From Terriglobus sp. RCC_193 (GTDB lineage: Bacteria; Acidobacteriota; Terriglobia; Terriglobales; Acidobacteriaceae), in contig NZ_JBFUPK010000001.1 of the NCBI RefSeq assembly GCF_041355105.1, positions 1,302,001 to 1,366,000 on the forward strand: DNA of 64,000 nt, read 5' to 3'. A program made the position numbers and the translations under genes. Positions 1-64,000 of this stretch are shown in pieces; within the stretch, counting starts at the first letter, position 1; the number at the start of each line of letters is the position of its first letter. The notes under the pieces are model-generated. The model worked only from the letters and a program-made list of their open reading frames with translations. It searched no databases and was not told the origin of the DNA.

Positions 1-10
1 CGATAAGACA

Positions 11-2017
11 ATGGCAAAGACAACGTGGGGTCGCAAAGAGACGATCATCTGGCCGCAGCACCGGCCCATCTATACCTATGGCGCGATCTTCGCCGCCATC
101 GTTCTGACGCTCCTGTTTATCTATGGACGCCTTCGCTTGATCGGAACTCCATTGCAGCGGTTTTATATGCCGGTCTATGTGCGTATTTCCATCTTTGGGT
201 CGTTCAGCAAGACGCATCGCAGTGAGTACCGGATGCTCTTTCTGACCGGGCGAGGCAACAAGCCAAGCCCCGTCATGGATGACGACGTAGTGCATGGACA
301 AACGATGGAGCCGGGAGGCCGAATCATTCCCCTGGCGCTCTCTCCGAGTGCGCTTCAGCGTGGCGACGACTTGCTCTTTCGCGGCCCGCTACGGAGTTAC
401 GTGGACGCCCGCCTGGGCGACTATCTCAAAGTTACTGTTTATAAGGATGAGCTGTCCGCCATCGTGAAAACACCGCTGCTCTGTGGGGCCGGAGTGTTTC
501 TGATCCTGTTGCCACTCGCCGTCACCAAGGATGTGAAGCGACAGAAGGCTTTGAAGTATGGACGTCGGCTGAAAGGCCCTGAAAAGCTCACACCGCAGGA
601 GTTCAACGAGGTAGTCAAAGGTGATGGCGTCGGCTTCAAAACCGATGACATGAAAGAGATGATTCGCATACCGGCGCGGGCAGAAGCCCAGCACATGCAG
701 TTCATCGGAGACACGGGCGCGGGTAAGTCCGCCCTGATGTTCCAGGTACTGCGGCAGGTACAAAGCCGGGGCGATTCGGCCATCGTGTACGACCCGGCCC
801 GCGAGTTCGTGAAGCGGTTCTATGACCCGAAGCGAGGCGATGTGATCCTGAATCCGTTGGACAGGCGCTGCCCCTATTGGGGGCCAGCCGAGGAACTTCG
901 CAGCCGCTCCGAAGCGAAGGCGTTGGCCGTCTCCCTATTCCAGCCGCCGCAGGATCGCAAGGGCGAGTTCTTCATCGAGTCGCCGCAGAAAATCTTCGCG
1001 TTCCTGATGGCCTATGGACCGACGCCGGATGAACTGGTGCAGTGGATGTCGAACCCGTATGAGATCGACCGCAGGCTCAAAGGCACCGAGCACGCACACC
1101 TGATCGACCCACAGGCCCACCAGCAGAGGGCCGGTGTTCTGGGCTCCCTGGGATTGGTCGCCGACAGTCTTCGCCTGTTGCCGAAAAAGGCAGAGGGCAA
1201 CGGCACATGGACCGCATCCGATTGGGCAGAGAAACGGCAGGGATGGATCTTCCTTACCTCGCGAGCAGCCGAGCGTGAGGCGCTACGGCCATTGCAGAGT
1301 CTATGGATTGACTGGCTGGTTTTGCGTCTGCTTAATGAGCCGACCAAGGGACAAAAGCGTGTCTGGTTCTTGATCGATGAGTTGGCGAGCTTGCAGAAGT
1401 TGCCGCAGCTTCATACGGCAATCACTGAGGGACGCAAGGGCCAGAACCCAGTCGTGCTTGGCTTCCAGGGCAAGGCGCAGGTTGAGTACCTGTACGGGCA
1501 TCTGGCCGAGGTAATGCTCTCCCAGCCTGCGACGAGTGTTTGGCTCACCACCAAAGAACCAAACGCCGGGGAGTGGGTATCGAAGTTCATCGGCAAAGTA
1601 GAGATCGAGCGGCTGCGTGAGACACATTTCGACGGTACAAGGGCAGGTCGCAATTTCACGATGGATAGGCAGGTCGAGCCTCTGGTTCTGGAATCCGAAA
1701 TCTCCGGTCTTCCCGACCTCCACGCCTTCATGAAATACCAAAACTACGTCACCTACTTTTCGTTTCCGTACTTCGATATGCCGGAAATTGCCAAGCCCTT
1801 TGAGTTGCGAGAGCGGCCTGACGACAAGCTCCCGTATGACCCGAAGAACATACGGAACAGCAAGCCGGAGCCGTCTTCTGCGGAACTGAAGCGGGAGCCG
1901 GAGCCCTCAGCCCCGACGCCCACGCCTAACGAGCCTGCAACATCCCAAGCGGTTCAGCCGGAGCTTCCACTCACTACTGATGTCCATGAAGAACAGAACG
2001 TCATCACGCACGGTTAG
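11..2017 (+). CDS. VirD4/TraD-type conjugative coupling protein
   Basis: Hexameric ATPase that docks the relaxase-DNA complex onto a type IV secretion channel at the inner membrane. Two hydrophobic segments lie near the N-terminus (about residues 20-40 and 155-170). A Walker A motif GDTGAGKS is at 233-240 and a Walker B-like LIDELAS has its acidic pair at D456/E457. The C-terminal 60 residues are rich in proline and glutamate, as in many TraD/TrwB proteins. Length (668 residues) is normal for the family. The relaxase gene begins 8 bp after the stop, so the two form one operon; the window starts only 10 bp upstream, so any earlier operon members and the ribosome site are not visible. The family call is firm; a T4SS itself is not in the window. 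Confidence 0.88.
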   Translation: MAKTTWGRKETIIWPQHRPIYTYGAIFAAIVLTLLFIYGRLRLIGTPLQRFYMPVYVRISIFGSFSKTHRSEYRMLFLTGRGNKPSPVMDDDVVHGQTMEPGGRIIPLALSPSALQRGDDLLFRGPLRSYVDARLGDYLKVTVYKDELSAIVKTPLLCGAGVFLILLPLAVTKDVKRQKALKYGRRLKGPEKLTPQEFNEVVKGDGVGFKTDDMKEMIRIPARAEAQHMQFIGDTGAGKSALMFQVLRQVQSRGDSAIVYDPAREFVKRFYDPKRGDVILNPLDRRCPYWGPAEELRSRSEAKALAVSLFQPPQDRKGEFFIESPQKIFAFLMAYGPTPDELVQWMSNPYEIDRRLKGTEHAHLIDPQAHQQRAGVLGSLGLVADSLRLLPKKAEGNGTWTASDWAEKRQGWIFLTSRAAEREALRPLQSLWIDWLVLRLLNEPTKGQKRVWFLIDELASLQKLPQLHTAITEGRKGQNPVVLGFQGKAQVEYLYGHLAEVMLSQPATSVWLTTKEPNAGEWVSKFIGKVEIERLRETHFDGTRAGRNFTMDRQVEPLVLESEISGLPDLHAFMKYQNYVTYFSFPYFDMPEIAKPFELRERPDDKLPYDPKNIRNSKPEPSSAELKREPEPSAPTPTPNEPATSQAVQPELPLTTDVHEEQNVITHG

Positions 2018-2025
2018 AAGCCGCC

Positions 2026-4773
2026 ATGCTGAATATCTCGAAGCCGCTCTCTGCCAGCCAGGCGCAGACGTATCACGCGAAAGAGTTCACCGCCGCCGAG
2101 CAAAATTATTGGAAGCAACGGGACACCATTCAGGGAGAGTGGCATGGCAAGCTGGCCGAACGCTTCGGCCTTTCGGGCGCTGTGGGAGCAGAAGAGTTCG
2201 CCCGTTTATCCGAGGGCCAGCACCCGGAGACTGGCAAGCAGTTGGTCTCTCATCGCGCCGTCCATGAATACAAGAACGCGGACGGGAAAACGGTGTCTCC
2301 GGTCGAGCACCGTGCCGGATGGGACGCTACTTTCTCCGCGCCGAAGTCCGTCTCTCTTACCGCGCTTGTCGGCGGTGATGACCGCGTGCGCGAAGCGCAT
2401 CGTGAGGCCGTCAACGTCGCCTTAAACGAATTGGAGAGATACACGCAGGCTCGAATTGGTGGCAACAACCCTGCCGAGACGACTGGAAAGTTTGTGGCGG
2501 CAAAGTTCGAGCATGACACCGCTCGCCCGGTAGACGGCTACGCCGCGCCACAGCTCCACACGCATGTCGTCGTCTTCAATATGACCGAACGTGGCAACGG
2601 CAAGATGCGAGCCTTGCAGCCGCACTCCCTATTTGAAAGCCAGCAGTTTGCCACCGCTGTCTATCAATCCCACCTCACGTACAAGTTGCGCGATCTTGGC
2701 TATGAAATCGAGGCGGGCAAGAGTGGAGCACCTGACGTAAAGGGTTTCACAGCGGCCTATCTTGAGGCATCCAGCCCACGCCGCCAGCAGATCGAAGAGG
2801 CGCTAGGACGTAGCGGTTTCAGCGGGCCGGAGGCCGCGCAGATCGCCGCACATAACACACGCGATAAAAAGGTGATTTTGTCTCCCGATCAGATCCTCGC
2901 GGCACACAAACAGATCGCCGATGAGTTCGGCAACCAGGCCGACCGGGTTGTGGCCGAGGCGCAGGCGCGTAGACAGCAACAGAAGCATGAACGTCCCGCC
3001 AAGGAGCGTCAACAGCAAGTGCGCGAAGCTGTGACCTTTGCCCGCGATAAGGGTTTCGAGCGCGAGGCCGTGGTAGACGAACGTGCTCTCTATGTGGATG
3101 CGCTGCGCCGTGGCATGGGCGAGATGACGTATCCGGAGGTCCGCGCCAGCTTCGAGGCGCGTATCGCCTCTGGCGAGTTCAAGCAGATCACCGACGATGG
3201 CTCCAGAGCTGGGCGCAGGTTCACCACCGCGGCGACCATCAAAGCCGAGGCGGAAATTGTTCAGAAGGTACAGGACGGACAGAGCCGCGCACCGCAGATC
3301 ATGGCAATTGAGAGCGCAGTCCCGCTTGTGGACTCGCGCCCTCATTTCAATGCCGCGCAGAAGCGAGTTGTCGAAGAGGTTTTAACGTCCAATGACCGCG
3401 TACAGGGACTACAGGGACGAGCTGGCTCAGGCAAAACTTCGGTGCTTTCTCTGATACGCGAGGGAGCCGAACAGAACGGCTACGCCGTGGAAGGTTTTGC
3501 CCCAACTTCGCGGGCCGCGAAGCAGCTCCGCGATGTCGGGATTAAGGCGGACACTCTGCAACGCTTCATCGCGGGCGGCGGCCTGCAGGCCGCCGGCGAT
3601 CCCGCGAACAAGCATCTCTACATGATCGATGAATCCTCCCTGGCATCGACGCAACAGATGCGTGACTTCCTCCAGAAGATCGGCCCGCAGGACAAAATTT
3701 TGTTGATCGGCGACACGCGCCAACATCAGGGCGTCGATGCTGGAAAACCCTTCGAGCAGTTGCAGGATTCTGGCATGAGGACCGCGCAGCTTGACCAGAT
3801 CATGCGCCAGAAAGATCCCGAACTGCTGAAAGCAGTCGAGCATCTTTCGAACAATGAAACCGCTATCGGCGTCGAAATGCTTTCCCAGCAGGGCCGTATT
3901 ACCGAGATTGTTGACCCGCAACAACGAGTCGCGGCAATCGCCAAGGAGTATGCCGCCCATCCTGAGAACACGCTCGTCGTCTCGGCGGATAATGCCTCGC
4001 GCCGCGCCATCAATCAGGCCGTGCGGGAAGAATTGCAGGCGCTTGGCGTCGTGGACAAAGCCGACCATTCCATGCGCGTGCTTGCGCCTCGCAACGATAT
4101 GACCGGAGCGGATCGAGAGTGGGCTAACTGCTATGAGACGGGAGATGTCCTGCATTACACGAGAGGTAGCAAGGAGCATGGAATCGAGCCAAGAAGTTAC
4201 GCCCAGGTTGTCACCACCAACCCGGCTAAAAACCTCGTTACGGTGCGAAAAGATGACGGTCAGCAGGTAACGTACGATCCATCACGTCTGCGCGGCATCG
4301 CCGCGTACCACGAGATCGAGCGCGAGTTTGCTGTTGGCGAGAAAATTCAATTTACGGCTCCGAACAGAGACTTGCAGGTTGCCAACCGCGACCTCGCCAC
4401 CATCGAGCACATCGGAGAAGATGGCAAGATCAGCGCCCGCATGGATGGAGGTAGAGACCGCATCGTGCGCTTTGATGCCCACAAGATGCGGCACCTCGAT
4501 CATGGCTACGCCGTGACGTCACATAGCTCCCAAGGACTCACGTCTGAGCGCGTGTTGGTGAATATGGACACAGAGGTTCATCCCGAATTGATGAACAACA
4601 GGTTTGCATATGTATCCGTCTCGCGAGCTTCTCATGATGCGCAGATTTATACCAACAACGCTGCTTCGCTCACAGCGAGTCTTAGCCATGATGTGAGCAA
4701 GGCATCCGCTGTCACCTTCGGCAATGCGCAGATCAATTCTATGCAGCAGGGACTGACTCTGAGCGTGCGCTAA
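2026..4773 (+). CDS. MobF-family conjugative relaxase-helicase (TrwC/TraI type)
   Basis: Nicks the transfer origin and unwinds the transferred strand. The N-terminal relaxase domain (about 1-300) has candidate nicking tyrosines Y16 and Y28 and a metal-binding histidine set H163, H178 and H180 (the latter two in PQLHTHVVV). The motif FSAPKSVS is typical of TrwC relaxases. The C-terminal half is a RecD-like helicase with Walker A GRAGSGKT (464-471), an MIDESS box, and the late motif AVTSHSSQGLT. At 915 residues it is close to TrwC (966). It starts 8 bp after the coupling protein gene. Neither an oriT nor a nicking-accessory gene was recognised, so either may lie left of the window. Confidence 0.9.
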   Translation: MLNISKPLSASQAQTYHAKEFTAAEQNYWKQRDTIQGEWHGKLAERFGLSGAVGAEEFARLSEGQHPETGKQLVSHRAVHEYKNADGKTVSPVEHRAGWDATFSAPKSVSLTALVGGDDRVREAHREAVNVALNELERYTQARIGGNNPAETTGKFVAAKFEHDTARPVDGYAAPQLHTHVVVFNMTERGNGKMRALQPHSLFESQQFATAVYQSHLTYKLRDLGYEIEAGKSGAPDVKGFTAAYLEASSPRRQQIEEALGRSGFSGPEAAQIAAHNTRDKKVILSPDQILAAHKQIADEFGNQADRVVAEAQARRQQQKHERPAKERQQQVREAVTFARDKGFEREAVVDERALYVDALRRGMGEMTYPEVRASFEARIASGEFKQITDDGSRAGRRFTTAATIKAEAEIVQKVQDGQSRAPQIMAIESAVPLVDSRPHFNAAQKRVVEEVLTSNDRVQGLQGRAGSGKTSVLSLIREGAEQNGYAVEGFAPTSRAAKQLRDVGIKADTLQRFIAGGGLQAAGDPANKHLYMIDESSLASTQQMRDFLQKIGPQDKILLIGDTRQHQGVDAGKPFEQLQDSGMRTAQLDQIMRQKDPELLKAVEHLSNNETAIGVEMLSQQGRITEIVDPQQRVAAIAKEYAAHPENTLVVSADNASRRAINQAVREELQALGVVDKADHSMRVLAPRNDMTGADREWANCYETGDVLHYTRGSKEHGIEPRSYAQVVTTNPAKNLVTVRKDDGQQVTYDPSRLRGIAAYHEIEREFAVGEKIQFTAPNRDLQVANRDLATIEHIGEDGKISARMDGGRDRIVRFDAHKMRHLDHGYAVTSHSSQGLTSERVLVNMDTEVHPELMNNRFAYVSVSRASHDAQIYTNNAASLTASLSHDVSKASAVTFGNAQINSMQQGLTLSVR

Positions 4774-4822
4774 ATTCAAGTCCGTCGCAGCGAGGTAGGC
4801 GGTTCCTAACACAGATCTAAGG

Positions 4823-5755
4823 TCAGGCCATTCGACGGAAAATGCCGGTGTGATCCTCAGTAATCTTAATCGGTCCGATGAGTGCCGGAACCTTTAGTCC
4901 ATCACAGAAGAACATGACCTCAGAACCACGGGATGCAGATCTCGCGCTGTATCCGATGTCATAAACAACATGACTGGTTCCTCGGTACAGATCGCGGATC
5001 GCAGGGACGTTGTCGTATGACACTATCCAACGCTGCTGATGCGTCGCGGACATCATAAATTTGGCAACCTTCTCATGATCCTGATGCTCGTAGAAGTCGT
5101 GATAAAGCGCACGGCCTTTTACATAATAAGGAGGATCAAGATACACGAGCGTCTTCGCGGGCCATTTGGCCATTCCGCTCTTCAAGAATCTGAGGGCATC
5201 CTGGCGCGTGAGCTTGATTCGATCTTTCATAGCTGCGATCGCTTCAACGCGTTTGACTAACTCTTTAGCGTTAAAACGCGCATCGATTTTCCAGGGTCCG
5301 GTCTGGTCACGCCCTCCGATAATGCCCCCATTCAGAATGCCAGAACGATTAGTCCGGTTTAGAAAGAATGTCGCAAACCCAATTTCAAGTTCGGTGTGAT
5401 TATCAAGATGAGACAGTATCTGCTTCTGCTTATCCCATGCCTTCACGGTCAAGGGTGTCTTCAAAATCAAGCTGCAAAAGTCGTCGGTATGCTCAAGAAC
5501 ACTCTTCCAGAAGGAATGCACCGGCACGCTGACATCATTGATATGGACGCGGGAAACGTACTCGTGAAAAAGAAGTTCGAGGGCAATTGCAGCCCCACCG
5601 GCATAGGGCTCGACGTATTCGCCATCGAGGAGTCCATTCTCTTTCATTAGGGCTTTGACATAGGCTGCAAGTTTTGCCTTACCGCCCGGATAACGCAAAG
5701 GCGTGAAGTGCAGAAGACGATATGGTTTCGGTAGGTCGGAATCTTCTAGGGCCAT
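4823..5755 (-). CDS. DNA adenine-N6 methyltransferase (D12/Dam class)
   Basis: Predicted to methylate adenine in DNA using S-adenosylmethionine. The motif order is that of the D12 (alpha) class: YPGGK at 22-26, the SAM-binding EPYAGGA at 49-55, a specificity region, and the catalytic DPPY at 207-210. The length of 310 residues is usual. The ATG overlaps the end of the upstream ParB-domain gene by about 10 bp, so the two are likely translationally coupled. No restriction endonuclease is adjacent, so it is either a solitary methylase or works with its ParB-domain partner. The gene converges on the relaxase gene with 49 bp between the stops. Confidence 0.87.
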   Translation of the reverse strand: MALEDSDLPKPYRLLHFTPLRYPGGKAKLAAYVKALMKENGLLDGEYVEPYAGGAAIALELLFHEYVSRVHINDVSVPVHSFWKSVLEHTDDFCSLILKTPLTVKAWDKQKQILSHLDNHTELEIGFATFFLNRTNRSGILNGGIIGGRDQTGPWKIDARFNAKELVKRVEAIAAMKDRIKLTRQDALRFLKSGMAKWPAKTLVYLDPPYYVKGRALYHDFYEHQDHEKVAKFMMSATHQQRWIVSYDNVPAIRDLYRGTSHVVYDIGYSARSASRGSEVMFFCDGLKVPALIGPIKITEDHTGIFRRMA

Positions 5756-7101
5756 AGTTTCTCAAAAAAAGGCTGGGCATTGTCCCATGCGGCAGTCAAA
5801 TGGCTCTCAACCGGAGTGAAGTACCTATTGTGAATGTATGCGTGAAGGGTATCTATAGAGAAGGGATGATTCGTATCGCTTAGTCCACGCGTTACACCCA
5901 GAAAATCCTTCTCGACCGATCCCTTGCTGACGAGATCAGCAATAGCTTCTTTGACTTTGGTTTTTAGGTTCTTGTCGGAGGTATGTCCACTCTTGGGGTT
6001 GGTGAAGGTGAGCTTCACCTTCGCTGTCTTGGTCAAATATTCGTCAACCGATAGTTCGAGGAACACCCTAAGTAGTACGGCAATCGCATGCTTGTGTTTC
6101 CCAAGCTGTAGGGATTTAAGCTCTTCAAGCATGTCCGCGATCTTTGGTGTCGTCACCTTCAGCTTGCAACCCTTTGGCACAACGCTGGTTCGGGGAGACG
6201 GTCGGCTCGCGCGCGCCTGCCGCGGTGCGGGCGCATGTTTAGCGGAAAAATCCTTGTCGGTTATCTTGTCAACCGCAATATTGGTAGCGGTAGCTTTCGA
6301 GAAGTCTGGGCGGTCGGGCTTCTTTAGCGTCGCTATATAGGCGTTTTGCTGGTCCTTCGTCTTGACATCGTTGACGTTGATCTCTTTTTCCGCCAAGTCG
6401 AGAACGATCTTCTTCAGCGGTTTGATCGCCTCGTCAGCGGGAAGCTTCGTGAGTAGTTTGCCCTTCTCAATGTCAAAGCCAAGAGCAGAACGCACGGTAG
6501 GAGTGGAAAGCAGACGATCGAGTGTCGAAAGGAACTTGGATGTATTGATCCGCTCGACCTGCTCCTCCGAAAGATCACCATGCTGTAAGACAAATTCCAG
6601 TGCCTGCAAAGCTGGATCGCGTCCGGCAAAGCGAGAACTAGCCACAGCTGACCAGTCCACTATTCCTCGACCATTATCCTCGCCGCTGTGCCTTTGCCGA
6701 ATCCAATCGTTGCCTTCCGCTCGGTCGGCAACTTCAAAGCAATCGACAGGTTCAACCCGCTTCGGGTCGAACTTCTGGGCAGCTTTCTCCAATCGCTTCC
6801 TAAACGCGTCTGGCATCGTAAAGGTATGGATCAGAGAAGGGTTCTTTAGTAGCTTCACGCAAAGGACACGCCGGTTTCCTTCAAGAACAGTAAACTTTCC
6901 CGCTCGATCAGTACGTAGCACGAGGCAGCGATCCATAGGGCTAAATCCCCGGACTGCTATGCTCTCTGCAAGGTTAATCAGCTTAACCTTTTGCTCAGCA
7001 ATGATTTTCTGCATCGCGTCGCGCTGGTCGGTCGCGAGCGTAATGCGCGGATTCTCGAGGTCGAGTTCGAGGCTATCAATTTTTAGCGACTTTGCGGGCA
7101 T
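5746..7101 (-). CDS. ParB/Srx-domain protein with a HEPN-like C-terminus
   Basis: The N-terminal 110 residues resemble ParB-type nuclease/CTPase-fold domains: a LENPR stretch, a helix ending in AESIAVRGF, and VLEGNRRVLCVKLL in place of the ParB GERR motif. The middle is lysine-rich and probably disordered. The last 130 residues (from LEELKSLQLGKHKHA to a terminal EKLWP) include a stretch built around LHAYIHNR and WDNAQPFFEKLW, which I associate with HEPN-like tails of accessory proteins; this part is inference. The chosen start is the ATG at 7101 because the ParB fold begins there; the reading frame is open further upstream but lacks such sequence. It is coupled to the methylase gene. Function unknown; a modification or defence role is plausible. 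451 residues. Confidence 0.6.
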   Translation of the reverse strand: MPAKSLKIDSLELDLENPRITLATDQRDAMQKIIAEQKVKLINLAESIAVRGFSPMDRCLVLRTDRAGKFTVLEGNRRVLCVKLLKNPSLIHTFTMPDAFRKRLEKAAQKFDPKRVEPVDCFEVADRAEGNDWIRQRHSGEDNGRGIVDWSAVASSRFAGRDPALQALEFVLQHGDLSEEQVERINTSKFLSTLDRLLSTPTVRSALGFDIEKGKLLTKLPADEAIKPLKKIVLDLAEKEINVNDVKTKDQQNAYIATLKKPDRPDFSKATATNIAVDKITDKDFSAKHAPAPRQARASRPSPRTSVVPKGCKLKVTTPKIADMLEELKSLQLGKHKHAIAVLLRVFLELSVDEYLTKTAKVKLTFTNPKSGHTSDKNLKTKVKEAIADLVSKGSVEKDFLGVTRGLSDTNHPFSIDTLHAYIHNRYFTPVESHLTAAWDNAQPFFEKLWP

Positions 7102-7657
7102 GTGCTCTGGAGTTCCGCCCGAGTATACATGACGGCACAACTGAGCCGATTGCGAAGTCTCGGATGGCACCCATACCTTGATTACCGATCCGACCCATCG
7201 CAGCAATGTTCGTAGCTGGATCACCGGCTATATCTGGATCGTGAGAGTACGTTCCAGCCTTGACCAGATTCCCGTTGTCGTCCTTCTGAGAGATTGTTTC
7301 CTTCGAGTACTGCACACCGTTCTGCTGATCGGCTTTCTGGTTTGCCTCGAATGTTTTGTCATCGATATTGCTGCAATCCTTGCCATCAGCAGTGCAAACG
7401 CGGTACGTATGCCCATCGTCATCTCTGCCGATAAGAGGATTGTTCCGACCGTATGAGTAAAGGTTCCAACTCTGCGGATTAGAAGGACTTTGATCGCTGC
7501 CGTCATCGGGCGACATGAAACGGCCCATCGAACTTGCCATGTACCTGGCCCCGAAGTAGTCGAGTCCTGATTCTGTGTCCCTTTCTTTGCCGGTGAACCG
7601 GGATGCGAAATGCACAAAGCATGGAGTGCAGTCGTAGATAAAGGGGGCCTGCATCAT
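7076..7657 (-). pseudogene. Orphan Rhs tip cassette 4, truncated
   Basis: Starts with a short leader containing FIYDCTP and then the Rhs core signature TGKERDTESGLDYFGARY followed by MGRFMSP and NLYSYGRNNPL, the same junction sequence found in the full-length Rhs protein at 10937-16483. The variable tip that follows is only about 115 residues and runs into the start region of the ParB-domain gene, where the Rhs-like character is lost. No immunity gene follows. I read it as a displaced toxin tip whose C-terminus and immunity partner were removed when the ParB/methylase pair arrived. The exact breakpoint (about 7100-7170) is not fixed. Confidence 0.6.
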
Positions 7658-7752
7658 AGTGGAGTGTCACTCTTCAGCCGGTACAGAGCACCGTGCTCTT
7701 TTGGGCAGGTTGGCTCCGGCATACCATTTAAGCTGCGACCGAATCTGCCGTA

Positions 7753-8172
7753 TTATGCAGTAGCTGTCACATCGAGCACTTTAAGGGACGACGCCACTAC
7801 CGTAACGAGGAGTTGCGGCAGAATTCCTCCGAAGCTCCACACTAGCCCATCAAGGTAGCCTTGCTGGTTCACCGACACCCATCCCCAACCGAACTCTGTG
7901 CCGATAAACTCTCGCCATGGATGGGTCGAACTAACCTCGGTGGCTTCTTTCCAGTCCTGCGCCGAAGAATTTGTTACCCAAAAGTCCAGGGTGTCGTCAT
8001 CTGGGTCTGCCTTGATCATGAGGGCCTTCGACTCAAAATCGAGCACTAGGCCCACAAATAGGTCATCGACAACCTCCCTCCGCACAGCCTTGAGAAGGAG
8101 CCCGTTAACTTCATGAAAAGCCGAAAGAAGGGGATACAGAGCTTCGGCTGCTTTCACCTTTGTTGTTGTCAT
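7753..8172 (-). CDS. Putative cytoplasmic immunity protein of Rhs cassette 3
   Basis: 139 residues, acidic in the middle (ADPDDDTLDFW), rich in aromatic residues, with no signal peptide. It begins 11 bp after the stop of the cassette 3 toxin gene behind a GAGG ribosome site. Small acidic proteins placed directly after Rhs tips are usually the cognate immunity proteins, and it vaguely recalls the DUF6334 group of such proteins. Its lack of an export signal suggests that the cassette 3 toxin acts in the cytosol, unlike the other two immunity candidates in this array. The role is assigned by position only. Confidence 0.6.
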   Translation of the reverse strand: MTTTKVKAAEALYPLLSAFHEVNGLLLKAVRREVVDDLFVGLVLDFESKALMIKADPDDDTLDFWVTNSSAQDWKEATEVSSTHPWREFIGTEFGWGWVSVNQQGYLDGLVWSFGGILPQLLVTVVASSLKVLDVTATA

Positions 8173-8183
8173 ATCTACATTCC

Positions 8184-9182
8184 TCAGTACTGTTGCCCTA
8201 ACCGTCCGGCTTGCTTAGCTATCTTGACTGCCGTTTCTGCGCTCGAATCGCCTCGCGCTGCCGCTTCGGCAGCCTCTCCCAGCGTCCGATCCGCCCATGG
8301 ACCTGCTTGGTTTACGTTTGAGCCGGAACCGCCGCGACTCCGAATGACATCGCGTACTTTCTCGCCCGCACGATTTGCCAAGTTACCCAGCTTGCTCCTT
8401 GCTTTGCCGCTGAGGCCCCCGCCTCCACCACCACCGCCGTTTCCTCCTCCGGCTCTACACATTACGTTGCTGGCTGCATAGCCAGCAACTCCGCCCGCGA
8501 TTCCGCCACCCACAGACCCGATAGTAGCGCCAATAGCAGCTCCTCCTGCCCCACCGCCTACCGTTCCAACTCCGGGAGCAACGAACGTTCCGCCTGTGCC
8601 GCCGATCACCGCTCCTAATGCACCGCCGCTCTCTCCGCCCGCCAGCGCACCCCCTGCCGCTCCGCCCGCCGTCGCCGCTACTTGGCACAACGTCTGATTG
8701 GTACTTATGAAATTTGACACTGTTTGAGCAGCATTAGAAAGCGCGCTAGTCGCTCTCTGTGCAATCTGGCCAACAGCATTCCAATTGATCGTTGGTAGCG
8801 GCGGATCAGGGTCAGCTGTTACACATACGTCGGCTTCAGTCCCGTCCTTACACTTCTCGTGCCCCTCAGAATCTCTATTCGACAGAGGATTGTTTTGAAC
8901 GTACGAGTAGAGATTGAGGCTCTGAGGGTCTTCGAAGTCAGCATATGGAACTGGGTCCGGATCGCTGCTCCAATCTGGGGTCAAGAAACGGCCCATCGAA
9001 CTTGCCATGTACCTGGCCCCGAAGTAGTCGAGTCCTGATTCTGTGTCTCTTTCTTTGCCGGTGAACTTGTAGGCAAATGCACAAGCGTAGATGAAGCATC
9101 CTGTGTCATACGTATAGGGATTACGGTTTCTTCTGTTGATTGGCTTCAGCAATCTCAGCAACTGATTCGAGTTTGAAGACAA
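8184..9182 (-). CDS. Orphan Rhs tip cassette 3 with glycine-zipper segment
   Basis: Carries the Rhs core junction (TGKERDTESGLDYFGARY, then MGRFLTPDW and NLYSYVQNNPLSNRD) followed by a unique tip. The tip contains a long glycine/alanine zipper (about residues 165-245, repeated GGAxGGA-type spacing) of the sort that inserts into membranes, a run of eight glycines, and a short basic and then helical end (from about 255) that would be the toxic part; I do not recognise its fold. No signal peptide and no YD repeats, so it cannot be delivered on its own; it is a displaced tip that could recombine into the full-length gene. The ORF start overlaps the preceding immunity gene by 62 bp, and the true beginning is uncertain. 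Confidence 0.65.
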   Translation of the reverse strand: MSSNSNQLLRLLKPINRRNRNPYTYDTGCFIYACAFAYKFTGKERDTESGLDYFGARYMASSMGRFLTPDWSSDPDPVPYADFEDPQSLNLYSYVQNNPLSNRDSEGHEKCKDGTEADVCVTADPDPPLPTINWNAVGQIAQRATSALSNAAQTVSNFISTNQTLCQVAATAGGAAGGALAGGESGGALGAVIGGTGGTFVAPGVGTVGGGAGGAAIGATIGSVGGGIAGGVAGYAASNVMCRAGGGNGGGGGGGGLSGKARSKLGNLANRAGEKVRDVIRSRGGSGSNVNQAGPWADRTLGEAAEAAARGDSSAETAVKIAKQAGRLGQQY

Positions 9183-9567
9183 AATCTCGCTTAACCACGA
9201 AGCCCCCCTCGGAACCTCTCGTCGTACGACCGGTCAGTATTGCATAGATCACAGCGGTCGATTGCCTGCGTTCTGCAAGGAACCGGTAAAAGTGAGCTAC
9301 GTCATCATTTTTGAGCGCTGAATCATCTGCGATAAGAGACAATGCTTGTTTCGGGCAAGCTCTGTCCGATATTGAAGTTCCGTGCCTGTATGTCTTCACC
9401 CTCACCCTAACGGTCACCGAACTGTCGAGATAGTGTTCTGGCTGGGAAAGTATCTGACACAGGGAGACGGAAGCCGCCGGTTCCTTTGCTTGCATTGGCG
9501 CAGCCAAACACTGTGACAAGAAGACAAAGACAGAAGTGATTGCGAGAATGAAAAGATTTCGAATCAT
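9121..9567 (-). CDS. Exported putative immunity protein of Rhs cassette 2
   Basis: 148 residues with a clear N-terminal signal peptide (basic MIRN, hydrophobic FILAITSVFVFLSQ, then a CLAAP cleavage region). The ATG overlaps the stop of the cassette 2 toxin gene in an ATGA junction and has a GGAGG ribosome site inside the toxin gene. Position and coupling point to the immunity partner; export suggests the toxin acts in the cell envelope. The mature part has two cysteines (LCQIL and RACPKQ) that could pair in the periplasm. No family recognised. Confidence 0.58.
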   Translation of the reverse strand: MIRNLFILAITSVFVFLSQCLAAPMQAKEPAASVSLCQILSQPEHYLDSSVTVRVRVKTYRHGTSISDRACPKQALSLIADDSALKNDDVAHFYRFLAERRQSTAVIYAILTGRTTRGSEGGFVVKRDFVFKLESVAEIAEANQQKKP

Positions 9568-10229
9568 GGGCAGGAACCTCCGTAAACGTCGTAACAGGCG
9601 TTCGAGTATGCGTCTCTAGTAATGTTGGTTGTTCGCTGCTGGGGGCTGATGCCAGGAAACCACGCTGGATGTTCGTCCGTTTCGTTGCGTACTCCCAACC
9701 CCTTGTCTACGGCAGACTCGGCTTGATACGCGTGATACTCCGTGCCATAGAACTGCCAAAATGTCTGCGGCATGCCTTGCTTGCGTTGATCCACACCATG
9801 CGTACCTTCATGGGCCACGGTCTCACCCTTGCCGGCTTGCTGCATGTTGCTGAGGGCATCCTTACCAAAGCTGATGGTCGTGATCCCGTTTTTCGTTGAA
9901 GTAGAACCGAGCGCTCCGGGGTCCTTTTGATTGAAGTCAATCTGTACCCCGTTCTTCTTGCCTTCATCGCCATAGAATGCAAGTGCCTTATCCAGCATCG
10001 CCTCCCCCGAGGTACCAGCCTTAAGATTTGCGTCCGCGGCTCTGATGGCGGCTAAGGCGTCTCGAATCGCACCGCATTGTTCTTTAGTTCCAGCGCATTC
10101 GTAATGACCGTCTTTATCAACTCTTGAGAGGGGATTATTGCCAACATATGCATACAGGTTAAGGGTCTGAGGGTTGTCGAGTTTTGCGTAAGGGACCGGC
10201 TCGGCTTTCGCCGCCCAGTCCGGACTCAT
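9564..10229 (-). CDS. Rhs cassette 2 toxin tip, HExxH metallopeptidase-like
   Basis: Begins with the last part of the Rhs junction (MSPDW, then LNLYAYVGNNPLSRVDKDGH) and continues with a tip containing VAHEGTHGVD, a zinc-peptidase HExxH motif, about 125 residues in. A following helix with YHAYQAE could give the third zinc ligand. The end is cysteine-containing (NACYDVYGGSCP). The upstream junction codons are present at 10226-10363 but in another frame, so this tip cannot be translated from the full Rhs head as it stands. A 4-bp ATGA overlap couples it to an exported immunity candidate, consistent with an envelope-acting peptidase. Peptidase activity is inferred from the motif only. Confidence 0.62.
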   Translation of the reverse strand: MSPDWAAKAEPVPYAKLDNPQTLNLYAYVGNNPLSRVDKDGHYECAGTKEQCGAIRDALAAIRAADANLKAGTSGEAMLDKALAFYGDEGKKNGVQIDFNQKDPGALGSTSTKNGITTISFGKDALSNMQQAGKGETVAHEGTHGVDQRKQGMPQTFWQFYGTEYHAYQAESAVDKGLGVRNETDEHPAWFPGISPQQRTTNITRDAYSNACYDVYGGSCP

Positions 10230-10363
10230 GAAGCGAAGTACCTGGCCCCGAAGTAGTCAAGCCCCGATTCGGCGTCTCTTTCTTTGCCGGTAGAAAGTGA
10301 TGGGTTTAAGGCGCACGATTGCATATAACTTGGAGTGCAGTCGTAGATAAACCCTGTCTGCAT
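10226..10363 (-). pseudogene. Frameshifted Rhs junction of cassette 2
   Basis: A 45-codon frame with FIYDCTP, then TGKERDAESGLDYFGARYFAS and a stop. It is the homology arm of cassette 2. Compared with cassettes 3 and 4 the codons for SSMGRF are missing and the frame shifts, leaving stop and next start overlapping as ATGA. This cuts the arm off from the toxin tip at 9564-10229. Confidence 0.6.
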
Positions 10364-10418
10364 CGTGACCGCGTTGTACCGCTATTGGTTCGTATCCGGG
10401 GTAGGCGAGTGCTTTTCT

Positions 10419-10940
10419 TCACTTGGTCGCGTGAAGCGGCACATATTTTCCGGCTATGAAGTGATATATGGCATCACTCATCGAAGTTGCTGTTAGCCGG
10501 ACGATAGTTATCTTGGGATAGCCCGATGAATCGACTTTCCCAATTTCTAGCCGATCCGCTGTTGCTTTCAGCAGAACTGAAGGCCCTGCTCCCGAACGGC
10601 CATTTTTTGCCAACCAAAAAGTCGTTACGTGAGCACCTACTAGAGGACCGTTGCCGACCAACAGATACATCTTCTCAGTCGGCCTAGCCGTTGACACAAG
10701 GCTGGCTGAAAACCATTCCTGTGGAATCACCTTACCCTGCACTCCTTGATTCTCCACTGCCTCTTTCACGTCTTTGTCCATAGAGAGGAGTTTCAGCATC
10801 TCAGGGGGAACGGGTACGGGCTTGGTAACGGCAGAGGATTCTGCATCGAAGATTCGCTGCTCCTCTTTCGCTTGCCCGTAAGAAGCGGCACCTGCTACAG
10901 CCAGCATGATAAGGACGATTAGAGGTCGAAGGACTGTCAT
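10419..10940 (-). CDS. Exported putative immunity protein for the Rhs lytic transglycosylase tip
   Basis: About 173 residues with a strong signal peptide (MTVLRPLIVLIMLAVAGAASYGQA). The ATG at 10940 overlaps the Rhs stop as ATGA and has a GGAG six bases upstream; a GTG two codons earlier is less likely. Because the Rhs tip is a peptidoglycan-cleaving domain, a periplasmic immunity protein is exactly what is expected. The mature region shows no known fold to me; it has a SFYLLVG-like beta pattern and no cysteines. Assigned by position, coupling and matching compartment. Confidence 0.65.
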   Translation of the reverse strand: MTVLRPLIVLIMLAVAGAASYGQAKEEQRIFDAESSAVTKPVPVPPEMLKLLSMDKDVKEAVENQGVQGKVIPQEWFSASLVSTARPTEKMYLLVGNGPLVGAHVTTFWLAKNGRSGAGPSVLLKATADRLEIGKVDSSGYPKITIVRLTATSMSDAIYHFIAGKYVPLHATK

Positions 10941-13900
10941 TGGCACTCCGGTGCAGATTGCATCGATTGATTGTAGGCGGCTTGAGCAGCAGCCATGCTC
11001 TTCCCACCTTGTCCGTAGTTATTACCGGGGAGACTGGCCCATTCGTTGGCACCCCGAGAGATTGCTGTTGAGAGGTCTCCATTCATTGCAGGCGTGATCA
11101 TGTGTCGCTGGTCCATCAGAGTGTTTGCCGCCGAATCCTGACCAGCCGGAGAGAAGTCGGTGAAGCCATTTCCAGCTGCTGTCCTAGCCATGATCTGATA
11201 TCGACCGAAGGCTGTAGTTGGGATGTAAGAACCGTCGCTTCGCGGAAGGTGAACCATGACATTGGGATGGCCCTGAAGGGCTTCAGGATTAGCGATCCAA
11301 TCGGCACTTGAGTTGCCCCCTACCAAGCCAGCAAGATAGCTCGGTGCCGAGGTTATCGTTCCTCCGCCCGCGAAGCTTCCGTAACCGCCATTGGGCAAGC
11401 TGTCGGTCCCCTCAGTTTGGGCGATCATTCCACGCATGGCGGCCTGCATACAGCCTCTCCCGACGGGAGCGATATTCACATTGCCGTTATTCCCGACGGA
11501 GACTTGCCTGCTTCCGACCCACCCATCTCGCCAGGTTCCACCATTGTCACCACATTCGCCAGAATTGCTCTTGTGATCGATGGATTCAACACCATCATTA
11601 TTGTCGTTCATGTAGACGCAATCGAGACCGGAGGGGTCAGTGTTGATGAGAGGATTATTCCGAGCATAGGCGTAGAGATTGAAGCTCTGTGGATCTGGAA
11701 GATTGGCGAATGTAAGCCCGGACGGGTCCGGCGACATGAAGCGGCCCATCGTAGAGGCGTAATACCTCGCTCCCATCAAGTCTAAGCCGCTCTCGGTATC
11801 TCTTTCTTTGCCGGTGAACTTGTATCGGTTGAAATTGGGATTGTTATCCAGCTCTTGTCCAAACGGGGCAAAGGCTCCTTGCCAGACCAGCGTTCCCGCA
11901 TCCGAGAATTCGAGTGAAGCAGTATTCAGATGATCCGTGATGGTGTACGTGGTTGTGGGAACCATTGGTCCCTGAATTGTCATCGTGTCAACGGTCACCG
12001 AAGCGCCAGTCTCTCCCGAATCGGGATAGTAAAGCGTTGGCAGAGTGGTGGAGTTGGCCATGATCGTTGTGCCATTGGCATGACGAACCTTCAGGCCGGA
12101 AATCCATAGATCCCAGTGTCCTGCCTGAAGCAGAGAACCTTGGACTGACGAAATCTGGAAAGGGCATCCTACATAACTGGAGAGATCAACGACACGAGTA
12201 GTCCATGTGTTCTGGGCAGGACTATGGTCAAATCTAAAGCCGTTCGTATCGGTCAGCGAGTAGGTTCCTCCACACTGCCAGAAGGCCATGCTTTTAAAAC
12301 CGCCATCGACGTTATTGGAATACTGTTGCCATTCCAAGGTATCGCCAGCTTGAATCACGTAGTTGCCGATGCCATTCGGATAGTAGCCGAGTTGATACTG
12401 AAAAGCACTCAGCCGCTGGTATCCAAGGCTCGTAGAGTTACCCTGAAAATGGAATCCTGTAGTGGATGTTGTGTTGCCAAGAGCAATCCTCGCGATACGC
12501 TTTCCATTGGCGATGATGTAATCCGTCCAGGCTCCACTTTGATCATGCTCGGCGAGTACCTGGCCGTTGAGATACGCATATTCTCTCCAACTGCTTGCTG
12601 CTGTGTTTGATCCGGTAAATTGATCGGCCCGCACCCGCTGTCCTTCTGGATCGTAGGCGTACACAGCCGTCTTGTAATAGGTATTGGCGCTACCCGGTTG
12701 TCCATCGATTTCGGCGATACGGGAATCACCATCCCAACGATATTGCCGCGCGTTGAGATTGGTGTTGCTGCCATCGCAGAGGACATTTCCAGACAGGTCG
12801 TAGAACGATGACCCGCCCCCGGCAGGAATACAGTCAAACGTTCCTGCCAGCAATCGGTTGTTGGTATCGTAGGGCCATGTCGACGTGTCATAGCTCGCAT
12901 TCGGGAACGGACGAGCGTTGACTGTGCCTACTTGGTTTGCGGCTGGTGCATATCCCCGGTCTGAGACCATATTGCCGAACGAATCGTAGCTATAGTTCAT
13001 GTGGCGGACAGAATTCGCGAAATTCGGTGCATCCCATGATATAAGCCGATTCAGGGAGTCATACTGCATCGCCTGCGAATAAGGTGCATTTGGGAGGTTA
13101 TCGGTAATCTGCCAGATATTGCCGTTGTTGTTCGATTCTGCCCCGCAACTGCCGCCACCCGTTTGAGTAAAAGCATAGGACCGGTCCAGATAGTTCGTGC
13201 CGGAACGCGAAACCTGTAAACGGCATGTTAGAAGCCGAGAGTTCTCTGATCGTGTCTCGACGACACCATTTCCATACGTTGTCATTGCTGGAGATCCATC
13301 GGGGTAGTATTGGAGCCCGACATATTGCGTCCCAAGTGCAGCTGACGTTCCTGCGTAGACACCACTCAAGCGCCCTGCGGAATCGTAAACGTTGGTAACT
13401 GCCGTTCCGTCCGGATACCCGATTCCAGTCATATTTCCGGCGAGATCATATGCCGCCAATGTCTTTACGTTGTATGAGCAATCGGACGGTAGACAGTCAG
13501 CCTTATAGGTCAATCTCCCCATGACGTCATACGCATAATTCGAAGCAACGTTTACCCCATTACTTGTATGCGAAAGACGCCCAATGGCATTTGTCGATAT
13601 CGGCGCAGGAAGTGTGTTTCCTCCCTCGTCCTTGCCATCATAGGCGTACCACTGATTTGCTTGTCCATTCGAATACGTCTTGTGAAGCAGACGATTCAGC
13701 GCATCGTAGCTATAAGAGATCGTGACGCCACGCGCATCCGTCTTAGTCTTCACATTGCTGTGATTATCATAGGTATAGGCGATTGATCCCGTTTCAGGAT
13801 TCTGTGCAGTGAGCAAGCGTCCGAGCGAGTCATACGTGAAGTGGCGAGTCCTCGCAGTTTCGCCCGAGGCACCGGCCTGGTTGACGTCCGTCAGATCGCC

Positions 13901-16483
13901 AAATGCGTTCATGATGTATATGGTCTTGGCACCGTTTGCATCGACTACGCCAACCAGATGACCGAGCGCATCCGTAATCTGTGTCGTTGTATGGCCGGCC
14001 TCATCCGTAATCGTCACCGAATCGTTGATAGCGTCGATGGACCGGTTGTTGTATGTCCACGTCCTGGTGGTCCCGTCGGGATTTGTCACAAGGATGGGGC
14101 GTCCCAGCGCGTCGTATCCATCGTTCGCGCTAAGATTCGAGCTACCGTAGTACGTTGTGCCATCGCTCCCTGATCCGCAGTGCGGGTTCGTCACGCTGCG
14201 TACGCGATCCATCAGGTCGTAGCTGATCTCGACTGAGATGTCGTTTCCGCCTGCACATCCTCCCTGCGTCACCGTCCGAATCTTGCGACCGAGTCCGTCA
14301 TAGAACGTCTTGGTGACAACGTTCGTGGAGTTGTTCTGCTTAACCGTTTCGTCTACTTCATTGGCAGAGGGATAGTCATAGGTCGTTACGCCTCCGTCGG
14401 GCCGGTAGATGTGGTTGAGACGTCCATCACCATAGTAGTCATAGGTGATCGTTTGGTTGCTGGCATCTTTTGAAGTCAGAAGTCGCAACGATGCAGAATC
14501 ATAGGTTGCTGTGGTCGCATGCGAAAGGGAGTCTGTAATCGTGGTTGGAACTGCTCCCTGATACGTTGAAGAATAGTCGTATGACGTAGTTGTATCTGGA
14601 GTACCGGAGTCGTGTGGCAACGTGACGCTCTTCAGCATTCCAAATGCCGTGTTGTCGTATGACGTTTCCAGGTCAGCGTTGGCAGTGTCCAGATGATGCT
14701 TGGCAGAAGTGGGGTTCCCCTGTGTCGTATTGTTGTAGCCCCATACAGTTGAGCGAGTTTGAGTTGTAGCGTTATCCGTGGCAGTCGTGGTGTACGGGAG
14801 ATTCAATAGGTTGGAAGCCAGATACCCAGCAGCACTTGGCCCAGAAAACGCTACGAAAAATTCATCGTTTGAGGCAAGTGCGGAACCGGGACTCGAAGCT
14901 CCATACGCGTACTCCGTTTGAGATGTCTTTTTTCCAAACGGAACGGTCGGTGTTTCACCGCCCAAAGCGTGAACGGTAAATCCTGAGTCGTAGGAGTACG
15001 TTGTTTTCTTACTGGCCCCACTAGCCCATGCAGTGGTTTCCGAGATAGGCAACGCCGCGAGGCTCAGCTTATCTTGGGCTAACGCAGAGGTATTCGCGAT
15101 CGAAGACGGAAACCACTGATAGCTGGTGCTCCGAGACTTTAACAAGTTGTGGTTACTGTCGAACCATCTCGTATGAGCAGGGTAATAGCTGCACGCTTGC
15201 CCTTGTACAGAAGTATCGAATGTGAAATCGGTAATATTTCCGTACGGGTCTTTGTAGCCCGTGTCGGCATACCCGGATTGAGAACCAGAATCTGGCTCTC
15301 TTGCTCCATATTGCCAGAGCGCAGCGGTAGCGGACGCGGACTCATGCACCTCTCGGTATCCCACGGAGGTCATTTCACTGCCACCAACCGGGAACACACC
15401 GCAGATCGTCGTGCTCTGTCCCCAGGCATATCGGATATAGCCGCCCGTGGGAAGGGTTAGCTTGGTGAGTTCTCCATAGTTGTACGGAGCGGTTGCCGCG
15501 TTGGTGTAGTCAAACTCATATTTCTGTGCGTCTGAAGTCGGAAGTACCGCCCGGACAATCTGAATCCCGCTACTCACATATTCATTCTGGTTACCAATAC
15601 CATTGTTCTGATCCGGGTATCCGGCCCCATTGAACAGATAGGTCCGGTAGTTAACGGTTCCCCAGCAGAGATATATGGGAGAAGAGACTCCTGGCGGTGT
15701 GACTTGTTGTTCAGTAGGAGTTCCACTATTGCAGTGTCCCTCTGGAGTGATGGAGGTGAGGCTTGGAATAGGAATACCTCGGCTATCCGTTCCGGCAGAC
15801 CAATGGATCTGATTGCCATTGGGATCGGTGACAGTCTGAAGAGAGGTCCCATTGCCATTGCATCCAAAGGCATAAGCGATTCCATCTGAATCACGTAACG
15901 TGCACATGGCGGTATCGTAAACCAAGCCTGAGCCATCGACTGAGCGCCACTGTGTACCGGTCGTATTTAGCATTCGATGACCGCCGCCGCTTGGGTCGGT
16001 GACCATCCAATACTGTGCAACGACGGAGTTATCCGTGCGGCTGCGCTGATACTCAAGGGATACCGCGTAGTTCACTGAAGAGGTGAAGTAGATGCCAAGT
16101 TGCTGGCCATATACTCCACCCCCTGTCTGTGTCCAGTTTGCAGTGCAGAGCTGATAGGGACTGTACTGTGGACATTGAGGGTATTCAGCCATACATGGCT
16201 CGATTCCTGGATGCCCTACGTCGTCGCTACAGTCAAAATTCAGTTGATATGTTGGAGGCGTATAACCGAGCCAAAAATCGAGCTTGAGCTTGCCTAACTG
16301 CGGCTGGGACCACAGAGGGATATGCACATTCAAAGAGCCGTTTGTTTGACTCACTGACTCAATCGAAGACCCCTGCATTGGCACAAATGGCCGGGTATCA
16401 GGAAATTGAGGGCCGTTCTGAGCGTACGTTTTGAACGTAACAAGCAGAAAGAGACATAGAAGAACAAGGCGCAGCTTAAGCAT
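10937..16483 (-). CDS. Sec-exported Rhs/YD-repeat protein with lambda-R-like lytic transglycosylase tip
   Basis: Large polymorphic toxin of about 1848 residues. A signal peptide (MLKLRLVLLCLFLLVTFKTYAQ) starts at the ATG 16483, preceded by AGGAT; the frame extends 15 codons further but without export sequence. The middle contains dozens of YD repeats (TYDSLGRL, SYDALNRL, AYDVMGRL) that build the Rhs shell. The core signature TGKERDTESGLDLMGARYYAS and NLYAYARNNPLINTDPSG mark the junction. The tip (last 165 residues) matches the phage lambda R endolysin/GH104 pattern: a TEGTDS catalytic-glutamate motif, FGRYQIM, DFSPAGQD, GDLSTAISR, and WASLPGNNYGQ. It should cleave peptidoglycan of neighbours. 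Coupled to an exported immunity candidate and followed by three alternative tip cassettes. No T6SS gene is present; export is probably by Sec. Confidence 0.88.
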   Translation of the reverse strand: MLKLRLVLLCLFLLVTFKTYAQNGPQFPDTRPFVPMQGSSIESVSQTNGSLNVHIPLWSQPQLGKLKLDFWLGYTPPTYQLNFDCSDDVGHPGIEPCMAEYPQCPQYSPYQLCTANWTQTGGGVYGQQLGIYFTSSVNYAVSLEYQRSRTDNSVVAQYWMVTDPSGGGHRMLNTTGTQWRSVDGSGLVYDTAMCTLRDSDGIAYAFGCNGNGTSLQTVTDPNGNQIHWSAGTDSRGIPIPSLTSITPEGHCNSGTPTEQQVTPPGVSSPIYLCWGTVNYRTYLFNGAGYPDQNNGIGNQNEYVSSGIQIVRAVLPTSDAQKYEFDYTNAATAPYNYGELTKLTLPTGGYIRYAWGQSTTICGVFPVGGSEMTSVGYREVHESASATAALWQYGAREPDSGSQSGYADTGYKDPYGNITDFTFDTSVQGQACSYYPAHTRWFDSNHNLLKSRSTSYQWFPSSIANTSALAQDKLSLAALPISETTAWASGASKKTTYSYDSGFTVHALGGETPTVPFGKKTSQTEYAYGASSPGSALASNDEFFVAFSGPSAAGYLASNLLNLPYTTTATDNATTQTRSTVWGYNNTTQGNPTSAKHHLDTANADLETSYDNTAFGMLKSVTLPHDSGTPDTTTSYDYSSTYQGAVPTTITDSLSHATTATYDSASLRLLTSKDASNQTITYDYYGDGRLNHIYRPDGGVTTYDYPSANEVDETVKQNNSTNVVTKTFYDGLGRKIRTVTQGGCAGGNDISVEISYDLMDRVRSVTNPHCGSGSDGTTYYGSSNLSANDGYDALGRPILVTNPDGTTRTWTYNNRSIDAINDSVTITDEAGHTTTQITDALGHLVGVVDANGAKTIYIMNAFGDLTDVNQAGASGETARTRHFTYDSLGRLLTAQNPETGSIAYTYDNHSNVKTKTDARGVTISYSYDALNRLLHKTYSNGQANQWYAYDGKDEGGNTLPAPISTNAIGRLSHTSNGVNVASNYAYDVMGRLTYKADCLPSDCSYNVKTLAAYDLAGNMTGIGYPDGTAVTNVYDSAGRLSGVYAGTSAALGTQYVGLQYYPDGSPAMTTYGNGVVETRSENSRLLTCRLQVSRSGTNYLDRSYAFTQTGGGSCGAESNNNGNIWQITDNLPNAPYSQAMQYDSLNRLISWDAPNFANSVRHMNYSYDSFGNMVSDRGYAPAANQVGTVNARPFPNASYDTSTWPYDTNNRLLAGTFDCIPAGGGSSFYDLSGNVLCDGSNTNLNARQYRWDGDSRIAEIDGQPGSANTYYKTAVYAYDPEGQRVRADQFTGSNTAASSWREYAYLNGQVLAEHDQSGAWTDYIIANGKRIARIALGNTTSTTGFHFQGNSTSLGYQRLSAFQYQLGYYPNGIGNYVIQAGDTLEWQQYSNNVDGGFKSMAFWQCGGTYSLTDTNGFRFDHSPAQNTWTTRVVDLSSYVGCPFQISSVQGSLLQAGHWDLWISGLKVRHANGTTIMANSTTLPTLYYPDSGETGASVTVDTMTIQGPMVPTTTYTITDHLNTASLEFSDAGTLVWQGAFAPFGQELDNNPNFNRYKFTGKERDTESGLDLMGARYYASTMGRFMSPDPSGLTFANLPDPQSFNLYAYARNNPLINTDPSGLDCVYMNDNNDGVESIDHKSNSGECGDNGGTWRDGWVGSRQVSVGNNGNVNIAPVGRGCMQAAMRGMIAQTEGTDSLPNGGYGSFAGGGTITSAPSYLAGLVGGNSSADWIANPEALQGHPNVMVHLPRSDGSYIPTTAFGRYQIMARTAAGNGFTDFSPAGQDSAANTLMDQRHMITPAMNGDLSTAISRGANEWASLPGNNYGQGGKSMAAAQAAYNQSMQSAPECQ

Positions 16484-16528
16484 CGTGCAAATCCTACAAA
16501 GGAAGTGACACGCAACAGTCACAGGCAT

Positions 16529-16920
16529 TCGTCAAAATGCCATACCTATCCGGCATCCGTTTTGCTGCTTTCCGCTTTCGCGGCAAACCAAGGAGTTCGG
16601 TCAATTTACGACAGCGCAGGACGCAAGGCAAGGAATTTCAAGAACTCATCCGCAATTTTGTATCGATTCGGCACCGATAGAGACTTGCGTCCTGAGTCGC
16701 GAAGCCTGTGTGGTTTTCTGCCAATGTCACGTGATGAGTGGTGGACACCCCTCAGCACACAGGCAAAGACGGGACTCCCGCAAATACATACTGTCCGGTT
16801 ACCAGACGGTGAATGCGTAGAAGTAAGTGAAGAGATGATCGAATAGGAAATCGACTGGAGTTAGGTGTTTAGTCCCGGTATTTGCTGGTGCATATTTTTC
16901 TGAGGGTGAGAAGGAGGCAC
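16529..16920. other. Intergenic stretch with no supported gene
   Basis: Between the Rhs gene start and the IS481 remnant. A plus-strand frame of 113 codons is open (16505-16846) but shows no recognisable domain or clear ribosome site. Probably contains the Rhs promoter, which I cannot place. Confidence 0.4.
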
Positions 16921-16966
16921 TATGGGACAGGTATTACACCGGAGCGCCACAACGACAGCTACGGGA
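16921..16966 (+). pseudogene. Remnant of an IS481-family transposase start
   Basis: ATG with a GGAGG ribosome site followed by codons for MGQVLHRSATTTAT, the hallmark beginning of IS481 transposases (MGQVLHGSATTTE...). The similarity stops after about 14 codons, so only the extreme left part of an element is left. It marks an old insertion or deletion scar next to the Rhs locus. Confidence 0.5.
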
Positions 16967-17106
16967 TTAAATCACCAGCGTGAAGCAGTTGTTAGAGGTC
17001 CCTCTAAAGGCTTCGTTCAGCATAGATTTCTCTCGCTTCGAGACTAGAGGGAGGAGCTATGCTCCTCGCCTGTCTTCAGCCGCGTACCGCGTCTTCCGCC
17101 ACCCAC

Positions 17107-17139
17107 CACAGCGGCCTTCCATGAGAAGGCCCCGCTGTG
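17107..17139. repeat. Imperfect hairpin
   Basis: Arms of 13 bases (CACAGCGGCCTTC and its complement with a two-base CC bulge) around a short ATGA-containing loop. It stands about 40 bases before a perfect 15-bp hairpin; together they form a structured stretch between the IS481 scar and the VOC gene. Confidence 0.5.
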
Positions 17140-17180
17140 TCAAGAGCGATTTACGTGACCCGAGGGCTTTCGAGACATGA

Positions 17181-17219
17181 CGGGATACGCCGATGGACCT
17201 CGTTCATCGGCGTATCCCG
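17181..17219 (-). terminator. Perfect 15-bp stem-loop after the VOC gene
   Basis: CGGGATACGCCGATG and its exact complement flank the 9-base loop GACCTCGTT. It begins 12 bp beyond the stop of the minus-strand VOC gene. There is no T-run on the minus strand; on the plus strand it is followed by CTGTTTTG. Terminator is the simplest reading; a transposon end or protein-binding site is possible. Confidence 0.5.
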
Positions 17220-17231
17220 CTGTTTTGAATA

Positions 17232-17612
17232 TCACTTTGCCTGTTCGCCCACGTCGATACGATTTCCGTCCGGATCTGCGAACACAAATGCGCGCTGTCC
17301 ATACTCTTTATCTGCAAGCGCCTTAATAATCCGCACTCCTGCGGATTCGCATGCTTGATAGAGAGACGTGGCATCGTCCACGAACATGTGCGCCACATTA
17401 GTGATGGACGCCTGATGATCGCGCTTCTGGCTTAGGTGCAATTCCGCTCCGTCTTTCTTTAGCACCATGAAACCGACGGGGCTGCCGTTCTCGAAGACCT
17501 TCCGAAACCCAAGCACCTTCGAGTAAAACTCGTATGAAACTTGGATGTCACGCACGCTTATTCCTGGGGCCATACGACCGAAAACGATTTCGTTGACCGG
17601 CTTTTTATCCAT
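17232..17612 (-). CDS. VOC-superfamily (glyoxalase/bleomycin-resistance-like) protein
   Basis: About 126 residues with the pattern of vicinal-oxygen-chelate proteins: an opening strand RMAPGISVRDIQVSYEFYSKVLGF, a central AELHLSQ, an NVAHMFVDD strand, and the closing FVFADPDGNRIDV. This is one beta-alpha-beta-beta-beta pair set, so it likely dimerises. The ATG at 17612 is chosen over one 22 codons earlier because AAAGGA precedes it by 7 bases. Members range from metal-dependent enzymes to drug-binding resistance proteins; the substrate is not predictable. It lies between mobile remnants and is likely cargo. Confidence 0.75.
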   Translation of the reverse strand: MDKKPVNEIVFGRMAPGISVRDIQVSYEFYSKVLGFRKVFENGSPVGFMVLKKDGAELHLSQKRDHQASITNVAHMFVDDATSLYQACESAGVRIIKALADKEYGQRAFVFADPDGNRIDVGEQAK

Positions 17613-17946
17613 AGCGGTGTCCTTTAAGGAGCCGAAAGCGGCGGTGCGCGCATGCTCAGAATAGGAGCGGTGTCCCACAGCAGAATACTATGTACCGCCC
17701 ACCCAAAAGCCCTTGTCAGAAGCTGCGCTGTAGACCTCCTTTACTTGAAGAAGCACGCCAAGTCTCTGTCGCCACCCTTCCATCCGCACTCTGTGATGGG
17801 CGTATGTATGCCCGGTGCAAGCTGGGTGTTACTCGATTCAGCCGGTGCTGCCACCTGTTCCGCGGCCTCGCTCGCCACCACTATGTGTATGGGAGTCGCC
17901 AAACCCGCAAGACGCAGTCACCGAACCCGGCGTTAAAAACTTCGAT
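17613..17946. other. Intergenic stretch, probably one flank of the IS110 element
   Basis: Lies between the VOC gene and the transposase stop. Short open frames here have no recognisable features. It should contain the 3' end of the IS110 element but I cannot fix the boundary; IS110 elements lack long terminal inverted repeats. Confidence 0.3.
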
Positions 17947-19026
17947 CTATGCGGCTAGCTTGGCCGCTGTAGTTGTCTGGTGCAATGGCTGGTATACCTC
18001 GCCGGTGACCCAGAGGTGATGTAGAACCACCGCCAGCTTCCGTGCAACACCAACAAGGGCTCGCTTCTTGCCGAGCGCAGCTCCGCGCGAGGCGAGCGTC
18101 AGGCCCCAGCGTCTCAGATCACTGTCGACACCGAAGGGACCGAGGATATGATGAGCGCTTTCAATGAGCAGCGATCTTAGATAGGGATCTCCTTGCTTCG
18201 TGATGTGAAGCTGAGGCTGGCAAGTTCCAGAGTTACGGCGTGCCGGCTGCAGTCCGATGTAGCATCCGGCATCGCGGCTCTTCTCGAACCGGTGAGGGTC
18301 TTCGAGAGTGAGGATGTAGGTCAGTGCTACGAGAGGCCCTACGCCATGGACCTGGGTCAAGAGCGCAACTTCGGGGTAAGACGTTTTACCGAGTTCAATG
18401 ATCTTGCGGTTGTACTCGCGAATCTGGATCGTAAGCGCCTTGATGCTTGCGAGCACAGGCTCCATGGAAACGCGCAGCGCTGGGCTGAGGTCCATGCTGA
18501 CATCAGACTTGATGATCCGGCTACTTGAGCCTTGCAGCCGCTCCCCGTTCGTCTTCACAAGACCGCGTGCCATGTTGATCAGAGTGGCTCTCGATCGAAC
18601 GAGACCGGCACGTGCTCGTATCAGAGACAAGTCCGCCTGAGCCTGTGCGCTGCGATGAGTCACTGGAGATAAGAGCTTCGGATCAACTCTTGCCAGGCGT
18701 GCCAACGTCCGTGCGTCTAAACGGTCGTCCTTCTGCCTGCTCTGAGCAATCAGACGCACGTGCCGTGCGTTGGCAACGATGACTTCGTGACCAATGCCAC
18801 TCAGCAGGCGGCTCACCCAAGGCGAATGTGTCCCCGTCTCAAGTGCGATACGGCCTATAGCCATGGCTCCGAAACAGTCCGAAAGCGCCTTCGGTGTGGT
18901 CCGCACCTTCTGTTCGCTGATGACCGTGCCCTCTGCGTCCAGCACACAGTACGCGCTGGACTTGTCACCCAAATCCAATCCGATCGTGAACGTCTTCTTG
19001 GGAACCTCTGGAATGCGTGTCTTCAT
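17947..19026 (-). mobile_element. IS110-family transposase (DEDD recombinase)
   Basis: 359 residues from the ATG at 19026, which has GGAAGGAAGGAG 8 bases upstream; the frame is open for 48 codons before this but without domain sequence. The N-terminal RuvC-like DEDD domain shows FTIGLDLGDKSS, IALETGTHS and DDRLDARTLA. The C-terminal Tnp20 domain shows the helix-hairpin-like LLTQVHGVGPLVALTYILTLEDPHRF, then YIGLQPARRNSG, ITKQGDPYLRSLLIESA with the active serine, and GKKRALVGVARKLA. All blocks are intact, so the enzyme could be active. IS110 recombination is guided by a bridge RNA made from a non-coding end of the element. Confidence 0.92.
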
Positions 19027-19350
19027 CGGTGTACTCCTTCCTTCCTGAATACGGCTCTGGGAAAACCGTAATCCAAGTCGGCCCCGATCCGGCCTTCTCA
19101 TCCCATCTGTTCCTGCCGCAACGCGACCCTGGAAATCCTGTGCGCTGACGCGCACAAATGCGGAAGCCAAGCCTCGCTAAGGGGCGCTGCCCCGATCGCG
19201 CGGCGCAAGGGGTTTCCCGCAGTCTTCCGCGCTGCGCTTGTGCAGACCTTCGCTCCGCTCGTCCTTTCCGTTGCGCTTCGCTGCTCTCCAAGGATGGGAG
19301 ATACCCCTCCCCTTGCACCTTGCTACCCCCGCCTTCGCCAGGTGGCGTTC
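19027..19350. other. Non-coding leader: IS110 5' end and upstream region of ardC
   Basis: About 320 bp with no gene. The part next to the transposase is where an IS110-type bridge RNA would be expected. Further right are GC-rich palindromic stretches such as GGGGCGCTGCCCC near 19180, of the type found in plasmid leading regions before ardC genes. The left boundary of the plasmid-like block is unclear. Confidence 0.35.
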
Positions 19351-19378
19351 GGCATGTACATGCCGCGTTTCAACGCGG
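19351..19378. promoter_or_regulatory. Two adjacent palindromes upstream of ardC
   Basis: GGCATGTACATGCC (19351-19364) is a perfect 14-bp palindrome and CCGCGTTTCAACGCGG (19363-19378) a perfect 7-bp-arm inverted repeat; they share two bases. They end 34 bp before the ardC start. They could be a repressor operator, an anti-terminator, or a single-stranded promoter used during conjugative entry. Confidence 0.45.
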
Positions 19379-19412
19379 ACGTGCAAAAGCCAAACCCCAA
19401 GGAGAAGACACC

Positions 19413-20318
19413 ATGAGCAGCAACGCCAACGTCACCGCCATCGATAGCAAGAAGCCCCTCTCCAAACAGGAACTCATCACCGCCAACATCAAGCTCCTGA
19501 TTGAGCAGTTGGAAGCGGGACAGTCCGACGCCCTTACCCACTACCTCACGGCTATGAGCCGCTTTCACCAGTACAGCTTTGGGAATGTGCTGGAGATCGC
19601 CCGGCAGATGCCCACCGCCACGCGCGTCGCTGGTTTCTGGACGTGGAAGAACATGGGGCGCAGCGTGAATGCAGGAGCCAAAGGCATCCGCATTCTTGCT
19701 CCCATCGTCGGCGTTCGCCGCAAGAAGAAGGAAGAAGCCGAGAAGGACATCACGAAGCAGAACGAGCGTGTGTTACTTGGCTTCCGCAATGCCTACGTGT
19801 TCGACGTCTCGCAGACCAACGGCGTGGACCTGCCCAACCTGCACGAAGTCAGCGGCGATCCCGGCGACGGTATCGAACGTCTGGCCGGGTTCCTCAAAGA
19901 CAAAGGCATTCAGCTTGTCTATAACCCCAACATCGCCCCCGCCCTCGGCATGAGCTACGGCGGACGCATCGCCATCTTGCCGGGACAGTCGAAGGCCGAA
20001 ACCTTCGCCACGCTCGTACATGAAACGGCGCACGAGATGCTGCACAAGGCCGAGCGGCGCACCGCAACCACCAAGACCATGCGGGAATTAGAAGCCGAAG
20101 CCGTGGCCTTCGTGGTGGGCAAAGCCGTTGGACTGAAAAACGAAAACACATCCGCCGATTACATCCAGCTTTATCAGGGCAATGCTTCCTTGCTGGCCGA
20201 GAGCTTGGAAGTCATCCAGCACACCGCCAGCGTGATTCTTGCCGCGTTGGAGCCATCCATCGAGACCGAAGACGGCGTACTCGCCACCGACGCTCAACCG
20301 GAAGGGGTGGCGGCATGA
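19413..20318 (+). CDS. ardC: ArdC-like antirestriction protein / zinc peptidase
   Basis: About 301 residues. The N-terminal half is the ArdC single-stranded-DNA-binding domain (FHQYSFGNVLEIARQMPTA, then VAGFWTWKNMGRSVNAGAKGIRILAPI). The C-terminal half is a metallopeptidase with LVHETAHEML, an HExxH zinc site, and a downstream glutamate in ELEAEAVAFVVG. ArdC proteins protect incoming conjugative DNA. The ATG at 19413 has AAGGAG 10 bases upstream; the frame runs further up but without ribosome site. The stop overlaps the next gene in ATGA, so ardC, the DUF6908-like gene and parB read as one transcription unit. Confidence 0.85.
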   Translation: MSSNANVTAIDSKKPLSKQELITANIKLLIEQLEAGQSDALTHYLTAMSRFHQYSFGNVLEIARQMPTATRVAGFWTWKNMGRSVNAGAKGIRILAPIVGVRRKKKEEAEKDITKQNERVLLGFRNAYVFDVSQTNGVDLPNLHEVSGDPGDGIERLAGFLKDKGIQLVYNPNIAPALGMSYGGRIAILPGQSKAETFATLVHETAHEMLHKAERRTATTKTMRELEAEAVAFVVGKAVGLKNENTSADYIQLYQGNASLLAESLEVIQHTASVILAALEPSIETEDGVLATDAQPEGVAA

Positions 20319-20731
20319 AAACCGTCCTTGCCATCTTGCAGAAGGCCGGAGGCTGGCGGCCCAGCCTCTACCTCAAGATCGAGAACCCGCCCTACATGAA
20401 GCTTGTCATCGAGGCGACCGATGAATCCGGCCCGTGTGGTCTCCCCGCCCTCTCTGTTGCCCACCACGGGGAGAAGAACGGCGATCTCATGCGCGACCCG
20501 GAGATGTGTTTCGAGTTGGGCTTCGCGGGTGATGCACACCTGAACCCGTTCTATTGGCGGAACGATTACGTGGGCATCGAGCAGTGGAGCCGCTTCATCC
20601 GGGATGGCAACTACTGCTATCAACCGCAACTACACGAACAGCACGAGAACTTCGCCAAGCTGTGGGACAAGAACCTCCAACGGCAGGGCTTTGCTGAAGC
20701 CTTTGAGCGGCAGCGACCGCAACGCTCCTAA
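20315..20731 (+). CDS. DUF6908-like plasmid-associated protein
   Basis: 138 residues, rich in aromatic amino acids, starting MKTVLAILQKAGGW. It recalls the DUF6908 proteins that accompany parB and ardC on plasmids and integrative elements. It contains two internal blocks typical of them: a substrate-like LYLKIENPPYMKLVIEA strand pair, and PEMCFELG with an HLNPFYWRNDY stretch. No catalytic motif or membrane segment is visible. It starts inside the ardC stop codon and ends 86 bp before parB. Function unknown. Confidence 0.65.
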   Translation: MKTVLAILQKAGGWRPSLYLKIENPPYMKLVIEATDESGPCGLPALSVAHHGEKNGDLMRDPEMCFELGFAGDAHLNPFYWRNDYVGIEQWSRFIRDGNYCYQPQLHEQHENFAKLWDKNLQRQGFAEAFERQRPQRS

Positions 20732-20817
20732 CCCAAGTTTCTCCGCCTACGGAGCGGATACAGGGCAGCGTGTGCGCTCCACAACCGCAACCATCCACAG
20801 CCCACAAGGAGGGCACC

Positions 20818-22494
20818 ATGCAGGACAGCAGCGCATTCCAGTACATCGCTATCGACCAGATACATGAGTCCACCACCAACCCGCGCCAGACTTTCGAGCA
20901 AAGCAAGCTGGAAGAGCTTGCCGAGTCCATCCGGCAGCACGGTCTCATTCAACCCATCACCATTCGGCCCAATGCCAGCGGATTCGAAATCGTTGCCGGG
21001 GCAAGACGTTTCCGAGCCGCACAGCTTGCCGAACTGTTCTCTCTCCCCGCCCGTATCGTTGATCTTGACGATGCCGCCGCGATGGAGTGGCAATTGGTCG
21101 AAAACTCGCAGCGCGTGGACGTTCACCCGTATGAGGAGGCGCAGGGCTTTCAGCGCCTCTTAGACCTCCCCGGCAATGATGTCGCCGCGCTTGTCGCCAA
21201 GTCCGGCAAGAGCGCAAGCCATATCTACGCCCGTCTGTCCCTGTTGCAACTCATCCCCGATGTCGCCCAGGCATTCGTCGAGGAGCGCATCACCGCCAGT
21301 CATGCCAATTTGATTGCGCGGCTACCCCAAGAGCATCAAGCCGACGCCTTCGAGAACTGCTGGCGTAAGGACTGGCAGGACAAGGAAGCGCATCTGCTTC
21401 CCGCGAAACATCTCAGCGCATGGATACAGGCTAACCTCTACCTGAACCTTGCCGAGGCGCCATTTGACCGCGAAGATACGACCCTCAAACCAGAGGCAGG
21501 AGCCTGTGTCACCTGCCCTCGTCGCAGCGGTTTCAATACCAGCCTGTTTGCCGACGTGCAGGGCGACCAGTGCCTTGACGCGCCCTGCTTCCAAGCCAAA
21601 GTGACGGCGCATATCGAGCGCGAGATTGCCGCGCGGCCCGAGCTTGTCACCATCGAAACCGCATGGAGAGCACCGAAGGAGCAACATCCCGGAGCTTTGC
21701 AAAAACACCAATACCGCGAACTCGACGTCCCCGACAACCCCGACGCCGAGCCCCCATGCAGTCACACCAAATCCGCAATTATCGTGTTCGGCAAACATGC
21801 CGGACACACTCTGACTGTCTGCGTTGATCCTGATTGCCCGGTGCACAACCCGCGCGAAGCTGCGCGAGTTGCCAGCGACCCGCCGCCGGTCATGGCTCCC
21901 GCTGTGGCAGAGGAGACAGAGGAGGAAGCAGCGCAGCGCGAAGCCGAGTATGCGCAACGTATGGCCGAGTACAGGGCCGAACAGGAGCGCAAAGAGGAGG
22001 AGCGCGAGGCCGAGTTCGAACGCCAGCAGAAGGAGTATGAAGCCGAGCAAGCCCGCCGCGAAAAACAGCGCAAGGCACGGCGTGCCACTTTCGAACGCAT
22101 CATCGCAGAAGCCCCTGCGTCATTCAGCTTGGCACAGATGCGCCTCTTCCTACGGCTGCTTATCCATCTGGACTACAGCTTTCTGGAGGAGGTTGCGACT
22201 CACTATGCCAACGGTGATGAAAACATGCAACAGTCGGACGATGAAATCGTGCTGGCCGCATTGGAAAGCACCGCAGACGAAAAGCTAACCGGCCTCGCCC
22301 TGCGCCTCGTCCTTTCGGATCACGTTGGCATTCCCCACGAAAGCCAGCCCGATTTGCTCGCCGAAGCCGAGCAGGTCTTCGCCCCGAAGAAGCCCAAAGC
22401 GATCAAGGCGAAGGCTCACTCTTCCGGCAAGCCCAAGCCCACCGCAGTCAAAGCTTCGGGAAAGAAGGAGACCGCAAAAAAGAAAGCTGCCTAA
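20818..22494 (+). CDS. parB: ParB/RepB/Spo0J-family partition-type protein
   Basis: About 558 residues. The N-terminal ParB domain is clear: IAIDQIHESTTNPRQTF, ELAESIRQHGLIQPITIRP, and the CTP-binding VAGARRFRAAQLA. A central KorB/HTH region follows (VAALVAKSGKSASHIYARLSLL, EERITASHANLIARL). Next is a cysteine-containing region (VTCPRRS, CLDAPCFQ, CVDPDCPVH) that may bind metal. Residues about 360-430 form a long charged coiled coil, and the C-terminus is a lysine/alanine tail (GKKETAKKKAA) resembling DNA-binding tails. The ATG at 20818 has AAGGAGG nearby. No parA partner is in the window, so a role in transcription or maintenance rather than classical partition is possible. Confidence 0.83.
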   Translation: MQDSSAFQYIAIDQIHESTTNPRQTFEQSKLEELAESIRQHGLIQPITIRPNASGFEIVAGARRFRAAQLAELFSLPARIVDLDDAAAMEWQLVENSQRVDVHPYEEAQGFQRLLDLPGNDVAALVAKSGKSASHIYARLSLLQLIPDVAQAFVEERITASHANLIARLPQEHQADAFENCWRKDWQDKEAHLLPAKHLSAWIQANLYLNLAEAPFDREDTTLKPEAGACVTCPRRSGFNTSLFADVQGDQCLDAPCFQAKVTAHIEREIAARPELVTIETAWRAPKEQHPGALQKHQYRELDVPDNPDAEPPCSHTKSAIIVFGKHAGHTLTVCVDPDCPVHNPREAARVASDPPPVMAPAVAEETEEEAAQREAEYAQRMAEYRAEQERKEEEREAEFERQQKEYEAEQARREKQRKARRATFERIIAEAPASFSLAQMRLFLRLLIHLDYSFLEEVATHYANGDENMQQSDDEIVLAALESTADEKLTGLALRLVLSDHVGIPHESQPDLLAEAEQVFAPKKPKAIKAKAHSSGKPKPTAVKASGKKETAKKKAA

Positions 22495-22506
22495 TTGTTC
22501 GTCTTC

Positions 22507-22528
22507 GGCCCCGGATTCGTCCGGGGCC
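22507..22528 (+). terminator. Stem-loop after parB
   Basis: GGCCCCGG, a 6-base loop ATTCGT, and CCGGGGCC, starting 12 bp after the parB stop and followed by ACTTTGTCTG. A strong GC stem with a weak T stretch, consistent with an intrinsic terminator of the ardC-parB unit. Confidence 0.65.
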
Positions 22529-22800
22529 ACTTTGTCTGCATTAGCAAAAATGCGCTGGGAGACACCCCTTCGGTTTCTCCCAGACCCTCATCCGGCTATC
22601 TCTTTATTTATATTGATGTTTATGGAGATCTCGAAATTTGGTCGATTTCTGGAGCAGCAGTGTTCAGAGTACCTACCTCTTGATTGCATGCCGAGGCGCA
22701 CTTTCCGGCTGCGAACTGTTACAACCAGCCGATACCGGTAAGCCAGGCTATCTGAATCAGATCTCGGGTTTATTACACCTTGATATCCGAGGTCGGATGT

Positions 22801-25571
22801 TCAAAAAGCAAAGCGTGCCCCAAGCTCGATACGTCGGGCTGTCTCTGCCGATAGTGGTTGAGAGAACGTCGATGACGAGACCACCGTTCCAACTGCAGTG
22901 ACATTTGTGTGATTTAGTACATTGGCACTCCGTGCATTGAATGTAAGCGTACGTGGATGTTCCTTATCTTTCGGATTGAGCCTGAAAACGCGGGTCAGAT
23001 TCATATCGAGATGCACCCTGGCAGGCATCGTCCCCAAATTGCGAGAGACATCCCCGTTGACTGCGTTCGTGGTGAGAAGGCCGAAGCGGGTGGAGTAGAC
23101 GCCTGATCCGGGAGCTGAAGCATAGGAAGGACGGTCATTGAAGTTGCCATCGCCGTTCGCGTCTGTGCCGGTGGTGATGTTGTAGGGCTGACCGCTCAAA
23201 GCATCGAGTATCGCCGATAAATCTAATTTGTAGGGCAGATGAAGGCTTCCTGATGCATAAATCGAGTTCAGGCTTGTTCCATCCGACCTCGATGATTCTC
23301 CCGTTTCGCTGTAGCTCGATTGGGGAATGGAAATCGAATTACTCGTATTGGTTTTCAGGTTTACGTGAACGTAATACGCGGAGATACCGAAGAGTTTCCC
23401 GTTGTTATGGTCTACGCCAGCAACGAAGATTGTGCCTGAAAGATGACCTGAGTTTTGATATTGCAGAATATTTTCATTTGGTGCGATGGGACGGGGTGCG
23501 AGAAGAGCGGTGGTTGGATCTGGGGGTGTACCGATGCTGCTACCAACAAGAGGAGCATTGATGTTCTTGATGCGAAGACTTCCCCAGTTGTTTGCCCAAA
23601 AAAGAGTGGTTGCTGCGTGCCAACCGTGAGGAAAAGTGTGCTCAACACTGACATGGGTCTGGAGAGAAGAAAATTGATTAAGGGCTCGGGGGAACTGCTT
23701 TACCGTGCTGACTTGAATCGACCCGGAAACGGGCGTCAGAGGACTGGCGAAACTTGGAGAGTAAATAGTGAGTGATTGTTGACGGGCCCCATTGAGCCGA
23801 TAGACTTCCGTTGCGGCACTTTGAACGTTAGGGTCATGAAAGATTCCAGCCCTCAAGTGAACGACCCAAGTTGATTTCTTGTCCGGTGACCACGCAATGC
23901 CCAGGCGGGGCGAGAAATTGGCGAAGCTGCCGGGAGTCGTCTGAAGCTGATAGCGCAATCCGGTTGATAAGGATAAACGGGATGCGAGCTTGATGGCATC
24001 CTGCGCATACAGCGAGAGCCGCCATTGCGTAAGAGGCACTAATGGAGTGCCACTTGTGAGCTGATATGTTGTTGGAGATCCTCAGCGAGATTTAATAGGG
24101 CACGACGGTACTGCTCTATTGGACTGATGGTTGTCGTTTGACCGGTTGGATTGCCACCTGAGTCAAGCATCGGCGCGCTACCACCACCGAATATGTAAAC
24201 GCCATTGAACGTATCCGGATCATAATCGTGTACAAAAATACCAAGCGACTGAGCGCCGATTTTAAACGAGTGCGTTCCACGAGTAAGCATCACATCGTCG
24301 TCTATTTCAAGGTCTCGCTCTCGATTGTTCAAATTCTGGCTGGTGGATCCCCCTCCGGAAAAGTAACCAAGAACCTGTAGCGATGGGTCCAATGAATTCG
24401 GCGTTTGCGTTGTGCGCTTCCAGGTATAGCCAATTCGAGTCTCATGCAGAAGATTGGGACTCAATGTCAGCACATTGCTCAGTCGCAAATTGTATTCGCT
24501 TACGCTGCTTGAATAGCCAGCCTCTGCAAGTGTGAGGCCACCAACACCCTGATTGCCGAGGCTATTGTTATTTGCGGAGAACGAAAGTGTTCCAACGTCA
24601 TTCGGCGTGATCTGCCAGTCATTGCGAGCGGATGCGATCCAGAGTCTTTGTGGGGCAGCAACAGTCTGTTGTAACGCTATTTGGTTGTTGGCGGTGTCCA
24701 GGCCCTTTGCATTGACGACGCTGAATTCGTCGATATCTCGTTTCTCGAGAGCAAGTGCAAAACCACTCTTCTTCCGAACGACGGGACCATTGAGCTCAAA
24801 ACCGTAGCGACGCTTACCCGCCGGAGTTGCCGTGGTGGAGAATGGATTGGTTGAGTTAAAATTTCCATCGCTATCGGTGAAGAATAATGCTCCATGGAAC
24901 AAGTCAGCACCGGGTTTTGTAAGTATCTCGACACGTCCTCCGAGATAAGGCGCTCGCTCATATTCAGGTGAAAACATATCCGGATTGATGCGTATCGAAG
25001 TGATCGAATTCTTGGGCGGCAGTGCGCTTGCATTCTGAAAGCCATCAACCACAATGGTGGCCGATCCAGGCAAACCGCCCCCGCTGGCCGCGAGGGCCTG
25101 TAGCTGCCTCAGAAAATCGTCAGGATCGTCCGCAAGTTGCTGGACTTCCTGAGCCGTCATAGTGCGTGTGCCTACACCATGATCTGCATCCATCGCTGTG
25201 GCATCGTCTACAGCCTGTACATCTGTTTGAACTGCCGCAACTGCAAGCTGGACTCGAACGTGCGCATTTCCTCCGACTCGCTCGTCGACTTTAGTGACTC
25301 CTTGGGTGAACCCGTCCGCTTCCACAGTGATAGTGGCTGCCGTTATGGGAACACAAGGAAACAAAAAAGCGCCTGAGGTATCTGTAACGGTCTTTTGTCC
25401 GTCCGCTGCTTCCACTTGGGCGCCAGAAATCACTGCGCCAGTCGGATCCATGACTGTGCCTTCGATATGGATGCCAGATGTGCAGTGTTGTTGTGCGGGC
25501 ACCTGGATCGCATACAGCAATGCCGCAGATGCCACTGCGAGTTTCCAATCAATCCTGATGACAACTTTCAC
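22801..25571 (-). pseudogene. TonB-dependent receptor (Oar-like), broken by a frameshift
   Basis: Two overlapping minus-strand frames (24039-25571 and 22801-24039) make up one receptor that closely parallels the intact one at 30032-32791. The GTG at 25571 has GGAGG 7 bases upstream and a signal peptide ending in VPAQQ. The N-terminus is a carboxypeptidase-regulatory domain (IEGTVMDPTGAVISGAQV). The plug has the DDPDDFLRQLQALAASGGG motif, and the barrel ends in a C-terminal phenylalanine (ARFAF). Near 24075-24089 one base is missing: the first frame continues into a false QQHISSQVALH end, while shifting the frame restores SPTTYQLTSGTPLVPLTQW, matching VPTRYQISTGNPVVPFTRW of the intact copy. 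Either a real pseudogene or a sequencing error. Confidence 0.82.
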
Positions 25572-25736
25572 ACCCGTTCCTCCGTTCTACGAATCGACGC
25601 CTTGACCATAGACGCGACGTGGAGGCACTAGAAAAACAATCGGGACGAATGGTGCGTATGGGCTGCTGAATGGTAGTCGCATTACGAAATGCGCTTCTCA
25701 GCGTCACATCAGGGGCATAACATTTGAGAGTCGCAC
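25572..25736. promoter_or_regulatory. Divergent promoter region between receptor and kinase genes
   Basis: 165 bp separating the minus-strand TonB receptor from the plus-strand kinase. Both promoters must lie here. I see no clear palindrome or LytTR-type direct repeat pair that I would defend. Confidence 0.35.
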
Positions 25737-26888
25737 ATGCTTACGGGCTACATGACGAGATGGCGGGCGAATCATATGAAGAGAGCGGCGTTGCGCGCGG
25801 GACAGCACTGCGCCCTATGGACTGTCGTAGTCGTTCTATTCGCACTTCAGAACTACACCTACGATGCTTTGTATGGACATCCGTGGCCAGTATTGCAATA
25901 CTTTCGCTGGTCGATGGAGGGTTGGTACACGTGGGCTGCAATCTCTCCCCTTGTCTTTTGGCTGGCAGCCAAATATCCCCTCGATGCTAAGCATCCCCGT
26001 CGGTTCATCTCTCGACATCTCGTTGCAAGCGTGGCCGTTGCGTTCCTTGCTGTGGCTGTCTTGGCTTTTATCTCACATTACGTAGAACCTGGGGTACAGC
26101 CGCTGCGAAAGCGCCTCATGCTGGCGCTTGGCAAAGGCATGGCGCTGAACATCCTTACCTATTGGGCTCTTCTAGGGCTGACACAGGCGTTGCGTTTCTA
26201 TCGAGAAAACAACGAGAGGCGATTGCGTGAAACACAACTGCAAACACAGTTAGTGCAAACTCAATTGCAGGTCTTACAGATGCAGTTGCATCCGCATTTC
26301 CTGTTCAACACCCTTCATGCAATCGGAACCCTCATCCATGAAGACCCTGTATCTGCGGAGCAGATATTGCTCAATCTGGGAGCACTCTTACGAGTATTTC
26401 TGGAGCAGGAGTCTTTGCATCAAATATCTCTTCAGCGCGAATTGCATCTGGTGGATTTGTATCTGAGCATTCAACGGATCAGATTCAGGGACCGCTTGAC
26501 GGTACATACGTTTATTGCCCCTGACACTCTGCAAGGAGCGATCCCAAGCTTGATCCTTCAACCAATTGTTGAGAATGCCATTGTGCATGGCATAGCGAAG
26601 AATCCGGGCAGTGATGTGATTGAGATCAGAAGCTCAAGACAGCAGAACTCACTAGTAATCGAGGTCAGTAACTCAAACAGTTTTCTTCGCGATGATGTGC
26701 GCCAGGACGGAGTTGGCTGGGGAATCGGATTGTCGAATACTGAGCAAAGATTGGAACAGATTTATAACGGCGCTGCAGCGCTCTCCATTCAGGCGCGTTC
26801 TCCTAGCGGAGTGGTTTGTAGAATTGCCCTCCCCTTCACAAGTAGCACCTCCGTACGTTCAACCGAAGAGGAGCTCCTTGCATTATGA
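25737..26888 (+). CDS. LytS/YehU-type membrane sensor histidine kinase
   Basis: 383 residues. Four hydrophobic segments (about 28-45, 65-85, 95-120, 130-155) form the membrane part. A coiled-coil linker rich in TQLQTQLVQTQLQ leads to the His_kinase domain with HPHFLFNTLHAIG, the phospho-acceptor being H187. The ATPase domain has QPIVENAIVHG (N-box) and GWGIGLSNTEQRLEQIY (G-box). There is no obvious extracytoplasmic sensing domain, so the membrane bundle probably senses, perhaps through the divergent TonB receptor. The last codon overlaps the regulator start (ATGA). The ribosome site (GAGAG) is weak. Confidence 0.88.
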   Translation: MLTGYMTRWRANHMKRAALRAGQHCALWTVVVVLFALQNYTYDALYGHPWPVLQYFRWSMEGWYTWAAISPLVFWLAAKYPLDAKHPRRFISRHLVASVAVAFLAVAVLAFISHYVEPGVQPLRKRLMLALGKGMALNILTYWALLGLTQALRFYRENNERRLRETQLQTQLVQTQLQVLQMQLHPHFLFNTLHAIGTLIHEDPVSAEQILLNLGALLRVFLEQESLHQISLQRELHLVDLYLSIQRIRFRDRLTVHTFIAPDTLQGAIPSLILQPIVENAIVHGIAKNPGSDVIEIRSSRQQNSLVIEVSNSNSFLRDDVRQDGVGWGIGLSNTEQRLEQIYNGAAALSIQARSPSGVVCRIALPFTSSTSVRSTEEELLAL

Positions 26889-27655
26889 CGATCAGGGCAC
26901 TTGTCATCGATGACGAACCACTCGTGCGGAGCAGCATTCTAAAAGTCCTTCGCGACGATAAGGACATTGAGGTGATTCATGAATGTGAGGACGGTATATC
27001 AGCACTCGAAGTAATCAATCGTGAAAGCCCGGACTTGATTTTTTTGGATGTCCAAATGCCCGGATTGACCGGTCTGCAAGTTATGGAATCGTTGGAGGGA
27101 GCTAAGGTTCCCATCACTGTATTCGTAACAGCGCATAAGGACTACGCGATTGAAGCATTCGAGACCAATGCGGTGGACTACATTCTGAAACCCTTTGGAA
27201 AGGATCGGCTGGAGCGAGCCATTGCTCGTGCAAAGATGCGTTTCGCCAGCTCTCTGGACAGCAACTATGCGGTTCAATTGATACAAGCGTTAGCCTCCGT
27301 TCAGAAACAACAGCAATACCAAGAGCGGATAGCGGTACCTGTAAATGGACGAATCCTCCTTATCGACACTAAAGACATTGAATGGATCGAAGCGGACAGG
27401 AATAGTGTTCGTTTGCACTTGGGAACACTCGTGTATGAGCTTCGCAATACTCTTACCAACATTGAATCCAAACTGAACCCGAAGCAGTTCACGCGGATTC
27501 ATCGCTCGACGCTCGTGAATGTCTCGAAGATCAGAGAAATACATCCTTGGTTCAACGGATACCACAAAGTGATAATGCGCAGCGGGCAGGAGCTAAGTAT
27601 GAGCCGACATCAGAGTGAAAGTGCCCGGATGCTTCTTGGGGGACTTAATCAGTGA
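26885..27655 (+). CDS. LytTR-type response regulator 1
   Basis: 256 residues. Receiver domain with acidic pair D9/D10, phospho-acceptor D55 (LIFLDVQMPG) and K102 (DYILKPFG). The LytTR DNA-binding domain covers the last 100 residues: IAVPVNGRILLIDTKDIEWIEADRNSVRLHLG, then FTRIHRSTLVNVSKIREI. LytTR proteins bind pairs of short direct repeats and usually control export or surface genes. Overlaps the kinase by 4 bp, so the two are coupled. The likely target is the neighbouring TonB receptor gene. Confidence 0.9.
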   Translation: MTIRALVIDDEPLVRSSILKVLRDDKDIEVIHECEDGISALEVINRESPDLIFLDVQMPGLTGLQVMESLEGAKVPITVFVTAHKDYAIEAFETNAVDYILKPFGKDRLERAIARAKMRFASSLDSNYAVQLIQALASVQKQQQYQERIAVPVNGRILLIDTKDIEWIEADRNSVRLHLGTLVYELRNTLTNIESKLNPKQFTRIHRSTLVNVSKIREIHPWFNGYHKVIMRSGQELSMSRHQSESARMLLGGLNQ

Positions 27656-27852
27656 GTCTCGTTAGCACAGTCAACGGCAATTTCCTGTGCCGCGACGGTC
27701 AGATACCGGTCAGAACATCGATGGTTAAACCTTCTTCTGCAACGGAGTTCTTCGGCCATCGTTTTCCCAGGTACCTGTTCTACAGCGCGCTCGGGTTCTG
27801 GACACTTTCGATTCTGCTGATCTGGGCTGTATCTACGATCTACTTCGTATAA
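27652..27852 (+). CDS. Small tail-anchored membrane protein coupled to the kinase-regulator operon
   Basis: 66 codons beginning with GTG inside the stop of the regulator gene (GTGA overlap), a junction that suggests translational coupling. The first 40 residues are polar with one cysteine; the last 25 (LFYSALGFWTLSILLIWAVSTIYFV) form one membrane helix ending at the C-terminus. It could modulate the kinase. I know no family for it, and the GTG overlap is the main evidence. Confidence 0.42.
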   Translation: MSLVSTVNGNFLCRDGQIPVRTSMVKPSSATEFFGHRFPRYLFYSALGFWTLSILLIWAVSTIYFV

Positions 27853-28087
27853 CCTGACCGGGTCAGAGGCGTTAATCGAACACCTTTCTTCGCTCGAACA
27901 GGCCAAGCTGCCGAAGTTTATCGTCCCATCTCGAAGTAGCATTCCCTGGCCTTAACTGGGAGTCATGCTCCAGCAAGCAGAACGGGGATCTCCTCACGGA
28001 AGACTGTGGCTCGTCCTTTATCCCAGAAGCAATTCTGAGCCACTTTCACTACTGGCACACAGCCTGCTCCTAACCTACGCGCCACCT

Positions 28088-28861
28088 TTATACGTGGCCC
28101 CCAGATGCCAAAACCGCCTTCCATCCTGAATCGCTCATGCGGAGTCGCCTGCCATTGGTAAGAATTGCAGTGCCCTCACCTCGCCCTTCGCGGATGACCT
28201 CACGAATGCAGCTAATGTTCACGATGACGGAGCGGTGAATCCTCAGAAACTTCTTTGGGTCGAGAGTGGACGCGAGCTCCTTCATGCTTTCCCGCAGCAG
28301 ATATTCCTTGTTACCGGTATAGATGGACACGTAGTAATCGGCCGCTTCAATGCACATGATTTGATCGACGTCGAGGAGCAATGTCTTGGCGCCGTCCGGT
28401 AATAGCAGACGGTTGCGATATCCGGCGGGTTCGGCCTGTGGTGCTAGATTCGTCAGCAGCGAACGTAGGGTCTCCTCGGAGAAGCCATTGGACTTCAATG
28501 CGAGCCGCTCTTTAATACGCTCTAGCCAGATCCTCAGCCGATCCTCTTCGACAGGCTTCGTCAGGTAATCGAGAGCGTGCACCTCAAAAGCTTTCAGTGC
28601 ATAGCTATCGTGCGCGGTTACAAAGACAGTGAGGGGCATGTTTCGCACGCCAACTTTATGGATCAGATCGAAGCCGCCCTCGCCTGGCATCTGGATATCG
28701 AGGAAGACCACATCCACGACATTTGTGTCGAGAAAATGTGCGGCTTCTCTGCTGTTCCTGCACTCACCGCTAACGGCAATCTCCGGATCCATGGAGAGCA
28801 GCCTCGCCATACGTGCTCGCGCAAGTGCCTCATCATCGATGATTAGAGACCTGACCGTCAC
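28088..28861 (-). CDS. LytTR-type response regulator 2
   Basis: 257 residues, paralogue of the regulator at 26885-27655. Acidic pair D9/D10, phospho-acceptor D55 (VVFLDIQMPGEGG), and a conserved lysine in LDYLTKPVEED. The LytTR domain has LLLPDGAKTLLLDVDQIMCIEAADYYVSIYTG and FLRIHRSVIVNISCIREVIREG. It starts with GTG overlapping the kinase stop (GTGA). It is the last gene of a receptor-kinase-regulator operon that reads leftwards; it converges on the other system with about 235 bp between. Confidence 0.9.
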   Translation of the reverse strand: MTVRSLIIDDEALARARMARLLSMDPEIAVSGECRNSREAAHFLDTNVVDVVFLDIQMPGEGGFDLIHKVGVRNMPLTVFVTAHDSYALKAFEVHALDYLTKPVEEDRLRIWLERIKERLALKSNGFSEETLRSLLTNLAPQAEPAGYRNRLLLPDGAKTLLLDVDQIMCIEAADYYVSIYTGNKEYLLRESMKELASTLDPKKFLRIHRSVIVNISCIREVIREGRGEGTAILTNGRRLRMSDSGWKAVLASGGHV

Positions 28862-29988
28862 GCCGCCACCGTCTCGAATGGAATGGCGATGCGGACCAGG
28901 AAGCCTCCGCGCTCTTCCGGTTTCGCGTGGAAAGAATGACGGTCTGGATAAAAGTGTTGAAGCCGCGTCGCAGTATTACTCAAGCCGATGCCGTGACCTT
29001 TGACCTTTTCGACGGTTGAGCCGGAGCCATTGTCCTGAATGCGCAGGTACAGCATGTCATCCTTGCGCTCGACAAACGTTCGGATCATGCCGCCCGTCTC
29101 CGATTGGCCAATACCGTGACGGATGGCATTTTCCATCAACGGTTGCAACAGGAAACTGGGCACAAGTGCATTGAGAGCGGATGGATCGATGCGGAACTCG
29201 ACCCGCAATCGATCCGCAAAACGAACCTGCTCAATGGCGAGGTAGTTTTCGACAACGTCCAGCTCCTGTGCCAAGGAGATCTTCTGCGATGCTGATTGTC
29301 TGAGCGTCATCTTCAAGATCGTATTCAGATGCCGCAACATATCGGTGGCCTGTTGTTTATGTCCGCTTTCAACCAGTTCCGTGATGGAGTTCAATGTATT
29401 GAAGAGGAAGTGCGGTTCTACCTGAGCCTGTAGCGCATGCAGTTGCGCTGCTGTGAGTGCTCGCTGTAATTCAATCGACTGAAAGGCATTCTGCTGCGCT
29501 TGCAGTTGGAGACGTGTTACAGCCGCAACACCGAAGATGAAGCCGTAAACCAACATCTCAAGTCCCCAGCGATTCAGGTCCAAATAGTGATGCCAGGTAA
29601 GTCGCTTTTGGATCCACACGGCATGGCTGAAGAGATCGTCCGCTGCCGCCATCCATAGAAGGTGCCCTACGCCAAGAATCGTGGCTGCAACGGTGTGTAG
29701 CAACAAAGAGACAGTGTTCATCCGAAGCGATGCAGGCCAACGCTTCCCAATGTGCCATATCGCAAACGCCGTCAAACCCCACCAGCCAGACAGAGTGAAT
29801 CCATAACGCACCGAACTAAGGTCGGTGACCGAGTGACACTCCGCTGCCGTTGCCAACGCAATCACAACCGTTGCGAAAAGGATGATGTGCCATGCGCGGA
29901 TGGGAAGCGGCTTGCGAAGCATTGCAACATCGCCCAAGGTATGTGCCGCTGCCGTCTTTACTTCTGGAGTAACGCTGAAATGCTCCAT
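28858..29988 (-). CDS. LytS-type membrane sensor histidine kinase 2
   Basis: 376 residues from the ATG at 29988, chosen because GGAGG lies 7 bases upstream; an ATG at 30018 with GAGGAAA is an alternative. Four membrane helices between about residues 30 and 160 are followed by a glutamine-rich linker. The kinase core has EPHFLFNTLNSI (phospho-acceptor H193), QPLMENAIRHG, and GHGIGLSNTATRLQHFY. It starts 43 bp after the stop of the intact TonB receptor (13 bp for the alternative start), so receptor, kinase and regulator form one operon. This suggests that it senses uptake through that receptor or controls its synthesis. Confidence 0.88.
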   Translation of the reverse strand: MEHFSVTPEVKTAAAHTLGDVAMLRKPLPIRAWHIILFATVVIALATAAECHSVTDLSSVRYGFTLSGWWGLTAFAIWHIGKRWPASLRMNTVSLLLHTVAATILGVGHLLWMAAADDLFSHAVWIQKRLTWHHYLDLNRWGLEMLVYGFIFGVAAVTRLQLQAQQNAFQSIELQRALTAAQLHALQAQVEPHFLFNTLNSITELVESGHKQQATDMLRHLNTILKMTLRQSASQKISLAQELDVVENYLAIEQVRFADRLRVEFRIDPSALNALVPSFLLQPLMENAIRHGIGQSETGGMIRTFVERKDDMLYLRIQDNGSGSTVEKVKGHGIGLSNTATRLQHFYPDRHSFHAKPEERGGFLVRIAIPFETVAA

Positions 29989-30031
29989 CGATGAGCCTCC
30001 GTAAGCGTGTGAGTTCATTGTACGAATTTCC

Positions 30032-32791
30032 TCAAAATGAGAAGCGAGCGCCCATCTCAATACGTCGCGCAGGCTCCGCTTGATATGGCTTGTCCACGCT
30101 TGGAGACGAGATAACCGTTCCTACGCCATTTACATTCGTGTGGTTCAGGATGTTGGCGCTTCGTACATTGAACGTGAACGTCCGCAAATGATCTGTGTCC
30201 TTTGGATTCAGTACAAAAGCCCGGCTAAGGTTCATGTCCAGGTGCACCATCGGCGGCATCGTTCCTACATTTCGTGGCACGTTACCGTTCACAGTGTTCG
30301 CTGTCATCAGTCCATAGCGAGTGCTATATACCCCCGAGCCGGGTGCCGATGCATAGGATGGCCGGTCGTTGAGAATTCCGTCTCCGTTGCCATCCGTTCC
30401 AGTCGTAATGTTGTAGGAACTTCCCGAATATGTGCTGAATTGTCCCGATAGCTCCAGCTTCTCCGGGAGAACGACATTTGCGAATAGAGTCGCTCCATTG
30501 ATGTTCAACCAGTCGACGCGAGACGATTCGCCCTGTTCACTGTAGGACGATTGAGGGCTCACAATACCGTCGCCGCCATCTGCCTTGAAGATCATGTGCC
30601 GATAGCGTGCGTGTATTTGAAACCGCTTGTAGCTATTTTGTTCCAGCGCAATTGCAGCAACGTGCCCTGCAAGGTGGCCGGAGTTTTCAAAGCGCAGAAT
30701 ATCTTCATTACCACCATAGGGCCGTGGTGCATGCAGTGCCGCAGTGGGATCCACTGGAGTGCCAACGCTTGCGGCCACCATCGGCGCATTGATGTTGCGC
30801 ATGCGAACGGTGTTCCAATCCTCACCCCAGTAGAAGCTGGCACGGGCGAGCCATTGGTGGCCAAAACTATATTCGACGTTGCTGTCGGATGAAACTGTAA
30901 CTTTCTGTGAGAGCCCTGGCGCAAACTCGTACATGCTGGAAACAGCGATCGAATCTGCGGTTGGCACTAAAGGCGCGGTATAGTTTGGGGAATACACGGT
31001 CGTCTGCTGTTGACGAACTCCATTCAGGCGGAAGGCATTCGTCAGAGCGCTTGCCTCGTTAACATCCTGAAAGATGCCCGCACGCGTGTGGAAGACCCAC
31101 CTCGATCGTTTGTCTGCCGACCAGGCCAAGCTGATCCGAGGCTCAAAATTTGCAAAGCTGCTCGGGGCAGTTTGCATCTGGTAACGAAGACCGCCGGCTA
31201 TCGTGAGCCGAGGCGAAGCCTGCAGCGTCTCCTCCACATAAAGCGCTTCGTTCCATCTCGTAAATGGAACTACCGGGTTGCCGGTGCTGATTTGATACCG
31301 GGTGGGTACGCCTCCCGCCAAACCAAGCAACGTGCGACGATACTGCTCCATTCCATCAATCGTGATTGTCTGGCTTGTAGGCAAATTGTTGCTGTCAAGA
31401 ACTGGAGCTCCACCTCCACCAAAGAGCCATGCTCCATTGAACGTGTCAGGGGTGTAGTTTTGCGTAAAGGTAGCAAGTGCCTGTACACCCATCTTGAGAC
31501 TGCTTTTGCCCCTGGTCAGCAGTACATCGTGATCCACTTCAAGGTTGAAGCCATGGTTATTCAGGTTTTGGCTTGTTGCGCCGCCGCCGGTGAAGTAGCC
31601 CGATACCTGCAGTGAAGGCGTCGTGGAGTTCGGCGTGTTCTGTGTCCTCCACCAGGTAAGTCCCACCCTCGTCTGATGCAGTTGATTGGGGCCGACCGTC
31701 AATGCATTGGCAAAGCGTAGGTCATACTGACTTGTAAAGTTGGAATAGCCTGCTTCGGGCAGCACAAGTGCACTGACTCCCTGATTGCCAAGGCTGTTCA
31801 CATTCGCCGCAAAGGTTGTGGTTAGTGTGTCGGATTTGCCGAGTTGCCAACCGCTGCGGAGAGATCCCATCCATAGCCTCTGAGGTGTCGCAACTGTCTG
31901 CCGGAAAGGTGCAATCGTGTAGTCCGGCTGCAGTATCTGTGCATTTACTACCTTGAATTCGTCAATGTCACGCTTCTCCAGCGCCATGGAGAAATCTCCC
32001 TTGTTTGGCACAAGGGTTCCGCTTAACTCAAATCCATAACGACGTTTGCTCGCGGGCGTTGACGTGGGAGCGAACGCCGTCGTCGCATTCCAACTGCCCG
32101 AGCTTCCGGTGAAAAAGGTGGCTCCGTGCAACGAGGAAGCTCCCGGCTTCGTAACGATCTCAATCAATCCACGGCCATACGGTGGCCACCGGTACTCCGT
32201 GGAAAAGAGGTCAGGATTCACGTGAATCGAGGCGATCGATCCCTTTGGCGGAAGCACGGTCGCGCTCTGGAATCCGTCGACGGTGATCACTGCCGTAGTC
32301 GGATTGCCACCTGACTCGGAGGCCAACGCTTGAAGCTGCCGCAGGAAATCATCAGGATCATCCGCTAGCTGTTTGATCAGTTGCGAGTCGAGCACGACCG
32401 TGCCTGAGCCCCTGTCCGGATCGAGTGCCACCCGATCGTTCGCTGTCACCTGAACATCCGCCGACACCGAGGCGATGGAGAGCTTTATGTCAAGACGCAC
32501 CGGTCCGGCCTGCGAGACTGCGCGCCGAACCGTTGCTTCCGCGAAACCCTCTGCCTGAACATGCAGTACGAAAGACTTGGGCTGGCATGGAAGTACATAG
32601 TGCCCGGAAGCATCCGTGACCGATTTGTCACCTCCGGCTCCGGTAATGACAGCACCGACAACGCTCGCTCCAGATTGATCACTGACAGTACCGTCCACCC
32701 GCACACCATCTGCGCAGGTTTTTTGTGCTGAAGCCGCAGTAGCAAGCAGGATCGCAATTGTTGCAATCGGCAACCTCCACAAAACCCTCAT
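30032..32791 (-). CDS. TonB-dependent receptor (Oar-like), intact
   Basis: About 919 residues from the ATG at 32791, with GGAGG 10 bases upstream and a signal peptide MRVLWRLPIATIAILLATAASAQ; a further 27 codons upstream are open but lack such a signal. The N-terminal carboxypeptidase-regulatory domain has VRVDGTVSDQSGASVVGAV. The plug domain has DDPDDFLRQLQALASESGG and PTTAVITVDGF. The barrel ends in a C-terminal F (ARFSF). Such acidobacterial receptors are thought to import plant-derived oligosaccharides or siderophores, but the ligand is not readable from sequence. It leads the operon with a LytS kinase and LytTR regulator. It closely resembles the broken copy at 22801-25571. Confidence 0.9.
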   Translation of the reverse strand: MRVLWRLPIATIAILLATAASAQKTCADGVRVDGTVSDQSGASVVGAVITGAGGDKSVTDASGHYVLPCQPKSFVLHVQAEGFAEATVRRAVSQAGPVRLDIKLSIASVSADVQVTANDRVALDPDRGSGTVVLDSQLIKQLADDPDDFLRQLQALASESGGNPTTAVITVDGFQSATVLPPKGSIASIHVNPDLFSTEYRWPPYGRGLIEIVTKPGASSLHGATFFTGSSGSWNATTAFAPTSTPASKRRYGFELSGTLVPNKGDFSMALEKRDIDEFKVVNAQILQPDYTIAPFRQTVATPQRLWMGSLRSGWQLGKSDTLTTTFAANVNSLGNQGVSALVLPEAGYSNFTSQYDLRFANALTVGPNQLHQTRVGLTWWRTQNTPNSTTPSLQVSGYFTGGGATSQNLNNHGFNLEVDHDVLLTRGKSSLKMGVQALATFTQNYTPDTFNGAWLFGGGGAPVLDSNNLPTSQTITIDGMEQYRRTLLGLAGGVPTRYQISTGNPVVPFTRWNEALYVEETLQASPRLTIAGGLRYQMQTAPSSFANFEPRISLAWSADKRSRWVFHTRAGIFQDVNEASALTNAFRLNGVRQQQTTVYSPNYTAPLVPTADSIAVSSMYEFAPGLSQKVTVSSDSNVEYSFGHQWLARASFYWGEDWNTVRMRNINAPMVAASVGTPVDPTAALHAPRPYGGNEDILRFENSGHLAGHVAAIALEQNSYKRFQIHARYRHMIFKADGGDGIVSPQSSYSEQGESSRVDWLNINGATLFANVVLPEKLELSGQFSTYSGSSYNITTGTDGNGDGILNDRPSYASAPGSGVYSTRYGLMTANTVNGNVPRNVGTMPPMVHLDMNLSRAFVLNPKDTDHLRTFTFNVRSANILNHTNVNGVGTVISSPSVDKPYQAEPARRIEMGARFSF

Positions 32792-32994
32792 GAGACTCTT
32801 GCCTCCAATGAGGCAAGAGTCTTTGAGAACCTCCCAAAGCGCTAGTTGCTTGCAGGAAGAGCGGCGAAACATGCAGGTAACGCAACATGCTGCAGGCTGA
32901 GATAGCAGAAGCTAATTGCCAACGCCGCAACTTCCCATTTATCAAGACCATTTACTGGAGGAGTCAGAGGGCCAAAACATGTTCCGAAGCCCCG

Positions 32995-33729
32995 TTAAAT
33001 GAGCCCAGTGCGTAAGGCTGCTGCCCAATCCCTTCGCCCTCGACTTTCAGCTACCCTAGCGGCAAGCTCCCAGTCATATACAGTCGAACGCAATGTTGCT
33101 GACCAGGTCTTCCCTCGTTTTTCGACGAGAGCATAGCGCGCGTGCGGAGACGCGCTCTGCATCTTGTGGGGAAAGGGCCGATCGTCTTCGTAGGCTGGCA
33201 GTCCTACTGATCCAGGGTTCACAACGACTCTTTGATCAGCAAAAGTAAACCTGCGCGGGATGTGCGTGTGCCCACAGAAGATCAACGACGCGTGCGCACC
33301 CCTTGTCCGTTCTTCTACTTCCTGTGGTGTCGCTGCTCGGACTGCTCCTTGTTCTACAGTCTCCAAGTAGTATTCGAGATCGCTTCGCGGAGTTCCGTGA
33401 ACCAATAGAATCTCGCCTTCGATCAGGAGTGTCTCTGGCGTCTTCTCGATCCACCTAAGGTGATGCGGCTGCAGGCAAGACGCAGCATACTGGTCGGACT
33501 CCCCCATGGCTCCAACGGGAAGAGTCAAGAGCTGCCGTTCGTGATTTCCCTTAATTGCCGAGATGTTGCAAGACAAAAGGAGATCTGCACATTCGGCAGG
33601 AAAGAGCGGACCCGAAAGCGAATCCCCGAGATTGACGATGAGGTCTGGAGCGTGACGCTGTATCTCAGCGAGCACCGCTTCCAAGGCCGCCAAGTTCCCA
33701 TGGATGTCAGCAATCGCAGCAATCTTCAT
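32995..33729 (-). CDS. YfcE/MJ0936-type metallophosphoesterase
   Basis: 244 residues. The calcineurin-like metal sites are all present: ADIHGN (D8, H10), NLGDS, KGNHER, LLVHGTP and FCGHTHIP. The end carries VVNPGSVGLP, typical of the YfcE subfamily. Cytoplasmic phosphodiesterase with unknown substrate, possibly cyclic nucleotides. It stands alone, with no operon partner in either direction. The length is normal. Confidence 0.87.
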   Translation of the reverse strand: MKIAAIADIHGNLAALEAVLAEIQRHAPDLIVNLGDSLSGPLFPAECADLLLSCNISAIKGNHERQLLTLPVGAMGESDQYAASCLQPHHLRWIEKTPETLLIEGEILLVHGTPRSDLEYYLETVEQGAVRAATPQEVEERTRGAHASLIFCGHTHIPRRFTFADQRVVVNPGSVGLPAYEDDRPFPHKMQSASPHARYALVEKRGKTWSATLRSTVYDWELAARVAESRGRRDWAAALRTGLI

Positions 33730-33900
33730 CGTCCCTCGAAAGAATAGAAATAATAAAAAGAGATCCTGGCACTCGAGAACAAGCCAATTAGCGACTACGA
33801 TTCTACGGGACTAGTACTCAGAAACGGTCTTGTGAATTGAGAGCGCCGCAGGCGACAAAGGGGCCGCTAATCAAAGGGTGCAAACAATCCATTGTTCCGC

Positions 33901-34974
33901 TTAACCCTCAACCAGCCACTTCAACCCAGCGTCTGCAAAATCACCTTCCGCAAAGAAATCCGTTCCATTGTTATTCGCAATCACAACCGTCTCACCGCTT
34001 CCGCGCACTCGCACCGCCAGCATGCGGAAGCTGCGGTTCGATCCGTCCTCCCAGATCACCGTGCGCTCGCGTCCACCCAACGTCTTCTTCCGGATGCGCC
34101 CACCCAGTGCATAGTGTTGCTCCGGCATGCGCGTCGTAAACAGCCTCTCCGTCGATGCCTTACTCAACACCTTGCCTGAATCCACAGCATCCAGAATTCG
34201 CATCATTTCCGCGGCAGAAGTATAGAAGCCACCCGCCATTCCTAAGAATCGCGGAATCCCCGAGGGATCGGCAGTGCCATCTGGCTTCCTGCTCTCTGCC
34301 ATCCCCGGGACATTCAGCGAAGCCCCATAGAATATCCCGCTATGGTTCAGGGTCAATGGCTTCCACAGCGTCTCTGCCGCAAGCTCTTCGTAGGTCTTTC
34401 CGGTCGCGTGCTCCAGCGCGGCACGCACCAGCAGCCAATTCGAATGCGAATAGTCCCATTTGCTGCCAGGCTCAAACTGCAGATCGCCACTTGCCCACCT
34501 CGTCACCGCCTCATCAGACGTCAACGTGGATTGGATGAGACCGCGGTCTTCACGCAGCGCCGGAATCACCTGGTTCGGGACGCCGCTTTGGTGGCTCATC
34601 AAGTGCGCCAGGGTAAGCTTTGCACCATTGTCTTTGCGGAACGCCGGTAGATACGTCGCAATCGGAACATCCAGCGACAGCCTGCCCTCATCTACCTGCT
34701 TCAACACGACGATCGAAGCGATCCACTTCGAAATCGATCCACCTTCAAATACCGTATCAACCGTGATTTGCGTCTTCGTCTGGCGGTTTGCCACGCCAAA
34801 TGCCCTCTGCGTCACAACCTTGGACCCACGACTGAGCAACAGCACGCCTTCAAACTTTACCTTCTCGACATACGACTGCATCATCGCGTCAAACGAATCT
34901 TTACCTTGCGCCCGCAAAGCCACAGCCGCCGATGCCAGACAAGCCTCTGCCAAAAACTTCCGTCGTGTTGTCAT
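33901..34974 (-). CDS. Serine beta-lactamase-like hydrolase with Tat-type signal
   Basis: About 357 residues. It starts MTTRRKFLAEACLASAAVALRAQG, a twin-arginine-like export signal. The active-site SxxK is at S80-K83 (GGSISKW). The second motif is YSHSN rather than YxN, as in many DD-peptidase-like esterases of class C fold. A GGRIRK stretch occupies the KTG position region. The ATG at 34974 has AAGGG 5 bases upstream; a GTG two codons earlier is possible. Candidate roles are esterase, DD-peptidase or lactamase. No AmpR-like neighbour, so resistance is not implied. Confidence 0.82.
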   Translation of the reverse strand: MTTRRKFLAEACLASAAVALRAQGKDSFDAMMQSYVEKVKFEGVLLLSRGSKVVTQRAFGVANRQTKTQITVDTVFEGGSISKWIASIVVLKQVDEGRLSLDVPIATYLPAFRKDNGAKLTLAHLMSHQSGVPNQVIPALREDRGLIQSTLTSDEAVTRWASGDLQFEPGSKWDYSHSNWLLVRAALEHATGKTYEELAAETLWKPLTLNHSGIFYGASLNVPGMAESRKPDGTADPSGIPRFLGMAGGFYTSAAEMMRILDAVDSGKVLSKASTERLFTTRMPEQHYALGGRIRKKTLGGRERTVIWEDGSNRSFRMLAVRVRGSGETVVIANNNGTDFFAEGDFADAGLKWLVEG

Positions 34975-34980
34975 ATCCAC

Positions 34981-35327
34981 CCTTACGTTCAGGTGGCCGC
35001 TTTGGTTGCAATATTCCTCGTATGAGTTCTCGCGGCTACCATCGTGCGCGCACTACTCTTCTCAACGAGCAGCGATCACATTCACGATCACCGCTTCCTT
35101 ACCCGACGGAAGGGGGTCTATGAGGAGCTTGGCTGTAGCAACAGCTCTGCTGCGTCGCCATCCTGCTGTTCATCGAATCTTTCTGTTTCGGGCCCATTAC
35201 GAAAATCGCCGAATGTATCCTGCGGGACTGCGTCACTGACGATAAACTGACTTCTCGGTACTGATCCGCCGTTGATAAACGACTCTAGCGCTTTGCACTC
35301 AACAAGCGTAGGTATGGCCTTAATTTG
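34981..35327. other. Intergenic stretch with no supported gene
   Basis: About 350 bp between the beta-lactamase-like gene and the stop of the deoxyribosyltransferase-like gene. Several short plus-strand frames occur, none with domain features or a good ribosome site. It probably contains the lactamase promoter. Confidence 0.4.
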
Positions 35328-36179
35328 CTATGTCTGTGTGATGCCTGCGATATCCGCCAGTTTAGTCTTCAACTGAGTTTCAAGGTTGTCCAGGCCCTCG
35401 CTATTGTTCAGATACTTCAAGAAACGCAGATGGCGTAGATCAAATGGAATGTCCGATTCGGACTGTGTGATCAAGATGACGTCTCGTCCTAATGTATGGG
35501 CAACGCCTATTTCATAAAACACATTGGCGTTTCGGCCACTGCAATCGCACACAACTACCTTGGAACGGTCGATCAGGGAAACAACATCTTGGATGATTGA
35601 TGCGTTTTCCCATATGTCATCTGCTCGGCGGCATCGGAAACCGACCGCCTCTCCCGCTCTTTTAAGCGCTTCGTAAACCCTATCGAACTTCATATCGAAA
35701 GGCATCATGGCAGACATCAGATTCGGATCAATTGTTTCCACCTCAGGCAGAGGGAACACCTTGGGTAGTTGTCTGCGGCGATTGGCCCTCTTGAGAAGAA
35801 AGCGATACAGATCAACTCTCTTGACTGCCCAATGCGTGGTTGAAAACTCGAAATCTTTGATATCGAGATCTCTTGCAAACTCCTGTAGAACTCCCTGAGC
35901 TACAGGCGGAACATTCGGTTCATAGTTGTACTCAAGCGTTATCTGCCTACCGTCGAGCCTTGCATCGGTGATTATTCCGACCCGTGCTATCTGGGTTCTC
36001 TGTCTATCCGTCTCCTCGACAAAAAGAGCTGGAAGCTTAATCAAAGCGTCTAAATCGGCTTTCGAATTTGGCGCAAAGCGCTGTTCGAGCGATTCTTCTG
36101 TGTATTGCAAAACCCTGCCGGCTGGCAACGAATCACGACCATCTCCCCACGAACCGTACTTGACGAGAAGATTAAACAC
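35328..36179 (-). CDS. Protein with nucleoside-deoxyribosyltransferase/TIR-like C-terminal domain
   Basis: 283 residues, starting at a GTG with GGAGG 4 bases upstream. The C-terminal 125 residues carry the motif set of the NDT/TIR-like nucleotide-binding fold: AMMPFDMKFDRVYEALKRAG, CRRADDI, SIIQDVVSLIDRSKVVVCDCSGRNANVFYEIGVAHTLG, ILITQSESDIPFDLRHLRF. The conserved E in NVFYEIG would be the nucleotide-cleaving residue. The N-terminal half is unfamiliar, with an acidic/aromatic pattern. Proteins of this kind frequently appear in mobile defence loci and may cleave or sense nucleotides such as NAD. It lies 75 bp downstream of a HEPN fragment on the same strand. Defence is inference only. Confidence 0.68.
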   Translation of the reverse strand: MFNLLVKYGSWGDGRDSLPAGRVLQYTEESLEQRFAPNSKADLDALIKLPALFVEETDRQRTQIARVGIITDARLDGRQITLEYNYEPNVPPVAQGVLQEFARDLDIKDFEFSTTHWAVKRVDLYRFLLKRANRRRQLPKVFPLPEVETIDPNLMSAMMPFDMKFDRVYEALKRAGEAVGFRCRRADDIWENASIIQDVVSLIDRSKVVVCDCSGRNANVFYEIGVAHTLGRDVILITQSESDIPFDLRHLRFLKYLNNSEGLDNLETQLKTKLADIAGITQT

Positions 36180-36254
36180 ATTTCCTCCGGAGAACGCTTG
36201 TTTCTCAGGCTAACATCTTGAGAGTTTGAGCCTTGGCGTGTTCGATAGGGAAAT

Positions 36255-36485
36255 TCATGGGTTCCTAGTGGGATCTCTTTCGTCAACGATACGTAAGAGC
36301 AGATCTGCAAATTGCACCAAAGAAACTGCTCGATCTGGCGTGTTGATTACTCCACTTCGATGGCTTGAGGGGTTCTTGAAAGTCCCGATTGCTCCAGGAA
36401 ACAAGTGTTGAATCGCTTGTTGCTCGCTGATGACATCGCTGGAATCGGTCAGAGGCCTAGTTTGCTCCTTGAATGCTTGCCGCAT
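36255..36485 (-). pseudogene. TIGR02391-like (Ymh) HEPN protein, C-terminal fragment
   Basis: 76 codons whose centre and end match the closing helices of the TIGR02391 family: EQQAIQHLFPGAIGTFKNPSSHRSG followed by DRAVSLVQFADLLLRIVDER. The NPxxHR element is the usual HEPN active-site region. The family is normally 200-260 residues, and the expected N-terminal portion is not found upstream in one frame, so this is a truncated remnant or needs a frameshift. Same strand as, and just upstream of, the NDT/TIR-like gene. Confidence 0.5.
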
Positions 36486-36639
36486 TGGGAACGAGCTCAG
36501 AGATTTTCGCCATACGGATCATTATCATTCAGGCGGAGACTACTCTCGATAAACGCCCTTATAGGGAGGAAGCGCGTTTCCTGCGGCTAAGTATCCACCC
36601 AAGCGCGATTCCCCATTCAATGAGTGCATCGGCTGTTCT

Positions 36640-37251
36640 CTAAAACCGAGGATGAACCATCCCTCGCTGCAGTGACGATAAGTGCAGTTCAGCCGGGGTT
36701 GATTCGGAAGAGGCTGCTGTCGGCGGCGTTGGCGTACCCACCTGTGGCGTCTTCAGCAAGACGGACGTCGCTGGCGCAACGATCGGCCTAACAGACTCGC
36801 CTTCTAGCTTGAAATTCATAGTTACGTCATGGCTCCCATAGGCTGCACTCACAAACTTCTTTTCCGTTTCGACAGTACCGATCGTGACCCAAACGTGATA
36901 ATCGTGGCCAAGCGGGAGCCCACCGAAAAGATAGTTCCCGTTATCGTCGGCAAGCATCTGCCGCACCTGTGTGGTTCTCTCATCGCGAAGGAAAACGAGA
37001 GCCCGGCCAATGCCCGCGCTGTTCTTATCCCGGACATAGCCTTGCACGACACGTTGCGGCACACGATACGGCGCATAGTGGTCAATCCCGCCTCCGCGGA
37101 CCGTAACTACTGGCTTAAAGGGGGGAGGCGGCCCTAGCGGCATTCCTTGAGCCGCGCAATTGTTGGTCGAAGCCACAAGCAAGACGAGACCGGCAACCTC
37201 TAAGCCGCTCTTCAGAAGATTCCGCATCCCCAGTCTGACAACCTTTCCCAT
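36640..37251 (-). CDS. Exported carboxypeptidase-regulatory-like (Ig-type) protein
   Basis: About 203 residues from the ATG at 37251, preceded by GGAGGGA 5 bases away. A signal sequence with a LVLLVASTNNCAAQ end directs export. The middle (VVQGYVRDKNSAGIGRALVFLRDE ... LADDNGNYLFGGLPLGHDYHVWVTIG) is a CarboxypepD_reg-like beta-sandwich; the flanks are proline-rich. Such domains act as binding or scaffold modules, not enzymes. An array of three 10-bp-spaced half-sites (37333-37357) stands about 80-105 bp upstream, placing the gene in the proposed regulon of the 51648-52415 regulator. Confidence 0.7.
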   Translation of the reverse strand: MGKVVRLGMRNLLKSGLEVAGLVLLVASTNNCAAQGMPLGPPPPFKPVVTVRGGGIDHYAPYRVPQRVVQGYVRDKNSAGIGRALVFLRDERTTQVRQMLADDNGNYLFGGLPLGHDYHVWVTIGTVETEKKFVSAAYGSHDVTMNFKLEGESVRPIVAPATSVLLKTPQVGTPTPPTAASSESTPAELHLSSLQRGMVHPRF

Positions 37252-37332
37252 CCTGTTCCCTCCATCACACGAGAAGAGAACTTCTCGTCCATAGCGCTGA
37301 TACAAGAAGAGTCGAAAACAGAATTGGGTGCG

Positions 37333-37357
37333 GTCACGTTTTGTAACGATTAGTCAC
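37333..37357 (-). promoter_or_regulatory. Regulon motif site 1
   Basis: Three half-sites at exact 10-bp steps on the plus strand: GTCAC at 37333, GTAAC at 37343, GTCAC at 37353. Read toward the minus-strand gene at 37251 it is GTGACTAATCGTTAC followed by another GTGAC. Candidate operator for an OmpR-type regulator. Confidence 0.6.
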
Positions 37358-37671
37358 TGATGGGTTGGCAGCGATGGGATATCACGAGCGTGATCGAGTC
37401 ACCATGACAGGCCCGTCTGCAACAACCCGCTCGGGGATATCCACGAGCAGCTATGGCTACATTTACCGGGTAGGCTCTGGTCCGTGTCGGCCGGTACTCT
37501 TAGTTGCTGGAGCTTCTGTACCTGACCAATCTTTATAACGATGCGCTCGCACATCCAAGTTCGGTGTATCCCGTGATGACACCGACATTACGCAGGCCAC
37601 AATCGTATTGGATGTCCTTACGCGATACCCGTCCCCAGCGCGCCGAGATTGCTGAGATTTGTTCCTTATAC
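37358..37671. other. Intergenic stretch with no supported gene
   Basis: About 310 bp between motif site 1 and the stop of the ketopantoate-reductase gene. I see no coding signal, repeat or clear terminator. Confidence 0.4.
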
Positions 37672-38688
37672 TTAATCGCTTGTTCGCAGAACTTGTCCTA
37701 GAAGCACGTCTCCCGGAGCGACCTGACCGCACGTGATCGCATGGACCGTTCCAACGATGGCGGCGTTCGCGGGGGTGCGGACGCCGCATTGCCTGGCGAC
37801 ATCTACAACGTACCCATTGATGAAGTCGATTTCGGTGACATGCCCACGCTCAATGTCCTGTGACATCGATGGTTTCGCGTCGCCGTATCCTTGGACTATT
37901 TGATCAAGCCAGCGGTTATGCGCTTCGCTAGGGACACTGCGACCGCGCCATGCAGGTGGTATCGGATCCACGATCATCCGTTCCGGTTGTGCGCCGTTCG
38001 CAAGAGCCACGGACAGGGCCTCATCGTATATCCGGTCAAAGAGTTCGCGGCCGACTGACGAGCTAATGTACTCTCGCATCGGCCTGCCTGTAATCGCACC
38101 GATTGTAGTTACGGAGCAGTTCAAAAGGAGCTTTGACCAGATGGAACCTGTCAGATTCGGAGATGTACGCACCTCGATTGCTCGACCGAGCTCTTCACCA
38201 ACCCTTTCGGTACGCTCGCTTCTGCCACCGGCAAGTTCGCCAATCAACAGATGTCCGGCATTCCTTTGTTCATAGACACCAGGTTCGACCATCGTCGCGC
38301 CGAGATTTGAGATGCCGCCAAGTACCTTATTTACGCCGAAGCGATCCGCAAGCATCCGCGCGACCCCACCGTTCTGTATCGGCAACAAAACTCCACTGGG
38401 CACGAGCAAGGGCATCAAGACTGGGGCGATATTCAAGGCATCCTGTGCTTTCGTGGCGAGCACGATCAGATGAAATTTACTCCCTTTTCGATAGTTCGTA
38501 ATCGGGGCAACGTCTACCGCGGCCACCTGTACGTCTCCTCCGATCCCGGAGACGCGCAGCCCTGATTCTCGCAGTGCTTCTGCGGATTCGGCACTACGAG
38601 TCGCCAGGCAAACATCGATTCCCCGATCGATTGCACGCGCTGCAATCGTCCCACCCAACGCTCCGATGCCCACGATCAATATCTTCAT
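37672..38688 (-). CDS. panE: Ketopantoate reductase family (PanE/ApbA) protein
   Basis: 338 residues from the ATG at 38688, which has AAGGAGG 6 bases upstream. NADPH-binding Rossmann start MKILIVGIGALGGTIAARA. The substrate-site lysine is in LATKAQD, and the mid motif LPIQNGG matches the PanE NG element. The C-terminal domain has SIWSKLLLNCSVTTIGAITG, with the catalytic-type lysine in WSKLL and asparagine in LLNC. Reduces 2-dehydropantoate to pantoate in coenzyme A synthesis, though many paralogues act on other 2-oxo acids. No other pantothenate gene is near, so the symbol is by family. Confidence 0.75.
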   Translation of the reverse strand: MKILIVGIGALGGTIAARAIDRGIDVCLATRSAESAEALRESGLRVSGIGGDVQVAAVDVAPITNYRKGSKFHLIVLATKAQDALNIAPVLMPLLVPSGVLLPIQNGGVARMLADRFGVNKVLGGISNLGATMVEPGVYEQRNAGHLLIGELAGGRSERTERVGEELGRAIEVRTSPNLTGSIWSKLLLNCSVTTIGAITGRPMREYISSSVGRELFDRIYDEALSVALANGAQPERMIVDPIPPAWRGRSVPSEAHNRWLDQIVQGYGDAKPSMSQDIERGHVTEIDFINGYVVDVARQCGVRTPANAAIVGTVHAITCGQVAPGDVLLGQVLRTSD

Positions 38689-38809
38689 TTCAACCTCCTT
38701 ACGGCTCGTCGTAAAGCCCAACTTCTGGAACCGCAATCTTATCGAGCCCACTTGCAACAAATCGATGGTGAGGAATGTGAAGGAACAGCGCAATTGCGCC
38801 CGCCACGGC

Positions 38810-39505
38810 TCATCCTCCCTTGTTGCGGTCTCGGAATGGGATCAGTCGGCCATCCAAAATGCTTGTCGTTCGTTTCACCATGGCTGTGAAGGCAGACACC
38901 AATTCCATGTCGAGGCGTGTTCGTTTCCCGGCCATTCGCTCGAGGGCATCATCCCTTCGCATCGGCTCAGCATATGGCCGCACCTCGGTCATCGCGGCAA
39001 AAACATCGCAGATGGTAACAAGGCGTACCGATACAGGGATCTCTGTTGCCCTAAGACTCCGCGGATATCCGCTTCCGTCGAGCCGCTCGTGATGATCTCG
39101 CACGACTGCCAAAACCGTTCGATTAGTTTCCCCATCTTTTCGTAGCATTTCGTAGCCGAGTCGCGGGTGAGATTGCATCATTTCAATCTCAGAAGGAGTC
39201 AGTAAAGAAGGCTTGTTGAGAATGGGGAGAGGGATTTCTATCTTTCCGATATCGTGCAACAAACCGGCCAGTGCCAGCGTGCGTTGTTCGATTACGTGCT
39301 GCCCGAGGAATGCAGAGAACGACGCGCTTAATCCGGACACAAAGAGGCTGTGACGAAGCAGTGCGGGGTCATATGAAGCCAAACGTCGCATCCAATAATT
39401 GTTGGGAAGAGACTCCACGACGCTAAGAGGGGACACACTCGCATCCTCCACTACAAGGCAGAACATATCTTGCGAGGACTCATCCCCATGATCTAGTCGC
39501 TTCAT
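38810..39505 (-). CDS. HD-GYP domain protein (probable cyclic-di-GMP phosphodiesterase)
   Basis: About 231 residues. HD motif LLHDIGKIEIP and the GYP-type motif DHHERLDGSGYP are intact, followed by VRLVTICDVFAAMTEVRPY. These are the metal and substrate positions of HD-GYP phosphodiesterases that break down cyclic-di-GMP. There is no receiver or sensor domain, only a short helical N-terminus. The start is uncertain: the ATG at 39505 has GGGAGG only one base away, a GTG three codons earlier has no clear site. Copy A of a 169-bp repeat with motif site 2 lies about 190-360 bp upstream. Confidence 0.78.
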   Translation of the reverse strand: MKRLDHGDESSQDMFCLVVEDASVSPLSVVESLPNNYWMRRLASYDPALLRHSLFVSGLSASFSAFLGQHVIEQRTLALAGLLHDIGKIEIPLPILNKPSLLTPSEIEMMQSHPRLGYEMLRKDGETNRTVLAVVRDHHERLDGSGYPRSLRATEIPVSVRLVTICDVFAAMTEVRPYAEPMRRDDALERMAGKRTRLDMELVSAFTAMVKRTTSILDGRLIPFRDRNKGG

Positions 39506-39693
39506 ACCTCCCACACTTCGGTTGCATTTCTTAGATCGAGATCATCAACGGGTATGTTTGATGATCTCGAGAGCGAACGGCTGGTTGGTCTTTTTGCCGC
39601 TTTTACTCTGAGAGAAAAGGGGGATGTACAGGAAACATTTACCAAGTTGGCTCTGTTCCATACGGGATTCTCGGTGCCGCGTATCGCCTTTTC

Positions 39694-39862
39694 TGAGACC
39701 ACGAAATCAGTGTTTCAGTACGACGAACCAGTGAGGCAAGGGTCAGCACGAGCAACTACATCAAGAAGACAGCAGCCCTCATGTCACCACGGTCACAATT
39801 TGTAACGATTGGTCACTTTGGATTTTTAGCAAGCAGATTAGGTGAGCCCGCAGCACCTCGGC
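39694..39862. repeat. Direct repeat copy A (about 169 bp)
   Basis: About 90% identical by eye to 45275-45442, same orientation, 5.58 kb apart. It contains the operator-like motif array and, read leftwards, an ATG with MRAAVFL codons interrupted by a stop and then LLVLTLASL, which looks like a decayed signal peptide. The two copies bracket the TIGR03435 and lanthipeptide genes. Confidence 0.75.
39783..39816 (-). promoter_or_regulatory. Regulon motif site 2 (in repeat A)
   Basis: GTCAC at 39783 and 39792, GTAAC at 39802, GTCAC at 39812: near-perfect 10-bp spacing. Oriented toward the minus-strand HD-GYP gene, whose start is about 280 bp away. Confidence 0.5.
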
Positions 39863-39877
39863 GCCAAGACAGAGCTA

Positions 39878-40060
39878 CTACAAGTAATCGTGTCCATCAA
39901 CCACATTGAATTCCGCTGATTCTTCGGCAAACTCATGCAATAAGTAGGCGTGGCCAACGCCGAATAGCGTGAAGATGCGATCGCCCGGCTCTGCAATACG
40001 TCGCAGGTTTTCTATGATGTTCAGATTTCCCGTATACCAGCTACCTACCCAGTTGGCGCC
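39878..40060 (-). pseudogene. C-terminal fragment of a DUF5694-like protein
   Basis: 61 codons without a start (a TAG precedes it directly). The residues include WYTGNLNIIENLRRIAEPGDRIF followed by FGVGHAYLLHEF and a DYL end, the closing pattern of DUF5694/TraB-like proteins. Only the tail survives, next to repeat copy A, which suggests the repeat junction replaced the rest. Confidence 0.5.
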
Positions 40061-40286
40061 TTCCTATTTCGTTTTTTAGAAGGGCTGAACACTCTGTCAG
40101 CTCAACAGCAGTTTTGCTGAACAGCCTTCCGAGGGCCGGTTCCCGATCCGAAAAGGAGTTCTCGGGTTTCACATGGCGTGGCGTTCGCTTGTTAGATCAG
40201 AGTTCCCCAGAGACAACGCAGTTCGCCGCACCGTGTGCCAGAGGGGCTATCGTTTTCGTTTGGACAAAGGGACTAGATGCGTTCGT

Positions 40287-41462
40287 CTAGTTGTCACTCG
40301 GCTTTTCGACATGGTCGATGACCATGACGTCGACGGTGGCCCTCGCCGCATCCAGCTTCAGGCCGATTTGCTCTTGAATCGCCGTATAGATAGGGGGAGG
40401 AGCGTCCGGTGAATCATCGGGGATGATCTTTACGCCGAAGGCAGTAAACTGAGTCTCATCCGGCGTCCATTTCAAAAGACCATCAAACCGCCCCTGTAGA
40501 TGGGTGCGATCCACGACCGGCCGATCAAAGACGCCTGCCTGCATCCAATGCGCGAAACCGTCCATGGTGATGTTTCGAAAGGTGAGATGACCGAGCTTCG
40601 TGAAGTTGAAGCTGCTTATCGTTTTGTTATCAGCGCTGCTCTCCACCATTTTCGGACCACCCTTGGCTACAGTCAAAACGTATGCCGACATTTCCTTTTT
40701 GTCTGTGTGGTACTTCAACGCAAAGCGACTTTCCAATAGTTTGCGCATGATTCCTCGCAACTGAGCCTCGCTGGGTGTGCCGGGGAGATCTGGCGTAGCG
40801 GCAACATCAAAGCGATCGGACTCCGCCCACGAGGGTGCCCCAACAATCTGTTTGCTGTGGACGTTGTAAGCAAACATCATCAGATCGCTCAACGTCGTGT
40901 TTTGCGTACGCAGCTTCCCCCCGTTGCCACTCAACCACTTGCCCTGTACGTTTGGGTCACTCAGCTTAACGGTGGCAACCTCGAAATTTGGGTCGGCATT
41001 GGGATCCATCGACGCTTGGGATGCTCGCGGCTTCGGAATCGACCAAGCGGTGTCGGGCGTAGTTTTTAGCAGAATCAGTGGCGTCGTCTGGTCGCCCTGC
41101 TTCCAATCGCCGATGAAACTGCTTCCATCTTCGGAAATCCTTCCCCTAAAAGTGCTATCAATTGCATCCACCTCAAGCCAGAGTGCTCCGGACTGGAACG
41201 TGGTTTTCTTGATGGTGATAGGTTGGTCCCCCTGATCGATCATAAAAATTACCGAACGGAGTGTGCCATCTGGCATTTTCGTGATCTTTACTACAGCCCT
41301 ACGATCCCTGTCCCCGTGTAAAGTCCCCTGCCATGTCCCTTCGATATTGGCTATCACCGCGACGGCTTTTGAAGTTACGGACTGGGCCTGGACGAAAGTA
41401 ATCGTCCGCGCACTTAACAGGAATGCAATCACTAACTTCCCGCCTACGGATCTGAATGGCAT
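40287..41462 (-). CDS. TIGR03435-family exported protein
   Basis: About 391 residues from the ATG at 41462, which has GAGGT upstream and a signal peptide (GGKLVIAFLLSARTITFVQAQ). The first 130 residues are a beta-rich domain beginning IEGTWQGTLHG. The rest is the TIGR03435 domain (FEVATVKLSDP, LMMFAYNVHSKQIVGAPSWAESDRFDVAATPD, LRGIMRKLLESRFALKYH, VFDRPVVDRTHLQGRFDGLLKWTPDE, VMVIDHVEKPS). The family is expanded in soil Acidobacteria; function unknown. It lies downstream of lanKC on the same strand with about 200 bp between. Confidence 0.83.
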   Translation of the reverse strand: MPFRSVGGKLVIAFLLSARTITFVQAQSVTSKAVAVIANIEGTWQGTLHGDRDRRAVVKITKMPDGTLRSVIFMIDQGDQPITIKKTTFQSGALWLEVDAIDSTFRGRISEDGSSFIGDWKQGDQTTPLILLKTTPDTAWSIPKPRASQASMDPNADPNFEVATVKLSDPNVQGKWLSGNGGKLRTQNTTLSDLMMFAYNVHSKQIVGAPSWAESDRFDVAATPDLPGTPSEAQLRGIMRKLLESRFALKYHTDKKEMSAYVLTVAKGGPKMVESSADNKTISSFNFTKLGHLTFRNITMDGFAHWMQAGVFDRPVVDRTHLQGRFDGLLKWTPDETQFTAFGVKIIPDDSPDAPPPIYTAIQEQIGLKLDAARATVDVMVIDHVEKPSDN

Positions 41463-41663
41463 ACCGACCTCGCTATTGGATAACATCCTAATTTTTAGTT
41501 GAACCGCAGGCGGAGATGAGCCCAAAGCACTAGTTACATGCAATCCCTTAATAGATTTCGTCGGAGTTATGACCCCTTGGAGTTCAAGAGAATACGTTTT
41601 CCCTGACGTGGCTAAATAGACTTGTACACGCGAAAGCGTTTCTCGAAGTTCCGCGGTAGAAGC

Positions 41664-44324
41664 CTAGACGTCCCTCTTCATATCAACCAACACTTCTGGG
41701 TCTGAGAAGAAGTCTGCTGGCTGGAACCATTTGTACCTGTATAACGTGCGCATTACCCCAGCCACTCCTGTCGCGTAATCACAGGATACCCGGAACAATC
41801 CCTCCCCCGGTACGGTCCTCATGCCGGATCTAGGTATCAGGTAGAGGTCGTTAAGACCGCAAAGCGGGCGGCGCGCCATCTCCAGATACTTCCGATCCTT
41901 AGAAAGGAGATATGCATCTGTGAGCGCGTCTACAAAGCTGCCGAGGCCAAAGAAGAGACCGCTTGAGACTGCATATTTGCGATGGACGTCCTTGAGAATT
42001 CGATCGGATATATCCCACATGCCATAGCGCATAGCGACCTTGACGATTCCGGCGCTGCCTTCTTCTATATACGGTACAGCGGTATGCTCCCCGGTTCCCC
42101 GGGGGAAGGTCACAATGCCTGTCTCGCGTTCCACGGCCTGGGCGAGATCATAGGCTAATGCCTTCTCGCCGGCTGACCGATACTTGGATTCCCCTGTCCT
42201 TTCGTAAGCACGTAACAGGAACAAGGCCACCCCACTCTGACCGTACCCTAACCCAACATGGATATTGGACCCGTTTTGCCAGAAGACGCCCTCCCGATCA
42301 ATGATCGCCGTGTCGATTAGCTGATCGGCTATCGCAACTGCGCTACGGAGATAGTCATCCCGTTCGTACCTCTGATGCATGTAGAGATTGGCCATTCCAA
42401 TTCCAGCCATACCGTACAAAAGGCTATGGTGCGCTGATCTCATTGGGCTATTGTTTGCGACCTCCATTAACTGGATCGCTGCATCGTGCTCGCCGAGTGT
42501 TGCAAGGCACCACGCAATACCCGCTGCCCCGGTGAGCAATCCTGGGGCAATGTTCGATACCGATAGTGTGTCGCACTTATCCCTTAACCAATCAATTCCC
42601 GCCGATGGGATGTCCACATCACAACTCGTCAAGGCGTAAAGCACACCAGCGGCACCAAATCCGAGTCCGAGACTATTTGTCCGATATGCAAAGGGGTCTG
42701 CCGGGAAAAGACTCGCCTCATTCGTGTTTAGGTGCGCAAGGAGGAAGTCACCGAGCCCCTTGATCGCCTCGTCAATGTCGAACTCAGCAGGTTGTGCGGA
42801 GAGAGGACAGCTGACCGGCGTGGAGGACTCTTCAAGAAGAATTCGTGCCTCCTGGAGTGTCATCGAATTCGCTGCCAACCCGCTTATGATCGGGTAGAGA
42901 TTGGTGTTCTCCCACCCGATGTCGCGCAACATCACAGAGAGACACCCGGAGAATAGATCCTCACGCAGGCTAGCCGCGGCGGCGATTGGGAACATTAGAT
43001 AAAGCATGATTGCCGCGACGCTATAAAGATCGTCGTACATCTCTGCAGCCATGAGTTCCGGCGCAGATCTTCGAAAGCCCGGCGTGTAAAGTTCGATAGG
43101 CGTGTCGGTGCCCGGCCTGTAGGCACCATCAAAGTCCAATAGACTTACCTGGAACGTGGACGGGTTGACCTTGATGTTATTAGCCGAGAGATCGCCAAAG
43201 ATGATGCCGGCAGCGTGAACTGAGCTCAATGCATCAATGAGGCTCATTGCTATCGTTCTATAGTCATCGAAATACCGGCTGCTCGAATTCCGGGTTGGGT
43301 ATACCTGCAGCAGGGGGCTCCTACTAAGCATGATTGAACGGAGATCGACTCCTCCGAGATATTCTTCAACGAGAAATGAGTTCTCCCAACTTTGAAAGAA
43401 GTCGTAAGGTTCGGGCGCGATCCGGGCCGGCCTCAGCACCTCCAGTAGTTCCATTTCTCTTCTTAGAAGTGCAGGCGCATCCGTTTCCGTCCCATACATG
43501 AGTGTGTACGGGCGGGCCTCCTTGATGATCACGGTTCGTGAGCTTTGACAATCATCCGCGAGATACACGCCGCCCGAATTGGAAAACGCGAGGGCCTCTA
43601 TAACTCGATAGCGGTCATTCAGCAGTACATCCTCAGCTTCGTCGCTCTCTTCTTGAGCAAAAGGATCATCCACCCAAGGAGGAAGGCTGAAGTATGGCTG
43701 CCTAATGTCTGCCACAAGCTCCCCACCCGGTGTCGGAATTACAGGAGTGCGAAGCCCCGTATACTCAAGCCTACTCGTTGGCCAGATGCCACCAAAACGA
43801 TAGTAGAGCACCCTACAGTCCTTATAGCGACGATCCGAAAGGATGAAGGGACCTTTCTCTTTTCGAAGTACAGAGTAGAGAGCTTCGAGGATCTCGAAAC
43901 ATTCATCAACATTCTGTGGATACACGGTCATGAACTTCCCTGATCCGCCGCGCGCCCATAGTTTATGGGTCATCATCGTGAGAACTTGGCGATCCAAGGC
44001 AAATTTGAAGGGTATATCGCGCGGAAGAAGGACGTCGCAAACGTTTCCGAGGATACGTTGGTCGTTCCAGACACTTGCTGAAACGTGAACCTTCCAGCCA
44101 CTCTGCGGCAGTTGAACTTCTTGCAGGGCGTTGTGGCACCAAAGGCCGTCACGAACGAGCGTGGCGGCCTTATCGAACTCCCTTTGTTTTGCCGCAACCA
44201 GCGAAGTGTAAATTTCACTCGGCCGATACTTCTCTTCTAGGGCCTCATAAAATGTGGGACTCGTTAAGGTGTAAGTAATCTTGTTATCGTGCCGGATGTC
44301 GCGCAAGAACGTAACATTGCCCAT
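41664..44324 (-). CDS. lanKC: Class III lanthipeptide synthetase LanKC
   Basis: 886 residues that phosphorylate, dehydrate and cyclise a Ser/Cys-rich peptide. Residues 1-220 are the lyase-type N-terminal domain (FKFALD, KLWARGGSGKFMTVYP). Residues about 235-520 form a protein kinase: IIKEARPY carries the ATP lysine, GIIFGDLSANNIKV is the catalytic loop, and LLDFDGA replaces DFG. The C-terminal 340 residues are a LanC-like cyclase toroid: GLGFGAAGVLYAL, GLLTGAAGIAWCL, LLYGMAGIGMANL, GLGYGQSGVALFLL, SGLFFGLGSF. The WCxG and CHG zinc ligands of class I, II and IV cyclases are absent, which fits class III rather than LanL. The ATG at 44324 has GGAAAG 6 bases upstream. Three precursor genes precede it on the same strand. 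Confidence 0.9.
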   Translation of the reverse strand: MGNVTFLRDIRHDNKITYTLTSPTFYEALEEKYRPSEIYTSLVAAKQREFDKAATLVRDGLWCHNALQEVQLPQSGWKVHVSASVWNDQRILGNVCDVLLPRDIPFKFALDRQVLTMMTHKLWARGGSGKFMTVYPQNVDECFEILEALYSVLRKEKGPFILSDRRYKDCRVLYYRFGGIWPTSRLEYTGLRTPVIPTPGGELVADIRQPYFSLPPWVDDPFAQEESDEAEDVLLNDRYRVIEALAFSNSGGVYLADDCQSSRTVIIKEARPYTLMYGTETDAPALLRREMELLEVLRPARIAPEPYDFFQSWENSFLVEEYLGGVDLRSIMLSRSPLLQVYPTRNSSSRYFDDYRTIAMSLIDALSSVHAAGIIFGDLSANNIKVNPSTFQVSLLDFDGAYRPGTDTPIELYTPGFRRSAPELMAAEMYDDLYSVAAIMLYLMFPIAAAASLREDLFSGCLSVMLRDIGWENTNLYPIISGLAANSMTLQEARILLEESSTPVSCPLSAQPAEFDIDEAIKGLGDFLLAHLNTNEASLFPADPFAYRTNSLGLGFGAAGVLYALTSCDVDIPSAGIDWLRDKCDTLSVSNIAPGLLTGAAGIAWCLATLGEHDAAIQLMEVANNSPMRSAHHSLLYGMAGIGMANLYMHQRYERDDYLRSAVAIADQLIDTAIIDREGVFWQNGSNIHVGLGYGQSGVALFLLRAYERTGESKYRSAGEKALAYDLAQAVERETGIVTFPRGTGEHTAVPYIEEGSAGIVKVAMRYGMWDISDRILKDVHRKYAVSSGLFFGLGSFVDALTDAYLLSKDRKYLEMARRPLCGLNDLYLIPRSGMRTVPGEGLFRVSCDYATGVAGVMRTLYRYKWFQPADFFSDPEVLVDMKRDV

Positions 44325-44544
44325 TATTTCTTTCCATTGGTTTGCTGTCAGACCGGCGGTCGCTGATTGCTGACAATATGGGTGCGCAGTCAGCTCTGGA
44401 GTGGCATTTTACTAAGATGGCGTCTCGGAGCACCCATTGTGTGGGCGGACCGATCGGACGTCTCATAGGTTGAGATGGATGGAACTCCTAAGCGCGAGAG
44501 CGGTGTATGAATGGGAGTTACACGGGCTAAGTATCTTATTGTCA

Positions 44545-44585
44545 TTCCGGAGCCGATAGACAAAACTGACTACCCGACTCCGGAA
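44545..44585 (-). terminator. Stem-loop between the precursor genes and lanKC
   Basis: Left arm TTCCGGAGCCGATAG (44545-44559) pairs with CTACCCGACTCCGGAA (44570-44585), with one mismatch and one small internal loop; the loop is ACAAAACTGA. It begins 13 bp after the stop of the first-listed precursor and about 220 bp before lanKC. There is no T-run, so partial termination or RNA processing that favours precursor over enzyme is the likely role. Confidence 0.5.
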
Positions 44586-44597
44586 CGATATTGAGAA

Positions 44598-44699
44598 CTA
44601 ACCAGTACAGCAGAAGAACCAACTGCTGCTGCAGCTACTGCCGCTATCGTCTTCGTTCTTGGATAAACCAAGTTTCTGAAGGGAGAGAACCTTTTGCAT
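44598..44699 (-). CDS. lanA: Class III lanthipeptide precursor A1
   Basis: 33-residue peptide starting at the ATG 44699 with AAAGGAG 6 bases upstream. The leader begins M-Q-K-VLSLQKL, carrying the class III LLxLQ-type recognition motif, followed by an acidic NEDD. The core is SSCSSSWFFCC with a TG end. Within it Ser-x-x-Ser followed by 3-5 residues and Cys gives the labionin pattern, and the paired cysteines at the end leave one free for a disulfide. It is the precursor nearest to lanKC and the most divergent of the three. Confidence 0.82.
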   Translation of the reverse strand: MQKVLSLQKLGLSKNEDDSGSSCSSSWFFCCTG

Positions 44700-44766
44700 T
44701 TGAGCTCCTTTGATCGTTGGGTTTGTCACCAAGGAATGTCCGAATGGACCGGTTGGCACGACGGAC

Positions 44767-44868
44767 CTAGGTGCAGCAAACAAACCAGCTACTACTACAG
44801 CTGTTGCCCGGATCGTCTTCGTTCTTCGTTTTGACTGGGAGCTTCTGAAGTAAGAGAACGTTCTGCAT
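44767..44868 (-). CDS. lanA: Class III lanthipeptide precursor A2
   Basis: 33-residue peptide starting at the ATG 44868 with AGGAGG 4 bases upstream. The leader motif is VLLLQKL, then a lysine-rich VKTK and NEDDPG. The core is SCSSSWFVCC followed by a single T. It differs from A3 by a few residues only, while its codons differ more often at silent positions, for example in the serine run, which argues that the peptide is kept by selection. Confidence 0.82.
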   Translation of the reverse strand: MQNVLLLQKLPVKTKNEDDPGNSCSSSWFVCCT

Positions 44869-44945
44869 ATGACCTCCTCTTTCAATGTTCGGATTTGATG
44901 TTTCGGCTGTGGACACAACGATCGTCAAGATCGCTTCGTGGGGGA

Positions 44946-45050
44946 TTAGCCTGCGCAGCAAACGAACCAGCTGCTGCTGCAGCTATTGCCGGGATCATCT
45001 TCATTCTTCGTTTTGAGTGGGAGCTTCTGTAGTGAGAGAACATTCTGCAT
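44946..45050 (-). CDS. lanA: Class III lanthipeptide precursor A3
   Basis: 34-residue peptide starting at the ATG 45050 with GGAGG 5 bases upstream. Leader VLSLQKL, then LKTK and NEDDPGN. The core is SCSSSWFVCC with an AG end: Ser23, Cys24, Ser25-27, Trp28, Cys31, Cys32. Ser23-x-x-Ser26 with Cys31 or Cys32 could form a labionin; Cys24 and the remaining cysteine could form a disulfide. It is the first gene of the minus-strand operon A3-A2-A1-lanKC. Confidence 0.82.
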   Translation of the reverse strand: MQNVLSLQKLPLKTKNEDDPGNSCSSSWFVCCAG

Positions 45051-45180
45051 ATGGACCTCCTTTCTGAAAATGGCGCAAAGACGCTTGGGAACCCAGGGGA
45101 CCGTCTCTATAGAGAAGGCGACTATGACCGCAAGAAGCGGTGGATGAGTTGGTTCCTCAATGCACTAATGTCTTTTAGTG

Positions 45181-45240
45181 ATTCGAACTACATGTGCTTT
45201 AAGCTTCGAATAACTTGTATTCGCAGATGAGTGATCACTC
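45181..45240 (-). promoter_or_regulatory. Palindromes in the lanA promoter region
   Basis: ATTCGAA (45181-45187) and TTCGAAT (45205-45211) form an inverted repeat, and GAGTGATCACTC (45229-45240) is a perfect 12-bp palindrome. All lie 130-190 bp upstream of precursor A3. They are candidate operators for the lanthipeptide operon; no specific regulator can be named. Confidence 0.4.
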
Positions 45241-45274
45241 TCTAAAACCAGAGACATGCCAGGCATCAGGATGT

Positions 45275-45442
45275 TGAGAGCACGAGATCAGTGTTTCAGT
45301 TCGACGAACCAGTGAGACAAGGGGAAACACAGCAACTAGTTCAAGAAGACAGCAGCCCTCATGTCACCACAGTCACAATTTGTAACGATTGGTCACTTTG
45401 GGTTTCCAGAAAGCAGATTAGGTGAGCCCGCAGCATCTCGGC
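45275..45442. repeat. Direct repeat copy B (about 168 bp)
   Basis: Second copy of the 39694-39862 repeat, about 90% identical by eye with one single-base indel. Contains motif site 3 and the same MRAAVFL beginning on the minus strand, here also closed by a stop. Confidence 0.75.
45363..45396 (-). promoter_or_regulatory. Regulon motif site 3 (in repeat B)
   Basis: GTCAC at 45363 and 45372, GTAAC at 45382, GTCAC at 45392. Oriented leftwards, toward the lanthipeptide precursors, whose first start codon is about 315-330 bp away; it could drive that operon through a long leader, or a short decayed gene. Confidence 0.5.
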
Positions 45443-45635
45443 AGCCCGCCGGAGGACTTTCGACTGGTAACGTCGGCCCTGGTCAACACATCGCTCGGTG
45501 GTTATGGCCGAATGGAGCAATGAATACAGTGCCCATCGAGTTGATCTTTGCCATCCGTCCTCTTCGCCGAAGCCGGGCACGAGGTCGCCTTTCTCGCATC
45601 CAATAGCCCGGCTCCGTGTGTATGTAACGAGCTCG

Positions 45636-45650
45636 ATGACCAATCGTTAC
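45636..45650 (+). promoter_or_regulatory. Regulon motif site 4
   Basis: ATGACCAATCGTTAC, one mismatch from the consensus GTGACCAATCGTTAC, on the plus strand toward the first secretin gene (start 45734, 84 bp away). A TATTTT about 25 bp downstream could be a -10 element. Confidence 0.55.
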
Positions 45651-45733
45651 AAAGCGGACCGCGCCAGCCTATTTTTAGAACGTCTATCGCATTGAGCTGC
45701 TGCACCTCTGGCACACATTCGATTCAACGCGAT

Positions 45734-48103
45734 ATGACCTTCAAGACAACACGATTACTTCTCTACTGGATGCTAGGTGCCGCGATGTGCCTCTCCTTAT
45801 GTTCCCACGCTCAATCGGCAGCAAAATGGGACAAGCGTGGCCGCGAGGCAGAACTGCGTGCTGATTTTGACGCATCATTTGAGGCCTATCGTCAGGCCCA
45901 CCTCTTGAAGCCGAAGGATCTTCGCTATCAAACTCGCTATGAGAGGATGCGCTTTCAGGCGGCGAATGCGCATCTGGATCGTGGACGAGTATTGCGTCAA
46001 TCTGGAGACCTGGGAGGGGCTATGACCGAGTTCTCTCGGGCGCTACAAATCGATAGGGGAAACCAATCGGCGGCGCAAGAACTTCTTGCATCGCAAAATC
46101 CTGCGGGCGGTATCCACGGATCGAAAGCAGAGGGACTGACTGGATTAGCATCTCTGACCACGCACCAGAAGCGAGTGCGGCGGGAGATAGACTCGTTGGA
46201 TAGTCCGGTAGATCTCAAGCCCATCTCGAACGAGCCCATTACGCTGCACATGGTCGAGGACACCAAAATCATCTATCAGGCGATTGGCAAGATCGCGGGG
46301 CTCAATGTCATCTTCGACTCCGACTACAACTCAAAACGGATCCCCATCGACCTCAGCAACGTGTCTCTTCCTAGCGCGTTGCGTATCGTCGGCAAGATAG
46401 CCGGAACATTCTGGTCTCCGCTGACGGACAACACGATCTTTGTTGCGCAAAACAATCGTGCGAAACATACCGACATCGACGATCTGGCCGTCGAGACCTT
46501 CTATCTCACGAATATGTCGCAGCAGAATGATGCAAACGAAGTGCTCACTGCCCTGAGAAATCTGCTGGACCCAAGTACCAAGCTTTACCTCTTAGCATCA
46601 CAGAACGCTATCGTTGTTCGTGCGACGCCAGCCGAGCTCATCTTAGTTGAAAAGTTAATCGAAGACTTCGACCGCACGCGCTCGGAAGTGGTCGTGGACG
46701 TCGCTGTTCTTGAGGTAAGCCGCGATCTTGAGCGTAATCTTGGCATCACTTTGCCTACGAGTTTCAGCGTATCCGCGCAGACAAGCAATGCGAATCAGTC
46801 CAGCTCCTCCTCCTCATCCAGTTCGTCCAGCAGCAGCAGCTCAACATCCGGTATCACCCTGAATACGCTCGCGAACATGAATGGAACCAATTTCGCGGTT
46901 ACCCTAAGCAGTGCCACGGTGAATGCCCTGCTTTCGGACTCCGACACGCGAGTGCTCCAGAACCCACGCGTCCGCGCAACGGACGGTCAGCAGGCAACCC
47001 TCAAGATCGGTTCTAAGATACCTGTCGCGACTGGTTCAACCACATCGACGCTCACATCAACCGCAACCTCTACGACGCAGTTCACTTATGTAGACGTAGG
47101 CGTCAACATCGACATGACACCGACAGTGCACCTTGACCGCGAGGTGTCGCTGAAGATGAAAATCGAGGTATCATCGCAGACAGGCACGAGCACCATTGAT
47201 GGTGTCGCCGAGCCCATCATCTCGCAGCGCGTGGTGCAGCAGGTTATCCAACTCAAGGACGGCGAGCCGTCGATATTAGCCGGGCTTCTATCGCAGTCGG
47301 ACACGAAGAGTGTCAGCGGTACGCCGGGTCTTGGCGAAATTCCATTTCTGAAGTATTTCTTCAGCAGCCAAGACAAAAAACAATCGAGTGATGAGATCGT
47401 CTTTCTTCTGATCCCGCACATTGTTCGGGAATCCCTGCTCACGGATGCGAACACAAGAGTGATCGATAGCGGTACCAGCCAAGGCATCGAGCTCCGACGC
47501 AAGAACCCTAACGAGAAGATCGCCACCAACGAGGACCTTGACGAGGAGGGACCCACCGAGCTTGCAGGCGCGCAATCAACATCGGCAGCGAATGCTGCAT
47601 CCGCGATGATCGGCCAACTCGCTGCGCAAGCTCGTCCACTCAAGCCGCGGTCTGATGAGATGGCTGCAGCAAACCCAAAGTCCAGCGGAGTTCCCATCGC
47701 GTTCAGTGTTGTTCCTTCCGCCGTGACTCAATCTATTGGTTCGACCTTTCAAGTAGCCGTGATAGCTTCCCACGCCGTGGATCTATCCAGTGCTCCATTT
47801 CAATTGAATCTGGATCCCAAGGTTCTTTCGCTCGTCAGCGTGAATGCGGGAGAGTTGTTGGGCCGAGATGGCCAACCTGCAGCCTTGATGCAACGTGATG
47901 ACGGGAAAGGCGGCATCTCGATCTCTCTGACCCGGCCCCCGAATACTCCCGGGATCACAGGCGACGGAAGCGTCGTCATACTGACTCTCAAGGCCATTGC
48001 TCCAGGAGATTCGACGTTAACCTTGACGAGATTGGGCGCCAGTGACAGCAAACAAGTCAGCCTGCCCGTTGTCGGAACGCAGGCAGCAGTACATGTTCAG
48101 TAG
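45734..48103 (+). CDS. Secretin (GspD/PilQ-like) with TPR start and cohesin-like end
   Basis: About 789 residues from the ATG at 45734, where the signal peptide (TRLLLYWMLGAAMCLSLCSHAQ) begins; 62 upstream codons are open but featureless. Tetratricopeptide-like helices (residues 30-110) come first, then an STN/N0 domain (NVIFDSDYNSKRIPIDLSNV), N1-N2 domains, and a serine-rich linker. The secretin domain follows (VLQNPRVRATDGQQATLKIGSKIPV, VGVNIDMTPTVH, EIPFLKYFFSS, VFLLIPHIV). The last 130 residues form a cohesin-like beta-domain (FSVVPSAVTQSIGSTFQVAV). Forms an outer-membrane pore. It overlaps the next secretin gene by 11 bp. No other T2SS or type IV pilus gene is nearby. Confidence 0.85.
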   Translation: MTFKTTRLLLYWMLGAAMCLSLCSHAQSAAKWDKRGREAELRADFDASFEAYRQAHLLKPKDLRYQTRYERMRFQAANAHLDRGRVLRQSGDLGGAMTEFSRALQIDRGNQSAAQELLASQNPAGGIHGSKAEGLTGLASLTTHQKRVRREIDSLDSPVDLKPISNEPITLHMVEDTKIIYQAIGKIAGLNVIFDSDYNSKRIPIDLSNVSLPSALRIVGKIAGTFWSPLTDNTIFVAQNNRAKHTDIDDLAVETFYLTNMSQQNDANEVLTALRNLLDPSTKLYLLASQNAIVVRATPAELILVEKLIEDFDRTRSEVVVDVAVLEVSRDLERNLGITLPTSFSVSAQTSNANQSSSSSSSSSSSSSSSTSGITLNTLANMNGTNFAVTLSSATVNALLSDSDTRVLQNPRVRATDGQQATLKIGSKIPVATGSTTSTLTSTATSTTQFTYVDVGVNIDMTPTVHLDREVSLKMKIEVSSQTGTSTIDGVAEPIISQRVVQQVIQLKDGEPSILAGLLSQSDTKSVSGTPGLGEIPFLKYFFSSQDKKQSSDEIVFLLIPHIVRESLLTDANTRVIDSGTSQGIELRRKNPNEKIATNEDLDEEGPTELAGAQSTSAANAASAMIGQLAAQARPLKPRSDEMAAANPKSSGVPIAFSVVPSAVTQSIGSTFQVAVIASHAVDLSSAPFQLNLDPKVLSLVSVNAGELLGRDGQPAALMQRDDGKGGISISLTRPPNTPGITGDGSVVILTLKAIAPGDSTLTLTRLGASDSKQVSLPVVGTQAAVHVQ

Positions 48104-50033
48104 GTTGGTGGCGGCGACGATGCTGCTGATCCCGTGTCTTGGTGTAAGCCAGAACAAAGGATTGGATCAACCTATTCGAGAAGAGTCTCAAAGAGTCACC
48201 CCTTTGAGACCGACGCAGCCACTTCAATTGAAGGAACCGCCTAAGACGGTGCATCACGCCTCTACGAGCGAAAAGCGTGAGGCAGACGATGCCTACCTCG
48301 AGGGGGCCAGAGAATTTGACCACAAACACTTCGAAAAGGCGGAGCACTGTTTTGAGCGAGCCGTTCAGCTTGATCCTGACAATCGAACGTATGCGCTTGC
48401 CCTCCTCTACGCCCGTGAGACAAACGTGAACGGGTTGATTCAGTCCGCCCTCAAAGCCCGCCTTCAAGGAGATTCTGAAAGCGCTGAACGAATACTCGCG
48501 TCTACCAGAAGCATTGACCCGACCAACCCTCTGGTCATGCAGTACGCAGCCAAAGAAGTCGCCGCACATACTCCTGCCAGTCACCTTTCGAAATCACAGT
48601 CCGACGATATCGAGGGCCCCATCCAATTTGCTCCGTTCGGCAATATCGGAAGTTTTCACCTGCACGACGAGCCCCGTGAGGTCATTCGTCAGATCTACGG
48701 GGCTTTCGGAATTGCAACAGTCTTTGACCCTTCCGTTGTGAGCGGTAAGCCTCTTCGGATCGACGTGGACAACGTCGATTTTTTAAACGTGTCTCGCATT
48801 CTAAGAAAGGCCGCTCATCTCCTCATCGTTCCTCTTGATTCCACCACCGCTCTTATTGCAGCAGACACAAAGGATAACCGCGAAGCGCTCACGCCGCTGG
48901 TGGAGGAGACGATCTACCTCCCCAGTCTGCCGCAACAGCAAATGCTCGATCTTGCAAATGTGGCGCGAGGAGTCTTCGAATTGACTCAGGTTGGTGTTTC
49001 CACAAAAAACGGGGCCATCGTCGTCCGTGGACCGCAACCTGTAGTACGGCGTGTCGATGAAGTCCTGGAACAGCTGACGAACCACGAATCGGATGTAGTG
49101 CTCGACATCAACATCTACGAGATGGACAAAACGACCACCCGCAAGATTGGCTTTGTACCACCCACGTCTGCATCCGCGACGAATATTTCGAGCGCCGCCC
49201 AGAAGCTCATTTCAGACAATCAAACTCTGCTGAACGAATCAATCTCAAGCGGGGCGCTTTCACTGTCGGGGACCACCTATGAACAAGAACTGCAAGAGGT
49301 AGCCTTTCTCGTCGCCGCCGGGGTGTCAGGGAGTAGCACCTTCACCAGCATCCTGGGGACATTGGGCAGCTATGATGGCATTCCTTTGCTCGGGATCTCA
49401 ATGAGTTCGACGAGCTTCAATATGCTTCTGAGCGCCACCGACGCTCGCATTCTGAATGCTGTACAGATTCGCTCTAAGAATCAGGAGGAGGTCACGTTTC
49501 GGGTCGGCTCGCGATATCCCATCTTGACCGCAGTTACCACATACGCCTCGAGTAGTTCCGTTGCCAGTGAGCTTGCAGCAGCAGGTGTCAGCAGTTCGGT
49601 AATCTCGCAGATCGTCGGCTCCAGCAGTAGTAGTAGCGGAACCTCCACGCCGCAGATCCAGTTCGAGGATATCGGCCTCACACTTAAAGTCACGCCGAGG
49701 GTCTTACGGAATGCAAACGTACAGCTCTCCATGGATCTAAAACTCGAATCGTTGGGAGGGACCGGCGTCAATGACATTCCGATTCTGAACAATCGCGCAC
49801 TGAAGTCGACGGTCACTGTGGCCGCAGGTGAGACCACGATGCTCACGGCTCTAGTTACCACCAATGAGATAAAAGCCTTGGACGGGATCCCTGGGCTAGA
49901 CCAGCTTCCCGGATTCCAAAGTACGGATAAGAATTCGGATGGAACTAAGGATCAACTGCTCATCACTGTAACGCCACATATTGTGAGCGGCCTCTCCATG
50001 AGGGTCGAGATGCGCGAGTTGCATGCACAGTGA
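48093..50033 (+). CDS. Second secretin-like outer-membrane protein
   Basis: 646 residues from the ATG at 48093, where a signal peptide (SRLVAATMLLIPCLGVSQ) begins. Two TPR-like helix pairs (DDAYLEGAREFDHKHFEKAEHCFERAVQLDPDN) precede an STN domain (IATVFDPSVVSGKPLRIDVDNV). The secretin core has ATDARILNAVQIRSKNQEEVTFRVGSRYPI, IGLTLKVTPRV and a closing LLITVTPHIV. It has no cohesin-like end. It is co-transcribed with the first secretin. Such pairs could form a mixed pore or be paralogues with different cargo. A polymorphic run of serines sits near residue 505. Confidence 0.82.
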   Translation: MFSRLVAATMLLIPCLGVSQNKGLDQPIREESQRVTPLRPTQPLQLKEPPKTVHHASTSEKREADDAYLEGAREFDHKHFEKAEHCFERAVQLDPDNRTYALALLYARETNVNGLIQSALKARLQGDSESAERILASTRSIDPTNPLVMQYAAKEVAAHTPASHLSKSQSDDIEGPIQFAPFGNIGSFHLHDEPREVIRQIYGAFGIATVFDPSVVSGKPLRIDVDNVDFLNVSRILRKAAHLLIVPLDSTTALIAADTKDNREALTPLVEETIYLPSLPQQQMLDLANVARGVFELTQVGVSTKNGAIVVRGPQPVVRRVDEVLEQLTNHESDVVLDINIYEMDKTTTRKIGFVPPTSASATNISSAAQKLISDNQTLLNESISSGALSLSGTTYEQELQEVAFLVAAGVSGSSTFTSILGTLGSYDGIPLLGISMSSTSFNMLLSATDARILNAVQIRSKNQEEVTFRVGSRYPILTAVTTYASSSSVASELAAAGVSSSVISQIVGSSSSSSGTSTPQIQFEDIGLTLKVTPRVLRNANVQLSMDLKLESLGGTGVNDIPILNNRALKSTVTVAAGETTMLTALVTTNEIKALDGIPGLDQLPGFQSTDKNSDGTKDQLLITVTPHIVSGLSMRVEMRELHAQ

Positions 50034-50232
50034 ATCTCTTCTCATGCCGTCAGAGCCTTCGGGAAAGTCGAAATCTGGGCCAGACAACCGCACCCCAACA
50101 CACTGACCTATACAGCCAGAATTAAGAAAAGGGTTATTACATCTCTGCCTGCAATGCTCTATTACTTCTTGTTGGATTCAGGCGGAATCAACCATTGTTG
50201 GAGTCCGATCTTCACTCCCAAAGAGAAGCATC
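50034..50232. other. Intergenic stretch with no supported gene
   Basis: About 200 bp between the convergent secretin operon and the small minus-strand genes. I see no coding signal or clear terminator. Confidence 0.4.
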
Positions 50233-50442
50233 TCAGCAACTACAGAGAGAGCACTCGCGTACGTGGACGGCTAACCTCCCGAAAGCCTCATCGACTTTCT
50301 TCTTGCGTTGCCTAGCGATCTCTCTACGTGCACTTGCCCTGCTCGCTCCGGATTTAGGTGTTTGCGAAACTGCCAACCGTCCATGACGCATGGCCAGTCT
50401 CAGTTCCTCTGTTAGCCGCTGGTACTCTCCGCAGAAACCCAC
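50233..50442 (-). CDS. Small coiled-coil-like protein with paired cysteines
   Basis: 69 codons: MGFCGEYQRLTEELRLAMRHG, a basic middle (ARREIARQRKKKVDEAF) and a CSLCSC end. It resembles short acidobacterial proteins that start C-x-x-Y-x-x-L and end in cysteines, but I know of no function. It lies 95 bp downstream of the zinc-ribbon gene on the same strand and may share its transcript. No convincing ribosome site, so it may be a chance frame. Confidence 0.4.
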   Translation of the reverse strand: MGFCGEYQRLTEELRLAMRHGRLAVSQTPKSGASRASARREIARQRKKKVDEAFGRLAVHVRECSLCSC

Positions 50443-50536
50443 GCCAGAACTCTCCTAAATCTGCGTACACCTGCTTTCCTGGCAGGAGCGTCATCCTTGC
50501 GAAGTCGACCTTGAGCCAGCAGATACCACGACATCT

Positions 50537-50695
50537 CTAACCAGAGTGACGACACCGGTAGAACCGCCGATAGCACACCATGCAACGGCATGGACGCAGT
50601 AAGAGAAGCCCAACAAACCAATCAAAACTCCGCCGCTTGGAGAAGCGGATCTCGTCGCTATTACAATCTGGGCAACATCTGTTGCGAAACCACAT
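50537..50695 (-). CDS. Small zinc-ribbon protein
   Basis: 52 residues from the ATG at 50695. A CxxC knuckle (CCPDC), an arginine-serine block (EIRFSKRRSFDW), a hydrophobic FVGLLLLRP and a second knuckle (CRCMVCYRRFYR) fit a zinc ribbon. Similar short proteins are common in Acidobacteria; function unknown. An ATG nine codons earlier (50722) is also possible but lies only 8 bp from motif site 5, leaving no room for a promoter. Confidence 0.62.
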   Translation of the reverse strand: MWFRNRCCPDCNSDEIRFSKRRSFDWFVGLLLLRPCRCMVCYRRFYRCRHSG

Positions 50696-50729
50696 GAGCC
50701 TATTGAAAATCGATCGGACCACGCAGGGT

Positions 50730-50744
50730 GTAACAATTGGTCAC
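50730..50744 (-). promoter_or_regulatory. Regulon motif site 5
   Basis: GTAACAATTGGTCAC on the plus strand (GTAAC 50730, GTCAC 50740), read toward the zinc-ribbon gene as GTGACCAATTGTTAC. A weaker half-site (ATCAA) lies at 50750. Confidence 0.55.
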
Positions 50745-51027
50745 GAACGATCAACGAATTGTGACGGATGGCGGTGCGGTTGAATATCGGCGAAGTTCTA
50801 ACCAGCAGGATTGGAGGAGCTTTCGTGCTGGAATCTCCAAGCGATTCTAAGGATCCCTTGGCACCGCCTCGCAAGAGGCAACGGTCTCATATGCGACCAA
50901 CACAGGGACGACTGACAAAGTCACTCTGATATCGTGCCAAATAATGAAAATCGCCAAGAGAGCAGTCTGCGTCATCAAAATCCATGCAGCACACGGGCCC
51001 ATCAGTTGACTCGATCATGAACACGAT

Positions 51028-51468
51028 CTAGCTATTGGGTGGCGGTGGCGGCATATCGCCTGGCGGCGGCCCGTCATCCGGCCCCGACTCCTGTTGCTTC
51101 TTCTCCTCAGCAATCATCTTGTCGAATTTCTTTTGCTGGGGCTCGATTAACATCGCGCGAATCTGTGCATTCGAGCGGTCTATGATCTCGACAATCTTGG
51201 GGTATCTATCGTGCATTGGGGCGTCTCTATCACCGAATATTCTCTTTATTGAATCGGAACGATCCCGCAACACGGGCAGAATTTGTGCCCTCTGTTGATC
51301 CGTCAGCTTTAATGTTTTAGTCAGGCGTTGAAGCTCCCGTTCTGGCGTGCTCCAGTCTGCGTGGGTAGCGGAGCTGTCCGTTGGCACCTGCGCTGATATG
51401 GTCTTCGTTCCCACTGGCAATATGAGACATGTGCCGAGGATGAGGTTGAACGTCGTTACTTTCGACAT
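51028..51468 (-). CDS. Periplasmic LTxxQ (Spy/CpxP-like) protein
   Basis: 146 residues from the ATG at 51468, with GGAG 8 bases upstream and a signal peptide (TTFNLILGTCLILPVGTKTISA). Central helices contain the LTDQQ element (LTKTLKLTDQQRAQILPVL) and a long basic helix (KIVEIIDRSNAQIRAMLIEPQQKKF). The end is proline/glycine-rich (PPPGDMPPPPPNS). LTxxQ proteins of the Spy/CpxP type act as periplasmic chaperones or stress sensors. Motif site 6 lies just upstream, suggesting an envelope-response link. Confidence 0.72.
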   Translation of the reverse strand: MSKVTTFNLILGTCLILPVGTKTISAQVPTDSSATHADWSTPERELQRLTKTLKLTDQQRAQILPVLRDRSDSIKRIFGDRDAPMHDRYPKIVEIIDRSNAQIRAMLIEPQQKKFDKMIAEEKKQQESGPDDGPPPGDMPPPPPNS

Positions 51469-51515
51469 GATGCACGCTCCAAACCGAATGGTAGCGTGAC
51501 GGAGGGCGGCGATTT

Positions 51516-51551
51516 GTAACGGAATCAACCGACAATGTAACGATTGGTCAC
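51516..51551 (-). promoter_or_regulatory. Regulon motif site 6
   Basis: GTAAC at 51537 and GTCAC at 51547 (consensus GTAACGATTGGTCAC), plus another GTAAC at 51516. The core is 69 bp upstream of the LTxxQ gene start and in the standard orientation. Confidence 0.6.
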
Positions 51552-51647
51552 CGTTACGGAATGCACCTCTGTCTGTCTCCGCTTCCACGCAAACACGCCT
51601 ACTTGGGTGTGGACGTGCACGGAAGAGGACCCGCGTTCAGGATGTTT

Positions 51648-52415
51648 TCAATCACTTGTCTTTTGGCTTCTGCGACTGAAAGTGAACATATAGCCACCAT
51701 TACGTACAGTGCAGATGCCGCCCATGAAGCCTGGTAATACCTCAAGCTTTCGCCGTATCCGTAGGATATGCATGTCGAGACTTCTATCCAACGGTTCGAA
51801 CGGACGATATAACACTGCGCGGACGAGAAGCTCCCGACTGCAAACTTCATACGCGCGCTGCAACAGGAAACGAAGAAGCTGAAACTCTGCTGTGCTCAGC
51901 GAAATCTTTATCTTCTTGTAGAAGATCTCGTGCGTCTCCACGGATATCGTGAATTGATTGATGATGCAAGGTCCATCCGAGCCCTTGGGGTGAGATTGAT
52001 AGCCAGCCCGCCGGGCCACGGCACTCATTCTGGCAAGAAGCTCGCGCGGACTGAAGGGCTTCACTAAGTAGTCGTCCGCTCCTAGCTCCAACCCCACGAT
52101 CCTGTCGGTCTCCTCGCCCCGTGCGCTAATGACAATCACCGGTGTGTCCACCGAACGCTGAATCTCACGTAATATTTCGAATCCGCTGCAATCCGGAAGT
52201 CCAATATCGAGAAGGATCATAGCGACCAGATTGCTGCGAGAGATCTCAAGTCCCCTCCTCCCGGTATGCACCGAATGCACATTCCATCCATGCCGCGAGA
52301 GAAAGCTTGTAAGCATCCGACATAGGTTTGCGTCATCATCGACGATCAGAACGTCATGCGTCCTGATCGGACCGTCCGACGTCTTGTCGATTGGCGTATT
52401 GGCAGCGATTGCGAT
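51648..52415 (-). CDS. OmpR/PhoB-type response regulator without a standard start codon
   Basis: Receiver plus winged-helix regulator. The receiver needs the stretch before the first in-frame ATG (52316): DVLIVDDDANLC there gives the acidic triplet D26-D28, and D70 (ILLDIGLPD) and K119 (YLVKPFSP) follow. No in-frame ATG, GTG or TTG lies between the preceding stop and this stretch; an ATC at 52413-52415 has GGAGG exactly 6 bases upstream and would give 255 residues. The output domain has STAEFQLLRFLLQRAYEVCSRELLVRAVL, SLDMHILRIRRKLE and VRNGGYMF. No kinase is adjacent. Motif site 7 is in front of it. Start codon inferred. Confidence 0.78.
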   Translation of the reverse strand: MAIAANTPIDKTSDGPIRTHDVLIVDDDANLCRMLTSFLSRHGWNVHSVHTGRRGLEISRSNLVAMILLDIGLPDCSGFEILREIQRSVDTPVIVISARGEETDRIVGLELGADDYLVKPFSPRELLARMSAVARRAGYQSHPKGSDGPCIINQFTISVETHEIFYKKIKISLSTAEFQLLRFLLQRAYEVCSRELLVRAVLYRPFEPLDRSLDMHILRIRRKLEVLPGFMGGICTVRNGGYMFTFSRRSQKTSD

Positions 52416-52450
52416 CGATGTCCTCCGCTTGGTTTACCACAGGTTCTTCT

Positions 52451-52485
52451 GTGACTAATCGTTACAACAGGTGACCATCCGTTAC
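52451..52485 (+). promoter_or_regulatory. Regulon motif site 7 (strongest array)
   Basis: GTGAC at 52451, GTTAC at 52461, GTGAC at 52471, GTTAC at 52481: four half-sites at exact 10-bp steps, two full motifs in tandem. Lies in the divergent region between the regulator and the S53 protease, 58 bp before the protease start, so it could serve both autoregulation and protease control. Confidence 0.7.
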
Positions 52486-52542
52486 CGAACCCCGCTCAAG
52501 ATTGCCCGTCTATACCCTGCAAAGGATCGATTGAGGGGAACC

Positions 52543-55500
52543 ATGAAGACGCATATCACTGAACTATTTCGAGCCAGCGAGCGCCTGATCAAACTGTCGC
52601 TGCTTCTCATACGGCATCTGCTTCCATCCCTCCTGGCACAGTTCTGTTTGGGCGGGGTTCTCCACGCGCTGTTCTCTGTATGTTTTGACGCAACCGCATT
52701 CGTTCGGTTCTACAGAAAGCAGAGAACGGACATCTTAAACAGTTCACTGCTGGGAGAGGCCCTCCGTTTTGCGATTCTCTTTCTTGTGTCCTTCCCCGTC
52801 GCCTTTTGCGGCAACCTCTATGGGCAGACCGTTCGTCCGCGGATTACCCAAGACATCAACACAGCGGAGCGGATCACACTCACCGGTTCGCACCCGCCGA
52901 TGGCGCGTGCAGAGCAAGATTCCGGTCACGTGCCTTCCGGCAAACAGCTTGATGGATTGACGCTCGTTCTAAGCAGAACCTCGGAACAGGAGTCGGAGCT
53001 TCAGTCCCTGATCGCCGCCCAACATGATCCCATGTCGTCCCAATATCATCAGTGGTTGACCCCGGACGCGTTTGCTACGCGATTCGGAATATCCGATTCT
53101 GATCTTGGCAAAATCGAGTCGTGGCTACAACAGCAGGGATTTGTGGTGAAGGGGGTGGCTCACAACAAGAGCCGAATCACGTTCTCCGGCACCGTGAACC
53201 AAGTCGAATCAGCGTTTCGAACCGAGATCCACTATTACAAATCGGACTCGACCACCAACTTTGCGCCAGCAACGGATATCTCGATACCGTCCGCTCTTTC
53301 TTCTGTCGTTCAGGCGGTTTCAAACCTATCGACGTTTCGACCGAAACCTCATGTGAAGTTTAAGACTGGACAGCGCGCTTCGTCAGCATCTCCGAACTTC
53401 ACCTCTAGCCAATCTGGAAGCCACTACCTAAGCCCCGCAGATGTCACAACGATCTATAACGTAACTCCTGCCTATAACGCTGGCTACACAGGGTCCGGCC
53501 AAGCCATCGCTGTCGTAGGGCAATCTGCGATCCAGATGTCAGACATCGAGAACTTCCAGAAAGCCGCCGGGTTCTCAGTGAAAGATCCTTCGCTCGTGCT
53601 TGTTCCCAACTCTGGAAGTTCGACTTATTACACCGGGGGTGACGAAGCGGAATCCGACCTGGACTTGGAGTACACGAGCACCATTGCAAAGGGAGCCACG
53701 ATCTACTTCGTTTACACCGGCAACAATCAGAATTATGGCGTGTTTGACTCCCTGGAATACGCAATCGACACAAAGCTCGCGCCTATCATCAGCGTTAGTT
53801 ACGGGGCTTGCGAAACCGCGCTCGGCTCCAGCGATTACGCAACTTACAACGGGATCTTGGCGCAGGCGGCTGCACAGGGACAAACGGTCATCGCTGCGAG
53901 TGGAGATTCCGGATCGACAGACTGCTATGAGCAGACGACTCTCACAATGGCGCAGAGACAAGCCCTCGCCGTCGATTTCCCGGCGAGCAGTCAATATGTC
54001 ACCGGCATGGGCGGCACCGAGTTCCCGTCTTCCGACGTGTCGTCCTCCAACACTACCTACTGGACATCTGCCAGCGGAAGCGATGTGGTCTCATCGGCCA
54101 AGTCCTATATACCCGAGCAGGTCTGGAACGATGATTCATCGAGCAACGGGCTCTCGTCCGGAGGTGGAGGAACCAGCAGCCTGACTGCGCGACCGAGCTG
54201 GCAGACCGGCGTCTCGGGGATCTCCTCGGGAAGCTACCGCCTCATCCCTGACGTTTCCCTTGATTCCTCCCCGGAGAACGCAGGTTATCTATTCTGTTCA
54301 AGCGATGCTGACGCGACCGGTGTCAGTGGAAGCTGTTCTAATGGCTTCCGAGACAGCAACAACACCTATCTCACCGTCGCCGGTGGCACAAGCTTCGCCT
54401 CGCCGATCTTCGCCGGAATGATAGCGCTCATCAATCAGAAGCTCAATTCCTCGGGACAGGGCGTTATCAACTCAGTCCTTTATCAACTGGCGTCGAACTC
54501 CAGCACCTATGCCTCAGCGTTCCACGACATCACCAGCGGAAGTAATGCCTGCACGGCGGGTTCAAGTTATTGTTCTGGGAGCGCTACAAGCCAGTATTCC
54601 GCGACTACCGGATACGACTTAGCGACGGGCCTCGGCTCCGTCGATTTTTACAATCTGCTGTCGGCCTGGCCAACGCCCTCGACTACGTCTTCGCAGGCAT
54701 CCTCGAAGACTACTCTCAGCGCCGCAACTACCGCGCCTACCTCTGGGGCGAATGACGTGGTGAGCATCACGGTTGCGTCGAACTCAAGTAGCGTCTCGTC
54801 CACACCGACGGGGACGCTCTCGATCGCCGTGGACGGCACCACGGTGAATTCTTCTCTTGCGATGTCGAATGGATCGGCAAGCTATACCTTTTCCTCGACT
54901 GTTTCCGGAACGCATGTCGTGACTGCAACTTATTCGGGGGACACCACTTTTGCAAGCTCGACGGGAACCATTACCCTTACCATCGGTTCGACGACCGGAA
55001 CGACTTCTGGCAATGGAGGATCAGGTTCCAGCACAGTCACCGTGACACCGTCCGGAGGATTCACGGGCACAGTCGACCTATCACTCTCGACAACGAGCTC
55101 TTATTTACAGCAATACGCTTGCTACGATCTGTCGAACGCGAATATTACCAGCACAAGTCCGGTTAGTCAGACATTGACGATCTACTTGGGAACGACCTAT
55201 TGCGAGAACGCACAATTGAAGAGCCATATTCACAAATTTAAGACTGCGGCTTTCGGTTCGGCGCACTCATCCAGCCCAACTTATAGTTCTTCGGGCAGCA
55301 CAATGATTCTTGCCGGATTTCTCGCAATGGGACTTTTCGGATTACGACGGCGTCGTATCGGCGGCATCCTTGTTGTTCTGTTCGGTGTCTTCTACAGCTT
55401 CTTGTTGGTCGGTTGCGGAAGCGACGCAACTTCTTCGTCGAAGAACTTTGCAATCTCCATCTCTCCATCCACAATGACGATTTCTGCCGGGACGTCGAAC

Positions 55501-55587
55501 GTACCCACGGGTACCTACAGCATCACGGTGAGTGGCAGTTCTTCAACGTTGTCTTCGTCGGCAAATTTGACCCTGACCGTGAACTAA
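52543..55587 (+). CDS. S53 (sedolisin/kumamolisin-type) secreted protease with Ig-like tail
   Basis: 1014 residues from the ATG at 52543 with GAGGGG upstream; hydrophobic stretches near residues 15-45 and 75-95 serve for export. A pro-kumamolisin activation domain covers about 110-260 (LTLVLSRTSEQ, WLTPDAFATRFG). The catalytic domain has E370-x3-D374 (GDEAESDLDLEY), the oxyanion-site region ISVSYGACE and S617 in GGTSFASP. After it come an Ig-like repeat (TPTGTLSIAVDGTTV, ATYSGDTTFASS), a membrane segment with an RRRR stop near 935, and a further beta-rich tail. Such proteases work at acid pH. Being in the same regulon as the lanthipeptide region, leader removal is one speculative role. Confidence 0.87.
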   Translation: MKTHITELFRASERLIKLSLLLIRHLLPSLLAQFCLGGVLHALFSVCFDATAFVRFYRKQRTDILNSSLLGEALRFAILFLVSFPVAFCGNLYGQTVRPRITQDINTAERITLTGSHPPMARAEQDSGHVPSGKQLDGLTLVLSRTSEQESELQSLIAAQHDPMSSQYHQWLTPDAFATRFGISDSDLGKIESWLQQQGFVVKGVAHNKSRITFSGTVNQVESAFRTEIHYYKSDSTTNFAPATDISIPSALSSVVQAVSNLSTFRPKPHVKFKTGQRASSASPNFTSSQSGSHYLSPADVTTIYNVTPAYNAGYTGSGQAIAVVGQSAIQMSDIENFQKAAGFSVKDPSLVLVPNSGSSTYYTGGDEAESDLDLEYTSTIAKGATIYFVYTGNNQNYGVFDSLEYAIDTKLAPIISVSYGACETALGSSDYATYNGILAQAAAQGQTVIAASGDSGSTDCYEQTTLTMAQRQALAVDFPASSQYVTGMGGTEFPSSDVSSSNTTYWTSASGSDVVSSAKSYIPEQVWNDDSSSNGLSSGGGGTSSLTARPSWQTGVSGISSGSYRLIPDVSLDSSPENAGYLFCSSDADATGVSGSCSNGFRDSNNTYLTVAGGTSFASPIFAGMIALINQKLNSSGQGVINSVLYQLASNSSTYASAFHDITSGSNACTAGSSYCSGSATSQYSATTGYDLATGLGSVDFYNLLSAWPTPSTTSSQASSKTTLSAATTAPTSGANDVVSITVASNSSSVSSTPTGTLSIAVDGTTVNSSLAMSNGSASYTFSSTVSGTHVVTATYSGDTTFASSTGTITLTIGSTTGTTSGNGGSGSSTVTVTPSGGFTGTVDLSLSTTSSYLQQYACYDLSNANITSTSPVSQTLTIYLGTTYCENAQLKSHIHKFKTAAFGSAHSSSPTYSSSGSTMILAGFLAMGLFGLRRRRIGGILVVLFGVFYSFLLVGCGSDATSSSKNFAISISPSTMTISAGTSNVPTGTYSITVSGSSSTLSSSANLTLTVN

Positions 55588-55654
55588 CCGGTGATACTTC
55601 ATCGCGAGTGCTTGAGAACCAAGAGCTGTAAAAACTGTGAAATGGACGAATGTC

Positions 55655-56038
55655 ATGAGCATCCCATCCGAAGAAAATGTTGAACCTCTCGAAGTGCACT
55701 TTAATCAGGCGACACCAGCTTTTCGTGTTCGAGACCTGGATGAAAGTGTCGATTATTACTGTGACGTTCTCGGGTTTCAGATTCAATGGAACCATAAGGA
55801 CCGATGCGCGTGTATCTCTCGAGGAGCCTGCACGATCCTGCTCACCGTAGATGCCCCGATCGAACCTGGCATGTGGGTCCGGGTGGCTGTGAGTGACGTA
55901 CCAGCACTATTCGATCAGTATCTGGTGGCAGGTGCCAAAATTGCGAGTCCTCCCACGGATGTCGGATGGGGACTTGAGATGCAGGTCGAGGATCTCGCCG
56001 GCAATATTCTTCGCCTGGGCTCGCACCCTGCGCGGTGA
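55655..56038 (+). CDS. VOC-superfamily (glyoxalase-like) protein
   Basis: About 127 residues: ATPAFRVRDLDESVDYYCDVLGFQIQW, a mid CACISRGACTILLTVDA, VRVAVSDVPALFDQYLVAGAKI and the closing LEMQVEDLAGNILRLGSH. It lacks the usual final DPDGN form (here DLAGN) but keeps the fold pattern. The start could also be an ATG six codons earlier; neither has a good ribosome site. It sits 67 bp after the S53 gene and converges on the TolC-like gene. Substrate unknown. Confidence 0.72.
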   Translation: MSIPSEENVEPLEVHFNQATPAFRVRDLDESVDYYCDVLGFQIQWNHKDRCACISRGACTILLTVDAPIEPGMWVRVAVSDVPALFDQYLVAGAKIASPPTDVGWGLEMQVEDLAGNILRLGSHPAR

Positions 56039-56132
56039 AACATCTCCTGACACACACGAGATGCTCCGCTTCAGACAAGACGACTTCATGAAGCACATGT
56101 TTCCGGAGAAGAGCATCGAATGTCTCATTCTG

Positions 56133-57467
56133 CTAGAACTGGGCCCCAGCCGCGATCCAGTCATGTAGTCTTCCATTTTGACGTAAAAAGCGAATGTAAA
56201 CCTCTTTGAGCTGAGCGTCGACGGCGAGGGTGTCGAGGAGCTTTTGACCTACTTGCATTTGCGCTCGATAGGTCTCCTTCGGAGTCGTGGCATTGAGGGA
56301 TGATGGCGCACCGCTATTGGCCTGAATTTCGAGAGCTGCAAGTTCGGCAGCAGCGATCTTGTATTCAAGCTGTGCCAGCCTCAGCTGTACAGTCAATTCG
56401 ATGAGTGAGCTCTGAAGTTCGCTGCAAGACTCCCGCTCTTGCTGGCGAAGCGAGACGACTTGATGTTGTGCCTTGAGTGCATCGGCAGCAGCCTCTCGTG
56501 CGTGTGCGCGTCGGCCAAAATCGAGAATGGGGAGTTGAATCTGCACACCGACGGCGAGCGTGTTGTAGTTTCCATGCAAGTTGTAGTAAGTAGAAACACT
56601 GTTCAACGGGCTAATCCTGCCGTATTGCGCCTGCAGAGAGATCTGCGGACGCAAGGTGTACCGTGCGTCCCCAAAGCTGGTCTGAAGCTTAGACTGCGCA
56701 TCGGCCTGGGCTGAAAGGACATCGGCAGGAGTTTTGCAAGTGAGCTCGGGAATCGTAACCTTCTCAGCAATCTCATCCGGCATCATACGAGGGTCCGGCA
56801 GGTCCATCACGCTATCCACAGTCCCTGTAAGCGTCGCCAAATGTTGGCGCAATGATTCGACTTTGTGTTCGGTCTGGACCTCCTGAAGATTGATAGCGGC
56901 GGCTTCCTTCTGAACCCTCATCATCTCCAGTTCCGTTTCGTACCCCGCGGCAAGCCGCTCGGTCACAACTTCGAGGAAGCGGAAAGCACGTACATGTTGT
57001 GCTCTCAGGACGTTCAGCCTCGTAGAAGCATTTGCAAGGGACATGTAGGTCACGACCGTGTCCCCTTCAACTTGCTGCCGAACGTCCGTAAGCGAATGCA
57101 TGGCGGCCTCCACCCCATAACGTGCAGCGCGGACATAATTTCGTTGGGAATAGTTGAAGACCAGTGATTGCGCACTCGCGGTGAAAACTGTCGGAACATT
57201 CAATGTGATTCCAGATGAAGCCCCGAGTCCGCTGGAGAGCGATACGGACGGAATGTACACATCGCGTGTGCCAGATAAACTTGCCTTCGCTTTCTCAAGC
57301 TCGCTCTCAGCAATCTTGATTCGCTCGCTGTTGCGCGTTGCTGCCTGAGTCACACTCTGGAGTGTGCCCTGGCCATTGACCTTACCGGTGGCGATCACGG
57401 TATACAGCACTATCGGAACGGTACGTAGAACATGACGTCCCAAGCATCGGCAATTGTTCAAGTTCAT
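56133..57467 (-). CDS. TolC-family outer-membrane channel protein
   Basis: 444 residues. A basic N-terminus with a hydrophobic stretch (RTVPIVLYTVIATGKV) acts as signal, then TolC-like helical repeats: LQSVTQAATRNSERIKIAESELEKAKASLSGTRDVYIPSVSL and, in the second half, LRPQISLQAQYGR, VGVQIQLPILDFGRRAHAREAAADALKAQ. No lipobox. It is not beside an RND or ABC pump; motif site 8 is upstream, putting it with the secretins and protease. It might serve as exit channel for a product of this region. Different from the NodT lipoprotein at 59019-60548. Confidence 0.82.
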   Translation of the reverse strand: MNLNNCRCLGRHVLRTVPIVLYTVIATGKVNGQGTLQSVTQAATRNSERIKIAESELEKAKASLSGTRDVYIPSVSLSSGLGASSGITLNVPTVFTASAQSLVFNYSQRNYVRAARYGVEAAMHSLTDVRQQVEGDTVVTYMSLANASTRLNVLRAQHVRAFRFLEVVTERLAAGYETELEMMRVQKEAAAINLQEVQTEHKVESLRQHLATLTGTVDSVMDLPDPRMMPDEIAEKVTIPELTCKTPADVLSAQADAQSKLQTSFGDARYTLRPQISLQAQYGRISPLNSVSTYYNLHGNYNTLAVGVQIQLPILDFGRRAHAREAAADALKAQHQVVSLRQQERESCSELQSSLIELTVQLRLAQLEYKIAAAELAALEIQANSGAPSSLNATTPKETYRAQMQVGQKLLDTLAVDAQLKEVYIRFLRQNGRLHDWIAAGAQF

Positions 57468-57529
57468 CGTGGCCTGCGTTTCTTTGTTAATAGACGTCCG
57501 CTACCCCACTGCCGCAACACAATCGATCT

Positions 57530-57544
57530 GTAACGATTGGTCAC
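57530..57544 (-). promoter_or_regulatory. Regulon motif site 8
   Basis: GTAACGATTGGTCAC, an exact copy of the consensus (GTAAC 57530, GTCAC 57540), 63 bp upstream of the TolC-like gene and in the standard orientation. Confidence 0.65.
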
Positions 57545-57901
57545 CAGATAACGGAACACGTGAAGGCCGTGCATTACTTGAAGGGGCGCATAGCGAGGCC
57601 AACGGACTCCACGATCCGTGCGGCCTATGAGACACATTGATGCATGCTGTAGCGGCTCTGGTCGGTGACACCAAGTCATTCTCCAGCAATCGTTCAAATT
57701 GGGCACCGAAGACAGTCTTTCGTCCACCGATTTGGACGAAAGACCGCTCTACGTCGGCTTAGTTAGCCACTTGCAGAAAGCCCAAAGCTCGACCTCAAAT
57801 GCAAGCTACTCAGACTCCGTAGAGGAGACAAGAATTCAGGTTTGAAAGACCGGCAACGATCTACCATCCGCATCATCAACGTGTGTTTCATGCAGAACAA
57901 T
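57545..57901. other. Intergenic stretch with no supported gene
   Basis: About 357 bp between motif site 8 and the stop of the next minus-strand gene. Short frames only, without domain features or ribosome sites. Confidence 0.4.
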
Positions 57902-58921
57902 TCAAGATGGCGGAGGCACGGTTTTCCCACTTAGCGCTGCTTGGTGGGCCGCTGTCTTTTTCAGTTTCTTGGTGACGGACTTCGCGATCTTATTGGCAAC
58001 GTCCAAGCTGTCCGTATCGCCGCGCTGCGATTCTTTGAAGTCACGGTTCAGAATTACCGCGCCTGTGTGATCAATCAACTGGGCATGAACCTTGAGACTG
58101 GTAAGGCCCAGAAACATCCCCAAGGGCCCGACCGTAGAACGTACTGCCGCATTGCCCTTAGCGAACGTGGTCAAGGTCAACATGAGCTGAAACTCCGGGC
58201 AATGCGCGGCAGGCAGGCGATCGCCATCACGATAGATCTGACCAAAGTGCGCGTCCGCATGGATTCCTCGGATCATCTGTTCGTATAGCAGCACTCTATA
58301 TTCGGCAGGAATGGGCGGACCTTCAACTGCGACATTCCTTAGTTTTATCGAAGCCGGTACTGCTGGCACCTGTCCACATGGGGGGCCTTCGTCATTCACA
58401 GGGCCTTCAACTACGGGCGGACCGAATGCCTTCGCGGCAGCCAGGGCTTCTGACTTCGGCAATAGGAAAACGGCTCCGTGATACGCGTCGTGCGAGTCGC
58501 GAAATTCCACCGTTAGCAAGTCAACTTGCCCCTGGGCGACAGCTGCGAGCACTGCACCGCCTCCAAACGGGATAAGCATTCTGCCAAGCCTGCCTGCCCT
58601 TCCCCCCTTCTCCATACGAACATCGCCAGCTGAAACCGCGAGGATGTGTCCGCTTTCGATTGCGGTTTCGCCTGCGGCGGAAGTGAAGACTAGGCCATTT
58701 GGCGACAGGCTTAGTGAGCCCTTGGTGTTAGGAGCCGCCTCCAGAAGGCCAAGCAGATGGCTTGCGTGTTCAGATTTCCATGCAGGCAAATTTGAAGATG
58801 CAGACCCGGGACTTTGCTTTAGCTCCTGCGAATACATCAATTGCACCGGAAGCAGCAGAGTGGTTGGAATAACTTTCCACCACAAGAGCCTCAGGACACG
58901 TCGACCAAATAAAAGCTGCAT
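57902..58921 (-). CDS. Exported protein of unknown function (DUF4410-like end)
   Basis: 339 residues from the ATG at 58921 with GGAG 8 bases upstream. A hydrophobic signal (RRVLRLLWWKVIPTTLLLPVQLMYS) leads. The first half is beta-rich (GSLSLSPNGLVFTSAAGETAIESGHILAVS) with a glycine-rich RLGRMLIPFGGG stretch. The last 170 residues resemble DUF4410 proteins (LRNVAVEGPPIPAEYRVLLYEQMIRGI, LTLTTFAKGNAAVRS, AQLIDHTGAVILNRDFKESQRGD). Probably periplasmic or outer-membrane associated. It stands 97 bp downstream of the efflux operon's last gene and may be part of it. Confidence 0.6.
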   Translation of the reverse strand: MQLLFGRRVLRLLWWKVIPTTLLLPVQLMYSQELKQSPGSASSNLPAWKSEHASHLLGLLEAAPNTKGSLSLSPNGLVFTSAAGETAIESGHILAVSAGDVRMEKGGRAGRLGRMLIPFGGGAVLAAVAQGQVDLLTVEFRDSHDAYHGAVFLLPKSEALAAAKAFGPPVVEGPVNDEGPPCGQVPAVPASIKLRNVAVEGPPIPAEYRVLLYEQMIRGIHADAHFGQIYRDGDRLPAAHCPEFQLMLTLTTFAKGNAAVRSTVGPLGMFLGLTSLKVHAQLIDHTGAVILNRDFKESQRGDTDSLDVANKIAKSVTKKLKKTAAHQAALSGKTVPPPS

Positions 58922-59018
58922 AAGAATTCTCCAATTTCGTAATGCCAACGTGATCTGCTCGTACTGGTGGATCTCGGTTAGCGTCTATGTAGGTGATGAC
59001 TGCATGCTTCTATAGGCA

Positions 59019-60548
59019 CTACGGCTTGCGGCTGACCTCGTGTTCTGAGGGCAGATCGGACGCGTTCCAGCCACCACCTAGCGCGGCAACCAATTGCACC
59101 GCTGCGACCATGCGGTTCGTTCGCAACGTGACATCTGTTTGCTGGCTACTGAAGACGCTGTTCTGCGCGGTCAGTACATTCAGATAGGTATCTACGCCGG
59201 TCCGGTACCGCGTTAACGCGAGTTGCTGATACCGTTGAGCGGAGATGATCGCTGACTGTTGGCGCTGTTGTTGCTCAGCTAGTTGACGGCTCGCGACAAG
59301 GTAATCTTCAACCTCTTTGAAGGCGTTCAAGACAGTTTGCCGATACGCTGCGACATCGGCGTTGTACTGGGCCTTGTACTGTTGGACCGTGGCGCGCCGT
59401 GCTCCGGCATCGAAGACGGTTTCCGAGGCACTCGTTCCTAATGACCAAAAGCCGGCCGACAGATTAAGCAGCTTCGTGATGTCAGAGCTTTGCGTGCCTG
59501 CGCTAGCGGACAGCGAGACATCCGGGAAGTAGGCAGCTTGTCCCACGCCAATCAGAGCGTTCGCTTCCGCCATGGTCCGTTCTGCTGCGGCGATGTCTGG
59601 GCGGCGTTCCAGAAGCTCGGAGGGAACTCCGGTCGGAATGTACGGCGGTTTACTGTCCAGGGAGCGCACTGGAATCGAAAAGTTTCCCGCAGCCTGGCCG
59701 ATCAGGAGAGCGATTGCGTGCTCATACTGACCCCGTGTTGTCGCCACCGCTGCCGCATTCGCCTCCGCGCTGCGAAGGTTGGTTTCTGCCTGGGCGACGT
59801 CTTGTTCGGAGTCAAGACCAGTGCGATAACGGATCTGGGTCAGCTGTAGGGTTTCGCGGTAAGCTACAACCGTCTTATCGTAAAGCTCCTGCAGTCCGTC
59901 TTGACCGCGGAGTTGAAAGTAATATTCCGCAAGACTCGCCTGTTCACTGAGCGTTTCGTTGGCTAGGTTAGCGGCACTTACCTGGGCCGCGTTCGCTTGT
60001 TCGCGGATCGTGTTGCGAACTTTTCCGAAAAGATCAGGTTCCCACGATGCGCTGAATGGGAGAGAGTAGCTCTGACTGGTAGTACTCCCTATCGATGTTC
60101 CCGATCCCCCCGTAGTCGACGTCGTCGCTGACGCGGAGCTCTGACTTCCTTGCCCCTGCACTGTGACGCTGGGCGCGAACGAGATAGAGGGAAACAAGGA
60201 AGCACGCGCGTTCCGCACCACGGCCCGCGCCGCCATATAGTTCTCGAAATACAGTTTGAGGTTCTGATTGTTGACATTGAGCTGTTCCTCGAGCGCATTC
60301 AACTCACCATCGTTGAACACCTCCCACCATTTACCCCGCAGCATCGCATCCTTTGGGTTTGCGGCACGCCACCCATTGGCACGGGCTAGGTCACTTCCGG
60401 GCTGATTCTCTTTGTACGTAATGGGCGGCGCCGCTGGAAGATTCGGACGAACGTACTTGGGGCCTACCCGGCATCCCGAAAGAACGATCAAGAAAGCCAG
60501 CGTGGACGCGGCGCGGCGAGTCAATGAACCAACACGAGACAATGTCAT
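59019..60548 (-). CDS. NodT-family outer-membrane efflux lipoprotein
   Basis: 509 residues. Lipobox LSGC with acylated C26 after a basic, hydrophobic signal. Then VGPKYVRPNLPAAPP and two OEP repeats: LEEQLNVNNQNLKLYFENYMAARAVVRNARASLFPSISF ... and the closing LARYRTGVDTYLNVLTAQNSVFSSQ. This is the outer channel of a tripartite RND pump. Its start overlaps the stop of the RND gene (ATGA), so it is the last coupled gene of that operon. Serine/threonine-rich insert near residue 145. Confidence 0.9.
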   Translation of the reverse strand: MTLSRVGSLTRRAASTLAFLIVLSGCRVGPKYVRPNLPAAPPITYKENQPGSDLARANGWRAANPKDAMLRGKWWEVFNDGELNALEEQLNVNNQNLKLYFENYMAARAVVRNARASLFPSISFAPSVTVQGQGSQSSASATTSTTGGSGTSIGSTTSQSYSLPFSASWEPDLFGKVRNTIREQANAAQVSAANLANETLSEQASLAEYYFQLRGQDGLQELYDKTVVAYRETLQLTQIRYRTGLDSEQDVAQAETNLRSAEANAAAVATTRGQYEHAIALLIGQAAGNFSIPVRSLDSKPPYIPTGVPSELLERRPDIAAAERTMAEANALIGVGQAAYFPDVSLSASAGTQSSDITKLLNLSAGFWSLGTSASETVFDAGARRATVQQYKAQYNADVAAYRQTVLNAFKEVEDYLVASRQLAEQQQRQQSAIISAQRYQQLALTRYRTGVDTYLNVLTAQNSVFSSQQTDVTLRTNRMVAAVQLVAALGGGWNASDLPSEHEVSRKP

Positions 60549-63500
60549 AGTGCCTCCTGGGGCGTGGCGGCTTGGGAATTGTTCGACCTGCCGCGTCCAA
60601 AGCGGAGACGCAGCCGATCCAGCATCAGGTAGACGACCGGAGTGGTGTAGAGCGTAAGCACTTGGCTCACGGCGAGACCGCCCAAAATCGTCAGGCCGAG
60701 GGGATGCCGAAACTCAGAGCCGATACCACTGCCGAACGCGAGGGGGACGGCACCGAAGAAAGCAGCCGCTGTGGTCATCAGGATGGGGCGGAATCGCAGA
60801 ATGCAAGCTTGGAAGATTGCGCTCTCGGTCGGCAAACTTTGCTCGCGCTCCAGTTGAAGCGCAAAGTCGATCATCATGATGGCATTCTTTTTTACGATGC
60901 CGATGAGGAGAATAATCCCAATCAACGAGATGACATCCAGTTCCGCATGAAACAACATGAGAGTGATGACCGCGCCCAGGGACGCTGAAGGCAGCGTCGT
61001 TAGGATCGTGATGGGATGCATGAAGCTCTCGTAAAGAATGCCAAGCACGATGTACACAGCGAAGATCGCCGTCGCAATCAGAATTGGCTCCGAATCAAGA
61101 GACGCCTGATACAGCTGCGCCGTGCCAGAAAAAGCCCCATGCACGCTCTTTGGAATATGCAATCGATCCTCTAGCCCATGGACCTCGTTCGTTGCCTGCT
61201 GAAGAGATGTTCCAGACGCTAAGTTGAAGGAGATTGTCGATGAGGGGTACAGCCCGGAGTGATTCACCGAAAGTGGTCCGGTCAAAGCCCGGTAAGAGCT
61301 GATTGCGCCCAGTGGTACGGAACCGTTCGCAGTCTGAATATAGGTACTCCGGAATGTCTCGGGAGTCTGACTAAACTGCGATTGGGCTTCCAACACGACG
61401 TGATATTGATTCAGGGGTTTGTAGATCGTCGACGCCTGTGCCTGAGAGAACGAGTAGTTCAGGACGTCGTTGATGTTTGCAGCCGATACACCGAGACGAG
61501 CGGCTGACAGTCGGTCATAGGTGAGATAGGCCTCTAGCCCGCCACTCTGCAGGTCAGAATTCACATCTGCAACTACAGACAGTTTCTTCATTTCGCGCGT
61601 TAGCAGAGGAACGAATTTCTTCAAATCACTGGAAGTGTCCGCCTGGAGCGTGTATTGGTATTGCGCATTTGATTGGCGGGCCCCAAGGTTGATCTCCTGC
61701 GCCGCCATCAGAAAGGTCTGCGCTTCCTTGACTCCCATCAGATTGGGACGTAGGCGGTTCAATACTTCTGTGGCGCTGAGCTTGCGTTGATCCAGAGGCT
61801 TCAACACCACGAACATGAACGCGTTGTTCGATGTACCACCAACGCCGCCTCCAGTGAAGCCCACCACGTTCTGCACCGCCGGGTCTGCGCGGACAATTTG
61901 TACGGATTTCTTCAACGCATCATTCATCATCGTGAACGATGCATCTTGAGGTCCCATGACGGCACCCATCAATAGGCCGGTATCCTGTTGCGGAAAGAGC
62001 CCCTTCGTAATTCGCAGCAGATACACCACGTTGAGTCCCATCGAAAAAATGAACACAAACAAAACCAGTGCCACATGTTCCCGCAGAACCCAGCGCAGGC
62101 TGCGCTCGTAAAGGCCGCGCAGCCAGTCGAACCAGCCCTCCACGATTCGATACAGCCTGCCGTGCTCCGACTCCTCGCGACGTTTTAGCAACAAGGAGCA
62201 CAGCATCGGTGTGGTAGTCAGCGAGAGCAGCATAGAAATGAGAATCGCGATAGAGAGCGTAACGGCAAACTCGCGAAACAGACGACCGATGATGCCGCCC
62301 ATCATCAGGATCGGGATGAAGACCGCGAGCAGAGACAGCGTGATCGAGACCACCGTGAATCCGACCTCCTGAGCGCCCTTGTAGGCGGCTTCAAGCGGCA
62401 CGAGCCCCTCTTCGAGGTAGCGCGTGATGTTCTCCATGACAACGATCGCATCATCAATCACGAAGCCGGTCGAGATCGTCAGAGCCATCAGACTGAGGTT
62501 GTCGAGTGAGTAGTGCAGCAGGTACATCGCTCCAAACGTGCCCACCAGCGAGATCGGAACGGCGATGCCCGGGATGATGGTGGATCTCCAATCGCGAAGG
62601 AAGACAAACACCACCAGGATGACCAACACAATCGACAGGACGAGCGTGAACTCGGTATCGTGCAAGGAAGCACGGATCGTGGTCGTAGCGTCCATAATCT
62701 GCGTAATGGATTGCCCCGCAGGAATTGCACTTCGCAAGGCAGGGAGCTGAGCCTTGATCCGATCTACCGTTTCGATAACGTTGGCACCGGGCTGTTTGAA
62801 AATAATGAGATCAACTGAGGGTCGCCCATTCACGTAGCCGCTCGAGTGCAGATTCTCCGTTGAGTCGACCACATCTGCAACGTCCTCCAGACGGACAGCA
62901 GCTCCATTTTTGGTACTCACGACTAGCTTCTTATAGTCGCCCGCCTTCGAGAGCTGGTCGTTCACTGTGATGTAGCTCGTCGTCTGTCCGTCAGCGACCG
63001 AACCTGTCGGTGTGTGAGCATTCTGATTCTTCAGGAACGAAGCGACCTCGGACAGGCTGAGACCGTAATGCTCCAGTTGCAAGGGGTTGATCTCCACCCT
63101 CACTGCCGGAAGAGTCGAACCCCCGATGGTGATTTGTCCGACACCTTGAATCTCCGCAATCTTTTGCTGCAGGATCGTGGAAGCCGAGTCGTAGAGCGCT
63201 CCGACCGAATAGGTGTCTGATTCGATCCCTAGGATTGCGATCGGAGAATCAGCAGAGTTTACCTTCCGATACGTGGGGTTGGATGGAAGGTTCGTTGGCA
63301 GGTACGTCCGAGCCGCGCTGATCGCAGCCTGCACTTCGCGGGCCGCCGCATTGATGTTCTTATCCAGCTCGAACTGGAGCGAAATGGTGCTCGAACCAGT
63401 GGAACTCTGTGAAGTCATTTCCGTGATGCCGGCGATATGGCCGAACTGACGCTCGAGCGGCGTTGCCACCGCAGCCGCCATTACATCCGGACTAGCGCCC

Positions 63501-63655
63501 GGCAGAGAAGCGTTGACGCTGATGGTTGGCGAATCGATCTGCGGCAATGGCGATACCGGAAGGGCATAGAACGCCAGGACTCCAGCCATTCCAATAGCTG
63601 CCGTCAGCAAAATCGTGGCAATCGGTCTGCGAATCGCGGGAGCGGACAGGTTCAT
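60545..63655 (-). CDS. RND-family multidrug efflux transporter (MdtC-like)
   Basis: 1036 residues, inner-membrane proton-driven drug exporter. N-terminus [23 protein letters not shown]-like, here [18 protein letters not shown]. Periplasmic docking loops include [31 protein letters not shown]. The relay residues are seen in helix 4 ([13 protein letters not shown]), and the C-terminal helices have [52 protein letters not shown]. It overlaps the upstream RND gene (ATGA) and the downstream NodT gene, as in mdtBC-type operons with paired pumps. Substrates not predictable. Confidence 0.92.
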
Positions 63656-64000
63656 GCTTCCCCCGTGAGTGGAAGGTCGCCCTGAGCAGCTGGTTGGTTC
63701 TTCTTGTTGCCTTGTAGCTTCTGGCTGATCCGGTCAAACCAAAGATAGATAACGGGTGTCGTGTAGAGCGTCAGCGCTTGACTTAGTAGTAGACCGCCGA
63801 CCATGGCGACGCCAAGAGGTCTGCGTAGTTCCGCACCGATACCTCGACCGAGCGCCAAGGGAAGCCCCCCGAAGAGCGCTGCGAGGGTCGTCATCATAAT
63901 GGGTCGAAACCGAAGAAGGCTTGCGTTATAGATTGCGTCTTCTGGCGCCTTCCCGTCTACGCGCTCAGCATGAAGAGCGAAGTCGACCATCATGATCCCA
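63652..64000 (-). CDS. RND-family efflux transporter (MdtB-like), C-terminal part
   Basis: Only the last 115 codons are in the window; the gene continues beyond 64000. It ends with [67 protein letters not shown], the closing helices of RND pumps, and parallels the neighbour at 60545. Its stop overlaps that gene's start. A membrane-fusion protein gene should lie further upstream. Confidence 0.88.

Follow-up and report, generated by a model that had tools for sequence, protein, structure and literature searches.

The labyrinthopeptins, whose structure is known, share an LxLQ leader and vicinal cysteines (CC) with the precursors described here, and their core was quoted as SDWSLWECC... in the first-pass annotation of this DNA. 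The ThurKC/ThurA system of Bacillus thuringiensis (PDB 8sam, 8sao, 8sap; PMC10604976) shares with the present locus the domain order, the lyase residues, a zinc-less cyclase and the leader type, and the determinant of labionin formation is given as an open question in the same paper. The class III enzyme AciKC, from an acidobacterium living in coral, was expressed and dehydrates its precursors, with seven dehydrations in E. coli. It resembles the enzyme described here in its acidobacterial origin and in the clustering of its precursors (AciA1-A2), which are set apart by description as glycine-rich, bearing the motif S/TX2-(SX2)5 and coming from Ca. class UBA6911 (all from the accessible part of PMC13083261). 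According to the accessible part of one large survey (PMC7268733), most LanKCs are from Actinobacteria and Firmicutes.

The window (the whole 64-kb stretch of DNA that was analysed) contains a gene for a LanKC and, upstream of it on the same strand, genes for three short, nearly identical precursors, P1, P2 and P3 (Table 1). As judged from sequence, the likeliest reading, put at roughly 85%, is a compact operon of class III lanthipeptide biosynthesis that was acquired and whose peptide is modified. Because AciKC has already been published, an acidobacterial class III operon is a further case of a known type, and the host is less novel than had been thought in the first-pass annotation; an acidobacterial host as such is very probable from the affinity of the MobF relaxase in the window, whose nearest counterparts (51-64%) lie on Granulicella and Acidisarcina plasmids. 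The operon links an acidobacterium, a bacterium of soil type, with a mostly Gram-negative LanKC clade.

Table 1. Coordinates of the operon, its neighbour and the bracketing repeats in the window.
Feature	Sequence	Position	Strand	Remarks
Precursor P1	MQNVLSLQKLPLKTKNEDDPGNSCSSSWFVCCAG	44946..45050	-	34 aa; NF038160 32.7 bits, over cut-off
Precursor P2	MQNVLLLQKLPVKTKNEDDPGNSCSSSWFVCCT	44767..44868	-	33 aa; NF038160 28.7 bits, over cut-off (scanned with one extra leading residue)
Precursor P3	MQKVLSLQKLGLSKNEDDSGSSCSSSWFFCCTG	44598..44699	-	33 aa; NF038160 20.2 bits, below cut-off; leader and core of P1/P2 type
LanKC, class III lanthionine synthetase		41664..44324	-	ATG start; 886 aa; single unbroken frame
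TIGR03435/DUF3738 protein		40287..41543	-	TIGR03435 199 bits, cut-off 40; PF12543
Left copy, ~165-bp direct repeat		39694..39862	.	91% identical to right copy
Right copy, ~165-bp direct repeat		45275..45442	.	pairs with left copy, operon in between

The LanKC synthetase

By Pfam, the full-length LanKC contains a RamC_N lyase, a Pkinase and a LANC_like cyclase domain in this order, and its match to NF038151 was scored at 682 bits (cut-off 575), which bears out the class III assignment made in the first-pass annotation. Identity as a class IV synthetase (LanL) was rejected, the class IV model giving 451 bits, below its cut-off of 650. The closest sequence match in the PDB was ThurKC (E 5e-75), which was also the top fold match (8sam, TM 0.66-0.69, some 25% identical when aligned by fold) of the predicted structure m18d6bcc0e28e (mean pLDDT 76.7); CuvL, SalKC and PneKC followed in that order, and since these also match, the fold alone cannot tell the lanthionine synthetase classes apart.

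All eight lyase residues of ThurKC (K65, H67, K94, K108, K117, D152, R163 and R191) and the kinase catalytic positions (4/4) are conserved in LanKC. The zinc ligands Cys284, Cys330 and His331 of NisC correspond to Ser726, Phe770 and Asp771 of ThurKC (PMC10604976); at these positions the phmmer alignment to ThurKC placed Glu754, Phe791 and Phe792 of LanKC, and the cyclase zinc ligands are thus absent, as had been claimed earlier. The Ala variants of Asp771 and Asp667 in ThurKC lost labionin (PMC10604976). The cyclase-pocket residues S726, D771 and D667 of ThurKC are E754, F792 and Y694 in LanKC and, because both labionin-essential aspartates are replaced, the ring chemistry of ThurKC is not transferable to LanKC. 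In the clade to which LanKC belongs (see below), the Asp771 position is Phe or Tyr and the Ser726 position is a conserved Glu in 10/10 members.

The precursors and the core family

The first-pass annotation had described three upstream genes of 33-34 codons with strong ribosome sites, a VLSLQKL-type leader and the core SCSSSWF[VF]CC, and each element was found as described. The leader is VLSLQKL in P1 and P3 and VLLLQKL in P2; the core is SCSSSWFVCC in P1 and P2 and SCSSSWFFCC in P3. The Shine-Dalgarno sequences of the precursors (AAAGGAGG, AGAGGAGG and AAAGGAG) are located 4-5 nt before ATG, and the end of P3 is 273 nt from the LanKC start. Database comparison of the precursors with NF038160 (NCBIfam "class III lanthipeptide", lanthi_III_c; cut-off 27 bits) was positive for P1 and P2 and fell short for P3. 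Across 396 genomes of the phylum, NF038160 matched in 30 at E <=0.1, and only the genome under study was over the cut-off.

Codon differences between P1 and P2 were 10 synonymous and 3 nonsynonymous (dN 0.051, dS 0.974), mainly at silent sites. For P1-P3 they were 11 and 7 (dN 0.136) and for P2-P3 9 and 9 (dN 0.188), respectively, with dS saturated in both pairs. The score of P3 under the cut-off and the equal numbers for P2-P3 were counted against the main reading. An LxLQ-like leader followed by a later Cys occurs in 33 small ORFs of the window, among which P1-P3 are the only ones also having SSxxxCC, and 20 dinucleotide-shuffled versions of the window contained no leader ORF with SSxxxCC.

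Relatives of LanKC were collected by an alignment-based contig scan, which gave at least 536, the best 80 being used; the contig scan with the single LanKC protein as query found no relative. Among the best 80 of at least 536, the nearest LanKCs, at 42-45% identity, came from Oxalobacteraceae, Stenotrophomonas, Sphingomonas and an ignavibacterium. The clade comprises the window LanKC and nine relatives, 36-45% identical to it: L068, L070-L075 and L080 (Oxalobacteraceae, Stenotrophomonas, Sphingomonas and Rhizocola) and L069 (the ignavibacterium). In the 82-row LanKC tree, all SSxxxCC loci lie on one side of one branch, the motif requiring 1 change versus 9.6 in shuffles; support by SH-aLRT (quick method) was 95 for the window with the 7 proteobacterial rows and 94 for all 10, just missing the 95 mark.

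The NF038160 precursors and those of the clade have an LxLQ leader and an Sx2SSx3CC core, as in the window operon. S-S-x3-C-C is common to all 16 distinct cores of the window and the nine relatives: S4, S5, C9 and C10 are present in 16/16, S1 in 15/16 and C2 in 8/16. The core loop is variable, being aromatic (WFV or WFF) in the window and mostly polar or small residues in the clade relatives. When precursors of six relatives were compared with NF038160, 4/6 passed, the one from Massilia was scored at 18.2 bits and the ignavibacterial one gave no match.

The proposed ring plan

By the reading of a functional operon, the kinase lobe of LanKC would bind the helix of the VLxLQKL leader, the core serines would be phosphorylated using a nucleoside triphosphate, and the phosphate would be eliminated to yield dehydroalanine, to which the Cys thiols would then be added. 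Ser4, Ser5, Cys9 and Cys10, invariant in Sx2SSx3CC, would most likely bear the conserved rings. Cys9 may be joined to Ser4, in a labionin with Ser1 or in a plain lanthionine; Cys10 may be joined to Ser5 or lie in a disulfide; and Cys2 would be an optional extra. A conserved plan of two thioethers is put forward tentatively, its chance being rated somewhat under even. More doubtful is the wider proposal that the Sx2SSx3CC family forms two interlocked thioethers from the adjacent Ser-Ser and Cys-Cys, a topology that would be new to class III, with the acidic pocket residues required for labionin in ThurKC replaced and the acidobacterial version a transporter-less cassette between direct repeats; Ser4-Cys9, or a labionin Ser1-Ser4-Cys9, would there overlap Ser5-Cys10.

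The first-pass annotation had instead called the precursors labyrinthopeptin-like, with a labionin from Ser23, Ser26 and one C-terminal Cys and a disulfide between Cys24 and the other Cys. This product is unlikely. The loose labionin motif S-x2-S-x2-5-C is present in 3/3 precursors, by which a labionin may form as had been suggested, and all three have Cys24; against this, the strict motif barring internal Cys (regex from PMC11251773) was found in 0/3. The disulfide is not a family feature, because the counterpart of Cys24 is Cys in only 8/16 cores, whereas both C-terminal Cys are invariant. Labyrinthopeptin kinship, judged via the Actinomadura flavalba locus L141 as the nearest stand-in (LabKC is absent from the 82-row tree), was also rejected: its precursors contain WECC and have CGC or NCC at the C-terminus, and the window LanKC, from a clade with its own core, is 30% identical to its synthetase and separated from it by a fully supported branch.

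The Sx2SSx3CC clade offers a natural contrast on the labionin question in both enzyme pocket (E754/F792/Y694) and core. The precursor family is widespread; no solved product for its short, dense cores was found in the accessible literature, and the ten-residue core should map easily.

Probable acquisition, export and neighbouring features

LanKC was present in 1/19 genus genomes, and the LanKC operon stretch was missing from both relatives compared. The ~165-bp direct repeat has only two copies in the genome and none in the 18 other genus genomes. On account of this restriction, the missing stretch and the bracketing repeats unique within the genus, the operon looks acquired; GC content (0.49-0.55 throughout) gave no island signal.

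An ORF belonging to a single ABC-transporter cluster (identity checked by Pfam on one member, from L068) lies downstream of LanKC in 9/9 relatives, directly after it in 8 and about 1.8 kb on in L073. No ABC exporter gene was found near the window LanKC, and the top-scoring match of the relatives' exporter in the genome was just 21% identical, so the lanthipeptide pathway may be incomplete. An operon in decay, gained without exporter and protease, its peptide now unexported or unexpressed, would fit these two observations and the confinement to one genus genome. It is nevertheless improbable, for the LanKC frame and catalytic residues are intact, three precursor frames are retained with few nonsynonymous P1-P2 changes, and proteases of class III systems are usually unlinked according to the accessible part of PMC8960859, the genome having two M16 peptidase genes. 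In the preferred reading of a working operon, export and leader removal would rely on unlinked host genes, since the exporter gene near LanKC in the relatives is absent here. The idea that P1-P3 arose as frames by chance, next to a synthetase with no precursors of its own, was rejected as having a negligible chance: small-ORF calls do need care (one survey found 55% of class III precursors to lack annotation, accessible part of PMC7268733), but P1-P2 dN is far below dS, P1 and P2 match NF038160, the window shuffles gave no leader ORF with SSxxxCC and the nearest LanKC relatives have the same core.

Promoter-like sites at the operon numbered 1 versus 0.9 expected by chance, the site lying directly before LanKC, with none before P1; this too was counted against the main reading, as were the absence of a linked exporter and the replaced aspartates of the cyclase pocket. 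No Rfam family reached the gathering score in 39000-46000. The TIGR03435 protein, for which the search on plasmids gave no match, is encoded downstream of LanKC on the same strand and within the repeats, its tie to the peptide being unproven. Terminator-like matches in the precursors sit within the core codons and were taken as a by-product of the AGC/TGC codons.

Precursor genes and their synthetase

A gene for a class III lanthionine synthetase (LanKC) with three leader-bearing precursor genes (P1, P2 and P3) upstream of it, as described in the first-pass annotation, was confirmed, each precursor having a good ribosome site, a leader VL[SL]LQKL and a core SCSSSWF[VF]CC. The precursor family is already modelled by NCBI as NF038160 (class III lanthipeptide; cut-off 27 bits), over which P1 (32.7 bits) and P2 (28.7 bits) scored, with P3 (20.2 bits) under it. 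Matches to this model in the own genome were confined to this locus (P1 and P2, P3 weakly), and a single LanKC was found there. The window had 33 small ORFs with a leader-like sequence, of which only P1-P3 contained SSxxxCC; 20 shuffles of the window gave no such ORF with this motif.

Codon differences (synonymous/nonsynonymous) were 10/3 for P1-P2 (dN 0.051, dS 0.974), 11/7 for P1-P3 and 9/9 for P2-P3, dS being saturated for the latter two pairs, and the 100 nt upstream showed only 26-32% ungapped identity between the precursor genes. In each precursor the SCSSSW codons formed a hairpin of 7 pairs with a T-rich stretch after it (maintained by G-U pairs in P2). All three were scored as terminator-like, which is possibly a mere by-product of the codons.

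Coordinates of the features in the window
Feature	Position	Strand	Remark
LanKC	41664-44324	-	886 codons
P3	44598-44699	-	upstream of LanKC, same strand
P2	44767-44868	-	upstream of LanKC, same strand
P1	44946-45050	-	upstream of LanKC, same strand
Hairpins in SCSSSW codons	44620-44637, 44786-44803, 44968-44985	-	terminator-like scoring
Stretch missing from G399 and G397	37200-45800		flanking-gene comparison
Direct repeat (~165 bp), two copies	39694-39862, 45275-45442		91% identical
TraD-like gene and MobF relaxase	11-4773		at window start
Receptor-like genes	22801-25571, 30032-32872		similar to each other

Given NF038160 and AciKC, a class III enzyme of a coral acidobacterium that has already been expressed (PMC13083261), the operon is a further case of a known type of system, and its interesting part is the predicted ring plan. 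Most LanKCs in a survey were from Actinobacteria and Firmicutes (PMC7268733), and a class IV lanthipeptide region was reported by antiSMASH for Edaphobacter paludis, an acidobacterium of the class Terriglobia (PMC11354219).

Relatives and predicted rings

A search of genome_contigs that started from four LanKCs of the phylum, the window's among them, gave at least 536 relatives, of which 80 were kept. Among the matches listed, the nearest to the window LanKC (42-45% identity) were from Duganella, an oxalobacterium, Janthinobacterium, Massilia, Stenotrophomonas, two Sphingomonas and an ignavibacterium, followed by Rhizocola (36%). Small ORFs with LxLQ leaders and SSxxxCC cores adjoined the LanKC genes of these nine and of no other among all the 83 fetched loci (75 + 8) scanned, apart from one spurious ORF in locus L101. 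In an 82-row LanKC tree, built by a quick method with SH-aLRT support only, a branch with support 94 separated the window and the nine from all other rows, and the window LanKC was sister to the seven proteobacterial rows (support 95); the clade label was assigned after the precursors had been seen. L065-L067, L084, L086, L092, L105 and L111, which are also LanKCs of the phylum, were placed elsewhere. L065, L066 and L067 had three, five and two tandem precursors, respectively, with different cores, and an ABC-type transporter gene (by reading) after each LanKC. Two labyrinthopeptin-type precursors (WECC cores) were seen downstream of the LanKC of Actinomadura flavalba (L141, 7400-7900).

The 21 precursors gave 16 distinct cores, numbered from position 1 of Sx2SSx3CC. 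S4, S5, C9 and C10 were each invariant (16/16), which points to Ser4, Ser5, Cys9 and Cys10 as the putative ring positions; S1 was present in 15, T/S3 in 14 and C2 in eight. The first-pass annotation had proposed one labionin plus a disulfide for each core. The labionin motif held in its loose form for all three window precursors and in its Cys-free form for none, and a Cys2-Cys10 disulfide, close to the one proposed, is not general, since Cys2 occurs in only half of the cores, but is possible in those eight, all of the window's included.

The LanKC scored 682 bits with the LanKC family model NF038151 (cut-off 575) versus 451 bits with the class IV model (under its cut-off of 650), and contained the Pfam domains RamC_N, Pkinase and a partial LANC_like. 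Its best solved relative was ThurKC of Bacillus thuringiensis, both by sequence (E 5e-75) and by fold (TM 0.66-0.69 to 8sam), the latter with a structure model for which 12 sequences were used (mean pLDDT 76.7, pTM 0.72). By residue comparison, the LanKC has every one of the eight ThurKC lyase residues given in PMC10604976, as well as the kinase Lys, Asp, Asn and Asp. ThurKC S726, F770 and D771 corresponded to E754, F791 and F792, and D667 to Y694; the model was weak at 742-758 (pLDDT <50), so the Glu754 site is not placed by it. All ten clade members had Glu at the S726 position and Phe/Tyr at the D771 position. Since labionin was lost in the ThurKC variants D771A and D667A (PMC10604976), by analogy the clade must either handle the chemistry differently from ThurKC or make lanthionine.

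Genomic setting and export

The LanKC was present in one of 19 genus genomes; of 396 phylum genomes, three, this one included, had a match over the family's cut-off. The secretin genes and the CarboxypepD_reg gene were 8.6 kb apart in the window, and 0.5-0.9 kb apart and collinear in two relatives (G399 and G397). In the extra stretch, the ORFs of 120 aa or more were ketopantoate reductase-like, HD-domain, TIGR03435 and LanKC, with no transposase or integrase among them; the best match of the HD-domain gene in the other 18 genus genomes was 53% identical. The operon stretch was likely acquired. Within it, the direct repeat bracketed the TIGR03435 gene, LanKC and precursors, and had no further copies elsewhere in the genome or in the 18 others. 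Read along the - strand, it precedes the HD-domain gene and P1 alike by ~180-230 bp and could therefore also represent a duplicated upstream region.

In all nine relatives LanKC had downstream of it an ORF from a single ABC-transporter cluster (one member checked by Pfam), immediately adjacent in eight of them and at a distance of about 1.8 kb in L073. No such ORF followed the window LanKC, a TIGR03435 protein gene being there instead, and the best-scoring match of the relatives' exporter in the own genome was 21% identical. Two M16 peptidase genes of the own genome are candidates for leader removal; for bacinapeptins and paenithopeptins, removal by M16B pairs encoded outside the cluster is described (PMC8960859).

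A TraD-like gene (by reading) and a MobF relaxase, the latter nearest to Granulicella tundricola and Acidisarcina plasmids (51-64%), mark the start of the window as part of a conjugation-type region. Of the two receptor-like genes, each adjoining a sensor/regulator pair (all by reading), one was a single 946-aa frame and the other two frames (412 + 510 aa).
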